The notes under the pieces were generated by a model, which made no database searches, was not told the DNA's origin, and was given only the letters and a program-made list of their open reading frames with translations. A stretch of 64,000 nucleotides of DNA from positions 23,341,753-23,405,752 of the forward strand of contig NC_091172.1 in the NCBI RefSeq assembly GCF_040958095.1. Reading direction: 5' to 3'. This document shows, piece by piece, positions 1 through 64,000 of the stretch. Positions within the stretch are counted from its first letter, which is position 1. Every line of letters begins with the position of its first letter. The position numbers and the translations under genes are program-made. The stretch is from Procambarus clarkii (Eukaryota > Arthropoda > Malacostraca > Decapoda > Cambaridae).

Positions 1-204
1 AAGCCAATAAAACCACTGCAATTATTCAGTAAATGCAAACGCCAGGAAATATAGAAAGTTTATTTACTTCACTTCCACCTCTCTAAAAATGTACACTGTT
101 AAAACGCTGTAGCCATTTCTCCAATGTGCAGTGATTCTTAGCATTTTGATTCTGAGCGTGTATTCTGTGAGCTGTTGGCTGGGGAGGATTACACTGGCCA
201 AGGC

Positions 205-258
205 CAGGTCACGTTGGTTGTACATGAACGACCTTTGTCTAGGCCGTTGTGAAGGTCG
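205..258. repeat. degenerate ~50-bp dispersed repeat, copy 1
   Basis: This stretch (TTGGTTGTACATGAACGACC and on to TTTGTCTAGG) resembles two adjacent segments at about 1868-1915 and 1916-1963, which share a GGTTATACAT-like start and the TTTGTCTAGAC core. It is a short diverged repeat family of unknown origin. No coding potential is apparent. Confidence 0.45.
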
Positions 259-330
259 GTGTCTCAAGAGCAGCCGAACACTGCAGAATACCATAACAGT
301 ATAACAGAAGAACACTGTAGCAGGAGGCAA

Positions 331-615
331 GGGGCCAGATTCACGAAGCAGTTACGCAAACACTTACGAACCTGTACATCTTTTCTCAATCTTTGGCAGC
401 TTTGTTTACAATAATTAAACAGTAATGAGCTATGAAACATCAGGAGGCTCTTTATAAAAATAACAACAGTTGATTGGGAAGTTTTCAATCTTGTAAACTG
501 TTACAATCTTGTAAACTGTTTAATAAACTTTGGTTATAACCAAAGCCGTCAAAGATTGAGGAAAGATGTACACGTTCGTAAGTACTCGTGTAACTGCTTT
601 GTGAATCTGGCTCCC
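331..615. mobile_element. MITE-like element with ~90-bp imperfect terminal inverted repeats
   Basis: The first ~90 bases (331-425, GCCAGATTCACGAAGCAGTT onward) reappear as an imperfect reverse complement at about 520-615, ending GAATCTGGCTCCC. By eye the arms are roughly 85% identical and both contain CTTACGAAC, TGTACATCTTT and CTCAATCTTTG. The unit is about 285 bp with an A/T-rich middle that also holds a short direct repeat (AATCTTGTAAACTGTTT-like). No coding sequence is present. Size, inverted ends and lack of a transposase fit a MITE. I could not find a convincing target-site duplication, so the superfamily is not assigned. Confidence 0.7.
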
Positions 616-1570
616 AGGACTGAACCTGGCAACAGTCAGTGTGTGTCTAGAGACACTGCGGCCTCTCATCTTGTCTGTGTGTAGCCACCAACGGCCCAGT
701 AGACCAGGTCTGGAGTTCAGGAGGTAATTACGTTGTCAGAAATGTTGCGGCCTTAGTAATCTGCTTGGGACCACCACAAGTCATGAGCAAAGATACGACA
801 GGACCTCACACGGCCCTCAGGAGTTGTATACAACATTGGGCAGGAGGAAGGTGAGGCAGTGAGTTGTGAGGTGGGAGTGAGGCACTTGCACAAGGTGAGA
901 GGTGAGGACCATAGCTTCACGAGGCGCGAGCGGTTCTGAAGTTATCTCAATGTTGTAAGTACTGATCTCCATTTCCTTTCACTAAACAACATCAGTTGTA
1001 TTGCCTCCAGTAGGGAATATATAGTTAGGATATCTCTTTAAATTCAGTAAACTATTGTTCTTTAAACGTAGAGTTCTTTTTTCATTAATCATGCTCGTCT
1101 AACATACCAGTGAGCTGAACTTAACCATTTTATACAAGTCACTTTTGTCCTTTTTTTAACTAGCGTCTGTAAGTGTACCTTCCCGAGTGAGTCAATGACA
1201 TATAATTATCAAGCGACGTATTAATATTACTTAAGTGTCCAGAAAATATTATTTCGCTCATTGCTTCTCCTCTACTCTGAAACTAAGTCGTTGGCAGTCG
1301 CTGGAGCTGTAAGGGCTACAACGTTTTGCCCTGAGCATTACCTGTACCGTGAAGAGATACAGCCAGAGAGAGATTAAGTCCTGTTTCCCCTTATCTCGCG
1401 CCTGCTTCCCTGAATCCGGATTCAGGGAGTTCAATATTATATTGATAATATTAAAGCAGGGTTGTGGTAGCATGAGAGTTCTGTACAGATTCATGGTTGT
1501 TGCTCAAGTGGGGTTAAGTAGCTATCATATTAGTGGTGGGTTCTCCTAGGTTCTCTCTTTCCTCCCACTC
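616..1570. other. unassigned non-coding stretch
   Basis: No recognisable gene, element end or tandem array was seen here. The open frames are short and overlap on opposite strands without recognisable motifs. Confidence 0.5.
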
Positions 1571-1577
1571 TTCTTTG

Positions 1578-1599
1578 CTCTCTCTCTCTCTCTCTCTCT
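1578..1599. repeat. (CT)n microsatellite
   Basis: A pure CT run inside a pyrimidine-rich stretch (about 1550-1700). Confidence 0.9.
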
Positions 1600-1753
1600 T
1601 TTACTAAATCTTTCTCTCCCTCTCATTCTATCACTCTTAATTTCTCTCCCTCGCTCCCTCCCTATCTCACCCCATCTCTTCTCCCTCTTTCTCCCTTTCT
1701 GCAAACTGGCTACAAATAGAAACGGATTATAAATTATGTGAGAATTTAGGTAG

Positions 1754-1837
1754 TTATAAATGATGACGTCACTGTTATAAATGATGACGTCACTGTTATA
1801 AATGATGACGTCACTGTTATAAATGATGACGTCACTG
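1754..1837. repeat. four tandem 21-bp units each carrying a CRE-like TGACGTCA
   Basis: Four exact copies of a 21-bp unit (TTATAAATGATGACGTCACT plus G) start at 1754, 1775, 1796 and 1817. Each carries the palindrome TGACGTCA, the consensus CREB/ATF site, so four sites recur at 21-bp spacing (about two helical turns). There is no recognisable gene next to it, so a regulatory role is only a possibility. It may simply be a small minisatellite. Confidence 0.85.
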
Positions 1838-1867
1838 TTGCTATAGGTGAATAGCAGTTTGTTATAC

Positions 1868-1963
1868 CAGGACACATTGGTTATACATGTAAGAACTTTG
1901 TCTAGACCATTATGAAGGACAGGACACACTGGTTACACATTGCAAAAAAGTTTGTCTAGACAA
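1868..1963. repeat. two adjacent degenerate ~50-bp repeats (copies 2 and 3)
   Basis: Two consecutive segments beginning near GGACACATTGGTTATACAT and GGACACACTGGTTACACAT each run into TTTGTCTAGAC. They are related to 205-258. Confidence 0.5.
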
Positions 1964-2225
1964 GGAATTTCCAGCCGAGCGGGAATTCCCATTAGTGGGT
2001 AACTAGGGTATTCCTGGTGGGTGGCAGAGAGAGAGGAGGCCAACATAGCTAAAATATCCTTATTGATGCATTGTTGGTCATAGAAAACATATATTGTAAG
2101 ACCAAAAATAAGAAAAGATGCTGCCAGGAAGATTATCACTCAAAACTATTGCACTTTTTTGTGCTGAAATCCGATGGTTTGTAGTCTGTTGGATGGTTTC
2201 AGCGGCACCCAGCCTAATTTTCTTC

Positions 2226-2790
2226 AAAGGCTGCCAGACATGCATCATACGTAGTTGCTCTGTATATTGCCAGGAATAAGAAGGCTATACAATTGAAGAA
2301 ACCCTGATTAGGCAAAAGTTTTCTTTGGCGGTGCAAATCTTTGTTGTCAACAATGGTTAACGTAAATCGAACTCCGCTCTTATATAATACTATCAGGTCT
2401 CGGATAGGTGATACGGTTCATAACGTTAAAGATCAAGTAATTGCCAAGATAAAGTCATCAAAATACTGTGCCAAGCAAGTAGGTGAGACCCCTGACATGG
2501 TGAATCTCTCCGCTTCGAAATATCTTGACAGCGAACAAACAAAAGAAGAGGATCTAATGGAATGAATTTTAAGTTTGTTTTGATAAAAGACTGCTATGGA
2601 AGTATTTAATCGCAGCGTGTATAGTGCTCCAGTAATATTGGGGGTCTCGATCTGGACTCTTGGTACTTGTCAAAGGTAGAAATCCTTCAGTAGTTGGGAT
2701 ACACTGCCTGGTTCACAGAGAAGCTCTTGCTGTCATTACCAGCAGCCTAGTGTGCTCGCCCTTCTGTAGACACTACCGGCCATCCTACAC
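2226..2790 (+). pseudogene. hAT/ZBED-type transposase relic
   Basis: Broken remnant of a protein resembling hAT-superfamily transposases of the ZBED5/FAM200 kind (DNA transposition, DDE-type enzyme). Reading + strand in shifting frames gives ASYVVALYIARNKKA at 2241-2285, then YTIEETLI after a frameshift at about 2290. A 74-codon frame follows (2341-2565) with KSSKYCAKQVGET, the family's region around the first catalytic Asp. Further on, VGIHCLVHREALA (about 2692-2730) matches the family's conserved THCxIHREALA block. Order and spacing agree with the family, but the zinc finger, the rest of the RNase H-like core and the dimerisation domain were not found. At least two frameshifts and internal loss make it non-functional. 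Assignment is from motif memory, without a search. Confidence 0.65.
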
Positions 2791-2850
2791 GCGCTCACCA
2801 TCGTTCTGGCTGGTGACATCTGAACAGTTTATGTTCTGTTGAAGTGTCGG

Positions 2851-3058
2851 TCTCCTGTAGCCTCCTGGCGCCTTGAATAGTAGACTCATGTAGCCTCCTA
2901 GCGCCTTGAATAGTAGACTTATGTAGCCTCCTAGCGCCTTGAATGGTAGATTCCTTGTGCCTTCAAGGCTCCTGCTATAGCCTCCTGATGCCTTCAAGGC
3001 TCCAGCTATAGCCTCCTGACGCCTTCAAGGCTCCTGCTATAGCCTCCTGACGCCTCCC
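2851..3058. repeat. degenerate ~31-33-bp tandem repeat
   Basis: About six imperfect units built on TAGCCTCCTGACGCCTT, with a change from GAATAGTAGACT-type to CAAGGCTCCTGC-type spacers along the array. Confidence 0.8.
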
Positions 3059-3470
3059 AGATGTGGCCGGACGCTGCTGATAGCCGAGGCTCTAAAGGTG
3101 TTGTTATCACTGAAGCGCGACACTGTGAGGCAATTTATTAAGGGATTACCTATAGCTGGAGGGAAGGAGAAGATGGCCGCTACACGGTAGCTGATTCGCC
3201 ATATTTCACAATGTATTCGTGGCCAGTCACATCCCGTGTTAGTTCCAGAGATTAGAGCAACGTTGTTTGCGTCTGGCCCTTCAGGATATATAATTAACCA
3301 AACCTGTTTTGACTAGCATAATGTATTTTTCCCAAATATTTAAGGTGTTGCCTTGTGTTAACACGACTGGTCTCTAACGGCAGTCGTTGGCGGGGTCCTA
3401 CTGCTGTTTTGAATAATTTTGGCGGGTTTATAGAGTGTGTTGTGAGGGGGGACTGTCCTTCAGGAGTCCG
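3059..3470. other. unassigned non-coding stretch
   Basis: No gene or element recognised. Short overlapping frames only. Confidence 0.4.
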
Positions 3471-3478
3471 CGCTCGCA

Positions 3479-3558
3479 TGCTAGGTGCTGGGACACCTAT
3501 GCTGCTGGGTGCTGGGACACCTATGGTGCTGGGTGCTGGGACACCTATGCTGCTGGGT
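3479..3558. repeat. 24-bp tandem repeat, ~3 copies
   Basis: Units of GGTGCTGGGACACCTATG with a GCTGCTG or GTGCTG connector. It is a small minisatellite. Confidence 0.85.
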
Positions 3559-3825
3559 CCAGCCATCATGTTCCCCAAGCCTTAGTTTATACAGAATGAA
3601 AAAGAAATACAGCTTACTTCAACGTATTTAATATTTAGAAGTGTTAGGCTATGATAAGTCAGGTTTGGTTGGTTTAGGCCACAATAGATAATGTTTGCTG
3701 GGTAAGGAAGATAATGTTTAATTTTTTTGTTTAGGCCTCAATAAATCAAAGTTTGGTTTGTTTAGGCTAGATTAATATTGGTCCGATAATAATAGATTCC
3801 CAAATGGCATCGTAAATTAGATGAC

Positions 3826-4770
3826 CTCACAACATTACCCTGGGGGCGTTGTGTACCTCACAACATTACCCTGGGGGCGTTGTGTACCTCACAACATTAC
3901 CCTGGGGGCGTTGTGTACCTCACAACATTACCCTGGGGGCGTTGTGTACCTCACAACATTACCCTGGGGGCGTTGTGTACCTCACAACATTACCCTGGGG
4001 GCGTTGTGTACCTCGTAACATTACCCTGGGGGTGTTGTGTACCTCACAACATTACCCTGGGGGTGTTGTGTACCTCACAACATTACCCTGGGGGCGTTGT
4101 GTACCTCACAACATTACCCTGGGGGCGTTGTGTACCTCACAACATTACCCTGGGGGCGTTGTGTACCTCACAACATTACCCTGGGGGCGTTGTGTACCTC
4201 ACAACATTACCCTGGGGGCGTTGTGTACCTCGTAACATTACCCTGGGGGTGTTGTGTACCTCGTAACATTACCCTGGGGGCGTTGTGTACCTCGTAACAT
4301 TACCCTGGGGGCGTTGTGTACCTCGTAACATTACCCTGGGGGTGTTGTGTACCTCGTAACATTACCCTGGGGGCGTTGTGTACCTCGTAACATTACCCTG
4401 GGGGCGTTGTGTACCTCACAACATTACCCTGGGGGCGTTGTGTACCTCACAACATTACCCTGGGGGCGTTGTGTACCTCGTAACATTACCCTGGGGGTGT
4501 TGTGTACCTCGTAACATTACCCTGGGGGCGTTGTGTACCTCGTAACATTACCCTGGGGGCGTTGTGTACCTCACAACATTACCCTGGGGGCGTTGTGTAC
4601 CTCACAACATTACCCTGGGGGCGTTGTGTACCTCACAACATTACCCTGGGGGCGTTGTGTACCTCACAACATTACCCTGGGGGTGTTGTGTACCTCGTAA
4701 CATTACCCTGGGGGTGTTGTGTACCTCGTAACATTACCCTGGGGGTGTTGTGTACCTCGTAACATTACCC
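3826..4770. repeat. 31-bp minisatellite, ~30 copies
   Basis: About 30 units with the core ACATTACCCTGGGGGCGTTG. Variants alternate CTCACAAC/CTCGTAAC and GGCG/GGTG. Because 31 is not a multiple of three, the shared peptide cycles through all frames, which explains several overlapping false reading frames here. Confidence 0.97.
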
Positions 4771-5250
4771 TGGGAGGTGGAGGCTAGGGGGGCCACACTC
4801 ACCCTGGGAGGTGGAGGTCAGGGGGACCACACTCACCCTGGGAGGTGGAGGCCAGGGCCACACTCACCCTGGGAGGTGGAGGCCAGGGGGGGCCACACTC
4901 ACCCTGGGAGGTGGAGGCCAGGGGGGCCACACTCACCCTGGGAGGGAGAGGTCAGGAGTCCACACTCACCCTGGGAGGTGGAGGACAGGGGGCCACACTC
5001 ATCCTGGGAGGTGGAGGCCAGGGGGGCCACACTCACCTTGGGAGGTGGAGGACAGGGGGCCACACTCACCCTGGGAGGTGGAGGCCAGGGGGGGCCACAC
5101 TCACCCTGGGAGGTGGAGGACAGTGGGCCACACTCACCCTGGGAGGTGGAGGCCAGGGCCACACTCACCCTGGGAGGTGGAGGCCAGGGGGGGCCACACT
5201 CACCCTGGGAGGGAGAGGTCAGGGGGCCACACTCACCCTGGGAGGGTGAG
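4771..5250. repeat. ~33-36-bp GC-rich minisatellite, ~14 copies
   Basis: Units contain CACACTCACCCTGGGAGGTG with variable G-runs. It directly abuts the 31-bp array and shares the CCCTGGG motif with it, so one array may have arisen from the edge of the other. Confidence 0.92.
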
Positions 5251-5426
5251 AGATGTTGGACGTCATGGTTTGGTGAGTGACTTAGATAAAGAAGTTTACT
5301 AATGGGTCTTAGCGAGCAGATAGTGGACCATGGGAGAGTCTTGGGGGGGGGGGGAAGGGTGCTCGTGTGATCACTGGCCCTCAGGGTGGGGGTCAGGGTG
5401 GGAGTAGACGACCCGAGGTGGGCAGG

Positions 5427-5526
5427 GAGCGGTGAGTGAGGGAGCGGTGAGTGAGAGGTGGGTGAGTGAGAGGTGGGTGAGTGAGAGGTGGGTGAGTGAG
5501 AGGTGGGTGAGTGAGAGGTGGGTGAG
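5427..5526. repeat. 15-bp minisatellite
   Basis: Units of GGTGGGTGAGTGAGA, about five good copies preceded by two variant copies. Confidence 0.88.
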
Positions 5527-5914
5527 GAGCCAAACAGGATGGAGGAAAGATGCAGAAATATATAACAAAGTGTATTATAATAGAGCGTCGTGTTGTCCGC
5601 CTCGCTGACACAGACCGGTACGGGGAGCCGTGATCAGTGTTCTCTCTTAATGGCCGGTAATTGGAGGCGTTTCAAGAGTATTTGAACACGAATGTTATAT
5701 ATGTTCTTGTGCAGCTCCACCAAGCACCTCGTTATCTTGCGCTCGGACCGTATTCCAGGCCGCGGTGGCCAGCCCCTCAAGGGTGAGGTTGAGCGGACAC
5801 ATGTGCAGTGGATCAGGGTGTTACTAGAGTGTTAGGGAGTAGGGTGTCTTGTATAGTACACCCTGTACTGTTTACACGTTGGTTGCTTTAAGAGGTGTGT
5901 GTGTAGTGGTGGTG

Positions 5915-7545
5915 GAAATTGAAATATATTTATTTAAGTATAAATATACACAAAAGGATGAGGTAGCTCAAGCTGTTCTCGCCCCGTTCAGTACAACGTG
6001 TTCTTATATTAATATATCATATAGACACATCACAAGCAGTCAACATATTACGGGACATTGTGAGTGATAAATATATACATTTCTTCCTTTACTCATACAG
6101 TATGTTACCAGACGTACACATACACGTACACACACATACACGTACACACACATACACGTACACACACATACACGTACACATACACATACACGTACACACA
6201 CATACACGTACGCACACATACACGTACACACAAACCATTTGCAGTAGACATTCAAACAATTCAACAAAAGGTTACAATTTTTGTGCAAAATTTTTATGTC
6301 TCTCCAGAATATCCTCAATCATTCCCTTGTGACACATCCAGGCTGTTTGTCCAGGAACAGTCCTTATCTCAGTGTTTCTGTAGACATTAATCAACGGACA
6401 ATCAAGAACATAATGGGTGAGGGTGTGAGACCTTAACACCTGTTCAATATTGCCAGTAATATTTGTACCCAAGCCTGAGCCGCATGTGTACAGTCACTCC
6501 AAGCATTTCTCCTTTTACCATAAGTGTAATGGGTGTTTTGACTCGCACACATGTAGTGTTGCATGGTTTGACTTCCCTCATACATTATACCTCTCCTCGC
6601 CACTCCTGCCTGTGCCTGAATGTTTCTGAGTTTGTTTCTTATTTGTCTCATTGTTAAAACATTCAGTGTCAACTTGTGGTGTTGATGTGGCGCGTTTGGC
6701 CAGGTCATCCGCCACCTCGTTGAGCACTAGTCCAACATGAGATGGAATCCACATGAATTTCACATTGTGACCTTTCAGCTGTATCTCATTTTTCATTTTC
6801 TTACAATCCTCAACTATGAACATGAAGATTGGATTTCGACAGTTTAAGGAATCAAGTGCTCCTCTGTCATCGACAAATACGAAAACATCTTTTTCGTCAT
6901 GACGCACTTCTCCAAACACGCCAGAATGGCCGGAAGTTCAGCTTGTGTGGATGATATATAATTACTAAGTCGAAGTTCAATTTTACTGTCCACGGTTCCA
7001 AACTCAGTATATTCCCTTATTAGGACACCACATCCTGCCCTGCCATCCTCCGCCACCGACCCGTCGCAATATACATGTAAGCTGTTGCCTCTTGGTAACC
7101 GAGATATCATGCTTCCATAGAAACACCGTAATTATCCCGGTTCATGGTGATTCTTTTTTCACCTTGAGAGGGGACAATTTTGACTTCTATTTTCTGCACT
7201 TTCCAGGGAGCAGACCTATTACACTGTGGAGAGGGTTTACAGCAGTCACGTACATTGTATTCCCTGAGGTCATTAGACAATCTCCTCGTGTTGAACGTCT
7301 CAGTGTCCTGGAAGTGCTTAGGTCACTCAAGCGAGTGTGAACACTCTGACACAGTCTATCCCCTCCTCCTCCTCTCCTCGTGAAGCCAATAGATACTCTA
7401 GTGTTAATGTCACGGACTCTATCATAACACACTCTGTAAATTTAATTCCATTCTCATTACGTCAATCATTGCATTTCTTTGACATTGAAGAATGATCCTC
7501 ACAGCTTCGTTCTGCATCAGCTCTAACATTCCACATGTTGAGTGG
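5915..7545 (-). mobile_element. I/Jockey-type LINE 3' half with RNase H domain, broken
   Basis: Minus-strand remnant of a non-LTR retrotransposon (target-primed reverse transcription). The RNase H domain reads YCDGS (first Asp) and STQAELPAI (Glu) within 6844-7110. It continues in another frame at 6578-6919 with VDDRGALDS and WIPSHVGLVLNEVADDLAK (late His and Asp). Downstream, 6272-6472 encodes HYVLDCPLINVYRN and CHKGMIEDILERH, a conserved C-terminal block of RNase H-bearing LINEs. At least two frameshifts separate these pieces, and the second-Asp region reads VDDRGAL. The part upstream of RNase H (7110-7545) is badly decayed and no reverse-transcriptase core remains. An A/T-rich 3' UTR appears to run to about 5915 and contains a CA-rich microsatellite. 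Clade assignment is from domain content only. Confidence 0.75.
6115..6232. repeat. ACACGTACACAC-type microsatellite
   Basis: An imperfect CA array with regular CGT interruptions (ACACATACACGT). It lies inside the apparent 3' UTR of the minus-strand LINE. Confidence 0.9.
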
Positions 7546-7750
7546 CTAGAGGGGAGGTGGGGGGGGGGGACACCCCAATGGGTAAAGAGGAGGCAATATG
7601 GGCCCCAGGGGGGGGGTACAGGGTGATGTGAAGCCCCCAGGGGTGATCAAGGAGCCAGCGGGTGCCCCCAGGGTGGTCTAAGTTTGATGGTGGGGTTGAC
7701 TCAGGGGTGTTCGGGGTTGAGGGGGGGGGGGGGGCAGTGTTTACGCTTTA
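7546..7750. other. G-run-rich segment
   Basis: Runs of 8-12 G (near 7558 and 7723) amid AGGGG-type motifs on the + strand. G-quadruplex formation is plausible. No gene seen. Confidence 0.6.
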
Positions 7751-7751
7751 T

Positions 7752-7829
7752 ACCTGCCCGGTCGAGCTCTTAGTTCTTGGACCCCGTCTTTCTAACCGTC
7801 GCTTGGCTAAAGTATTGACTCCCGCCCTA

Positions 7830-7832
<3 letters not shown>
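7752..7832. repeat. dispersed repeat fragment (CTTGGACCCCG family), copy 1
   Basis: AGTTCTTGGACCCCGTCTTT and the following TCTAACCGTCG / TATTGACTCCCG are matched at 33360-33426. Both copies lie upstream of CR1-like LINE 3' material, so this is probably part of the same repeat family. Confidence 0.6.
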
Positions 7833-7837
<5 letters not shown>

Positions 7838-7928
<91 letters not shown>

Positions 7929-7929
7929 G
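7838..7929. repeat. (AC)n microsatellite
   Basis: A nearly pure AC run followed by ACACAT variants. It immediately precedes a LINE 3' fragment. Confidence 0.97.
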
Positions 7930-8335
7930 CGTGGAGTCCATATCTAGTCAAACACAAAAAGAAGTTAGAAAAGATATGCTACCAGGCTAGTCCCCGAGCT
8001 GAGGGGTATGAGCTACGAGGAAAGTTTACTGCAACTTAACCCATTAGATCACTGGAAGACAGAAGAGTTAGGGGAGACATGACCAGCAGCTATAAAATTC
8101 TCAGAGGAATTGACAGAGTAGATAAAGGTAAACCATTTAGCACGTATAGTTAACAAATGGAATGCTTTAGGCAGTAATGTGGTGGAGGCTGACTCCATAC
8201 ACGCTTCAAATGTAGATATGATAGAGCCCAGTAGGCTCAGGAACCTGTACACCAGTTGATTGACAGTTGAGAGGCTGGACCAAATAGCCGAAGCTCAACC
8301 CCCCGTAAATACAACTAGGTGAGTACACACATCCC
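7930..8335 (+). mobile_element. CR1-like LINE 3'-end fragment (family A)
   Basis: GCGTGGAGTCCATATCTAGTC matches the end of the LINE copy at 34.78 kb. It encodes a decayed C-terminal region (ELRGMSYEE-like, then EDRRVRGDM-like) followed by the family 3' UTR: GATTGACAGTTGAGAGGC, AAGCTCAACC, ACTAGGTGAGTACACAC. Coding potential is lost to stops. The same UTR recurs at 18.1, 24.5, 29.2, 33.5, 35.2 and (inverted) 63.4 kb. Confidence 0.8.
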
Positions 8336-8439
8336 CTGGAAATAGCTCGTAGCAGCTGTCTAACTCCCAGGTACCACATTTACTACTAGGTGATCAGGAG
8401 CATCAGGGTGAAAGAGGCTAGAGTCATTTGTTTCTGACG

Positions 8440-9115
8440 ATCAAGATTCTAACGTAGGGCTAAAGTACGATTCCCACAGGGGGGGGGGGGGGATTAACCT
8501 CAAGGGATGTACAGGCATCCTAGCGAGAAGCCCTAGGGAGTATTTGGTGGTCAGGGGGGGTAGGGGGGGGGTTACAGTGGGTGAGGGGCAACTCCAGGGG
8601 GTTTCCGGGGTTTGGGTAAGCCAGGGGGATGCCCGGGGGTGTGATGGGGGGGGGAGACTGACCATGCGTTGTTCTAGGGGGCTCAGGGGACCCCCATAAT
8701 GTTGTGATGTCGGTGGGTGCGTCAGGGGAGGCCCCTGGGAGCCCCTGGGAGTGATGGATGGGCGGGGTTGCCCCCATAGGGAGATCTTGGGGGTTGCCCA
8801 GCGGAGATGGGCGTGTCCCCTGGGGCTAGGGGGAACCACCAGGGGAATGTATGGAGAGGTTAGGGCTCACCCCCAGTCGGGGTGGGGGGGGGGTGAGCCA
8901 GATAGTTCCTGGGGGGTTGAGTTCACCCCCCCCCTCCCGCATGGGGTGTGGGGAGGGTGATCGTGGGGTTGCCCCTGCAGGGGTGTAGGGGGTGGTGAGG
9001 TGGCAGGGGGCCCCCGGGGGGCCACCACGTGCTCACCTCGCCCCAGGCTTGCCAGATGACGCCCCCTCCCTCCCCTCCCCCCCACCCCCCTCCGCCCGCA
9101 CCTCACCTGGCTGTC
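8440..9115. other. G-run-rich degenerate repeat region
   Basis: Long stretch of G-runs (up to 13 G near 8480) separated by CCCC-containing spacers such as GGGGTTGCCCC and GGGGGCCCC. No fixed period was visible. Overlapping proline/glycine-rich frames on both strands are composition artefacts. G-quadruplex potential on the + strand. Confidence 0.6.
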
Positions 9116-9224
9116 ATTATCACCTTAATGACGCCATTCCTACCTTCACCAAATGCTTGATTTGCATGTATTTCAAGAGCCATTATTACAATTATTTAAT
9201 CTTTATATCTAAGAGATGGTAGTG

Positions 9225-9555
9225 GGGGGAGGAGGGGGTGTCCCTGGGGAGCGGGGGGGGGGGGCGATGGTGGCAACACTGCTGAACCAAAACAACAGGT
9301 GATGACCGACCATCCAAATTACCATCAGCCTCATCCCGACGGCGGCTCCATAATGGTTCGCTCAAGACCCAGAACTATCGCTCGCTTGCCCTGCGTTCTC
9401 TTCTGTCTGGAGAGAGCGAAGAGTTATGGTTAGGCGCGGCGCTGTGAGGGGGTGAGTGAGGGGGGTGGGGGGTCCTGGGGTGGGGGGAGGGGTTCATGGG
9501 GTGGCACGCGCCCTCATGATGGTCCCTCTCTCTCCCCCTCCTCCCCGCTCCCCCA
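9225..9555. other. second G-rich then C-rich segment
   Basis: G-runs at 9225-9265 and 9450-9500, then a pyrimidine-rich tract to about 9560. No gene recognised. Confidence 0.5.
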
Positions 9556-9688
9556 AAGAAGACACCCCCTCCCGCCAGCAGGCTGCCGCACAAGATCAGG
9601 GAGTACCCGCTCAGGAATGACTTTCACTCCTGGAGCTGCTGGGGCCACCAGGTGCTTGCGGTGCATGGCAGGATGGCTGCACCGCATG

Positions 9689-9785
9689 TGGACGGGCGCA
9701 TGTGGAGCTGCGCATGTGGAGCTGCGCCTGTGGAGCAGCGCATGTGGCGCTGCGCATTTGGAAGGGCGCATGTGGAGCTGAGTGG
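9689..9785. repeat. ~15-bp minisatellite
   Basis: Imperfect units of GCGCATGTGGAGCTG, about six copies. Confidence 0.8.
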
Positions 9786-9839
9786 TATGCGCATGTGAGT
9801 GGTCTATGTGGTGGGCATGAGAACAAGATACCAATGCGG

Positions 9840-10990
9840 GACACACGGACTTTGGAAAGGACTTTGATAAGTGTGAGCGTGGAGTGACGCCCCATACAAT
9901 AAGATCAATGGGAATAACAGGTAAAGTAGCGCGATGGATAATCAATTTCCTGTCAGACAATATAAAGAGCAACAGTCAGTCCGAGTAATTCAAGTCCAGT
10001 GGAAAGTTGTGCACCTCAAGGCACAGTCCTCTGCTTTTTCTCATTCTCATGTCAGCTATTCTGTAGACAAAAATAAAATCACAACTTCGTGTCATCTTTT
10101 GCAGATGATACAAAAGTCAGCATGAAAAAAACTCACTGAGAAACTACAAGCTGATGTTAGTCAAGTCTTCGATGGGTAATGGAAAATAGCATGATGGGTT
10201 AACGGTAATACATTCCAGGTAATTACATTACCTGAAATCTATTACTGTTAATAGAATCTATAAATGTTAATAATGTGGACAAATTTAGAACATAAACGAA
10301 GTAAAGGGTACAAGACACAGATATGATAGAAGCAAAACAAAAGGTAAGGGACCTGGGAATAATGATGTGTGATGCCCTGACGTTTAGGGAGCATAACCAA
10401 GCAAATATTGTGGCAGCCAGAAAAATGATCGGATGGATTATGAGAACCTTCAGATCCAGGGATCCCATCACAATGGTTGTACTCTTCGTATGCTGGTGCT
10501 GTCCCGCCTTGAGTACTGCTCAGTACTCACTCCCCCCCCCCCCCCCACCTACCTTCAGAGCAGGAGAGATTGCTGACATAGAGAGAACACAGAGAACATA
10601 TTCGGCACGCATAGACACGATAAAGGACGAAACTATTGGGATCGTCTCAAAGTTCTCAAAATGTAAAGGAGACTCTGGAAACGTCTCTGGAAAGGAGACG
10701 AGAAATGTATCACAAAATATATACATGGAAAATACTGGAGGAACAGATATCAAATTTGCACAGTAGAAAAACAATATACTGATTTGAACGATACGAATGG
10801 AAATGTAGAATAGAGCCAGTGAGGAGTAGAGGTGCCATAGGCACCTCTACTCCTCACTGTATGAACATCAGAGGTCGACGGCTGTTCAACACTCTCCCAG
10901 GAGCACAAGAAATATTGCTGGAACATAAGTGGACCTCGAGGAAAAAATTGACAGTTTCATGCAAGAAGTGCCGGATCAACTGAGCTGTGG
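9840..10990 (+). mobile_element. CR1-like LINE reverse-transcriptase relic (family B)
   Basis: Degraded plus-strand LINE. The FADDTK catalytic-loop remnant of the reverse transcriptase lies at about 10098-10118. The following connection region is at 10323-10490 (VRDLGIMMCDALTFREH, ARKMIGWIMRTFRSRD), then RAGEIADIERTQRTYSARID at 10558-10617 and NIRGRRLFNTLP-like sequence near 10865-10900. These blocks align in order with the copies at 25.35 kb and 58.8 kb. A poly-C run (10531-10545) and several frameshifts break it. Endonuclease and N-terminal reverse transcriptase are missing. It would have acted as a copy-and-paste retrotransposon; it is now a fossil. Confidence 0.8.
10817..10859. repeat. 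perfect 20-bp hairpin with 3-nt loop
   Basis: CAGTGAGGAGTAGAGGTGCC, then ATA, then its exact reverse complement. It sits inside the LINE relic where related copies have no palindrome, so it probably arose by a local template-switch mutation. Confidence 0.95.
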
Positions 10991-11167
10991 TGGGCATCTG
11001 AGCCTGCGGGCCCACATAGCAACGTTAACAATTATGTTGGACGCAGCTCTCACAAGTTAAGCCTGGCCCCAGGCCGGGCTTGGGGAGTAGAAGAACTCCC
11101 GGAACACACCCCAGCTCTACTCCGAGTAAGGGGGAGCGGGCTCATTTTGGCGGAGAACTCGTACTGG

Positions 11168-11541
11168 GTCCTGGGGAGAGGGTTCATGCTGTGAGTCCTG
11201 GGGAGAGGGTTCATGCTGTGAGTCCTGGGGAGGGGGTTCATGCTGTGAGTCCTGGGGAGGGGATTCATGCTGTGAGTCCTGGGGAGAGGGTTCATACTGT
11301 GAGTCCTGGGGAGGGGGTTCATGCTGTGAGTCCTGGGGAGAGGGTTCATGCTGTGAGTCCTGGGGAGGGGGTTCATGCTGTGAGTCCTGGGGAGAGGGTT
11401 CATGCTGTGAGTCCTGGGGAGAGGGTTCATGCTGTGAGTCCTGGGGAGGGGGTTCATGCTGTGAGTCCTGGGGAGAGGGTTCATGCTGCGAGTCCTGGGA
11501 AGAGGGTTCATGCTGTGAGTCCTGGGGAGGGGGTTCATATT
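11168..11541. repeat. 27-bp minisatellite, ~14 copies
   Basis: Units contain GTCCTGGGGAGAGGGTTCAT. Main variation is GAGAGGG versus GAGGGGG. The period is a multiple of three, so both strands are open for over 160 codons, which is not evidence of a gene. Confidence 0.97.
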
Positions 11542-11739
11542 ATGGCTCCTGAGGGTTGGGAATCTTGGGCGCCAGTTGGTAGGCAGCGTGTGAAGGTTTA
11601 CTTACAACATCCTCGGTAAGTTACAAGTGGCCTGTGTGGTATGGCAGCGGGAGGAGGGGGGGGGGCGGTATCTGGGGGTATGCAAGTAGAAGTGACAACA
11701 GACAACCAGAAACAACACTAGACAAGAACTGAACGTAGT

Positions 11740-12243
11740 GTAGAAGGGATCAAAACACACTTGGAGGAACTGGATGTAGCACAAGCATTGAGACCAGACC
11801 AGCTGTGACCACGAGGTACTGAAGGAAGCTCCTGGGATGTTGGGTCACCAATTAACTAAAGTGTTCAGCATGACACGAGGTATGGGAGAACTGCCAGATA
11901 TCTGGGAAAAGGCAAGTATAATTCCAATATCCATGAAAGGGGACAGACATGAAGCACTAAACTAGACCCGTGCATTAATATACATTCCAGGCGAGTTTCT
12001 AGAACAAGTAATCAGAACAAGAACTGTAGAACATAAAGGGGGGGGGGGGAGACGGTTTCATAACAGCGACGGAACACGACTTCATAGAGGGGGGGGGGAA
12101 TCATGCTTAACAAACTTGATTTAATTCTACGACAAATTCACCAAAATATGGGAAGGGTTAGGATGGGAAGACATCTGCCCTCCTTACCTACCCATCTGGG
12201 AAGGTTATTATCTTCCCAGACTGTCAGAAAGGTTGTGGAGAAA
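11740..12243 (+). mobile_element. degraded CR1-like LINE reverse transcriptase, upstream part
   Basis: Sequence such as CACTTGGAGGAACTGGATGT, CTGCCAGATATCTGGGAAAA and CTTAACAAACTTGATTTAAT corresponds to the fingers/palm part of a CR1-like reverse transcriptase (LEELDVAQA, ELPDIWEKA). It has many stops and two poly-G insertions (about 12039 and 12090). The same open frame does not persist. A minisatellite follows at 12244, and related LINE sequence resumes at about 12850. Confidence 0.7.
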
Positions 12244-12849
12244 CAGGAGAGGGTGACAGGAAGGGCACTCGACTAGGTGTGGGAGAGACAGGAAGGGCAC
12301 TCGACTAGGTGTGGGAGAGACAGGAAGGGTGACAGCAAGGGCACTCGACTAGGTGTGGGAGAGACAGGAGGGGGTGACAGGAAGGCACTCGACTAGGTGT
12401 GGGAGAGACAGGAGGGGGTGACAGGAAGGCACTCGACTAGGTGTGGGAGAGACAGGAGGGGGTGACAGGAAGGCACTCGACCAAGTGTGGGAGAGACAGG
12501 AGGGGGTGACAGGAAGGGCACTCGACTAGGTGTGGGAGAGACAGGAGGGGGTGACAGGAAGGGCACTCGACTAGGTGTGGGAGAGACAGGAGGGGGTGAC
12601 AGGAAGGGCACTCGACTAGGTGTGGGAGAGACAGGAGGGGGTGACAGGAAGGCACTCGACTAGGTGTGGGAGAGACAGGAGGGGGTGACAGGAAGGCACT
12701 CGACTAGGTGTGGGAGAGACAGGAGGGGGTGACAGGAAGGGCACTCGACTAGGTGTGGGAGAGACAGGAGGGGGTGACAGGAAGGGCACTCGACTAGGTG
12801 TGGGAGAGACAGGAGGGGGTGACAGGAAGGGCACTCGACTAGGTGTGGG
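12244..12849. repeat. 44-45-bp minisatellite inside a LINE relic, ~13 copies
   Basis: Units contain GGCACTCGACTAGGTGTGGG and GACAGGAGGGGGTGACAGG. Unit length alternates 44/45 through loss of one G. The array lies between two collinear parts of one decayed LINE. Confidence 0.95.
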
Positions 12850-13385
12850 AGAACTTGACGACAGGAAGAAAAGGGTGATGTCCAAGAGGCTATGCCAGGC
12901 TGGAGAGGAGTGGAAAGTGGTGTTCCACAGGGTTGTGTCCAACGACCTTCGCCCTTGATAATTTATGTAAATGACCTCCCTAAAGGGAGTGAGCTCGTAA
13001 ATATCAATGTTTACACATGATGTAAAGTTAATAAATAAGACCCGAAGAGGAATGTACTAGGGTCGGGTACTAAGAGGACTGTAGTAATCATCTCAAGATA
13101 ACCTCAAGATAACCTCAAGAAGAAGGTGCTGCATGAAGACCTTGACAAACTTTAGGAGAGGGTAGATAAATGGCTGCTGGAAGTCAATCCAAATAAGTGT
13201 AAAGTAATGAGAATGGGTTAGGGAGACAAGACCTGTATTTAACTACACCATAAGGGGAAGACAATTACAAGAAACAATAAGAGCAAGTGACCTGGGCGTA
13301 GACATAATCTTAATACTAAGACCAGAGGTTCATGTGAACAAAACAACATCAGCAGCACATGAGAAGTTAGCAAGTGCCAAGTGTT
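12850..13385 (+). mobile_element. degraded CR1-like LINE reverse transcriptase, downstream part
   Basis: After the minisatellite, sequence similar to GVPQG..LSPL..IYVNDLP is recognisable at 12920-12990 (TTTATGTAAATGACCTCCC). It is followed by a decayed catalytic loop, then LDKL..RVDKWLLEVNPNKCKVM-like sequence at 13140-13212 and DLGVDI-like sequence near 13290. A short duplication CTCAAGATAAC (13093-13120) interrupts it. Heavily mutated and non-functional. Confidence 0.75.
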
Positions 13386-13439
13386 ATAGATGTGTAATAA
13401 TCAATATGCTTCAGATATTTTGTGGTGACTGACACAAAC

Positions 13440-13670
13440 AAGAGAGCCATAGAGCATGACACAATGGGGCAGACATGACACATCAGGTGGACACGACACA
13501 ATGGGTGAACATGACAATATGTGACCCCCTCACATAAACCATGACACAACAGGCGGACATGACACTAAGGGTGAAAATGACACAACGGTGGCTCAGGTAC
13601 AATGGGCAGATATGACACAATGGGTGGACGTGACACAAGGAGCTCATATGACACACTGGCTGAGCATGAC
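13440..13670. repeat. degenerate ~18-bp tandem repeat
   Basis: Imperfect units around ATGACACAATGGGTGGAC repeat about a dozen times with drift. Confidence 0.75.
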
Positions 13671-14018
13671 ACAACACACTACTGTAAGATCTACACTACT
13701 CACGTCTCGGCGCCTTGCCTCGCCGCTTGTTGCAAACCGCATTAATTACCTTTTGCAAATTTGAGTGCGGCGAAACCCGCCTCACCCGCCGCAAATAATG
13801 CCCAGACGACACCTGGGAATACTTCCACTTATTAGCTAGGTCAGTACTCTACCTTAAGAGATAGGGTACTTACGTTACTAGTAAGGTAGGGTAAGTACCG
13901 TAGAACTAAACTAGTGAATATACTCTGATATTGCCTATTCGTAGGTTCGTTCACATTTTGTTATTGGTCGATATTTTGTAAACAAAATGAGCCCAATCTC
14001 TGTAGCTTTGGCTGGAGC
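13671..14018. other. unassigned non-coding stretch
   Basis: No gene or element recognised. A few short direct repeats such as GGTAGGGTA are present. Confidence 0.4.
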
Positions 14019-14020
14019 TA

Positions 14021-14043
14021 GCGGGGGGGGGGGGGGGGGGGGG
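14021..14043. repeat. poly-G run
   Basis: About 23 consecutive G on the + strand, directly before a 21-bp minisatellite. Confidence 0.95.
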
Positions 14044-14055
14044 AGGACAGTTTAG

Positions 14056-14171
14056 GTCCGGACAGTTGAGTACAACGTCCGGACAGTTGAGTACAACGTC
14101 CGGACAGTTGAGTACAACGTCCGGACAGTTGAGTACAACGTCCGGACAGTTGAGTACAACGTCCGGACAGT
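14056..14171. repeat. 21-bp minisatellite, ~5.5 copies
   Basis: Units start GTCCGGACAGTTGAGTACAA. Each contains the palindrome GTCCGGAC. Confidence 0.96.
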
Positions 14172-14577
14172 ACAACAGCACTTTAGTGATGGCGGAACCG
14201 TTGGGCAGGACGGCCTGGACAGATACCACAGGGAGCCAAAGGATTTTATTACTTACTTACAAGCAGCTACACATAGACATGACTGAAAGAATCAATTAAC
14301 ACAAAGACAATTTACAGTCCACAACTCCTGAGACTGAATTAAACACAATAATTAAACCTGACCCATCCTGGCAGCTCAAGTTCCTACACCAGGCAATTAA
14401 TATGTAAATACCAATGGAACAACCCCGACTTACTCTCTTTATCCAGGTATTTTAGGAGTGTTCCACCGGGAATAATTAGTCTACGACAAGTGCCATTCGA
14501 GTCTTTCAGTAATTCACGCGCTCCTAAACTCAAGGCCAACCTCCACTCTCGTCTGCTTAACTGTACAGGTTAACTGT
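14172..14577. other. unassigned non-coding stretch
   Basis: A/T-rich sequence without recognisable coding or element features. Confidence 0.4.
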
Positions 14578-14747
14578 ACACTCTGAGGCAGGTCTCTGAG
14601 GCAGGTCTCTGAGGCAGGACTCTGAGGCAGGTCTCTGAGGCAGGTCTCTGAGGCAGGTCTCTGAGGCTGGTCTCTGAGGCAGGTCTCTGAGGCAGGTCTC
14701 TGAGGCAGGACTCTGAGGCAGGACTCTGAGGCAGGTCTCTGAGGCTT
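14578..14747. repeat. 13-bp minisatellite, ~13 copies
   Basis: Units of CTCTGAGGCAGGT with occasional A or T substitutions. Confidence 0.95.
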
Positions 14748-14931
14748 CCTTCCCTAGCAACGGTGCCTACTGGCTAGCGTTAGTCTGGCGTAGAGAGCCA
14801 TTGACAGTGAACACACTGACGCTTGGTTCCCTCATTGTTAATGGAGCCCATTAACGCTGACATTTTTATGGCTTTCCACATATAGGCCTGACTTTGCATC
14901 ACTGTATCCTGGCCAACACTCATGAAGATTA

Positions 14932-15142
14932 CAAGGTTCTTCACAACCTTCTAATGTTCTTCACAGCCTTCTAATGTTCTTCACAACCTTCTAATGTTCT
15001 TCACAACCTTCTAATGTTCTTCACAACCTTCTAATGTTCTTCACAGCCTTCTAATGTTCTTCACAGCCTTCTAATGTTCTTCACAACCTTCTAATGTTCT
15101 TCACAACCTTCTAATGTTCTTCACAACCTTATAATGTTCTTC
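14932..15142. repeat. 20-bp minisatellite, ~10 copies
   Basis: Units of TTCTAATGTTCTTCACAACC, with an A/G variant near the end of the unit. Confidence 0.96.
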
Positions 15143-15219
15143 AAAAGCAACTCTAATATAAACTAGAGACTCACAACACAGTTACACCGTAAGCACGGCA
15201 TGACAGGTGAGCCTGACAC

Positions 15220-15610
15220 AGTGAGTGGACACAGCATATATCTTATATCAATATTGGCAGCAAGAGATGTATGGTATGACAAGTGGTATATTACTAATAT
15301 ATGACAAATGCCAAGATATATGATGTAAGAATACGCAGTATATGACAGATAATACATAACAAGCAGCGTATGACATGTATATGACACATGTATTGCAGGT
15401 GGTACATGATTCATATATGAATCATATATGATATGTGAATCATGTGTGAATTCATACATGAATTCATTTATTAATCAATATATGATTCATATATGAAACG
15501 TGAATGATAGGCAGTATATGACAAGCGGTGTATGGTAGGTGATATATGACAGGTGGTGAATGAATAGTGTATGACGGGTGGCATATGACAGGCGGTGTAT
15601 GATGGTGGAG
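15220..15610. repeat. degenerate ATATGACA-rich repeat region
   Basis: Loosely repeated GTATATGACA/ATATGAATCAT motifs, including a perfect 20-bp palindrome at 15406-15425. Low-complexity; no gene. Confidence 0.6.
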
Positions 15611-15694
15611 GTTAGAGGGGTACACATGCGGTGATAGTATGTGTCAATATGTGTAGTGACAGCCAGGCGAAGATACATAGTGTAAAATAATGAA

Positions 15695-15818
15695 GTGCAT
15701 ACAAATGTTATGATACAATATGTATATATATATTGTATGTGTCATGCTATGATACACACAGTGCATACATATGTTATGATACATATGTATACATTGTATC
15801 ATGCTATGATACACCGGG
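15695..15818. repeat. imperfect ~70-bp direct repeat
   Basis: CATACAAATGTTATGATACA near 15700 recurs as CATACATATGTTATGATACA near 15763, each followed by TGTAT and ATGCTATGATACAC. Confidence 0.7.
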
Positions 15819-15883
15819 TAAAACCAAGTGTAGTGATAGCCAACATTGTTGTGTGTTATAGCAGCATACATGATACATACCAT

Positions 15884-16421
15884 GCCAGCGGCCATGACAC
15901 CAACCATGCCGGTAGTCATGACACCAACCATGCCGGCAGTCATGACACCAACCATGCCGGCAGTCATGACACCAACCACGCCGGCAGTCATGACACCAAC
16001 CATGCCGGCAGTCATGACACCAACCATGCCGGCAGTCATGACACCAACCATGCCGGCAGTCACGACACCAACCATGCCAGCAGTCATGACACCAACCATG
16101 CCAGCAGCCATGACACCAACCATGCCAGCAGTCATGACACCAACCATGCCGGCAGTCATGACACCAACCATGCCGGCAGTCATGACACCAACCATGCCGG
16201 CAGTCATGACACCAACCATGCCGGCAGTCATGACACCAACCATGCCGGCAGTCATGACACCAACCATGCCGGCAGTCATGACACCAACCATGCCGGCAGT
16301 CATGACACCAACTATGCCAGCAGCCATGACACCAACCATGCCGGCAGCCATGACACCAACCATGCCGGCAGCCATGACACCAACCATGCCAGCAGTCATG
16401 ACACCAACCATGCCAGCGCAC
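15884..16421. repeat. 24-bp minisatellite, ~22 copies
   Basis: Units contain GGCAGTCATGACACCAACC. Substitutions concentrate in GGC/AGC and GTC/GCC positions. Reading frames of 200-300 codons on both strands are artefacts of the period. Confidence 0.97.
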
Positions 16422-16624
16422 CATGACGACAGCAGACAACCATGGGAGTGTGAGCCAGAACTTCCCTGACGCAATAAAATAAATTTTCGGAGTCGCTCGG
16501 TCAAGCATATTGATCTGGCGTGACGTCACGGTACGGTTCGAAGGACCATCTGCTGCCAGCCAATCGTCGCTGGTAATGAGGTGAAGCTTGTGGTTGTAAT
16601 CAGTGGCTCCCACCGTGCTACCGT

Positions 16625-16700
16625 CAGGGGTTGGGGGGGAGGGTCTGGGGTGGATCATGGGGTGATTAGGGATGGGGTAGTGTGGGGGGGGGAGGGGATG
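16625..16700. other. short G-rich tract
   Basis: GGGGTTGGGGGGGAGGGTC-type sequence with G-quadruplex potential. No gene between 16422 and 16837. Confidence 0.5.
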
Positions 16701-16837
16701 TTGCAGAGATGGGGTCTGACCGGTGGTGATCAACGGGTCGGTAATGGGGAGCGGATACTAAGGTCAAGCGCTCCTGAGCATCACTAGGGGACGCTAACTC
16801 CGAACAACAAGGGCACGGACTGTACGCTCGGTGATTT

Positions 16838-17145
16838 TGTTATGGGAGGTTATGATTGTAAGGGGCGTTATGGGGAGCAGGTTCAGGGGGTTATGGGGAG
16901 CCGGTTCAGGGGGTTATGGGGAGGCAGTTTAGGGAGTTATAGGAAGCTGGTTCACGAGGTTATGGGGAGCCGGTTCACGAGGTTATGGGAAGCCAGTTCA
17001 GGGGGTTATGGGGAGCCGGTTCAGGGGATTATGGGGAGCCGGTTCAGGGGTTATGGAGAGCCGGTTTAGGGAGTTACGAGGAGGAGATTCAGGAGGTTAT
17101 AGGGAGCCGGTTAAAGGTGTTGTGGTGAGTAGGATCAAGGTGTTG
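16838..17145. repeat. degenerate ~23-25-bp tandem repeat
   Basis: Imperfect units around GGTTATGGGGAGCCGGTTCA, about a dozen copies, decaying toward 17145. A C-rich CCCAACA-type tract follows to 17290. Confidence 0.85.
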
Positions 17146-17374
17146 TGGGGAGCAACCCACAACCCCAAAACCTCCCACAATCCCAACATCTCCCACAACG
17201 CCAACACCTTCAATCCCCAACACAACGCAAACCCGCTAACACTCTCCCACAACCTCAAACACCCCAACAACCCCCAACCCCTCGCCGCCACCATCGCACA
17301 ATAACCAGACGTGTGGCGGAGGTCGTGAGAGATGGAGCATTTCCTGAGTACTGCCGCGCCTCCTCCAGCTGCTG

Positions 17375-17376
<2 letters not shown>

Positions 17377-17463
<87 letters not shown>
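17377..17463. repeat. (TC)n microsatellite
   Basis: A long pure TC run. Confidence 0.98.
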
Positions 17464-17467
<4 letters not shown>

Positions 17468-17501
17468 CCTGCCGCGCCTCCTCCAGCTGCTACCTCTCTC
17501 T

Positions 17502-17605
17502 CACTCCTTCCCCTCACTCTTCCAGCAGTTGCCTCACTCCTTCCCTCACTCCTCCAGCAGTTGCCTCACTCCTTCCCTCACTCCTCCAGCAGTTGCCTCA
17601 CTCCA
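17502..17605. repeat. ~32-bp tandem repeat, 3 copies
   Basis: Units contain CTCCTCCAGCAGTTGCCTCA. Confidence 0.88.
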
Positions 17606-17775
17606 CCATCAATTTCCCGTCACTCTCACACCTGTTTACTAACCACAACTGACAAAGGAGTGAATAGTGGTTATTAAACACAACGACGTCCACCACCTCC
17701 TTAAACCACTCTGCACAGGTGAGGCTGCTGCCAGCCAGAGGTGTGTTGATGTGGTGGCTTGACCGCCCCCTGCCA

Positions 17776-17880
17776 CCCGTCTACCCTGCCACCCGTCTAC
17801 CCTGCCACCCGTCTACCCTGCCACCCGTCTACCCTGCCACCCTGCCACCCGTCCACCCTGTCACCCTGCCACCCTGCTCA
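17776..17880. repeat. 16-bp minisatellite
   Basis: Units of TACCCTGCCACCCGTC, then shortened CACCCTGC variants. Confidence 0.9.
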
Positions 17881-17983
17881 TCTCAGGGGCCGCGGCCCGC
17901 CCTGTGGACGATTGCAGGTCTTGTTCTCGTGCACATAAACAACCAATATTTGTTACTATCATCGGTAATTAGGTGGTCGACAC

Positions 17984-18180
17984 CTTATTTATTTATATTT
18001 ATATACCAGAAGGTTGAACGGGTGGTGGAAAGTCCACAGTTTGGGGGATCAAATGGTGCATTCTTGCAGAGCTCCCGGCACACATTGATGTGCAGTTGAT
18101 TGATTGACAGTTGAGAGGTGGGCCGAAAGAGCAGAGCTCATTCCCCGCAAGCACAACTAGGCGAGTACAACTAGGTGAAC
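17984..18180 (+). mobile_element. LINE family A 3' UTR fragment preceded by an ATTTATTT repeat piece
   Basis: TTATTTATTTATATTTATAT followed by ACCAGAAGGT resembles the start of the insertion at 19985. From about 18083 the sequence (GATTGATTGACAGTTGAGAG, CCCCGCAAGCACAACTAGGC) is the family A LINE 3' UTR. Two repeat fragments abut here. Confidence 0.65.
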
Positions 18181-18268
18181 ACATGGCCTGCTGGGGCTGC
18201 GGGAAAGATAATTCTACTGGTGTTCTTTTGTTGAACTTGTTCACTGTGATCAGTGTACAAGTACACTT

Positions 18269-18292
18269 ATCACTTAGTGTACACTAAGTGAT
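18269..18292. repeat. perfect 24-bp palindrome
   Basis: Centre TTAGTGTACACTAA extended symmetrically to ATCACT...AGTGAT. It lies next to a smaller imperfect palindrome at 18253-18266. Confidence 0.95.
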
Positions 18293-18332
18293 GTCCATCA
18301 CTGGACGACTTCGAGACCAACAACACATTGTT

Positions 18333-19029
18333 GGCGCCGTGACCCCAGGCGCCGTGACCCCTGGTGCTGTGACCCCTGGCGCCGTGACCCCTGGCGCCGT
18401 GACCCCAGGCGCCGTGACCCCTGGTGCTGTGACCCCTGGCGCCGTGACCCCTGGCGCCGTGACCCCAGGCGCCGTGACCCCTGGTGCTGTGACCCCTGGC
18501 GCCGTGACCCCTGGCGCCGTGACCCCAGGCGCCGTGACCCCAGGCGCCGTGACCCCAGGCGCTGTGACCCCTGGCGCCGTGACCCCAGGCGCCGTGACCC
18601 CTGGCGCCGTGACCCCAGGCGCCGTGACCCCAGGCGCCGTGACCCCTGGTGCTGTGACCCCTGGCGCCGTGACCCCTGGCGCCGTGACCCCTGGCGCCGT
18701 GACCCCTGGCGCCGAGATCCCTGGCGCCGTGACCCCTGGCGCCGTGACCCCAGGCGCCGTGATCCCTGGCGCTGTGACCCCTGGCGCCGTGACCCCTGGC
18801 GCCGTGATCCCTGGCGCCGTCACCCCTGGCGCCGTGACCCCTGGCGCCGTGACCCCTGGCGCCGTGATCCCTGGCGCCGTGACCCCTGGCGCCGTGACCC
18901 CTGGCGCCGTCACCCCTGGCGCCGTCACCCCTGGCGCCGTCACCCCTGGCGCCGTCACCCCTGGCGCCGTCACCCCTGGCGCCGTCACCCCTGGCGCCGT
19001 CACCCCTGGCGCCATCACCCCTGGCGCCC
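18333..19029. repeat. 15-bp minisatellite, ~46 copies, with 60-bp higher-order unit
   Basis: Units of GCCGTGACCCCTGGC. The first part has an exact four-unit (60-bp) higher-order repeat seen three times (18361-18540). The last third has switched to GCCGTCACCCCTGGC, so variants are polar along the array. Frames of 250-290 codons on both strands are period artefacts. Confidence 0.98.
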
Positions 19030-19440
19030 TGGACGGCTGACACCACCACCACCTCGGGCTCCACCCTGCAACGAACTGGGATCCACCCTCAAGAGTGCAT
19101 GCACTCTGAGGGGACGTCATCAATCGAGTGAAACCTGAGTGCCACTGAAATGGTGCCACAGTGCCCCAGGGTAGTGTGCCTGATCCCTTGTTGTGGGACC
19201 ATCACTTCAGCGATCTATTACATCTAATCCCTGATTCCAAGGCTTGTGTTGGTGACTGAACAATAGCACCGTTCCAAATGAACTGTAATCAGAGACAGAC
19301 AGAGACCCATCACACTAAAATCATGCTTTTTCCATTATATTTTCTTTGTCAATATAAAAATCACAAGTATTGGAAAATATCCACAATTGAAGCAGCACAA
19401 TAGTAACATCACTGATTCAAAAGATTAAGCAGATGGTTTT
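19030..19440. other. unassigned non-coding stretch
   Basis: Nothing recognised apart from A/T-rich sequence near 19320-19400. Confidence 0.4.

Positions 19441-19441
<1 letters not shown>

Positions 19442-19519
<78 letters not shown>
19442..19519. repeat. (TG)n microsatellite
   Basis: A nearly pure TG run. Confidence 0.98.
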
Positions 19520-19521
<2 letters not shown>

Positions 19522-19704
19522 ATTGGAAGTACACATGAAGATCGTGAGAGGTGTATGTATCCGCTAATACTCATCAACAGACGCTGGGTGCTAACAGACA
19601 ATGGCATCTAGTGATTCAGCCACTCCCCCCCCCCCCCCACGTGGGGCGGATAGGTGTATTTCACTCAAAACCACGCAGTCTAACTCCCCCCCTCGCCCCC
19701 TCTC

Positions 19705-19982
19705 CTATATATCAGCGTTTGCAGATGGTACAATACTAATGACACGCTTCAGGACAGATTGTGACATATTGCAAACGGTTTTGGACATACTCTAGACATG
19801 GTCTGAAAAAGGGTTGATAGAATTTAACCCAGCCAAATGCAAAGTTATGAGGATTGGAAGAAGAGTGCGCAGACCAGCATAGAGGTGTAGGATGAAGAGA
19901 AAACAGATTGTTTTAACAGAAAAGGAGAAAGACCTGGGAGTGGACACAACCTCAGATCAGCTGCCAGAAGCCCACTTTAGTT
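19705..19982 (+). mobile_element. CR1-like LINE reverse-transcriptase fragment (family A), 5' of an insertion
   Basis: Reads ISAFADGTILMTRF (catalytic loop FADG, second Asp replaced by Gly), then WSEKGLIEFNPAKCKVMRIG and KEKDLGVDTT. These are the palm-to-thumb region of a CR1-like reverse transcriptase. Stops occur at about 19793 and 19880. The fragment ends abruptly at a T-rich insertion, and related LINE sequence resumes near 20220. Confidence 0.8.
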
Positions 19983-20175
19983 TTTTATTTATTTATTTAT
20001 TTATATACAAGAAGGTACGTTGGGTTAGAGAGAATACATAGCATAGTATTTACAATCTTGTAAAGCCACTGGTACACGCAGCGTTTCGGACAGGTCCTTA
20101 ATCTAACAGATAATTTTAAGTAGGTAAATTCTAGCAGAATTAATAAAATGATAACAGATACATAGCATGAAAAAA
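19983..20175. mobile_element. short interspersed element-like insertion in a LINE
   Basis: Begins TTTTTTATTTATTTATTTAT, then ATATACAAGAAGGTACGTTG, and is A/T-rich to about 20175. It separates two collinear LINE parts. The T-rich border could be the poly-A tail of a minus-strand retroposon. Family unknown; a related start occurs at 17984. Confidence 0.55.
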
Positions 20176-20214
20176 AATGAGATGAGTTCAATAACAACAA
20201 CTGCATGTTGCATA

Positions 20215-20610
20215 CTGACCAATGCAAGGGTGAGACACACTCTTGAATGTGCAGCCCCAGCATGGAACCCTCACCAGATAAAACACAAGGACAAGCTAGA
20301 GAAGGTTTATTGATATGCACGGAGGCTCGTTCCTGAGCTGAAGGGTTTGAGCTGTGTGGAAAGACTGGGAGAGCGGGACCTGACTACGCTGGAAGAAAGG
20401 AAAGAGGAGGGGGGGGGGGGGGAGGCATGATAACAACATATAGGTTTCGAAAGGAAATTGACAAAGCAGCATTGTTTAAAGCTAGGAGCAGCTGACCCCG
20501 GGGTCATGGATGGCAACTTGAGACACAAGTGAGTCACAGAGATGTCAGAAATGACTTTTCAGTGCAAGAGTGGCACAGGTCAGGCGTAGATGTCGATGGA
20601 GCTAAGTCGA
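20215..20610 (+). mobile_element. CR1-like LINE C-terminal fragment (family A), 3' of the insertion
   Basis: LECAAPAWNPH (20250-20275), then RLVPELKGLS and ERDLTTLEER recall the C-terminus of the family A LINEs at 34.7-34.9 and 63.7 kb. A poly-G insertion (20410) and stops break it. It continues to about 20600 with SHRDVRNDFS-like sequence. Confidence 0.75.
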
Positions 20611-20707
20611 TTCAAAATTACATTATATATAAATATATAATAATATAGTTTCACATTTTGTCACATTTTTCATCACGTGTGAATTTTCGTGATTTACACA
20701 CACACAC

Positions 20708-21930
<1,223 letters not shown>

Positions 21931-23712
21931 AAGTTTAGTTGGAAGAGGAGTTCTCCAAAAGTAATGTTCGGTTTTCGAGGTGAAGAAAAAGAAGTGAATA
22001 ATTATAGAATGTATTACACTTATCATAAAACTGCACAACGTTTCGAAGGTTTCGGAGGTTGGCAGTCTTCTTTGTTTTATAGAATATGATCAGGTCTATG
22101 TTTTGGTTAGGAGTAATGCTTTTTACTCCTTTATGGATTATTTCTTTCATTAATCTTTCATGTTTTTTACGTTCACTGTTCATGGTTGATTTGTAATATA
22201 ATCTTATTGGAGGTGTTGTGGTTTCTGTACTAGGTTCAGGATGGCACCATCGGTCCAAGTGTCTTCTTATAGCAGCGTTTATTTCCGTGTTGCTATATTC
22301 ATTGTTCACCAATACCTGAGTTATTCTTTCAAACTCTCTACTCACGTTGCTCCATTCGGAGCAGTGGGTAAGCGCTCGACGAATATAAGCGTTGAGAACA
22401 CTGGCTTTGTATCTTTGGGGGCACTCACTCCTACCGTTCAGGCCTAATTCTATGTTGGTGGGCTTAGAATATACGCTGGTGCTTAAAGAGGTTCCTGTTT
22501 TTGTTATTAGTATCTCTCTCTAGATGGCTGTTTAGATCATTTAGTTCGTCTGAGTCTTTTACTACGAAGAATATGTCATCTATATAACGGCAGTATATAG
22601 TTGGTTATTGTCTGCTACTGAAGACTCTGTCTTCGATGGTCCCCATATAAAAATTAGCAAATAACACTCCTAAGGGGGAGCCCATTGCTACTCCGTCTAT
22701 TTGTAGATACATGTCCCCTTGCGGACTGATGAAAGGAGCTTCCTTTGTACATGCCTCGAGAAGACTCTTCAAGTGTGGCTCAGGTATGTCTAATTTGGGA
22801 GTGCTCTCGTCTCTGTATACTCTGTCCAGTATCATTCCTATGGTGGTGTCGACCGGGACGTTGGTAAATAGTGATTCGACGTCCAGGGAAGCGATGATTC
22901 CATCGGGCTGTGTAGTTTTGATTAATTCTAGGAAATCTGTTGATGATTGTAGACTATAGTTGCTTGGAGTGTATGGAGTTAGGAGTTCGTTAAGTCTTTT
23001 TGCCAGGTGATAGGTTAGAGTTGGTATTTGGCTGATTATTGGGCGTAGTGGGTTTCCTGGTTTGTGTGTCTTAACATTGCCATAGGCATATCCTAAGCCA
23101 TAGTCGCCCTGGAGTTTAGTGAAATTAACACTACCTTTCTTTGCGTTGATTGCTGGAATAGTTTTGTTCACTTTTCGTTTAAAGTCTTCCACAGGGTTCC
23201 TCGTGATCCGTTGAAATTTGGTGTCATCACTAAGGATGTCGCTAATTTTGTTCATGTATTCATGGGTAGGAATCAATACATATGCTGCTGTCTTGTCGGC
23301 TTTTCTTATTGTTACGTCTTTCAGATTTTTTAGTTGTTTTGCTGCTTCTTTGAGTCGTGTGGTTAAGATTGTAGATGAATATGTTCCTCGTTTTTTCCCC
23401 GCTTCTGTTAGTAGTTCAGCCTGAAGTGTGTCAGTGGTGATGACTTTTTTGTTGTCTTCTAGCTTATGGATGTCGTCCAGAAGCATTTCGATTTCCAGGC
23501 TTCTTTTATGCTTCTTTGGTCTTGATATGAATTGGCAGTTTAGGCCAAGATTCAAGAGGTCTCGTTGGTCCTGGTTAAGATCATGAGTAGTTAGGTTTAT
23601 GTAGCCATAAACTGGCGAGCGAATATGACAGCATATTCGTTTTATTCGTATATTATTATTTGTATTCGTTAAACTATTTTGACTATGGAGTTCTTTGTCG
23701 AAATCTGGCCTT
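21931..23712 (-). mobile_element. Penelope-like element reverse transcriptase (copy B), broken
   Basis: Minus strand. The frame 22605-23741 holds the reverse transcriptase. It reads DVTIRKADKTAAYVL (23300s), GLGYAYGNVKTHKPGNPLRP, then IASLDVESLFTNVPVDTTI (motif A, catalytic Asp) and DGVAMGSPLGVLFANFYM (motif B). A TAA at 22605-22607 interrupts it just before YCRYIDDIFFVV (motif C, two Asp), which follows in the same frame. A second open segment, 21935-22345, carries QVLVNNEYSN and IDLIIFYKTKKTAN, the linker that precedes the endonuclease, and is then cut off and joined to other sequence. Its own GIY-YIG domain is missing; the next element (copy A) begins immediately. The first ~30 codons of the long frame come from a flanking LINE read out of frame. 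Confidence 0.9.
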
Positions 23713-23806
23713 AATGATGTGGACGGAGGCGGTTTCCACAACTTCTTTTAGTGCCTTCCACTTGTTAACTACCCGTACAGAGTAAGAGTATTTCCTTACA
23801 TTTCCT
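23713..23806 (-). mobile_element. LINE C-terminal piece flanking the Penelope-like element
   Basis: On the minus strand, VVNKWKALKEVVETASVHII is readable (about 23710-23770). It is the C-terminal block of a CR1-like LINE that continues beyond the SINE at 24024. The Penelope-like element adjoins it at about 23710. Confidence 0.75.
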
Positions 23807-23819
23807 CAACTCATTTGTG
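23807..23819. repeat. target-site duplication of the SINE (left)
   Basis: CAACTCATTTGTG, matched by CAACGCATTTGTG at 24011-24023 (one mismatch). Confidence 0.85.
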
Positions 23820-24010
23820 CCCAACCACTTGGGCTGGACGGTAGAGCGACGGTATTGCTACTTGCAGGTCGGCGTTCAATCCCCGACCGTCCAAGTGGTT
23901 GGGCACCATTCCTTCCCCCCCCCCTACCACCCCAAATCCTTATCCTGACCCCTTCCTAGTGCCGATAGTCGTAATGGCTTGGCGCTTTCCCCCTGATAAT
24001 TCTCTCCCTT
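23820..24010 (+). mobile_element. tRNA-derived SINE, copy 1
   Basis: The head resembles a tRNA gene: GGACGGTAGAGCGACGG (A-box like) and TCGGCGTTCAATCCCCGACC (B-box like, GTTCAATCC), typical of RNA polymerase III promoters. The tail reads GTAATGGCTTGGCGCTTTCC and ends near GATAATTCTCTCCCTT. It is flanked by a 13-bp direct repeat with one mismatch and splits a minus-strand LINE. A second copy is at 54208-54380. Confidence 0.85.
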
Positions 24011-24023
24011 CAACGCATTTGTG
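24011..24023. repeat. target-site duplication of the SINE (right)
   Basis: CAACGCATTTGTG, the partner of 23807-23819. Confidence 0.85.
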
Positions 24024-24300
24024 TTGCAGCTTCCACTTGTGTTGTCTTGTGCTAGTTTATCACACCTTAAGGAGGCTGTCCTTGCTGTCAGATTTAGCTC
24101 TATAACCTGTCCGTTTAGTGTGACCTTCTTAGGTCTGGCACTAATCTTATTGCAGTCTTCTGAACTGTTTAAGATTGTTACCTGGGCTGCACAAGATGTG
24201 GGCTCCAGGCCGGTGCTCCGTATTGTAGTGTTGGTATTAAGTAAGCTGTGTTGAGTGTCTTGAGAGAGTTTCTTAAGAGTTTAAATGTCGGTCCAATGTT
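24024..24300 (-). mobile_element. CR1-like LINE C-terminal fragment
   Basis: Minus-strand remnant with YLIPTLQYGAPAWSPHL (about 24185-24240), the C-terminal LEYxAPAWSP block of CR1-like LINEs. It is the continuation of the LINE piece at 23713-23806. Frameshifts and stops are present. Confidence 0.75.
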
Positions 24301-24474
24301 TACCAGGCGGTGATGTGGTGCTGGTGTTAAGAGGCGACCAGGAGGGTTAACCTCCCTACCCATCCCAGGATGGGAGGTTAGGTCAAGCAGAAGCACACTT
24401 TGTACACATAACCCTCCCACGTCTCGAACACAGAAGGAAAATGTCCAGGAACACACAAAACCAAAAATACACAG

Positions 24475-24592
24475 TTTCAAACGTAGATGGCGCCCAGGAA
24501 TTTTACAATGGTTGATTGACAGTTGAGAGGCGGGCCCAAAGAGCCAGAGCTCTACCCCTGCAAGCATAACTAAGTGAATACACACACACACA
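24475..24592 (+). mobile_element. LINE family A 3' UTR fragment
   Basis: TTTCAAACGTAGATGG, then GGTTGATTGACAGTTGAGAG, GAGCCAGAGCTCTACCCCTG and ending GAATACACACACACACA. Orphan 3' end without coding part. Confidence 0.8.
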
Positions 24593-25340
24593 GACAGATA
24601 CGTGACAAAAGAGGAACAGTTTTTTTTATTAAGATATTAGGTACATCTGCATTAGTGCAGCTACCCTAGACTATATGAAGTGGAGTACAGTGTGTCAAAA
24701 AAGCTAACTAGGTGATGCTAAAAAATCCCCATCACACAGGATGGTTAGCAAAACTCCACGATACAACTCTTCCCATTTGAGCGTAGTTACCCACCCCAGT
24801 GCTAACCCACCCCGTGCCCCACCCCGTGCTAACCAGCTCACACCTGCTTTCCATGTCACACCCTCCCCAAATCAGCCCTCCCTGCCCCTGCTTATCTCCC
24901 CAACACCTCCCCTGACCCCTCTGACCCCCATTGCATTCAAATCCATCTGTTTCATCCCACATTCCAAGGACTCCCTCATCCCCTCAACCCCCAAAACTCG
25001 CCCAGCCCTCAGCCCCTCCATATCCCCTCTCCTTCCATGTAACCTCCTACTCTTGCGAGGGGGGCACATGAACCCCCCGTGGGGGACGGGGGGACCTCCC
25101 CCTTATCCTCCATTTCCCTCTTCCCTCCTTCTGCCCCAATGCCCACACCTACCCCTTAGTTCCCCTTGACTAATACAACCTCCCTCCCACTCTCACTATC
25201 CATGTTCCATCAGCCCCCTCTATTCTTCCCCCCCCCCCAACCTCTCAACCCCTCTATGCCTCTCAGAATCTCCTTATTCTTCAGACCCAGTATGCCCTTC
25301 CTACTCCAGACCTACCTATATAAAAATATAAAATATTTTT
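24593..25340. other. C-rich non-coding region
   Basis: A T-rich start (24620), an unclassified segment with GCATTAGTGCAGCTACCCTA, then 500 bp of C-rich sequence with runs of CCCC. A proline-rich open frame on + is a composition effect. No element identified. Confidence 0.5.
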
Positions 25341-25350
25341 ATCATCATCA

Positions 25351-26172
25351 GAAAATATAAAAACGGAAACCACGTACAAAACTCAGGCAAATCATAACAT
25401 AGAACGTAAAGGCAATGTAAAGGACCTGGGTGTACTCATGTCGGAAGACCTTACCTTTAAAGAACACAATAAAGTAGCCGTCACAACTGCAAGAAAAATG
25501 ACAGGTTGGATAACAAGAACTTTTCACACTAGAGATGCTATACCGATGATGATACTTTTCAAAACGCTTGTGCTCTCTAGAGTGGAGTACTGCTGCACAA
25601 TGACAGCCCCTTTCAAAGCTGGAGAAATTGCTGACCTGGAGAGCGTGCAGAGATCCTTTACTGCTAGAATCTACTCAGTAAAACATCTAAACTATTGGGA
25701 CCGACTAAAGAGCCTAAAACTGTACTCCCTTGAGCGCAGGCGGGAGAGGTACATAATAATTTACACGTGGAAAATATTAGAGGGGCTGGTCCCAAACCTG
25801 CACACAGAAATAGCATCACATGAGACCAGAAGACATGGCAGGATGTGCAGAATACCCCCGTTGAAAAGCAAAGGTGCAACAGGTACTCTGAGAGAGAACT
25901 CTATCAACATCAGAGGCCCGAGACTGTTCAACACGCTTCCACTACACATAAGGGGCATAACTGGCCGACCCCTCACAGAGTTCAAGAGAGAGAACTGGAT
26001 AAGCATCTCCAAAGGATACCTGATCAACCAGGCTGTGACTCATACGTCAGGCTGCGAGCAGCCGCGTCCAACAGCCTGGTTGATCAGTCCGGCAACCAGG
26101 AGGCCTGGTCGACGACCGGGCCGCGGGGACGCTAAGCCCCGGAAGCACCTCAAGGTAACCTCAAGGTAAGGT
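25351..26172 (+). mobile_element. CR1-like LINE C-terminal region (family B), open frame
   Basis: An uninterrupted frame runs from about 25351 to 26169. It holds NVKDLGVLMSEDLTFKEH, ARKMTGWITRTFHTRD, VLSRVEYCCTMTAPFKAGEI, LNYWDRLKSLKLYSLERRR and NIRGPRLFNTLPLHIRG. These are the region after the reverse-transcriptase palm and the C-terminus, with no endonuclease or catalytic loop. The 3' end carries CCTCAAGGTAACCTCAAGGT. It is the best-preserved copy of the family also seen at 10.3 kb and, inverted, at 58.8 kb. It is 5'-truncated, as is usual for target-primed insertion. Confidence 0.88.
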
Positions 26173-29147
26173 ACCTACCCAGGCCCTACCCCAGACCTTC
26201 CTAGATGCCCAGCCCCCATTCGCCTCCCAAGCACCCCTCCAGACCCCAGAAACTCCTCAGACTCCCCCCAGCCCCCATTCAACCCCCCCCAGACATTCCC
26301 CCCAGATTCCCCCCAAACCCCCAGAGAAAGGGCAAACTCTGGTCCCAGAGTTTCCATGAAGAATCTCAAGGTTTGGTACACCAATGCTGATGAGGTATCT
26401 AATAAAGCAGAAGAGATAAAAGAAAGAGTGAGTGAGGCAGATCCTGATATAGTTGCAATAGTGAAAACTAAAATAAATGACATGATCTCAGATGCAATCT
26501 TTCCAGAGGGGTACCAGGTGATACGAAAAGAGAGGACACAGAGACAGGGAGGGTGAGTGGCACTCCTAGTAAAGCGGAAATGGAAGTTTGAGGACCTGGG
26601 AAATCGTGTTACTAATGAAAGTACAATCTTCATACATGGAACTCTGACAGTAGATGGGAGGAAGATTGTGATCTTGGTAATCTACAATACCCCACCAAAC
26701 AGTAGAAGACCCAGGCAGGAGTATGATGACAACAACAAGGCATGTATAGATGAACTGCAGAAGGCAGCAGCATTAGCTCACAGAATGAGAGTGAAGCTGC
26801 TGGTCATGGGGGACCTAAATCATGGAGAGATAAATTAGGAATCAAGGAATCCCCATGGAGGGGACGAAACGTGGGGAGCAAAGCTAGTAGATGTTATAGA
26901 CAGGAATTGCGTAACACAACACGTGAAGGAAGACACAAGGGAATGAGGAGGAGATGCACCGAGCCTATTAGACCTGATTTTCACCCAGAACGTAGAAGAC
27001 ATCAAGAATTTGGAGAATGAAATACCTCTAGGGGCCAGCGACCATTGTGTCCTAGTCTTTGACTACATGATGGAATTCAAACTTGTGACCATGGGGCAAG
27101 AGGTCTGGAAAAGGAGAGTTGACTACAGGAGGATAAGGGACTATCTGGGAGAAGTGCAGTGGGAGGAAGAAATTAGAGGAAAAACAGTCCAAGATATGAT
27201 GGACCTAGTCATACGGAAATACCAGGAGGCCGAGGAGAGATTTATACCAACAGTAAAGGAAAAAATAAGAGGGAATACAATAACCCATGGTTTAATAGAC
27301 AGTGTCAGGAAGCAAAAATGGCCAGCAGGCGGGAGTGGAGGAAGTACAGAAGACAAAGGACAGAGGACAACAGGATCAGATGCAACAGAGCTAGGAATGA
27401 TTACATTAACATAAGACGAACATCGGAAAGGAACTATGAGAACGATATTGCGATCAAAGCTAAATTACTACACAGCAATATAAGAAGAAAAATGTCAGTG
27501 AACGACCAAGTGACAAGACTAAGGAAAAGGGAGGGGGCATATACTGAAAGAGACAAGGAAATCTGCGAGGCACTGAATGCCAGTTTCCATGGAGTGTTCA
27601 CAACCGAGCCTGAGCAGCTCCCATTGTTAGAAGAGATTACCCTAGATGAAAGACTATCAGATATAGAGGTGACAGCAGAGGAGGTAATGAAACAGTTGAC
27701 AACACTGGATGCAATTAAAGCGGTTGGACTAGACAAAGTATCACCGTGGATACTAAAAGATGAAGCGCAGGCTCTCAGCGTGCCTCTGGCAATGATCTTT
27801 AATGAGTCACTTATGTCGGGAGAATTGCCCAGTTGCTGGAAGAAGGCAAATGTCGTACCGATTTTCAAGAAAGGCGATAGGGAGGAGGCACTTAACTATA
27901 GACCTGTATCACTGACAAGCATCCCCTGTAAAATACTTGAAAGAATAATTAGGCTACGACTGGTTGCACACCTGGAGAACGTTAGGTTTGTGAACAAACA
28001 TCAACATGGATTCTGGAAAGGGAAATCGTCCCTAACAAACCTTTTGGAATTCTATGATAAAATAACGAGGATAAGACAGGACAGAGATGGTTGGGCAGAC
28101 TGCATATTTCTGGACTGCCAAAAAGCCTTTGATACAGTACCGCACATGAGACTGCTGTTCAAACTCGAGAGGCAGGCGGGGGGTGGGGGGGAAAGGCCCT
28201 AACATGGATAAGGAACTACCTAACAGGAAGGAGCCAAAGAGTTACGGTAAGGGGCGAGAAGTCGGACTGGCGAACAGTAACACGTGGAGTACCTCAAGGA
28301 TCGGTGCTGGGACCAATTCTGTTTCTAATACTGTATATGTTAACGACATGTTTACAGGAGTAAAGTCCTACATGTCAATGTTCGCGGATGACGCAAAGTT
28401 GGTGAGAAGAGTTGTGACAGATGAGGATTGCAGGATCCTACAAGAGGACTTGAATAGGTTGCAGAGAAGGTCAGAGAAATGGCTACTGGAGTTCAACACG
28501 AGCAAATGTAAAGTTATGGAAATGGGACTAGGTGATACGAGACCAAAGGGACAGTACACAGTGAAGGGAAACTGCCTACCTGTGACGACGCGAGAAAGAT
28601 ACCTGGGCGTGGACGTAACACCTAATCTATCTCCTGAAGCACTCCTTAGAGTATGCCGCCTCATCATGGAGTCCACATCTGAAGAAGCATATAAGGAAAC
28701 TGAATAAGGTTCAGAGGATTGCAACGAGACTCGTCCCAGAGTTACGAGGGATGGGGTATGAGGAGCGCTTGAAGGAAATGTGCGTTACGACACTAGAAAG
28801 AAGAAGGGAGAGGGGGACATGATAGGAACGTATAAAATACTCAGGGGGATTGACAGAGTGGACATAGACGAAATGTTCACACGGAATAGTAACAGAACGA
28901 GAGGACATGGGTGGAAGCTGGAAACTCAGATGAGTCACAGAGATGTTAGGAAGTTTTCCTTTAGCGTGAGAGTAGTGGGGAAATGGAATGCGCTTCAGGA
29001 ACAGGCTGTGGAAGCAAATACTATTCATAATGTTAAAACTAGGTATGATAGGGAAATAGGACCGGAGTCATTGCTGTAAACAACCGATGCTCGAAAGGCG
29101 GGATCCAAGAGTCAATGCTCGATCCTGCAGACACAACTAGGTAAGTA
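26173..29147 (+). mobile_element. near-full-length CR1-like LINE (family A), broken
   Basis: Plus-strand non-LTR retrotransposon. The APE-type endonuclease spans about 26356-27084: LKVWYTNADEVSNKAEEI, ADPDIVAIVKTKIND, MGDLNHGEI (normally GDFN) and PLGASDHCVLVF (SDH motif). The linker is 27090-27480. The reverse transcriptase covers 27640-28640: KAVGLDKVSPWILKDE, SCWKKANVVPIFKKGDREE, NYRPVSLTSIPCKILERII, HQHGFWKGKSSLTNLLEF, IFLDCQKAFDTVPH (motif A), GVPQGSVLGPILFLI (motif B, about 28287) and SMFADDAKLV (motif C, 28378). The C-terminus is 28711-29080. Stops at 26554 and 26836, frameshifts near 27330, 28180 and 28280 and a ~50-codon loss around 28650 make it inactive. The 3' UTR ends GATCCTGCAGACACAACTAG at about 29147. 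Confidence 0.9.
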
Positions 29148-29237
29148 CACACCTTAGGAATCTGTACACCAGTTGATTGACAGTTGAGAGGCGGGACTAA
29201 AGAGCCAAAGCTCAACTCCCGCAAGCACAAATATGTG

Positions 29238-29299
<62 letters not shown>

Positions 29300-29300
29300 G
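29148..29300 (+). mobile_element. second LINE 3' UTR fragment ending in (AC)n
   Basis: CACCAGTTGATTGACAGTTG, GAGCCAAAGCTCAACTCCCG, GTGAGTACACACAC, then a pure (AC)n run to about 29297. It lies immediately downstream of another LINE 3' end. Confidence 0.85.
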
Positions 29301-29538
29301 GCAATATTGATCACAAGGTTGAGTACACACTCACTAACATAATAGAGCACAACAATGGCTTACTAGAAGCGATGATGGGTGGGGGGGGGGGGGCCGGGGG
29401 GCCAGGTGATGATTACCACATGGGGGGGGAGGGGGGTGGCTGGGTATGTGTTCTGAGCCCCTGGGTGGTGAGTGCCAGCCACGGCACTCCAGCACACCCC
29501 CCCCATGTGTCCAGCACCCCCCCCCCAATGTGTCCACT
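29301..29538. other. G-rich and C-rich spacer
   Basis: Poly-G runs at 29380-29398 and poly-C runs at 29497-29526. No gene. Confidence 0.5.
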
Positions 29539-30712
29539 AGACCAAGCTTAAGCAGCACCATAAGACCAAGCTTAAGCAGCACCACAAGACCAAGCTTAAG
29601 CAGCACCACAAGACCAAGCTTAAGCAGCACCACAAGACCAAGCTTAAGCAGCACCATAAGACCAAGCTTAAGCAGCACCATAAGACCAAGCTTAAGCAGC
29701 ACCACAAGACCAAGCTTAAGCAGCACCACAAGACCAAGCTTAAGCAGCACCAAAAGACCAAGCTTAAGCAGCACCATAAGACCAAGCTTAAGCAGCACCA
29801 TAAGACCAAGCTTAAGCAGCACCATAAGACCAAGCTTAAGCAGCACCACAAGACCAAGCTTAAGCAGCACCACAAGACCAAGCTTAAGCAGCACCATAAG
29901 ACCAAGCTTAAGCAGCACCACAAGACCAAGCTTAAGCAGCACCACAAGACCAAGCTTAAGCAGCACCACAAGACCAAGCTTAAGCAGCACCATAAGACCA
30001 AGCTTAAGCAGCACCATAAGACCAAACTTAAGCAGCACCATAAGACCAAGCTTAAGCAGCACCACAAGACCAAGCTTAAGCAGCACCACAAGACCAAGCT
30101 TAAGCAGCACCACAAGACCAAACTTAAGCAGCACCATAAGACCAAGCTTAAGCAGCACCATAAGACCAAGCTTAAGCAGCACCACAAGACCAAGCTTAAG
30201 CAGCACCACAAGACCAAGCTTAAGCAGCACCATAAGACCAAGCTTAAGCAGCACCACAAGACCAAGCTTAAGCAGCACCATAAGACCAAGCTTAAGCAGC
30301 ACCATAAGACCAAGCTTAAGCAGCACCACAAGACCAAGCTTAAGCAGCACCATAAGACCAAGCTTAAGCAGCACCACAAGACCAAGCTTAAGCAGCACCA
30401 TAAGACCAAGCTTAAGCAGCACCATAAGACCAAGCTTAAGCAGCACCACAAGACCAAGCTTAAGCAGCACCATAAGACCAAGCTTAAGCAGCACCACAAG
30501 ACCAAGCTTAAGCAGCACCATAAGACCAAGCTTAAGCAGCACCATGAGACCAAGCTTAAGCAGCACCATAAGACCAAGCTTAAGCAGCACCATAAGACCA
30601 AGCTTAAGCAGCACCATGAGACCAAGCTTAAGCAGCACCATAAGACCAAGCTTAAGCAGCACCATGAGACCAAGCTTAAGCAGCACCATAAGACCAAGCT
30701 TAAGCAGCACCA
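29539..30712. repeat. 24-bp minisatellite with HindIII-type site, ~49 copies
   Basis: Units of ACCAAGCTTAAGCAGCACC plus CATAA, CACAA or CATGA before G. CATGAG variants are confined to the distal end. Each unit holds AAGCTT overlapping CTTAAG. Because 24 is a multiple of three, frames of 396-468 codons are open on both strands (RPSLSSTI on +, KLGLMVLL and LVLWCCLS on -). These are artefacts. Confidence 0.99.
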
Positions 30713-31200
30713 TATCAACAATAACATTCACAAAAATCAATTAACGAAATAATTGAGTCCCTCGTTCAGGGTGAAGAAGATAAAGAAAATGTATTACCAC
30801 ATAAAAGCTTTATGCAGTTATTTGCAACACAACCAAACACTTATTGCAACAAAACGCTCACTGCGCTGCAACACTCGCTACAACGAAGCTCGGGTCAACA
30901 AAACACTCGCTATAACGAAACACTTGATACACCGAGACGTTCACTATAACCACAACACTATAACACAACAGTGGCAAGTTTGGTGAAGGAAAATACTTAT
31001 CACAACAAAGACACTGAAGACAGCATATAGCTTCAACACTCACTACAACACTACAACAAACACTACTACACTACAACACTACAACACTACAACACAACAA
31101 TCGTCAGAGTGAAACACTGCATCACAACACTTGCTTCAACCAAGCACTTACTAAACTAAGGGTCCCCGTAGTACAGTAGGATTCGTTCTCGATTCACAAT
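30713..31200. repeat. degenerate CAACACTCACTACAACA-type region
   Basis: A/C-rich low-complexity sequence in which ACAACACT, ACTCGCTA and ACACTACAACA recur irregularly. No coding content recognised. Confidence 0.55.
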
Positions 31201-31205
31201 CGAGA

Positions 31206-31332
31206 ATTCCGGGTTATAACACTGACGGTGTATTATACACCTGCCGTAAGCGTAACACTGACGGTGTATTATACACCTGCCGTAAGAGTAACACTGACGG
31301 TGTATTATACACCTGCCGTAAGAGTAACACTG
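31206..31332. repeat. ~42-bp tandem repeat, 3 copies
   Basis: Units contain ACTGACGGTGTATTATACAC and CTGCCGTAAG. Confidence 0.92.
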
Positions 31333-31334
31333 AC

Positions 31335-32047
31335 CCTGAAGGTAAACCCGGCCTGGGAGACCTGGGAAGGTAAACCCGGCCTGGGAGACCCGGGGACGTA
31401 AACCCGGCCTGGGAGACCCGGGGACGTAAACCCGGCCTGGGAGACCCGGGAGGTAAACCCGGTCTGGGGGACCCGGGAGGTAAACCCGGTCTGGGGGACC
31501 CGGGAGGTAAACCCGGTCTGGGGGACCCGGGAGGTAAACCCGGTCTGGGGGACCCGGGAGGTAAACCCGGTCTGGGGGACCCGGGAGGTAAACCCGGCCT
31601 GGGAGACCCGGGAGGTAAACCCGGCCTGGGAGACCCGGGAGGTAAACCCGGTCTGGGGGACCCGGGAGGTAAACCCGGCCTGGGAGACTCGGGAGGTAAA
31701 CCCGGTTTGGGGGACCCGGGAGGTAAACCCGGTCTGGGGGACCCGGGAGGTAAACCCGGTCTGGGGGACCCGGGAGGTAAACCCGGTCTGGGGGACCCGG
31801 GAGGTAAACCCGGCCTGTGAGACCCGGGAGGTAAACCCGGCCTGTGAGACCCGGGAGGTAAACCCGGTCTGGGGGACCCGGGAGGTAAACCCGGTCTGGG
31901 AGACCCGGGAGGTAAACCCGGTCTGGGAGACCCGGGAGGTAAACCCGGCCTGTGAGACCCGGGAGGTAAACCCGGTCTGGGGGACCCGGGAGGTAAACCC
32001 GGCCTGGGAGACCCGGGAGGTAAACCCGGCCTGGGAGACCCGGGAAG
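31335..32047. repeat. 27-bp minisatellite, ~26 copies
   Basis: Units contain CCCGGGAGGTAAACCCGG followed by CCTGGGAGA, TCTGGGGGA or CCTGTGAGA. Three unit types are interleaved. Long frames (270-325 codons) on the minus strand are artefacts. Confidence 0.98.
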
Positions 32048-32169
32048 GTGACACTTGGACAGTGATGGATTTCCAATAGTGAGCGGCGAGGGAGGTCGCG
32101 TTTCCCAGTGACAAAGACTTCGGTAATTACCAACCATCACAAGACAAACACTCGTTGTTGGAGTAACGA

Positions 32170-32320
32170 GGACGGTGAGGTGGGGTGTGGCGGGGTGTGG
32201 TGGGTGTGGGGTGTGGGGGTGGGTGTTGTGGGTGTGGGGTGTGGCGGGTGGGGTGGCAGGGAGAGGTGGTGGTGGTGAGGGGAAGATGGGTTAGTGGGGT
32301 TGAGTGGGGGGAGGGGGAAA
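32170..32320. repeat. GTGTGGTGGG-type low-complexity tract
   Basis: Irregular GGGTGTGG and GGTGGTG repeats. Confidence 0.75.
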
Positions 32321-32504
32321 GAATGACTCCCCCATCCTTGAACAATTCAGGACACAACTCTACCATCACTAAATATGTCGTTACCAACAACACCAAAATA
32401 ATCGACTGACATGACGGTAATAATCCACCTCACTAGTCATAGCCGAGGAACTACATCTCAACCACCCGTCCAACTTGACTTGACACTATATAAGTAGCTA
32501 CCTT

Positions 32505-32770
32505 TGTCAAGTCTTCGCAAGTTACAGCCCCGCTCCTGTGCCAGGTAAGTCCACTACGGGCTCACCATAGCCCGTGTTTCTTGGAATTTTTTGTTCCCAG
32601 TTGCTGAATCTTAATTAAACAACAACAACAACAAGTCTTCGGGTTACGGGCTATTCATACCCGTGCCACCTCTTGGGTGGCTTAATCTTTATCAATCAAT
32701 CAAGTCTTCCCCCGCTCCTGTGCCAGGTAAACCCACTACGGGCTCACCATAGCCCGTGCTGTGGGAAATT
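32505..32770 (+). mobile_element. SINE-like element with (AAC)n tail, plus partial second copy
   Basis: CCCGCTCCTGTGCCAGGTAA, CCACTACGGGCTCACCATAG, CCCGTG, then TTTTTGTTCCCAGTTGCTGA and an (AAC)n tail (32530-32635). A second partial copy of the head lies at 32707-32765. The inverted relative at 62995-63085 shares the (TTG)n/(AAC)n tail and the AGCCCGT box, which supports an interspersed family. The CAGGTAAGT inside the head resembles a splice donor but recurs with the element. Confidence 0.75.
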
Positions 32771-33345
32771 TCCACATCAAATATACACTCTAAAATGTAA
32801 CTGTCATAAGATCGAGTTAATTTACATTAGTTAGTCATTAAAAGATTACTGAGAATGGGAAAGGCCACCACGATCAGCTTTCGTCACAAAATCCATCTAA
32901 TTAATGTTACAATATAAAATACACCAGTCTAAGAGCTGCTCACCCAATAAAATTAAGCATCTCAATTAATTATGCCTTTAATAACAGCAAGGCACAAGTA
33001 TGTGTACAGGGGCGTCTTGGAGGCTGCAAGGGCTGGCAGGCTGCATATTGTGACTGTTCAGCAAGACAAAACTCCACAAGCTGGTGGAACAAGCTGGGCC
33101 AACAAGACAGGCAACAGTCAGACGCAGCCCTTATACCACCCAGGGGCACCAATGCATCCGTCTTGGCTCAAAGAGTCATGTATATTCACACTCACACCCA
33201 TGCACAAATACACACCTGTACAAATGAGTGTACATCTGTGTATAATACATTCAGACAGTAGTTAATAGTGCAAAAGCGTGCGTGAAATTTATGTAACTTC
33301 TTGTATATATATGTATGTGTGCTTGTGTATATGTATTATGTACGT
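32771..33345. other. unassigned non-coding stretch
   Basis: A/T-rich then a CACACCCATGCACAAATACA-type tract near 33190. No gene recognised. Confidence 0.4.
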
Positions 33346-33359
33346 GTGCCTGCATGATC

Positions 33360-33426
33360 AAGGTGTTAGCTCTTGGACCCCGCCGTTCTAACCGCTGGTT
33401 CTCTAATGTACTAACTCCTGACCTAT
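33360..33426. repeat. dispersed repeat fragment (CTTGGACCCCG family), copy 2
   Basis: GCTCTTGGACCCCGCCGTTC, TAACCGCTGG and TACTAACTCCTGACCTAT match 7752-7832. Confidence 0.6.
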
Positions 33427-33446
33427 GATCCTCTATCATATCATAG

Positions 33447-33570
33447 TTTCAAGTGTAGATATGATAGAGCCCAATAGGCTCAGGAACCTGTACACTTGTT
33501 GATTGACGGTTGAGAGGCGGGACCAAAGAGCCAGAGCTCAACCCCCACAAGCACAATTAGGTGAGTACAC
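33447..33570 (+). mobile_element. LINE family A 3' UTR fragment
   Basis: TTTCAAGTGTAGATATGATA, GAGCCCAATAGGCTCAGGAA, GATTGACGGTTGAGAGGCGG, ending TTAGGTGAGTACACAG. It directly precedes the 5' end of the next LINE copy, so two elements are joined tail to head. Confidence 0.85.
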
Positions 33571-33574
33571 AGAT

Positions 33575-35285
33575 CCCACAGGTCCCCCCCAGAGGAGAAG
33601 CAGAAGAGAGTCAGTTTCAGGGTAATGTACTCGAATATAGATGGGATCACAAGCAAGGCAAGTGAAGTGAGGGAAAGAGCACAAGAAGTGAACCCAGGTG
33701 TAATCGGACTCACTGAAACAAAACTCTCTGGAATCATAACGAATGCCGTGTTTCCCCAGGAGTACACAGTAATAAGAAAAGAGAGGGAAGGTAGGGGAGG
33801 AGGCAGAGTGGCCCTACTCATGAGAAAGGAATGGAGTTTTAAGGAGATGGCTATCCCAGGCTGTGAGGGGTTCAGAGACTACATAGAAGGCACCATGACA
33901 ATGGCCAGTGTCCTTAACTTGTATACCATGCAAGGTGATGGAGAAGATCGTGAGGAAAAAACTAGTAACACATCTGGAGAGAAGAAACTTCGTGACAACC
34001 CATCAACATGGGTTCAGAGATGGTAAATCTTGGCTCGCTGGCTTAATAGAATTCTACCACCAGGTGACAAAGATTAAGCAAAAAAGAGAAGGATGGGCGG
34101 ACTGCATTTTCTTGGACTGTCGGAAAGCCTTTGACACAATACTCCATAAGAGACTGGTACATAAGCTGGAGAGAGAGAGGAAGGAGTAACTGGTAAGGTG
34201 CTCCAGTGGATAAGGGAGAACCTAAGCAATAGGAAGCAGCGAGTTACAGAGAGGGTTTGAGACTTAAGATTGGCGTGAAGTCACCAGTGGGGTCCCCACA
34301 GGGCTCTACTCAGACCTATTTTGTTTCCGATATATGTAAATGATCTCCCGGAGAGTATAGCCTCATTCCTCTCGATGTTTGCCGATGATGGCAAAATTAT
34401 GAGAAGGATTAAGACAGAGTAGGACAGCTTGAGACTTCAAGAAGACCTGGACAAACTGAAGGACTGGTCCCATAAAGGGTTGTTAGAGTTTAACCCGAGC
34501 AAATGTAACGTAATGAAGATAGGTGTTGGGAGCAGGAGGCCAGATACAAGGCATCATTTGGGAGATGAAATTCTTCTAGAATCAGAGAGAGTGAAAGACT
34601 TGGGGGTTGATATCACGCCAGACCTGTCCCCTGAAGCTCACATCAAGAAAATAACATCAGCGGCATATGACAGGTTGGACAACATAAGAACGGACTTTAA
34701 AAACTTGTGTAAGGAATCATTCAGAATTTTGTATACCTCATACTTCAGACCAATCCTGGAGAATAAGCTCCAGCATGGAGTCCATATCTAGTCAAGAATA
34801 AAACTAATTTGGAGAAGGCTCAGAGGTTTGCCACCAGACTGGTATCCGAACTGAGGGGCATGAAGTATGAGGAAAGGCTACGGGAATTAAACTTCACGTC
34901 GCTAAAAGACAGGAGAGTTAGGGGAGACATGATCACCACATAGAAGATTCCCAGAGGAATTGATAGGGTAGACAAAAACAGTTTATTTAACACAAGGTGC
35001 ACATGCACTGGGGGACATAGGTGGAAATTGAGTGCCCAAATGAGTCATTAGAAAAATTAGAAAGAATTTTTTTAGTATCAGAGTAGTTAACAAGTGGAAT
35101 GCACTAGAAAGTGATGTAGTGATGGCTGACTCCATACCCAGTTTCAAGTGTAGATATGATAGAGCCCAGTAGGCTCAGGAATCTGTACACCAGTTGATTG
35201 ACGGTTGAGAGGTTGGACCAAAGGGCCGAAACAACCCCCGCAAGCACACAATTAGGCGAGTACACACACACACACACACTGTTAC
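33575..35285 (+). mobile_element. CR1-like LINE (family A) with internal deletion
   Basis: Starts with endonuclease sequence VMYSNIDGITSKASEVRE and VIGLTETKLSGI (33625-33900). It then jumps near 33905 straight into reverse transcriptase (VSLTCIPCKVMEKIV, HQHGFRDGKSWLAGLIEFYH, CIFLDCRKAFDTILHKRL), so most of the endonuclease, the linker and the reverse-transcriptase fingers are deleted. The catalytic loop is MFADDGKIM (34375). The thumb follows at 34429-34791 (FNPSKCNVMKIG, DLGVDITPDLSPEAHIK). Nonsense at 34421 and frameshifts near 34000 and 34250 break it. The 3' UTR runs to GCGAGTACACACACACAC at about 35280. Confidence 0.9.
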
Positions 35286-36178
35286 GGCCACAATGGGTAG
35301 CAACTGGGTTCTTTGCTGGTGGAACTAAAGTTATGCTATCCGGCCCCAAGTTAGTAGTGGCTTTCAAGGAGTGAGCTCGGTAATGCAAGTAAAACACAAA
35401 GGGGGGGGGGGGTTGCATTGAATACGACACTTCATCAGTTATCAATATATTCACATATAATCACTTTCCCATCATCTCATATATAATCCTAAAGGAAGTA
35501 TTACTACACTTAATATGTGCACAAGTGTCTCTCTCATAGGACACTAAGCGCTCCTCGATGCTCAATCGATGCAGTCTTGTCAGCTACCGTGTTTCCTCAA
35601 CACACAGTACCGTCCTCAACCAGTACTGGGAAACACCAACAAGTCTACCCTAGCCACGGGCCAGCGAAAACACAGTCTCACTAGGTGCTCCTTGTGAACG
35701 CCCACAATCACTCCAGCCTGGTGCTGGCAGAGAACATCAGCCTCGCGCTGCTGGGCCTCTTCACGTACAAATACAAGGGTAGTGAACCCCTGGCAGGAGC
35801 TTCTTGCAACTAGCTAGTTACACTCCTCCGTAGCACCTTACTGTCGGTCGTCTCTTCCGTCAGCCAGTCCCGGGTACGCCGAATTCTGTCACTGCCACTT
35901 CACAGGCAGACAGTAGAACACTACACAGTTCTTCTCCGGCGGCGGCTCACTGCTTCCGTAAAGCAGAATGGAGTAGAGAGATATTGGCTGCCCTTGGTAG
36001 ACTGACTGTCCTCGTACCACAGCAGCCCTACGTCGACTCTGTGGATACAGACGTCATCAGTACACTGATCAGTACATGGGACACTAGGAAATATCACTTA
36101 CGTACTCTGACATAGACATACAGCAGCTACCTCTCGAGCTGACTAGGACAGGAATCTAGCGCCTCTTGCTGGTATAAT
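35286..36178. other. unassigned ~0.9-kb sequence before the giant palindrome
   Basis: Starts near TGTTACGGCCACAATGGGTA, contains a poly-G run (35401), and is otherwise of balanced composition without open frames or tandem repeats. It could be a repeat such as a solo LTR, but no ends, duplications or motifs support that firmly. Confidence 0.35.
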
Positions 36179-36184
36179 CCTATC
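36179..36184. repeat. target-site duplication CCTATC (left)
   Basis: Immediately precedes the left arm. An identical copy follows the right arm at 49216. Confidence 0.85.
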
Positions 36185-36203
36185 AGTAGTAGGGATGGCT
36201 CCA

Positions 36204-36242
36204 CACAGACGATATTTTTTTTCAGGTCAAATATCGTCTGTG
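36204..36242. repeat. subterminal hairpin in left arm (mirror 49158-49196)
   Basis: CACAGACGATATTT and AAATATCGTCTGTG form a perfect 14-bp stem around an 11-nt loop, 19 bp in from the arm end. The mirror hairpin lies in the right arm. Confidence 0.95.
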
Positions 36243-36440
36243 CGCCCCAAGGGTTTCAGGTAAATTTAGAATATCCCCTGTGCGCCCCAAGGGTTTCAGG
36301 TCAAATATCCCCTGTGCGCCCCAAGGGTTTCAGGTCAAATATCCCCTGTGCGCCCCAAGGGTTTCAGGTCAAATATCCCCTGTGCGCCCCAAGGGTTTCA
36401 GGTCAAATATCCCCTGTGCGCCCCAAGGGTTTCAGGTAAA
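36240..36440. repeat. 33-bp tandem repeat in left arm (mirror 48960-49160)
   Basis: About six units with CCTGTGCGCCCCAAGGGTTT and CAGGTCAAATA. First and last units read CAGGTAAATT instead. Confidence 0.95.
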
Positions 36441-37039
36441 TTTTGTCAGTCACAGATTTTAGAAGTAAGGATTTCTTATGAGAAAAATAATTTCCGAGAC
36501 TTAGAAGTTTGTTAAAGCCTTATGGGAGAAATTCAAATAACGTGTGTAGCACTTTAGGGCTTCCAGGAGAACTCTACGGACATATTTTACATGTTTTCAA
36601 CTTACAAAATCGTCTATGTAAGCCTTAGTTATTCATATAAATTTAGAAAATCACCTGTGTAAGTCATGGTTTTCAAGTCTCGTACCTCACACCCCCCTCC
36701 CTCCCCCCTTACCTCGCAATCTCTCGCGTCACCTTTATTTACTTTGCGCCCAGCCAGCCAGCCAGTCAGCTCTTAATCTTATCTTATCTTATCCGTAATA
36801 TCTGGACCGTCTCTCTCTCTCTCTCCCTCCTCTCTCTCTCTCCTCTTCATATTATTCCCTCTTCCTATTTTCTGACATCGTATGTTTTCTCCTTTTCATT
36901 AAGCAAGTTAGTTTTTACACAAATAAATCGCGTTAGTAAGCAAGTTCTAGCTCACGTTCCCCACCTTAGTCCCCTGTCATATAATGAATACTATCATTCC
37001 AATCCCTCTAAAATTTAAAAATAATCATATTTCAAACGT

Positions 37040-37700
37040 AGTTCAATACAGTAATTTAGTTACCAAGCTCCAGCGCTTGTCCTCCGCCTTAGCTCTCTCT
37101 CGTATCTTCGTTAGTAACAGATCAATTCCCCTGAAATTTTTACCCTCTGTATTTCAGGCACCATAAATAAGATCAAAACAGTTACCAAGCTCCAGCGCTT
37201 GTCCTCCGCCTTAGTTCTCTTTCATATCTTTGCAAATAAACCATCAATTTCCCTTAAATTTTTACCCTCTGTATTTCAGACACCGTAAATAAAATCAAGT
37301 CAGTTACTGAGCTCCAGCTCTCGTCCCCGCCTTAGTTCTCCTTCGTATCTTTGTAAATAACCCATCAATTTCCCTAAAATTAAAAGCAGACATACTTCAA
37401 AGTTAGTAAATAAGATCAAGTCAGTTACTGAGCTCCAGCTCTTGTCCCCCACCCTCTTCCACCCTCAAGTCTTTGTAAATAAACCATCAATTTCCCCGAA
37501 ATTTTTACCCTCTGTATTTCAGACATAGTAAATATGAAGTAACAAATATAAAACTCTAGCTCTTGTCCTCTGTCCAAGTTCACTCATGTAAATTCATTAC
37601 TATCAGTCCAAATCCCCCTGAGATTTAAACACCCAACTACATTTTCAGACATAGTAAATAAAACCAGTTCAGTTATCAAGTTTCAACTCTTGTGCCCCAG
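37040..37700. repeat. degenerate ~120-150-bp tandem units in left arm (mirror 47700-48360)
   Basis: TTTTACCCTCTGTATTTCAG recurs near 37139, 37259 and 37506, with CAAGCTCCAGCGCTTGTCCT or GAGCTCCAGCTCTTGTCC between. About five units with drift. Confidence 0.8.
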
Positions 37701-37974
37701 CTTAGTTCATTTGTGCAAGTTCTTTATTTTCCAACTAAATCACCTGAGATTTAAGATCACCTTATTTTCTAACGAAGTAAAATTAATCTGGACATTAGCA
37801 AAGCTCCATTTCCTCAGCCTTAGATCATCAGACATAAATATATTCGATCAAGTCCCTCTCCAGCCTATCTGTTTGTCTGAGTAATTACTTTACCCTTCTC
37901 ATCCCCAACGTATCAATCCCCAACGTATCAAAACCTTCAATAATCATACTGTATTTGCATATTTTCTCTATATT

Positions 37975-38500
37975 CAGCTGTGTTCTTCACATTTTGTCCA
38001 TGTTTTCTTTGTTCACTCCATGTTCTTCAAATGTTCACAGTCCCATTCAGTTCATATTTTCACAAGTATCTCCATTTTTTCTGTAATCTTTCTCTTAGTC
38101 TCATTACTTTCTCTACAAATTCTAGTCATATTTTCTATGTTTTCATGTTCATCACATGTTCTCTTTACAACTTTTATACTCAATATTCATGCTAACTTCC
38201 ATATTTTTGTGTTCTTTGTCAATATTCATGTTCCTCTACAAGTTCATGTTCCTCACAAGATCACTTCGTTTTTCACCTTCACTTACATGTTTTCTACATT
38301 CTTTGTCATATTCTCCATGTTCTTCACAAGTCCATTGTTCATTCTTTGTATTCCCTATTCTCCTTATCATGTTTTCATGTTCTCTGTAAGTTCATATTCC
38401 CAGCATGTTCACTGTATTCATCAACTTTTCTTACATGTGTTCTTTGCCATGTTCCCCATATGTTCTCTGGGTTTTTCCCCTTACATGTTATGTAACGTTC
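37975..38500. repeat. CATGTTC-rich degenerate repeat in left arm (mirror 46900-47425)
   Basis: TTCATGTTC, CATGTTCT and TCACAAGT recur irregularly. A 161-codon Phe/Ser-rich frame lies here and, inverted, in the other arm. It has no recognisable domain and looks like a composition artefact. Confidence 0.75.
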
Positions 38501-39120
38501 CTTAACTAAAAAAATCTTTCGCCAATCAACTAAAACATAGTCACTTTCGTCATTTCTCAACTAAACCTATTATCCAGTCAACTAAAAATAGTCAGAAATA
38601 GCCTCGTTCAACCTTTCTCTTAGCTAAAAATTGTCAAAGGAAACTTCTTTCAGCACTTTCTTAACAGCCGCTATGTTTCATCAAGTAAGAAAAAATTGTC
38701 AAAGGAAACTTTCCAAAACTGTTCATAACTAGCTTTTATCCATCGTCAATCAACTAAATAATAACTTTCATCATTTCTTAACTAAACTTATTCCCCAGTC
38801 ATCAGAAAATAGCCGTGTTCTTCATGTTTCATTGTCATTTCATAACTAAAATTATCCATCAATCAACAGAAAAAGTCATATTCATCATTTCGTAACAGCC
38901 ATTATGTTTTCGTCAAGTAAGAAAATATAGTCAAAGATATCTATCATCGTCGTTCTTAACTTCCATTTATACTTTGTGGAGCACTAAAAATAGTCAAATG
39001 TAACTTTTTCAACACTTTCGTAACTAAAATTATATGTCGCTAAGTAAGAAAAATAGTCAAATGTAACTTTTTCAGCACTTTCGTAAAAATTATATGTCGT
39101 CAAGTACGAAAAATAGTCAA
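38501..39120. repeat. AACTAAA/GTCAAAGG degenerate repeat in left arm (mirror 46280-46899)
   Basis: AAAAATAGTCAAATGTAACT, TTTCAGCACTTTCTTAAC and CAATCAACTAAA recur with drift. Confidence 0.75.
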
Positions 39121-40690
39121 AGGTGCTCTCCGTGACACCAAAGTTACTCTTCGAGAAATCAAAGACACTCTTCAATACATCAAGGACTTACTCAAAGATA
39201 CCAAAGTTACACTCTAAGACATCCTTCGAGACATCAAAGACATCCTTTAAGACTTCAAGGGCACTCTTCGAGATATCAAAAGACACTCTCAAACACTCAA
39301 AATTTACTCGCATCCTCAAAGTTATTCTCAGAGTCATCAAAAAGTTAATCTCATTCATCAAAATGCTATTCTCTAAGTAGCCTTTCGTTCATCAGAGAAA
39401 CTTTCTAAGACATCTTCGTTCATTAAAGTTAATCTCAGAGGCATAAAAGTTATTCTCGGAGCTATCAAAATTAATCTCTAAAACAACAAAAGTTAATCTC
39501 TATCATCAATGTTGTTTCAAAGACATCAAAGTTACTTTTCATTACATCAAAGACGCATTCAAATACTACCCATGTTCTCAGAAGTCATTCTCTAAGCCAT
39601 CAATGTTCTTCTCCAAGACATAAAAGTTATTCTCTATGTCATCAAAAGTTATTCTCTGAGCTAACAAAATACTACTCATGTTCTCAAAGACATTCTCCAA
39701 TTCATCAATGTTGTTTCAAAGACATCAAAGTTAATCTCAGAGTTATCCAAAGACATTCTCAAAGTCATCTAAAGTTATTCTCTAAGACATCAAAGTTATT
39801 CTAAGAGTTATCAAAAGTTATTCTCAGTCATGTTATGTTATTCTCTAACTCACTTCCATTCATCAAAAGACATTCTCTAAGCCCTCAAAGTTATTCCCAG
39901 AGTCATCAAAAAGTTATTCTTCAAAACATAAAATTTGCTCTGTAAGATATCTTCGTTCATCAAACTTATTCTCAGAGATATCTAAAGTTATTCTCAGAAC
40001 AATCAAAAGTTATTCTAAGACAACAAAGTCTTTCTCAGAGTCATCAAAGTTATTCTCAGAGTCACCTTTGTTATTCAAAGAAGCCTTCTGAGACATCCTC
40101 GTTCAACAAAAACTGTCCTCAGAGCCATCAAAAAGTTAAATACAGTCGTCAAAGTTATTCTTTAAGTATCTTTTCGTTCATCAGAGAAGCTTTCTAAGAC
40201 ATCTTTGTTCATCCAAGTTGTTCTCTAAGACATCAATCTTGTTCTCTAAGACATCAAAGATGTTCTCTAAATCATAAAAGTTAATCTCTAAGTTACCTTC
40301 GTTCATCAGAGAAACTTTCCAAAACATCTTCGTTCATCAAACTTGTTTTCAAAGTCATCAAATGTTATTCTCGAAGTCATCAAAGATATTTTCAGAGACA
40401 TCTAAAGTTAATTTCTATGTTATAAAAGTTATTCTCAGAGACATCTAAAGTTAATCTTGGTCATCAAAGTTGTTCTCTAAACATCAATGTTGTTCTCCAA
40501 GACATCAAAGATGTTCTCAAAATCATAAAAGTTATTCCCAGAGCTATCAAAGTGATCTCTAATTCATCTTCGTTCTCCCAAAGTTGTTCTCTAAGACACC
40601 TTCGTTCATCAAAGAAACTCTCCTTCTTCCATCATGTTATTCTTTAAGACATCTTCAGTCATAAAATTTTCTCTCCAAAATGTAACTAGT
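39121..40690. repeat. AAAGTTATTCTCAGAG degenerate repeat block in left arm (mirror 44710-46279)
   Basis: The largest block of the arm (~1.6 kb). Loosely repeated units of ATCAAAGTTATTCTCAGAGT and TCTCTAAGACATCAAAG, roughly 20-25 bp each, dozens of copies. Confidence 0.85.
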
Positions 40691-40769
40691 TCAGCTTTTC
40701 ATACCAAACCTGCATTTCTGTTAAAATATATTTTCGCAGACACTTTACCCTAAAACTGTTCTCTGAACT

Positions 40770-41640
40770 ATCCTAACTTAACTTACCTTACCTTACCTAT
40801 CTTACCTAACTTTACCTATGTTACCTTACCTTACCTACCTTTCCTAACTTAACCTATCTTACCTAACTTTACCTATGTTACCTTACCTTACCTACCTTTC
40901 CTAACCTAACTTTACCTATGTTACCTTACCTTACCTACCTTTCCTAACTTAACCTGCTTAACCTATCTTACCTAACTTTACCTATGTTACCTTACCTTAC
41001 CTACCTTTCCTAACCTAACTTTACCTATGTTACCTTACCTTACCTACCTTTCCTAACCTAACTTTACCTATGTTACCTTACCTTACCTACCTTTCCTAAC
41101 TTATCCTGCTTAACCTATCTTACCTAACTTTACCTATGTTACCTTACCTACCTTTCCTAACTTAACCTGCTTAACCTATCTTACCTAACTTTACCTATCT
41201 TACCTAACTTTACCTATGTTACCTTACCTTACCTACCTTTCCTAACTTAACCCGCTTAACCTATCTTACCTAACTTTACCTATCTTACCTAACTTAACTT
41301 TCATAACCTAACTTTACCTATCCTAACATAACTTACCTTACCTTCCCTATCTTACCTAACTTTACCTATCCTAACATAACTTACCTTACCTTCCCTAACT
41401 TAACCTAACTTTACCTATCCTAACTTAACTTACCTTTCATAACCTAACTTTACCTATCCTAACATAACTTACCTTACCTTCCCTAACTTAACCTAACTTT
41501 ACCTATCCTAACTTAACTTACCTAACTTATTCTGCTTAACATAACTTACCTTACCTTCCCTATCTTACCTAACTTTACCTATCCTATCCTAACCTAACTT
41601 GTCTTACCTAACTTAATCTTACTTTCCCAAACTGATGTAT
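40770..41640. repeat. TTACC/TTAACCTA array in left arm (mirror 43751-44630)
   Basis: Composite units of CCTAACTTTACCTATGTTAC and CTTACCTACCTTTCC. Superficially telomere-like, but not a clean arthropod TTAGG/CCTAA tract. The only clear length difference between arms is here: the right arm has 9 extra bases (CTGCTTAAC on this strand) near 44540, absent at about 40855. Confidence 0.92.
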
Positions 41641-41749
41641 CCTAACTTATCTAGTCCAACCAGACATGCTCTAACTTACATAAGTATTCCTTCTTGTCTT
41701 TGTGTTTCGTCAATCATTGTCTCATATTCATTTACTCATTTCATTAGTT

Positions 41750-42105
41750 AATTTCTCAAATGGGCACTTATGCATTTCAAGTGCTATTTTGTTAGAGATT
41801 GGATATTTAAGCATTTCAAAGAATTATAATTTCTCAAATGGTCACTTATGCATTTCAAGTGCTATTTGTTAGAGATTGGATATTTAAGCATTTCAAAGAA
41901 TTTTTGTTATATATGGGCATTTACTCATTTCAAGGGATAATTTCTCAAATGGACGTTTTTGCATTTCAAGTGTTATTTGTTTAAGATTGGGTGTTTAACC
42001 ATTTCAAAGGTTTTTCATATATATGGGAACTTACTCGTTTCAAGGGCCAATTTCTCAAATGGTCATTTTTGCAGATCAAGGGTTATTTGTTAAAGTTCAT
42101 CAAGT
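41750..42105. repeat. ~75-bp tandem repeat in left arm (mirror 43286-43641)
   Basis: About four units with AATTTCTCAAATGG, GCATTTCAAGTGCTATTTG and GATTGGATATTTAAGCATTT. Confidence 0.9.
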
Positions 42106-42134
42106 TGCTCATAAGTTGTATTTATTATGTTTGT

Positions 42135-42362
42135 TATCATATGTTCTTATTCCCCAACCCCTTAACCTAACCTCTTGTAATCTTAGTGTATTTGGTAGGT
42201 TCTATCATATGTTCTTATTCCCCAACCCCTTAACCTAACCTCTTGTAATCTTAGTGTATTTGGTAGGTTCTATCATATGTTCTTATTCCCCAACCCCTTA
42301 ACCTAACCTCTTGTAATCTTAGTGTATTTGGTAGGTTCTATCATATGTTCTTATTCCCCTAA
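42135..42362. repeat. 68-bp tandem repeat in left arm (mirror 43029-43256)
   Basis: Just over three units; TATCATATGTTCTTATTCCC recurs at 42135, 42203, 42271 and 42339. Confidence 0.95.
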
Positions 42363-42474
42363 CCTTTCAGATGTAGTTTGTGGTGTTTTTGACGTATTTG
42401 TTGAATATATTATCCTTTTCCTAACCTTTCAGATGTAGTTTTGTTTCTCCTTTTTGTATATTTTTACCCAAACC

Positions 42475-42916
42475 ATCTTTCCTTCTTTACTTTGATTCTC
42501 CTACTCCTTCTAACCCTCCTTTTTCTATCTCTCTCCCTTATTCTCTCTCTTCCTCCCCCTCTCTCTCCCTCATTTGCTCAAATGCTCTCTTGTTTCTCAA
42601 ATTCAAGTCTTATTGCTCCCATTCTCACACCCTCATTCTCATTCACTTAGTTTTTCTTTTTCTCAATTCAAGTCTTAGTGCTCCCATGCCCACACTCTCT
42701 CTCATTCTCTCTTCTTTGGTCCCATTTTCTTCCGCCCCCTCTCTCTTACTCCTTGCTCTTCTTTCATGCTCTCACTCCCTTGAGCTCTTGTTTCTCAATT
42801 TCAAGTCTTAGTAGATCTGATTCTTTACTATTGTAATTTTATTATTACTAAGATAAAGAATGAACTTATATGTGAAAACAAAGTAAAAGAAGGAAAGAAG
42901 GTTAAGTGGGATGATG
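42475..42916. other. 442-bp unique spacer between the arms
   Basis: Pyrimidine-rich with three diverged copies of TTCAAGTCTTAGTGCTCCCA, ending in A/T-rich sequence. No coding content. A transposase-bearing relative would be expected to have its genes here. Confidence 0.85.
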
Positions 42917-45900
42917 GGTTTGGGTAAAAATATACAAAAAGGAGAAACAAAACTACATCTGAAAGGTTAGGAAAAGGATAATATATTCAACAAATACGTT
43001 AAAAACACCACAAACTACATCTGAAAGGTTAGGGGAATAAGAACATATGATAGAACCTACCAAATACACTAAGATTACAAGAGGTTAGGTTAAGGGGTTG
43101 GGGAATAAGAACATATGATAGAACCTACCAAATACACTAAGATTACAAGAGGTTAGGTTAAGGGGTTGGGGAATAAGAACATATGATAGAACCTACCAAA
43201 TACACTAAGATTACAAGAGGTTAGGTTAAGGGGTTGGGGAATAAGAACATATGATAACAAACATAATAAATACAACTTATGAGCAACTTGATGAACTTTA
43301 ACAAATAACCCTTGATCTGCAAAAATGACCATTTGAGAAATTGGCCCTTGAAACGAGTAAGTTCCCATATATATGAAAAACCTTTGAAATGGTTAAACAC
43401 CCAATCTTAAACAAATAACACTTGAAATGCAAAAACGTCCATTTGAGAAATTATCCCTTGAAATGAGTAAATGCCCATATATAACAAAAATTCTTTGAAA
43501 TGCTTAAATATCCAATCTCTAACAAATAGCACTTGAAATGCATAAGTGACCATTTGAGAAATTATAATTCTTTGAAATGCTTAAATATCCAATCTCTAAC
43601 AAAATAGCACTTGAAATGCATAAGTGCCCATTTGAGAAATTAACTAATGAAATGAGTAAATGAATATGAGACAATGATTGACGAAACACAAAGACAAGAA
43701 GGAATACTTATGTAAGTTAGAGCATGTCTGGTTGGACTAGATAAGTTAGGATACATCAGTTTGGGAAAGTAAGATTAAGTTAGGTAAGACAAGTTAGGTT
43801 AGGATAGGATAGGTAAAGTTAGGTAAGATAGGGAAGGTAAGGTAAGTTATGTTAAGCAGAATAAGTTAGGTAAGTTAAGTTAGGATAGGTAAAGTTAGGT
43901 TAAGTTAGGGAAGGTAAGGTAAGTTATGTTAGGATAGGTAAAGTTAGGTTATGAAAGGTAAGTTAAGTTAGGATAGGTAAAGTTAGGTTAAGTTAGGGAA
44001 GGTAAGGTAAGTTATGTTAGGATAGGTAAAGTTAGGTAAGATAGGGAAGGTAAGGTAAGTTATGTTAGGATAGGTAAAGTTAGGTTATGAAAGTTAAGTT
44101 AGGTAAGATAGGTAAAGTTAGGTAAGATAGGTTAAGCGGGTTAAGTTAGGAAAGGTAGGTAAGGTAAGGTAACATAGGTAAAGTTAGGTAAGATAGGTAA
44201 AGTTAGGTAAGATAGGTTAAGCAGGTTAAGTTAGGAAAGGTAGGTAAGGTAACATAGGTAAAGTTAGGTAAGATAGGTTAAGCAGGATAAGTTAGGAAAG
44301 GTAGGTAAGGTAAGGTAACATAGGTAAAGTTAGGTTAGGAAAGGTAGGTAAGGTAAGGTAACATAGGTAAAGTTAGGTTAGGAAAGGTAGGTAAGGTAAG
44401 GTAACATAGGTAAAGTTAGGTAAGATAGGTTAAGCAGGTTAAGTTAGGAAAGGTAGGTAAGGTAAGGTAACATAGGTAAAGTTAGGTTAGGAAAGGTAGG
44501 TAAGGTAAGGTAACATAGGTAAAGTTAGGTAAGATAGGTTAAGCAGGTTAAGTTAGGAAAGGTAGGTAAGGTAAGGTAACATAGGTAAAGTTAGGTAAGA
44601 TAGGTAAGGTAAGGTAAGTTAAGTTAGGATAGTTCAGAGAACAGTTTTAGGGTAAAGTGTCTGCGAAAATATATTTTAACAGAAATGCAGGTTTGGTATG
44701 AAAAGCTGAACTAGTTACATTTTGGAGAGAAAATTTTATGACTGAAGATGTCTTAAAGAATAACATGATGGAAGAAGGAGAGTTTCTTTGATGAACGAAG
44801 GTGTCTTAGAGAACAACTTTGGGAGAACGAAGATGAATTAGAGATCACTTTGATAGCTCTGGGAATAACTTTTATGATTTTGAGAACATCTTTGATGTCT
44901 TGGAGAACAACATTGATGTTTAGAGAACAACTTTGATGACCAAGATTAACTTTAGATGTCTCTGAGAATAACTTTTATAACATAGAAATTAACTTTAGAT
45001 GTCTCTGAAAATATCTTTGATGACTTCGAGAATAACATTTGATGACTTTGAAAACAAGTTTGATGAACGAAGATGTTTTGGAAAGTTTCTCTGATGAACG
45101 AAGGTAACTTAGAGATTAACTTTTATGATTTAGAGAACATCTTTGATGTCTTAGAGAACAAGATTGATGTCTTAGAGAACAACTTGGATGAACAAAGATG
45201 TCTTAGAAAGCTTCTCTGATGAACGAAAAGATACTTAGAGAATAACTTTGACGACTGTATTTAACTTTTTGATGGCTCTGAGGACAGTTTTTGTTGAACG
45301 AGGATGTCTCAGAAGGCTTCTTTGAATAACAAAGGTGACTCTGAGAATAACTTTGATGACTCTGAGAAAGACTTTGTTGTCTTAGAATAACTTTTGATTG
45401 TTCTGAGAATAACTTTAGATATCTCTGAGAATAAGTTTGATGAACGAAGATATCTTACAGAGCAAATTTTATGTTTTGAAGAATAACTTTTTGATGACTC
45501 TGGGAATAACTTTGAGGGCTTAGAGAATGTCTTTTGATGAATGGAAGTGAGTTAGAGAATAACATAACATGACTGAGAATAACTTTTGATAACTCTTAGA
45601 ATAACTTTGATGTCTTAGAGAATAACTTTAGATGACTTTGAGAATGTCTTTGGATAACTCTGAGATTAACTTTGATGTCTTTGAAACAACATTGATGAAT
45701 TGGAGAATGTCTTTGAGAACATGAGTAGTATTTTGTTAGCTCAGAGAATAACTTTTGATGACATAGAGAATAACTTTTATGTCTTAGAGAAGAACATTGA
45801 TGGCTTAGAGAATGACTTCTGAGAACATGGGTAGTATTTGAATGCGTCTTTGATGTAATGAAAAGTAACTTTGATGTCTTTGAAACAACATTGATGATAG

Positions 45901-48900
45901 AGATTAACTTTTGTTGTTTTAGAGATTAATTTTGATAGCTCCGAGAATACCTTTTATGCCTCTGAGATTAACTTTAATGAACGAAGATGTCTTAGAAAGT
46001 TTCTCTGATGAACGAAAGGCTACTTAGAGAATAGCATTTTGATGAATGAGATTAACTTTTTGATGACTCTGAGAATAACTTTGAGGATGCGAGTAAATTT
46101 TGAGTGTTTGAGAGTGTCTTTTGATATCTCGAAGAGTGCCCTTGAAGTCTTAAAGGATGTCTTTGATGTCTCGAAGGATGTCTTAGAGTGTAACTTTGGT
46201 ATCTTTGAGTAAGTCCTTGATGTATTGAAGAGTGTCTTTGATTTCTCGAAGAGTAACTTTGGTGTCACGGAGAGCACCTTTGACTATTTTTCGTACTTGA
46301 CGACATATAATTTTTACGAAAGTGCTGAAAAAGTTACATTTGACTATTTTTCTTACTTAGCGACATATAATTTTAGTTACGAAAGTGTTGAAAAAGTTAC
46401 ATTTGACTATTTTGAGTGCTCCACAAAGTATAAATGGAAGTTAAGAACGACGATGATAGATATCTTTGACTATATTTTCTTACTTGACGAAAACATAATG
46501 GCTGTTACGAAATGATGAATATGACTTTTTCTGTTGATTGATGGATAATTTTAGTTATGAAATGACAATGAAACATGAAGAACACGGCTATTTTCTGATG
46601 ACTGGGGAATAAGTTTAGTTAAGAAATGATGAAAGTTATTATTTAGTTGATTGACGATGGATAAAAGCTAGTTATGAACAGTTTTGGAAAGTTTCCTTTG
46701 ACAATTTTTTCTTACTTGATGAAACATAGCGGCTGTTAAGAAAGTGCTGAAAGAAGTTTCCTTTGACAATTTTTAGCTAAGAGAAAGGTTGAACGAGGCT
46801 ATTTCTGACTATTTTTAGTTGACTGGATAATAGGTTTAGTTGAGAAATGACGAAAGTGACTATGTTTTAGTTGATTGGCGAAAGATTTTTTTAGTTAAGG
46901 AACGTTACATAACATGTAAGGGGAAAAACCCAGAGAACATATGGGGAACATGGCAAAGAACACATGTAAGAAAAGTTGATGAATACAGTGAACATGCTGG
47001 GAATATGAACTTACAGAGAACATGAAAACATGATAAGGAGAATAGGGAATACAAAGAATGAACAATGGACTTGTGAAGAACATGGAGAATATGACAAAGA
47101 ATGTAGAAAACATGTAAGTGAAGGTGAAAAACGAAGTGATCTTGTGAGGAACATGAACTTGTAGAGGAACATGAATATTGACAAAGAACACAAAAATATG
47201 GAAGTTAGCATGAATATTGAGTATAAAAGTTGTAAAGAGAACATGTGATGAACATGAAAACATAGAAAATATGACTAGAATTTGTAGAGAAAGTAATGAG
47301 ACTAAGAGAAAGATTACAGAAAAAATGGAGATACTTGTGAAAATATGAACTGAATGGGACTGTGAACATTTGAAGAACATGGAGTGAACAAAGAAAACAT
47401 GGACAAAATGTGAAGAACACAGCTGAATATAGAGAAAATATGCAAATACAGTATGATTATTGAAGGTTTTGATACGTTGGGGATTGATACGTTGGGGATG
47501 AGAAGGGTAAAGTAATTACTCAGACAAACAGATAGGCTGGAGAGGGACTTGATCGAATATATTTATGTCTGATGATCTAAGGCTGAGGAAATGGAGCTTT
47601 GCTAATGTCCAGATTAATTTTACTTCGTTAGAAAATAAGGTGATCTTAAATCTCAGGTGATTTAGTTGGAAAATAAAGAACTTGCACAAATGAACTAAGC
47701 TGGGGCACAAGAGTTGAAACTTGATAACTGAACTGGTTTTATTTACTATGTCTGAAAATGTAGTTGGGTGTTTAAATCTCAGGGGGATTTGGACTGATAG
47801 TAATGAATTTACATGAGTGAACTTGGACAGAGGACAAGAGCTAGAGTTTTATATTTGTTACTTCATATTTACTATGTCTGAAATACAGAGGGTAAAAATT
47901 TCGGGGAAATTGATGGTTTATTTACAAAGACTTGAGGGTGGAAGAGGGTGGGGGACAAGAGCTGGAGCTCAGTAACTGACTTGATCTTATTTACTAACTT
48001 TGAAGTATGTCTGCTTTTAATTTTAGGGAAATTGATGGGTTATTTACAAAGATACGAAGGAGAACTAAGGCGGGGACGAGAGCTGGAGCTCAGTAACTGA
48101 CTTGATTTTATTTACGGTGTCTGAAATACAGAGGGTAAAAATTTAAGGGAAATTGATGGTTTATTTGCAAAGATATGAAAGAGAACTAAGGCGGAGGACA
48201 AGCGCTGGAGCTTGGTAACTGTTTTGATCTTATTTATGGTGCCTGAAATACAGAGGGTAAAAATTTCAGGGGAATTGATCTGTTACTAACGAAGATACGA
48301 GAGAGAGCTAAGGCGGAGGACAAGCGCTGGAGCTTGGTAACTAAATTACTGTATTGAACTACGTTTGAAATATGATTATTTTTAAATTTTAGAGGGATTG
48401 GAATGATAGTATTCATTATATGACAGGGGACTAAGGTGGGGAACGTGAGCTAGAACTTGCTTACTAACGCGATTTATTTGTGTAAAAACTAACTTGCTTA
48501 ATGAAAAGGAGAAAACATACGATGTCAGAAAATAGGAAGAGGGAATAATATGAAGAGGAGAGAGAGAGAGGAGGGAGAGAGAGAGAGAGACGGTCCAGAT
48601 ATTACGGATAAGATAAGATAAGATTAAGAGCTGACTGGCTGGCTGGCTGGGCGCAAAGTAAATAAAGGTGACGCGAGAGATTGCGAGGTAAGGGGGGAGG
48701 GAGGGGGGTGTGAGGTACGAGACTTGAAAACCATGACTTACACAGGTGATTTTCTAAATTTATATGAATAACTAAGGCTTACATAGACGATTTTGTAAGT
48801 TGAAAACATGTAAAATATGTCCGTAGAGTTCTCCTGGAAGCCCTAAAGTGCTACACACGTTATTTGAATTTCTCCCATAAGGCTTTAACAAACTTCTAAG

Positions 48901-49215
48901 TCTCGGAAATTATTTTTCTCATAAGAAATCCTTACTTCTAAAATCTGTGACTGACAAAATTTACCTGAAACCCTTGGGGCGCACAGGGGATATTTGACCT
49001 GAAACCCTTGGGGCGCACAGGGGATATTTGACCTGAAACCCTTGGGGCGCACAGGGGATATTTGACCTGAAACCCTTGGGGCGCACAGGGGATATTTGAC
49101 CTGAAACCCTTGGGGCGCACAGGGGATATTCTAAATTTACCTGAAACCCTTGGGGCGCACAGACGATATTTGACCTGAAAAAAAATATCGTCTGTGTGGA
49201 GCCATCCCTACTACT
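42917..49215 (-). repeat. right arm of the giant inverted repeat (~6.30 kb)
   Basis: Reverse complement of 36185-42474 with very few differences. Those noticed are a G/A change at about 42391 (left) versus 43000 (right), and the 9-bp indel in the TTACC array. All repeat blocks of the left arm occur here in mirror order. Confidence 0.95.
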
Positions 49216-49221
49216 CCTATC
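49216..49221. repeat. target-site duplication CCTATC (right)
   Basis: Immediately follows the right arm and is identical to 36179-36184. Confidence 0.85.
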
Positions 49222-49360
49222 ACCACTAGATGGCGTCGTCCAATTTGTGGGGGGGTTTCGGGATCGGAATCACAGATGGCATAGACGTCGCTGCTCCATG
49301 CTCCGACGATGGAATCGGGTTCGTAAAACAAACACACACACACACACACACACACATTGC
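49222..49360. other. right flank of the giant element and a short (AC)n run
   Basis: ACCACTAGATGGCGTCGTCC begins the flank; (AC)n at about 49332-49357. No gene. Confidence 0.5.
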
Positions 49361-49430
49361 TGTAATCAACCGATAGCTAGAAAGGCGGGATCCAAGAGTC
49401 AATGCTCGATCCTGCAAGCACATATAGGTG

Positions 49431-49513
<83 letters not shown>
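49361..49513 (+). mobile_element. LINE 3' UTR fragment ending in (AC)n
   Basis: TGCTGTAATCAACCGATAGC, GGCGGGATCCAAGAGTCAAT and GCTCGATCCTGCAAGCACAT match the 3' end of the LINE at 29070-29147. It runs via GGTGAGTACACAC into a (AC)n tract (49433-49513). Confidence 0.85.
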
Positions 49514-49515
<2 letters not shown>

Positions 49516-49617
49516 TGTGCAGGTCAAGCACCCCAACAACTGATGCTGGTGGCAGGTGAGCCCATCTTTAGTGAACACGTCAGGCACCTGCCTCTCTCCC
49601 TGTACACCGTGGCGGCG

Positions 49618-49692
49618 GTGTGTGGTGCCGCGTGTGGTGCCGCGTGTGGTGCCGTGTGTGGTGCCGTGTGTGGTGCCACGTGTGGTGCCACA
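49618..49692. repeat. 12-bp minisatellite
   Basis: Six copies of TGTGGTGCCGCG / TGTGGTGCCGTG. Confidence 0.92.
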
Positions 49693-50033
49693 CAAGTCGG
49701 GTACTTACAGGAAAGAGAATACACTCGTGGTGTCCTTGTCGCCTAATAATATTTACATCAGCTGAGGCTCTGAAGCAGTCACTGGCGGAGGTACACCGCC
49801 ACCTCCTGAAGGCTGTGCTCCTTCAGGAGGTTCATAGAACACTTTTGTAACACCATGCACCATCGTACATATACTGACCTAATGGACAACTAGATAGGGA
49901 AACTGAACATACATATTTTTAGACCTAAGCACATATAATGTTAGGCTTCAAATAGCGTACATTATTAGGCCAAGGATAGTTAGGTTACGTTAGATTTGCA
50001 ACTTAGATACAAAACTGTTTATCCTGTTTATGC
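49693..50033. other. unassigned non-coding stretch
   Basis: No element recognised. A small inverted pair, CACCTCCTGAAGG / CCTTCAGGAGG, lies at about 49800-49830. Confidence 0.4.
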
Positions 50034-50665
50034 CTCCCTCACACTGTCTCCCACACACACTGTCTCCCACACACACTGTCTCCCACACACACTGTCTCCC
50101 ACACACACTGTCTCCCACACACACTGTCTCCCACACACACTGTCTCCCACACACACTGTCTCCCACGCACACTGTCTCCCACACACACTGTCTCCCACAC
50201 ACACTGTCTCCCACACACACTGTCTCCCACACACAATGTCTCCCACACACACTGTCTCCCACACACACTGTCTCCCACACACACTGTCTCCCACACACAC
50301 TGTCTCCCACACACACTGTCTCCCACACACACTGTCTCCCACACACACTGTCTCCCACACACACTGTCTCCCACACACACTGTCTCCCACACACACTGTC
50401 TCCCACACACACTGTCTCCCACACACACTGTCTCCCACACACACTGTCTCCCACACACACTGTCTCCCACACACACTGTCTCCCACACACTGTCTCCCAC
50501 ACACACTGTCTCCCACACACTGTCTCCCACACACTGTCCCCCCACACTATCTCCCACACACACTGTCTCCCACACACACTGTCTCCCACACACACTGTCT
50601 CCCACACACACTGTCTCCCACACACTGTCTCCCACACACTGTCTTCCACACACTGTCTCCCCCAC
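50034..50665. repeat. 16-bp minisatellite, ~38 copies
   Basis: Units of ACTGTCTCCCACACAC, with some 14-bp units near the distal end. All frames stay open on both strands (up to 240 codons), which is an artefact. Confidence 0.98.
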
Positions 50666-50825
50666 ACTGTACCTGCCTCCACTATCTTGTGGGGGTGAAG
50701 GGAGGGAGGGAGCTGTAACTAACCTGATTGTGCTTTTAGGGGGATGAGCTACGGCTCTCGGGACCCATCTTTCAATTCTTAATTAACTGGAACGAAAATA
50801 ATAATGAGACTGAAGTCTGCTTCTG

Positions 50826-50926
<101 letters not shown>

Positions 50927-51029
50927 ATTACTAGGGTTATAAATAATTTAAATTCTGAAAACTGCTCAAAAACTGTTGCAAAAAACAAACCTCTGATTTC
51001 AGACTTTATAAAAATCGCTTCGGGGGTCG

Positions 51030-51350
51030 CTATTCATGCCGATATTTCTTAAATGATGTCAAAAGGGCTGACCCCCAAGAAACCCACGCTGGGCACCTTC
51101 CAAACAAAAATCCCGCTAAGAAATTGAGTGAGGCTGTCCCCGAGCGTCTGACCTCCAGCCTCGAGCAGACAGACACAGACAGACATATACTGGTGTTACA
51201 CTTCTGTTCCTCTTCCATGTACTTCACAATTCTCTGCTTAATTATTTTGTGTAATATTTTGCTTGGTACCTCAAGAAGGGAAATTGGTCTGTAATTTCTT
51301 GCTTGGGGTTTCCCCGGCTTGGGAATTAATCTGATTAGTGACATTTTTTA
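51030..51350 (-). mobile_element. Jockey-like LINE reverse-transcriptase fragment
   Basis: Minus-strand frame with SLIRLIPKPGKPQARNYRPI and SLLEVPSKILHKIIKQRI (about 51220-51340), the conserved fingers region of Jockey-like reverse transcriptases. Downstream the frame is scrambled and no catalytic motif remains. It may belong to the same family as 57522-58268. Confidence 0.8.
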
Positions 51351-51627
51351 TGTATGAGGGGAATATTGCGGACGCAAGAGCAGCGTTTAATATACGCGTA
51401 TATTGACGGATTGCAGCCGTTGGGTGGTGGTTAGTGGTTTAGTGGTGAGAAGAGGCAGGTGCCTCTCACAGCCTGGTGGTGGGAGTGACGGAGGTGCCTA
51501 CTTAACACTGTCTAGAGGGGAGGGTTGTGTTTGTCTCTACCACAGACGCGGCCACACATTTACAGTGCTAACCAGCATATATACATTTTCTTCTGTCCTC
51601 CATGGACAGGGTGAGAGATGCGTTAAA
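51351..51627. other. unassigned non-coding stretch
   Basis: No recognisable feature before the 51-bp array. Confidence 0.4.
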
Positions 51628-53983
51628 CATATAGTACTGTCACTATGGCGGTGTGTTCACTCACAGGATGAGTGACGCTGCCCAATACTGTCACTATGGC
51701 GGTGTGTTCACTCACAGGATGAGTGGCGCTGCCCAATACTGTCACTATGGCGGTGTGTCCGCTCACAGGATGAGTGACGCTGCCCAGTACTGTCACTATG
51801 GCGGTGTGTCCACTCACAGGATGAGTGACGCTGCTCAATACTGTCACTATGGCGGTGTGTCCACTCACAGGATGAGTGACGCTGCCCAGTACTGTCACTA
51901 TGGCGGTGTGACCACTCACAGGATGAGTGACGCTGCCCAGTACTGTCACTATGGCGGTGTGACCACTCACAGGATGAGTGACGCTGCCCAATACTGTCAC
52001 TATGGCGGTGTGTCCACTCACAGGATGAGTGACGCTGCCCAATACTGTCACTATGGCGGTGTGTCCACTCACAGGATGAGTGGCCCTGCCCAGTACTGTC
52101 ACTATGGCGGTGTGACCACTCACAGGATGAGTGACGCTGCCCAGTACTGTCACTATGGCGGTGTGACCACTCACAGGATGAGTGACGCTGCCCAGTACTG
52201 TCACTATGGCGGTGTGACCACTCACAGGATGAGTGACGCTGCCCAGTACTGTCACTATGGCGGTGTGTCCACTCACAGGATGAGTGACGCTGCTCAATAC
52301 TGTCACTATGGCGGTGTGTCCACTCACAGGATGAGTGACGCTGCCCAGTACTGTCACTATGGCGGTGTGACCACTCACAGGATGAGTGACGCTGCCCAGT
52401 ACTGTCACTATGGCGGTGTGACCACTCACAGGATGAGTGACGCTGCCCAGTACTGTCACTATGGCGGTGTGTCCACTCACAGGATGAGTGACGCTGCTCA
52501 ATACTGTCACTATGGCGGTGTGTCCACTCACAGGATGAGTGACGCTGCCCAGTACTGTCACTATGGCGGTGTGACCACTCACAGGATGAGTGACGCTGCC
52601 CAGTACTGTCACTATGGCGGTGTGACCACTCACAGGATGAGTGACGCTGCCCAGTACTGTCACTATGGCGGTGTGACCACTCACAGGATGAGTGACGCTG
52701 CCCAGTACTGTCACTATGGCGGTGTGTCCACTCACAGGATGAGTGACGCTGCCCAATACTGTCACTATGGCGGTGTGTCCACTCACAGGATGAGTGACGC
52801 TGCCCAGTACTGTCACTATGGCGGTGTGTCCACTCACAGGATGAGTGACGCTGCCCAATACTGTCACTATGGCGGTGTGACCACTCACAGGATGAGTGAC
52901 GCTGCCCAGTACTGTCACTATGGCGGTGTGTCCACTCACAGGATGAGTGACGCTGCCCAATACTGTCACTATGGCGGTGTGTCCACTCACAGGATGAGTG
53001 ACGCTGCCCAGTACTGTCACAATGGCGGTGTGTCCACTCACAGGATGAGTGACGCTGCCCAATACTGTCACTATGGCGGTGTGACCACTCACAGGATGAG
53101 TGACGCTGCCCAATACTGCCACTATGGCGGTGTGTCCACTCACAGGATGAGTGACGCTGCCCAATACTGTCACTATGGCGGTGTGTCCACTCACAGGATG
53201 AGTGACGCTGCCCAGTACTGTCACAATGGCGGTGTGTCCACTCACAGGATGAGTGACGCTGCCCAATACTGTCACTATGGCGGTGTGTCCACTCACAGGA
53301 TGAGTGACGCTGCCCAATACTGCCACTATGGCGGTGTGACCACTCACAGGATGAGTGACGCTGCCCAATACTGCCACTATGGCGGTGTGTCTACTCACAG
53401 GATGAGTGACGCTGCCCAATACTGTCACTATGGCGGTGTGTCCACTCACAGGATGAGTGACGCTGCCCAATACTGCCACTATGGCGGTGTGACCACTCAC
53501 AGGATGAGTGACGCTGCCCAATACTGTCACTATGGCGGTGTGTCCACTCACAGGATGAGTGACGCTGCCCAATACTGTCACTATGGCGGTGTGTCCACTC
53601 ACAGGATGAGTGGCGCTGCCCAATACTGTCACTATGGCGGTGTGTCCACTCACAGGATGAGTGACGCTGCCCAATACTGTCACTATGGCGGTGTGTCCAC
53701 TCACAGGATGAGTGACGCTGCCCAATACTGTCACTATGGCGGTGTGTCCACTCACAGGATGAGTGACGCTGCCCAATACTGTCACTATGGCGGTGTGTCC
53801 ACTCACAGGATGAGTGACGCTGCCCAGTACTGTCACTATGGCGGTGTGTCCACTCACAGGATGAGTGACGCTGCCCAATACTGTCACTATGGCGGTGTGA
53901 CCACTCACAGGATGAGTGACGCTGCCCAGTACTGTCACTATGGCGGTGTGTCCACTCACAGGATGAGTGACGCTGCCCAGTAA
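51628..53983. repeat. 51-bp minisatellite, ~46 copies
   Basis: Units contain TGTCACTATGGCGGTGTG and CTCACAGGATGAGTGACGCT. Variants at GTGTCC/GTGACC, CCCAAT/CCCAGT and GCTGCC/GCTGCT are combined in blocks. The GCTGCTCAATAC variant near 52290 and 52494 (204 bp = four units) and the earlier one near 51831 (nine units before) indicate higher-order duplication. Frames of 776 (+) and 788 (-) codons run the full length because 51 is divisible by three. Neither has a recognisable domain and both are treated as artefacts. Confidence 0.98.
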
Positions 53984-53994
53984 ACTCAAAATTT

Positions 53995-54207
53995 AAAAGT
54001 CATTAAATTAAATTGTTTTCCATCTTTCACCGGTGTCCTCGTGTCCTACCTTTTTTGTGAATGTGAAGAGGCAGTCTTTCTCCGCGTTATCTATTCCCCT
54101 CAGTATCTTGTACATTGTGATCATATCCCCTCAGTTCGTTTTATCCCTTAGGGTGGTGTGATTTAGTTCCGTTAATTTTTTTTTTCAATTTTGGCTTTGT
54201 TTCACAA
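53995..54207 (-). mobile_element. CR1-like LINE C-terminal fragment, split by a SINE
   Basis: Minus strand reads GDMITMYKILRGIDNAEKDC and neighbouring TLRDKTN-like sequence, the C-terminal block of family A LINEs. It is cut by the 51-bp array on one side and by the SINE on the other. Confidence 0.75.
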
Positions 54208-54380
54208 GGTGCTGGACGGTAGAGTGACGGTTTCTCTTCATGCAGGTCGGCGTTCAATCCTTGACCGTCTAAGTGGTTAGGCACCATTCCTATCCCCCTG
54301 TTCCATCCCTAATCGTTATCCTAGTGACCCCTTCCCAGTGCTATATAGTTGTAATGGCTTGGCGCTTTCCCTTGATATAG
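54208..54380 (+). mobile_element. tRNA-derived SINE, copy 2
   Basis: GCTGGACGGTAGAGTGACGG (A box), GGTCGGCGTTCAATCCTTGA (B box) and GTAATGGCTTGGCGCTTTCC match the copy at 23820. It sits in a minus-strand LINE as that copy does. I could not delimit a target duplication. Confidence 0.82.
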
Positions 54381-54440
54381 ATCCCTTCCCAACATATGGA
54401 TTCCATGCCGGTGCTGCATATTCCAGCATTGGTCTAACGA
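54381..54440 (-). mobile_element. CR1-like LINE piece beyond the SINE
   Basis: The minus strand encodes FVRPMLEYAAPAWNPY, the LEYxAPAW block, continuing the LINE at 53995-54207. Confidence 0.8.
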
Positions 54441-54741
54441 ATGTTGGTGGGGGGGTGGGTGCCGGGGACTGGTCGGTGATGAGTGGGGGTGGGGGGTGGG
54501 GGGGAGAGGGGGGAAGGTGGGGGTGTGTGAGCGTGGGGAGGGGGGGGGGGAGTGAGGGAGTGCGGGCGCCCTCACCCACCTGTCCAGGCACCTGCGTCTC
54601 ACCTGCTGCTTGTTCCCCTGATTTAGCTCCACCTGTCCTCCCCTCACACCAGGGGTCGTCACCCCCTGGTGACTCCCAGTGTCTGCCCCGCCTCCCCCCC
54701 CCCACAACCCACACAACACCTCACCCCCCACAACACCTTAC
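54441..54741. other. G-rich then C-rich spacer
   Basis: Poly-G tracts at 54445-54560, then C-rich sequence to the 15-bp array. No gene. Confidence 0.5.
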
Positions 54742-56526
54742 TCCACTAGTGTGTACTCCACTAGTGTGTACTCCACTAGTGTGTACACCACTAGTGTGTA
54801 CTCCACTAGTGTGTACTCCACTAGTGTGTACTCCACTAGTGTGTACTCCACTAGTGTGTACACCACTAGTGTGTACACCACTAGTGTGTACTCCACTAGT
54901 GTGTACTCCACTAGTGTGTACACCACTAGCGTGTACTCCACTAGCGTGTACTCCACTAGTGTGTACTCCACTAGTGTGTACTCCACTAGTGTGTACTCCA
55001 CTAGTGTGTACTCCACTAGTGTGTACTCCACTAGTGTGTACTCCACTAGTGTGTACTCCACTAGTGTGTACACCACTAGCGTGTACTCCACTAGCGTGTA
55101 CTCCACTAGTGTGTACTCCACTAGTGTGTACTCCACTAGTGTGTACACCACTAGCGTGTACTCCACTAGCGTGTACTCCACTAGTGTGTACTCCACTAGT
55201 GTGTACTCCACTAGCGTGTACTCCACTAGCGTGTACTCCACTAGTGTGTACTCCACTAGTGTGTACTCCACTAGTGTGTACACCACTAGCGTGTACTCCA
55301 CTAGCGTGTACTCCACTAGTGTGTACTCCACTAGTGTGTACTCCACTAGTGTGTACTCCACTAGTGTGTACTCCACTAGCGTGTACTCCACTAGTGTGTA
55401 CTCCACTAGTGTGTACTCCACTAGTGTGTACTCCACTAGTGTGTACTCCACTAGTGTGTACTCCACTAGTGTGTACTCCACTAGCGTGTACTCCACTAGT
55501 GTGTACTCCACTAGTGTGTACTCCACTAGTGTGTACTCCACTAGCGTGTACTCCACTAGTGTGTACTCCACTAGCGTGTACTCCACTAGCGTGTACTCCA
55601 CTAGTGTGTACTCCACTAGTGTGTACACCACTAGTGTGTACTCCACTAGCGTGTACTCCACTAGTGTGTACTCCACTAGTGTGTACTCCACTAGTGTGTA
55701 CTCCACTAGTGTGTACTCCACTAGCGTGTACACCACTAGTGTGTACTCCACTAGTGTGTACACCACTAGTGTGTACTCCACTAGTGTGTACTCCACTAGT
55801 GTGTACTCCACTAGCGTGTACTCCACTAGCGTGTACTCCACTAGCGTGTACTCCACTAGTGTGTACTCCACTAGTGTGTACTCCACTAGTGTGTACTCCA
55901 CTAGTGTGTACTCCACTAGCGTGTACTCCACTAGCGTGTACTCCACTAGCGTGTACTCCACTAGTGTGTACTCCACTAGCGTGTACTCCACTAGTGTGTA
56001 CTCCACTAGTGTGTACTCCACTAGTGTGTACTCCACTAGTGTGTACTCCACTAGTGTGTACTCCACTAGTGTGTACTCCACTAGTGTGTACTCCACTAGT
56101 GTGTACTCCACTAGTGTGTACACCACTAGTGTGTACTCCACTAGCGTGTACTCCACTAGTGTGTACTCCACTAGTGTGTACTCCACTAGTGTGTACTCCA
56201 CTAGTGTGTACTCCACTAGTGTGTACTCCACTAGTGTGTACACCACTAGTGTGTACTCTACTAGTGTGTACACCACTAGTGTGTACTCCACTAACATGTA
56301 CTCCACTAACATGTACTCCACTAACATGTACTCCACTAGCGTGTACACCACTAGTGTGTACTCCACTAGTGTGTACTCCACTAGTGTGTACACCACTAGT
56401 GTGTACTCCACTAGCGTGTACTCTACTAGCGTGTACTCTACTAGCGTGTACACCACTAGTGGTGTACACCACTAGTGTGTACACCACTAGTGTGTACTCC
56501 ACTAACATGTACTCCACTAGCGTGTA
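54742..56526. repeat. 15-bp minisatellite, ~119 copies
   Basis: Units of TCCACTAGTGTGTAC (each with an ACTAGT palindrome). Variants are ACACCA for CTCCA, AGCGTG for AGTGTG and a distal AACATG cluster (56290-56335). One 1-bp phase shift occurs near 56460. Frames of up to 729 codons on both strands are artefacts. Confidence 0.99.
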
Positions 56527-57260
56527 ATGTGAGTACAGAAGCCCCGGGGGGGGGGATATAGGAACCTGCCGGAGTCCGACCAATGTCCTGGCAGCAGTAA
56601 TGTGGACTCTTCAATAAGTGAAGCTGAACCTTGCAACATATGTCATCAGACGATTAAACACCTGAGTTACGAGGCTCGCTCCTCCGATTTATGGTGTGAG
56701 AAAAAGCTGTGAGGGTGTATTAGACATAAGAGTTCTCAGTGCTGCAGTATCGTTTGCATGTCTGGCCAATGGAGCCGGGTGGGATTAAGGTGTTTTGTTA
56801 TGCAAAACTGGCGACGCATCGACCCGGCTAAAGAGGTGGGCGTAAAAAGCCTCATAAAGTTGCCGAGCATGAACGACGAGGTGAAAAAACTAGGAGTGGG
56901 CGTTGGGTTGTAACCCTGAGCTTAATGGACGGGGAATTAGGGCGGAGAATTGTGGCGACACGTATGTGGAGGCGCTCCTGGTAATGGTTCATGTGTGGTA
57001 ATGGTCATACTAGCCAGCAGGGCGGGAAGGGTGGTGGTGGTGTGAGGTATGAAGGGCTTTGGTAATAACCTCGTCAGTGATGGTGGATGACTGTGCTTGA
57101 TGGCACCGGTGCCAGCCAGCGATACACCGGTGCCAGCCAGCGGTGCCCCGGTGCCACTCTGCGACAGACGTACCCCCAAAATGTTGCATCGTTTATGTGT
57201 TGGTAGTCCGGGTCGACCCGGGCCCTCGCATAAGCTTCACCCAAGTCTGTATACCTATTA
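56527..57260. other. unassigned non-coding stretch
   Basis: Balanced composition. A short direct repeat CGGTGCCAGCCAGC occurs at about 57107-57145. No gene or element recognised. Confidence 0.4.
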
Positions 57261-57360
57261 CCTCTCCGACTTTCCCCATGACCACTTGTGCCCAAGTTCG
57301 CCTGGTTCTTCAAGCCTACGAACTCGGGCACAAGTGGTCATGCGGGCAGTCGGACAGGGA
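57261..57360. repeat. ~41-bp-stem hairpin with 18-nt loop
   Basis: CATGACCACTTGTGCCCAAG and TTCG (57278-57300) pair with CGAACTCGGGCACAAGTGGT and CATG (57319-57342) with one mismatch. Outer flanks (CCTCTCCGAC / CGGACAGGG) extend the stem with a few mismatches. Confidence 0.85.
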
Positions 57361-57515
57361 ATGAAGGCGTTCGGGCCCGCCAGGTCCAAGATGAACCGCA
57401 GGTCTAATGAGTGCGTCCTGAGGACCGGGAACAGTCTGGACACCCAACGTAGGGACGAGGTCGCCCGTCTCCAGCCACGTGGCTAGTGACTTGACACAGC
57501 AGCGGTGATGTACTA
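57361..57515. other. unassigned non-coding stretch
   Basis: No feature recognised between the hairpin and the LINE fragment. Confidence 0.4.
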
Positions 57516-58268
57516 CTACTCTGCAGCTTTATAGACAACAGGCTTAATATCAGCAACTACTTGGGTGACGTAATAGAACTGAAAAGTGGAGTACCACAAG
57601 GAAGCTGCCTCTCCCCCACTCTATTCAACATATATACAGCTGACCTACCCCAACCCCAACATGGAGAATACATCACATACGCTGACGATGTCACCCAAAT
57701 AATATGCCAACCGGGACCATCAAAGCCGCTACTAGCCGACAAGACCAAGGCAGCAATTGAACTCATAAACAACTTTGAGAAGCAATGGAAAATTAGCACC
57801 AACAAACAAAAGTTTCAGATAATACACATTGCGGAAAGAAACCCGGACCCCATCATCCTTGACAACCATCTGATCCAATATGCGGAGGTCGGCAGAATAC
57901 TGGGACTCATGATAAATAGAACAGGGATACAAACTCATGTAAGGGACCGACTAAACAAAGCCAAAGCAGCCTTGGGAAAATTGAGGAGATTCCGAAGCCT
58001 CAGTACTAACAATCAGATCCACGTATAAAAGGCTCTAGTTCGGCCGCATCTAGAGTATCCCCCAGTACCACTACACACCATAAAGAAAACTAACATGCAG
58101 AAACTGCAAGCAGTACAAAATAAGGCGCTAAGGAGAGCAGCAAAACACCGTCCACCATATGATCAGACAATCCAGGAGCTCCATGAACTCCTGAACATAG
58201 TCACTAAACATCAGAGCCATCAGGGTGTGGAACACCATCGAAATGTTAGAGGACCCAATGTTACAAAG
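57516..58268 (+). mobile_element. Jockey-like LINE reverse-transcriptase fragment
   Basis: Plus-strand frame with SFIDNRLNISNYLGDVIELK, GVPQGSCLSPTLFNIYTADL (motif B), EYITYADDVTQIICQ (motif C, YADD) and EKQWKISTNKQKFQII. After a TAA at 58026 the same frame continues with KALVRPHLEYPPVPLHTIKK and KLQAVQNKALRRAAKHRPPY, the C-terminal region. It is 5'-truncated, with one nonsense change, and ends where a 34-bp minisatellite begins. It is a relatively well-preserved copy. Confidence 0.9.
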
Positions 58269-58269
58269 A

Positions 58270-58455
58270 TTACTCCAAGATGAGACGCCCCGCTCCCACA
58301 GCTGGTGGCCCAAGATGAGACGCCCCGCTCCCACAGCTGGTGGTCCAAGATGAGACGCCCCGCTCCCACAGCTGGTGGCCCAAGATGAGACGCCCCGCTC
58401 CCACAGCTGGTGGCCCAAGATGAGACGCCCCGCTCCCACAGCTGGTGGCCCAAGA
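58270..58455. repeat. 34-bp minisatellite, ~5.5 copies
   Basis: Units contain CCAAGATGAGACGCCCCGCT and CCCACAGCTGGTGG, nearly identical to each other. It starts within the end of the LINE frame. Confidence 0.96.
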
Positions 58456-58549
58456 GCCTCGATTCACTAGATGCAAACCCCGCCCCACAGTACATAATTC
58501 CCAGATGAAATACCGACCAGATATCCTTCCCCCATAATTGAAAAATTGA

Positions 58550-58630
58550 GTATGTATGTGTATATGTGTATAGTTGTGTATATATGTATGTATGTGTGTA
58601 TGTATATGTATATGGGTATATATGTATGTA

Positions 58631-58698
<68 letters not shown>

Positions 58699-58726
58699 TA
58701 TAAAATATAATATATATATATTATTA
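58550..58726. repeat. TATGTGTA/(TA)n microsatellite complex
   Basis: ATGTGTATATGTGTATAG-type repeats leading into a (TA)n run (58633-58690). Confidence 0.95.
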
Positions 58727-58795
58727 AATATGACCGAAAAAGTAAGATTAATAATTCTAACACGAATTTTTTCAATATTTTTTATGTTTCTTTTC
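58727..58795 (-). mobile_element. Penelope-like element 3' terminal fragment
   Basis: TTAAATATGACCGAAAAAGT and AAGATTAATAATTCTAACAC match the end of the Penelope-like element at 20824, again directly abutting (TA)n. Only about 65 bp is present before a LINE sequence begins. Confidence 0.85.
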
Positions 58796-59180
58796 AAAGT
58801 GAAAAGAAATTGTGTTTATTATTTGGTATCTCTCTCGTCTCCTTTCAAGTGAGTACATTTGGAGAGCTTTCAGACGATCCCAATAATTTAGGTGCTTTAT
58901 CGCGTCTATGCGTGCCGGATGTGTTCTCTGTATTCCCTCTATTTCAGCAATCTCTCCTGCTCTGAAAGGTGAAGTGAGTACTGAGCAGTACTCAAGACGG
59001 GACAGCACAAGTGATTTGAAGAGTACAACCATTGTGATGGGATCCCTGGATTTGAAAGTTCTCGTAATCCATCCTGGATCCGTAATCCATCATTTTTCTG
59101 GCAGCCGCAATATTTGCTTGATTATGCTCCCTAAACGTTTAGTCGTCAGACATCATTATTCCCAAATCCTTTACATGTCG
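58796..59180 (-). mobile_element. CR1-like LINE fragment (family B)
   Basis: Minus-strand frame 58772-59032 with VVLFKSLVLSRLEYCSVLTS, FRAGEIAEIEGIQRTHPARI and LNYWDRLKALQMYSLERRR, then upstream ARKMMDYG-like and KRLGSIIKQ-like decayed sequence. It is truncated by the Penelope-like fragment at 58795. Confidence 0.88.
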
Positions 59181-59217
59181 CTTTCCTACTATGGGCAGAT
59201 TTGATTGTGTTTTGTAC

Positions 59218-59480
59218 CCTGTATTATCATGTACCCTTCATGTACCCTGTATTACCATGTACCCTTCATGTACCCTGTATTACCATGTACCCTTCATGTA
59301 CCCTGTATTACCATGTACCCTTCATGTACCCTGTATTACCGTGTACCCTTCATGTACCCTGTATTACCATGTACCCTTCATGTACCCTGTATTACCATGT
59401 ACCCTTCATGTACCCTGTATTACCGTGTACCCTTCATGTACCCTGTATTACCGTGTACCCTTCATGTACCGTGTACATGA
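59218..59480. repeat. 28-bp minisatellite, ~9 copies
   Basis: Units contain TACCCTGTATTACCATGTAC and CCTTCATG, with an A/G variant in ACCATG/ACCGTG. Confidence 0.97.
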
Positions 59481-59982
59481 AGGCCTACCACTGGTGTGGC
59501 TGGCAGGAGCAGCATGAGAGAGAGAGACCAGCAAGGCCACCATGACCTTCCCCGCAGGAAATACTGCAAACTAACATTTCCTGTTATAATTAAGCATTAT
59601 ATAGAAAATGACATGATACTGATTAAATGAAAAAAAAGTCTGCAAACAGCAGCAAATGTTATAAGTTATAAGTTATAATTTTGTAATGTATTAATAGATA
59701 CATTACAAAAGACATGAGATCTGCAAGCATAGACCTGTCCTAGTGAAACATTATTTAGTCTCAGGCTTATTTTTATTTTTTAAACAGGCCAAAATTTACT
59801 ATCAATGCTTTAATAGCAGACATATATTGGCATGAAGGGAAGTAAAGAGAAGTATTGAGATACGTAAATGTAGAAAGATGAGATTTCAATTTACGAAATA
59901 AATAACAATTACAGTTACTTAAAACAATTACTTAATACTGTCAAGTACCGAGTGACGGGTTTTCTTACACAATGACTTTTAT
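59481..59982. other. A/T-rich non-coding stretch
   Basis: Includes short inverted or direct repeats such as TTATAAGTTATAAGTTATAA near 59660. No gene. Confidence 0.45.
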
Positions 59983-61575
59983 TGTACCTGTGCTCAGTGT
60001 GTGGTGGTTGTGGTCTGTGTAACCTGTGCTCAGTGTGTGGTGGTTGTGGTCTGTGTAACCTGTGCTCAGTGTGTGGTGGTTGTGGTCTGTGTAACCTGTG
60101 CTCAGTGTGTGGTGGTTGTGGTCTGTGTAACCTGTGCTCAGTGTGTGGTGGTTGTGGTCTGTGTAACCTGTGCTCAGTGTGTGGTGGTTGTGGTCTATAT
60201 AACCTGTGCACAGTGTGTGGGGGTTGTGGTCTGTGTAACCTGTGCTCAGTGTGTGGTGGTTGTGGTCTGTGTAACCTGTGCTCAGTGTGTGGGGGTTGTG
60301 GTCTGTGTAACCTGTGCACAGTGTGTGGTGGTTGTGGTCTGTGTAACCTGTGCTCAGTGTGTGGTGGTTGTGGTCTATATAACCTGTGCACAGTGCGTGG
60401 GGTTGTGGTCTGTGTAACCTGTGCACAGTGTGTGGTGGTTGTGGTCTGTGTAACCTGTGCTCAGTGTGTGGTGGTTGTGGTCTGTGTAACCTGTGCTCAG
60501 TGCGTGGGGTTGTGGTCTGTGTAACCTGTGCACAGTGTGTGGTGGTTGTGGTCTGTGTAACCTGTGCTCAGTGTGTGGTGGTTGTGGTCTATGTAACCTG
60601 TGCTCAGTGTGTGGGGTTGTGGTCTGTGTAACCTGTGTTCAGTGTGTGGTGGTTGTGGTCTGTGTAACCTGTGCTCAGTGTGTGGTGGTTGTGGTCTGTG
60701 TAACCTGTGCACAGTGTGTGGGGGTTGTGGTCTGTGTAACCTGTGCTCAGTGTGTGGTGGTTGTGGTCTGTGTAACCTGTGCTCAGTGTGTGGGGTTGTG
60801 GTCTATATAACCTGTGCTCAGTGTGTGGTGGTTGTGGTCTGTGTAACCTGTGCTCAGTGCGTGGGGTTGTGGTCTGTGTAACCTGTGCTCAGTGTGTGGG
60901 GGTTGTGGTCTGTGTAACCTGTGCTCAGTGTGTGGTGGTTGTGGTCTGTGTAACCTGTGCTCAGTGTGTGGGGGTTGTGGTCTGTGTAACCTGTGCTCAG
61001 TGTGTGGGGGTTGTGGTCTGTGTAACCTGTGCTCAGTGTGTGGGGTTGTGGTCTATATAACCTGTGCACAGTGTGTGGGGTTGTGGTCTGTGTAACCTGT
61101 GCACAGTGTGTGGTGGTTGTGGTCTGTGTAACCTGTGCACAGTGTGTGGTGGTTGAGGTCTGTGTAACCTGTGCACAGTGTGTGGGGTTGTGGTCTATAT
61201 AACCTGTGCTCAGTGTGTGGGGTTGTGGTCTGTGTAACCTGTGCCCAGTGTGTGGGGTTGTGGTCTATATAACCTGTGCTCAGTGTGTGGTGGTTGTGGT
61301 CTGTGTAACCTGTGCTCAGTGAGTGGGGTTGTGGTCTGTGTAACCTGTGCACAGTGTGTGGTGGTTGTGGTCTGTGTAACCTGTGCACAGTGTGTGGTGG
61401 TTGAGGTCTGTGTAACCTGTGCTCAGTGTGTGGGGGTTGTGGTCTGTGTAACCTGTGCTCAGTGTGTGGGGTTGTGGTCTGTGTAACCTGTGCTCAGTGT
61501 GTGGTGGTTGTGGTCTATATAACCTGTGCTCAGTGTGTGGGGTTGTGGTCTAGATAACCTGTGCACAGTGTGTAA
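59983..61575. repeat. 35-36-bp minisatellite, ~44 copies
   Basis: Units contain GCTCAGTGTGTGGTGGTTGT and GGTCTGTGTAACCTGT. Units of 36 and 35 bp are mixed through loss of one base in the G-run, which switches frame repeatedly and yields several overlapping Cys-rich false frames. Confidence 0.98.
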
Positions 61576-61964
61576 ACCAGTTACCATTAATCTACTTTAC
61601 CTGTTCCTTCTTCCTAATGTCAGAAGATTATTATATATAAAGAAATGATTGAGAGTAACAAGAGGACTTTACAGTAGCGCATATAAATCCTCTAATGTTT
61701 CATAATCACTAATCGGTCGTGTCCAAGCTGCTATATTGATCAAGGTGATGAAGAACCAGCCGCCAACTGCCCAACCTCTCAGGTTGACTCGGGGGGCAAG
61801 ACAAATTGACAGCTGAGTGATATTGATGAGTGCGCATTGTGCAACAAACGCTCTTAGAAGCCGAGTGTAGCATGAAGAGCTGTAATTGGCTTGACGCATA
61901 CAGGTCACACTGCGCTACTTGTCATACTGATCAACAATCATGATTGATACAAAGTTTAACTTAT

Positions 61965-61968
<4 letters not shown>
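61576..61968. other. unassigned non-coding stretch
   Basis: No feature recognised. Confidence 0.4.

Positions 61969-62010
<42 letters not shown>
61969..62010. repeat. (TC)n microsatellite
   Basis: Pure TC run. Confidence 0.97.
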
Positions 62011-62013
<3 letters not shown>

Positions 62014-62485
62014 GTAATGTCTTCAGTCACTCGACATACAGTGTTGACAAACACACTATAGTATGACACTATACACACGCGCTAAGCATGACGCTGATGA
62101 CGCAGTACGTCAATACGGTGACGTACTCAACCAGTTACGTCGACGCACAGCCTGTGAGCGTCGGGTACCGTAGACGGCTAACATGGCGCAGCTATAAGTA
62201 ACCTGTTTACCTTTTAGCGACATCAATAAATACATTTATTAATTGAAAGCAAAGAGGCTCACATTCAGACCTTAACGTCAAACTCTGCTTCAATTCCTCA
62301 TTTATGAGATGATTAGATGGGAGCGGAGGCTGGGAGAAGATGAGGGAGAGGATAAGAGAGATGAAGATGCTGCAGACTGGAGGATGAGTGAGGTAGGAGC
62401 AAGTGAGAGGCCCTAAGCAGGCACTGAAGGATGAGAGAGAGTGTAATTGAATGGTGAGAGAGAGGGTGAAGAAGGGTGTTAGAGT

Positions 62486-62488
<3 letters not shown>
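62011..62488. other. unassigned non-coding stretch
   Basis: Contains TGACGTACT/GTTACGTCGACG-type motifs near 62100-62150 and a purine-rich end. No gene recognised. Confidence 0.4.

Positions 62489-62569
<81 letters not shown>
62489..62569. repeat. (AG)n microsatellite
   Basis: Pure AG run within a purine-rich region (62290-62620). Confidence 0.98.
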
Positions 62570-62572
<3 letters not shown>

Positions 62573-62619
62573 AGGGAGTGAGTGGGAAGGAGGGAGAGGG
62601 AGGGGAGGGAAGACAGGTT

Positions 62620-62994
62620 ATATAAATTCCCCATGTTTATATAGCGAGGAGATCCGGCACTAAGGCATTATAGGTGGTGGTGGGTGGCCCCGCCCGGGAG
62701 GTAATGGCCCACACTGAAACACTGAGTATTGATAACCGGCTGTTGAATAATCGTCTGGATTAATATATAGATTAATACCCTTAACGACGCCATCAGTCTC
62801 AATTCTACTTTATATTTGTTCTTAAATATTTCATTTATTGATTTAGTGTTTTTTAACCGTCTACGTTCCATTTCATTTGTTAATTATGTACTAAAATGCT
62901 TTGTATACTCAGGGAAAACAAAATTGTGTACACTCAGTGAGTACAAAACTTTGTACCCTTAACGGGTACAAAACAGGAACCAAAGGAGAGGTCA
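62620..62994. other. unassigned A/T-rich stretch
   Basis: Near 62895-62975, related segments TTGTGTACACTCAGTGAGTA and TTTGTACCCTTAACGGGTAC each have inverted symmetry. No gene. Confidence 0.4.
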
Positions 62995-63085
62995 AACTGC
63001 TTGTTGTTGTTGTTGTTTAGGATTCGCTGCTTGGAACAAAAAGTTCCAAGTAGCACGGGCTATGGCGAACCCGTAGAGTATAAAA
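62995..63085 (-). mobile_element. SINE-like element with (AAC)n tail, inverted copy
   Basis: (TTG)n, then TTTAGGATTCGCTGCTTGGA, ACAAAAAGTTCCAAGTAGCA and CGGGCTATGGCGAACCCGTA. This is the reverse complement of the element at 32530-32640, with the tail at the left. Confidence 0.75.
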
Positions 63086-63345
63086 GATCAAACTGCTTAC
63101 TAATGCTTGAGCAGAAGCACAGAAGAAGGACGCATCACCTGTTGCTTACAGACTCCTCTGAAAACTTTGTAATAATTGGTGATCCAAGAAGCACTTACAC
63201 AAGACTTAAGTGGCCAGCTGGTTACAGGAACTGGCGGTGGAATGACCTAGTTAGACAGTTAACACGTGACATAAACAAGACGCAGTCATGTACGCAGGAG
63301 GTTGTGGCGTGGGTTGTGTGAGTGTCTTAGTGGGAGGGGTTGTGC
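63086..63345. other. unassigned non-coding stretch
   Basis: No recognisable motif; one short plus-strand frame extends to 63321 without known domain. Confidence 0.4.
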
Positions 63346-64000
63346 TCACCTAGTTGTGCTTGCGAGGGTTGAGCTTTGGCTCTTTGGTCCCGCCTCTCAA
63401 CTCTCAATCAACTGGTGTTCACATTCCTGAGCCTACTGGGCTCTATCATATCTACACTTGAAACTGTGTATGGAGTCAGCCTCCACCACATCACTGCCTA
63501 ATGCATTCCACCTGTTAACTACTCTGACACAGAAAAAGTTCTTTCTAATGTCTGTGGCTCATTTGGGTACTCAGCTTCCACCTGTGTACCCTTGTTCGCG
63601 TACCACCCGTGTTAAATAATCCATCCTTGTCTACCCTGAGAATCTTGTATGTGGTGATCATGTCTCTCTGAGCTCATCTGTCTTCCAGCGACGTGAGGTG
63701 CAGTTCCCTCAGATTTTCCTCGTAGCTCATGCCTCTTAGTTCTGGGACTAGTCTAGTGGCACTGAACTTTTTCCAGCTTCGTCTTGTGCTTGACAAGTAC
63801 GGGCTCCATGCTGGGGCCGCATACCCCAGGATTAGCCTTACATATGTGGTATACAAGGTTCAGAAAGATTCCTTACATAAGTTTCTGAAAGCAGTTCTGA
63901 TGTTAGCCAGTTTCGCATACGCCGCCGATGTTATTCTTTTGATGTCGGCTTCAGGAGACAAGTTTGGCGTGATATCAACTCCTAGATCTTTCTCTCTGTT
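63346..64000 (-). mobile_element. CR1-like LINE (family A) 3' end, runs off the window
   Basis: Inverted 3' UTR (CACCTAGTTGTGCTTGCGAG, CTTTGGTCCCGCCTCTCAAC), then C-terminal coding sequence on the minus strand: ARLVPELRGMSYEE-like and TYVRLILGYAAPAWSPYL (63674-63856). Upstream, a decayed DLGVDITPNLSPEADIK-like segment lies at 63900-64000. It matches the order of the copy at 34.6-35.3 kb. The rest of the element lies beyond 64000. Confidence 0.87.

Follow-up and report, generated by a model that had tools for sequence, protein, structure and literature searches.

A 13-kb stretch of the Procambarus clarkii genome reads almost identically on its two strands, which raises the question of what kind of element is built nearly entirely from two mirror-image arms, how it came to be there and how its arms have stayed alike. 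The stretch lies within the window (the whole stretch of DNA that was analysed, 64,000 nucleotides, C23:23341753-23405752), and the genome searched for its relatives comprises 4.03 Gb in 2308 contigs.

A giant palindrome inserted as one unit

The initial annotation had described a near-perfect inverted repeat of about 6.29 kb, and self-BLAST and alignment bear this out. Positions 36185-42477 match the reverse complement of 42913-49215 at 99.76% identity over 6303 columns, the differences being five mismatches, one 9-bp gap and one 1-bp gap. The outer limits first given for the arms (36185-42474 and 42917-49215) stand, whereas the inner limits do not, and the spacer measures 435 bp instead of 442 bp. 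The arms, of ~6.3 kb each, make up 97% of the 13-kb element, whose ends read AGTAGTAGGG...CCCTACTACT, and C and T are enriched in the arm when it is read inward from either end. CCTATC had been noticed on both flanks and is indeed present at 36179-36184 and 49216-49221. The features of the element are as follows:

36179-36184, no strand: left target-site duplication CCTATC (self-BLAST and alignment; present once in 5/5 fetched paralogous empty sites)
36185-42477, + strand: left arm of the palindrome, 6293 bp, C/T-rich reading inward (self-BLAST, alignment)
36185-36190, + strand: Polinton-type terminal motif (AGT)2 (sequence; motif as described for vertebrate Mavericks, PMC8097293)
36185-36924, + strand: outer 740 bp common to the arm and the terminal repeat of the C50 Polinton, 85-89% identity
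36205-36241, + strand: short inverted repeat near the end, a potential hairpin (found by eye)
36220-36441, + strand: 34-bp tandem repeat, 6.4 copies, within the terminal repeat
38710-38735, + strand: arm 26-mer serving as family tag, 515 + 493 exact genome places
42478-42912, no strand: spacer at the palindrome centre, 435 bp (alignment)
42913-49215, - strand: right arm, 6303 bp, 99.76% identical to the reverse-complemented left arm
48476-49215, - strand: mirror copy of the 740 bp in common with the C50 Polinton
48959-49180, - strand: mirror copy of the 34-bp tandem repeat
49210-49215, - strand: terminal motif (ACT)2 (sequence)
49216-49221, no strand: right target-site duplication CCTATC (self-BLAST, alignment)

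The window element is a real insertion that entered its site once, with a 6-bp duplication. Its left flank is itself repeated sequence, and in all five flank paralogues fetched the flank continues without the element, the duplicated hexamer being present once (CCTATC in one, CCTGTC in four). The single transposition event that had been proposed is thus upheld by the CCTATC duplication and the empty site, and the search for such a site was successful, though in paralogues of the flank instead of an allele.

The same ends recur throughout the genome. The first 300 bp of the window element match at least 70 places (40 of 1973 candidates were scored), many of them forming inverted pairs 12-14 kb apart. 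An exact end pattern occurs at 322 forward and 297 reverse places, with 0 for the reversed-pattern control; the first 100 places listed give 37 +/- pairs and 26 unpaired ends, with 34 of the pairs spanning 11.7-14.25 kb and the other three 7.4, 8.3 and 9.9 kb. The arm 26-mer, at 515 + 493 exact places across the 4 Gb (none for the reversed pattern), behaves in the same manner: its first 100 places, on contigs C1-C7, fall into 52 clusters, namely 42 +-, two ++-- and eight single, and the spacing is 6.9-8.6 kb in 41 of the 44 inverted clusters and 3.5-4.3 kb in the other three. Since both tags and ends pair in inverted orientation, the family exists as a rule in palindromic form; its members number several hundred and are mostly about 12-14 kb long. 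A chance origin of the inverted repeat is rejected by its length and by the recurrence of the same ends as +/- pairs 7.4-14.2 kb apart.

Target-site duplications accompany these copies as well. Ten sibling loci were fetched, each as two halves, and exact 6-bp duplications were found at all seven that are independent (C35, C70a, C50, C9, C83, C70b and C68); C16, with its left end masked, stands outside this count. C1200 and C833 both carry GAGCTC at the same element, with flanks in mirror image, and the assembler has probably folded a single locus to give two mirror contigs. Because GAGCTC is self-complementary, these two are uninformative on the duplication. Twenty of the 37 end pairs, taken in listing order, were read at their borders, and 19 have an exact 6-bp duplication, while the remaining one (C1 1.18 Mb) is flanked on either side by ACTGAC provided that a third AGT is counted in its left end. 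The duplications differ among these 20, within which C1 9.09 and C1 9.91 Mb count as one insertion because they have common flanks and a common target duplication. Further copies with different 6-bp duplications, which the initial annotation had suggested seeking, were therefore found among the siblings and the end pairs alike.

It is extremely unlikely that an assembly or library artefact produced the palindrome. The mirror-image flanks of C1200 and C833 do look like the work of an assembler folding one locus, but the flanks of the window element differ, its duplication is direct, an empty site exists, its arms have differences of their own and 44 of the 52 tag clusters on C1-C7 are inverted pairs.

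Kinship with a gene-bearing Polinton

The foldback-like architecture that had been pointed out for this element holds, as its inverted arms are long and internally repetitive. FB elements have a target duplication of 9 bp, and kinship with them is not supported, given the 6-bp duplication and the Polinton ends found here. A cut-and-paste transposon of Foldback/Galileo type whose terminal repeats are very long would account for the long internally repetitive inverted arms, the failure to find a transposase inside and the occurrence of recombinant elements, as described for Galileo (PMC3573991). Such an origin is nevertheless very improbable: the duplications are of 6 bp in the sets tested as against 7 bp for Galileo, whose repeats reach only about 1.26 kb even though it is called the longest of its superfamily (PMC3573991), and the ends and 0.74 kb of sequence in common with a PolB/integrase Polinton contradict it. 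FB, Galileo and Tetris resemble the window element in their very long internally repetitive inverted arms and absence of transposase, and Tetris, a foldback element, also in having ends in common with another element (PMC4079207), but they differ in superfamily and in duplication length.

The Polinton in question, hereafter the helper, lies on contig C50 between the same ends as those of the window element, with AACATC duplications and a terminal repeat of ~1.1 kb. Its open frames encode a putative protease, a putative major capsid protein of 467 aa, a putative minor capsid protein of 314 aa, an integrase, an ATPase and a polymerase of 1329 aa. The integrase core with its chromodomain and the Pox_A32-type packaging ATPase are above Pfam cut-offs, the polymerase is recognised by phrog_1907 (DNA polymerase, E 4e-17; nothing significant in Pfam, best 0.16), and the protease assignment comes from a weak match (E 0.038). 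We read the 467-aa and 314-aa proteins as putative capsid proteins by gene order alone, because this order fits the vertebrate Maverick module of integrase, minor capsid, PW, major capsid and protease (PMC8097293). The larger of the two has only sub-cut-off matches in Pfam (HORMA 0.0053, Y_phosphatase2 0.0094) and only chance-level rows against PDB sequences, and the smaller has no profile match in searches including Pfam. Neither the polymerase nor the protease matched PDB by sequence, and no relatives of the putative capsid protein and polymerase were confirmed in viral_contigs.

Judging by protein identity, the helper has multiplied recently in the same genome, since copies of its putative major capsid protein are 99-100% identical (at least 91 scored, 88 without a stop). 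A 28-mer of the corresponding gene occurs at 210 genome places (102 + 108), and a capsid match lies on the same strand within 12 kb of 33 of the 35 scored PolB matches. One or two stop codons stand in the searched frame of 18 of these 35, and many of them may precede the genuine start. Ten helper copies were tried, namely the first 12 capsid matches less C50 and C4:51.15 Mb; eight of the ten yielded both ends, each time with an exact 6-bp duplication.

The window element has its terminal repeats in common with this gene-bearing Polinton. Positions 1-740 of its arm match both C50 ends at 85-89% identity, and nothing in C50 matches the arm beyond this terminal 0.74 kb. The helper terminal repeat also contains a 40-bp array of 6.9 copies, similar in sequence to the 34-bp repeat of the window. 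A 6-bp target-site duplication, as in Polintons/Mavericks, is found in the window (CCTATC) and in the end pairs, and the (AGT)2//(ACT)2 termini are found in the window element and, because the search pattern included them, in the 20 end pairs. No PolB, integrase, ATPase, protease or capsid gene was found in the window element by tblastn with helper proteins and by Pfam on three ORFs: six helper proteins, with an ATPase query that is partial, all fail to match it at E 1, and Pfam gives nothing at E 0.01 for three of its longest ORFs, in agreement with the earlier remark that no enzyme gene is visible. Rfam gave nothing at gathering scores, and the end repeat and end pattern had no exact match in viral_contigs.

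The ends and the 0.74 kb of terminal sequence common to both elements make the window element a non-autonomous Polinton of foldback architecture. The initial annotation had offered a non-autonomous Polinton as a hypothesis and had proposed a search for a PolB/integrase relative between such ends; C50 supplies that relative and the hypothesis is supported by it. We give a probability of roughly 80% to the reading that the window element is a non-autonomous Polinton whose body is one giant palindrome, as proposed here together with mobilisation in trans, snap-back and hairpin equalisation. Mobilisation by the helper is strongly implied: its PolB would copy the palindromes in trans from their (AGT)2 ends and its integrase would insert them in trans. 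The presence of PolB and the end motif suggests that this replication would be protein-primed and extrachromosomal.

The palindromes could also be relics of an older element that the modern Polinton no longer moves, a reading that draws on the lack of a helper counterpart to most of the arm. We consider this improbable, as 0.74 kb at 85-89% identity is not convergence, and arms that are 99.9-100% alike over the aligned stretch in 15 of 27 elements, with duplications still exact, suggest recent insertion. Equal arms by themselves give no insertion date.

Among known elements, vertebrate Mavericks are alike in their 6-bp duplication, (AGT)2//(ACT)2 ends and the gene order seen in the helper, and at 12.7-24.6 kb they place the total size of the present element near their lower end (PMC8097293). 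The terminal repeats of intact vertebrate Mavericks are described as 46-1447 bp (PMC8097293), in contrast to the gene-free arms of ~6.3 kb found here. The idea of a non-autonomous Polinton was suggested earlier for Tlr of Tetrahymena; however, PMC4028283 argues that Tlr represents a distinct lineage of long standing which has a capsid gene of its own, and nothing palindromic was seen there. Polintons are described without palindromic forms in a review of giant transposons (PMC6431247), and the terms non-autonomous or nonautonomous Polinton or Maverick were not found in the open-access literature searched.

Origin of the palindromes and equality of their arms

Two inverted pairs occur among the 91 scored capsid matches, on C1675 and C38. 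The first, C1675:8735-20628 (11,894 bp), has helper sequence at its ends and centre, the parts for which sequence was fetched, and contains two inverted capsid matches. CACGAC stands on both sides of it, and its tandem-repeat flank is in direct orientation; C1675 is a small contig of 28 kb with this tandem-repeat flank. At the centre, the left copy runs to position 6971 of L015 and the return starts from 6825, with an 8-bp inverted homology and a loop of ~146 bp. The centre of the C38 palindrome has a 13-bp imperfect homology and a loop of ~100 bp, and no 6-bp duplication was seen at its ends. Both centres look like what snap-back template switching would leave, a view supported by these two natural cases: the growing strand would fold back at a short inverted homology and then copy itself, giving a palindrome. 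From these two natural, Polinton-derived cases we infer a snap-back origin for such palindromes.

A template-switch centre is seen in C1675 and C38 and not in the family of the window element, the centre of which is old and inherited by descent, as the comparison of copies shows. Probed with the spacer and 200 bp from either arm, eight of nine other elements tested yield a homologue, which is complete in five, almost complete in C83 and fragmented in C1200/C833; C70b has none.

Viral parallels can be drawn. Inverted-duplication variants of adenovirus involve protein-primed replication from inverted repeats, and the ends are equalised via folded single strands as proposed here, but they are not integrated and the repeats are of ~100 bp. 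AAV is a hairpin-ended parvovirus and is not known to be protein-primed. It forms snap-back defective genomes (PMC8235507), which resemble the present elements in being palindromic satellite genomes of a parent virus (PMC8235507), whereas the palindromes described here are integrated in hundreds of copies and their encapsidation is only conjectured.

The arms are much alike within elements. At eight gene-free fetched loci, arm identity is 98.1-99.99% over 4.5-6.5 kb (for C1200 and C833 the comparison spans 7.2 kb, flanks included), and the left arms of most elements are 84-95% alike to each other in aligned blocks, the sisters C35 and C70a being 99.7-100% alike. An inverted match at 2.5-3.2 kb depth is present in 19 of the 20 end pairs, although four such matches are below 300 bp (77, 117, 146 and 293); the end pair without one, at C3 41.5 Mb, is a 9.9-kb copy with the helper capsid tag. 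The left arm finds its best match at this depth in its own opposite arm in 16 of 27 elements. The other 11 comprise two with a sister copy, one without an inverted match and eight overlapping only in part, and for C1_1.18 and C83, among these eight, another element is about as alike as the own arm or more so. As the centre is common by descent, arms that evolved independently would differ as much as elements do. The comparison shows arms that have been kept equal within each element, with C83 and C70b as exceptions. Those of C70b are equal only in the outer 3 kb, while in C83 the outer 2.5 kb are unequal and of two lineages and the inner 4 kb are 98-100% alike, rising toward the centre.

During replication, the displaced single strand would fold into a 6-kb hairpin in which mismatches would be corrected, leaving equal arms. 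Equalisation of mismatches via panhandle repair is known for the short terminal repeats of adenovirus. The 100% arms of some elements could be due in part to assembler collapse; those of the window are not collapsed, because they carry differences of their own. As a source of the strand asymmetry, C-deamination of the displaced single strand was rejected on reasoning only, having the wrong sign.

Chromosomal gene conversion after insertion, instead of extrachromosomal hairpin replication, would equalise arms too. Long chromosomal palindromes undergo gene conversion, and C83, in which equality rises toward the centre and the outer parts come from different lineages, is consistent with it. However, the arms of C9, C70a, C83 and C70b differ by 1-7%, and C1_9.09 and C1_9.91, with their common flanks, both retain a few left-right differences, so conversion is not complete. 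On balance we regard gene conversion as somewhat unlikely and favour equalisation in the replicating hairpin.

Cargo, element length and possible packaging

A third kind of element, C70b, has the same ends, is 12.5 kb long and has more of the arm in common with the palindromes than the helper has. It carries BIR and RING apoptosis-inhibitor genes, and no helper protein was found in it by tblastn. Its 425-aa protein has at least 99 scored copies at 94-100% identity, 93 of them without a stop, and one copy lies at C3 35.49 Mb, between paired ends that span 12.8 kb and have the duplication TCAGCC. Cargo elements seen with both ends number two, of 12.5 and 12.8 kb.

Ten helper copies measure 13,078-13,545 bp (mean 13,366), and 25 palindromes, made up of 18 tagged end pairs plus seven of the fetched elements, measure 11,769-13,980 bp (mean 12,890). 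Outside this length set are 19 untagged end pairs (7.4-14.2 kb), C16, C833 and C70b; a palindromic 8.3-kb element at C3 42.7 Mb is among these untagged pairs. Indel compensation on six arms gave an rms z of 0.68 for 15 pairs that are not independent of one another, which speaks neither for nor against packaging. Nothing obliges an element without genes to match its helper in length, which makes packaging a natural idea, and the similar lengths of helper and palindromes hint that the latter may be packaged in helper particles. Common descent explains the length match too, and shorter palindromes exist. We put forward tentatively, as possible though not probable, a three-part size-matched system of helper (13.1-13.5 kb), palindromes (mostly 12-14 kb) and apoptosis-inhibitor cargo, in which the palindromes would be hairpin-replicated satellites in helper capsids.

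Polintons carry homologues of capsid genes, and their particles are described as not observed (PMC8097293). If the tentative system is real, palindromes held near helper size by capsids would be indirect evidence for Polinton particles. Arms of ~6.3 kb that are present in hundreds of copies and kept equal exceed the terminal repeats of vertebrate Mavericks and of Galileo as these have been described. Gene-free satellites with helper ends and near-helper length, together with the snap-back junctions, make linear extrachromosomal strand-displacement replication of Polintons testable, and the same satellite family makes the packaging of Polinton DNA testable in one animal.

Minisatellites and repeats around the palindrome

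The window is very dense in minisatellite arrays and also holds three reverse-transcriptase fragments, as follows:

29539-30714: minisatellite array, 24 bp x 49
51635-53979: minisatellite array, 51 bp x 46
54739-56526: minisatellite array, 15 bp x 119
59986-61573: minisatellite array, 36 bp x 44.5
21221-23747, minus strand: reverse-transcriptase fragment, weak RVT_1 match at 22605-23747
25324-28707, plus strand: reverse-transcriptase fragment, RVT_1 match at 27177-28199 that exceeds the curated cut-off
57495-58028, plus strand: reverse-transcriptase fragment, RVT_1 match at 57495-58028 that exceeds the curated cut-off

The minus-strand fragment looks Penelope-like with a GIY-YIG-like part, as judged by eye only. 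The left flank of the palindromic element (36005-36184) itself belongs to a repeat with about 40 scored occurrences, this one included, most of them at an identity of 95-97% over 118 bp. Among the target duplications at element flanks, several read GTGGTG or CACCAC or sit within short tandem repeats, which possibly reflects a target preference or merely the composition of this genome.

Strand asymmetry and a cargo-bearing relative

The window element (36185-49215) and its sibling palindromes have a strong strand asymmetry, with the inward reading rich in C and T and a GC skew of mostly -0.2 to -0.6 per kb. A further element has Polinton-type ends like those of the window family:

C70:5087400-5101000 (L025/L026): cargo element, GACCAA duplication

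Its inverted ends span approximately 3 kb, and none of the proteins of the helper, the gene-bearing Polinton of this genome, was found in it. The cargo comprises apoptosis-inhibitor genes (BIR and RING) and a gene for a 425-aa protein, the latter with 99 scored copies and lacking a stop in 93 of them. Three more proteins of this element appear, by eye, to be related.

Probably folded contigs and variation at element ends

Two small contigs, C1200 and C833 (L019-L022), carry the same palindrome with GAGCTC, and their flanks are mirror images of each other; they are probably a single locus that the assembler folded. Elements seem to exchange ends with one another, since the left and right ends of the elements on C83 (L023/L024) and C71 (L130/L131) belong to differing subtypes. 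The number of AGT units, two in the family motif (AGT)2//(ACT)2, also varies: C1:1180541-1192350 (L029/L030) has a third AGT at its left end, with an exact ACTGAC duplication when this is counted, and an element end on C38 has a single AGT. Such slips in AGT number would fit protein-primed synthesis with a start by jumping back.
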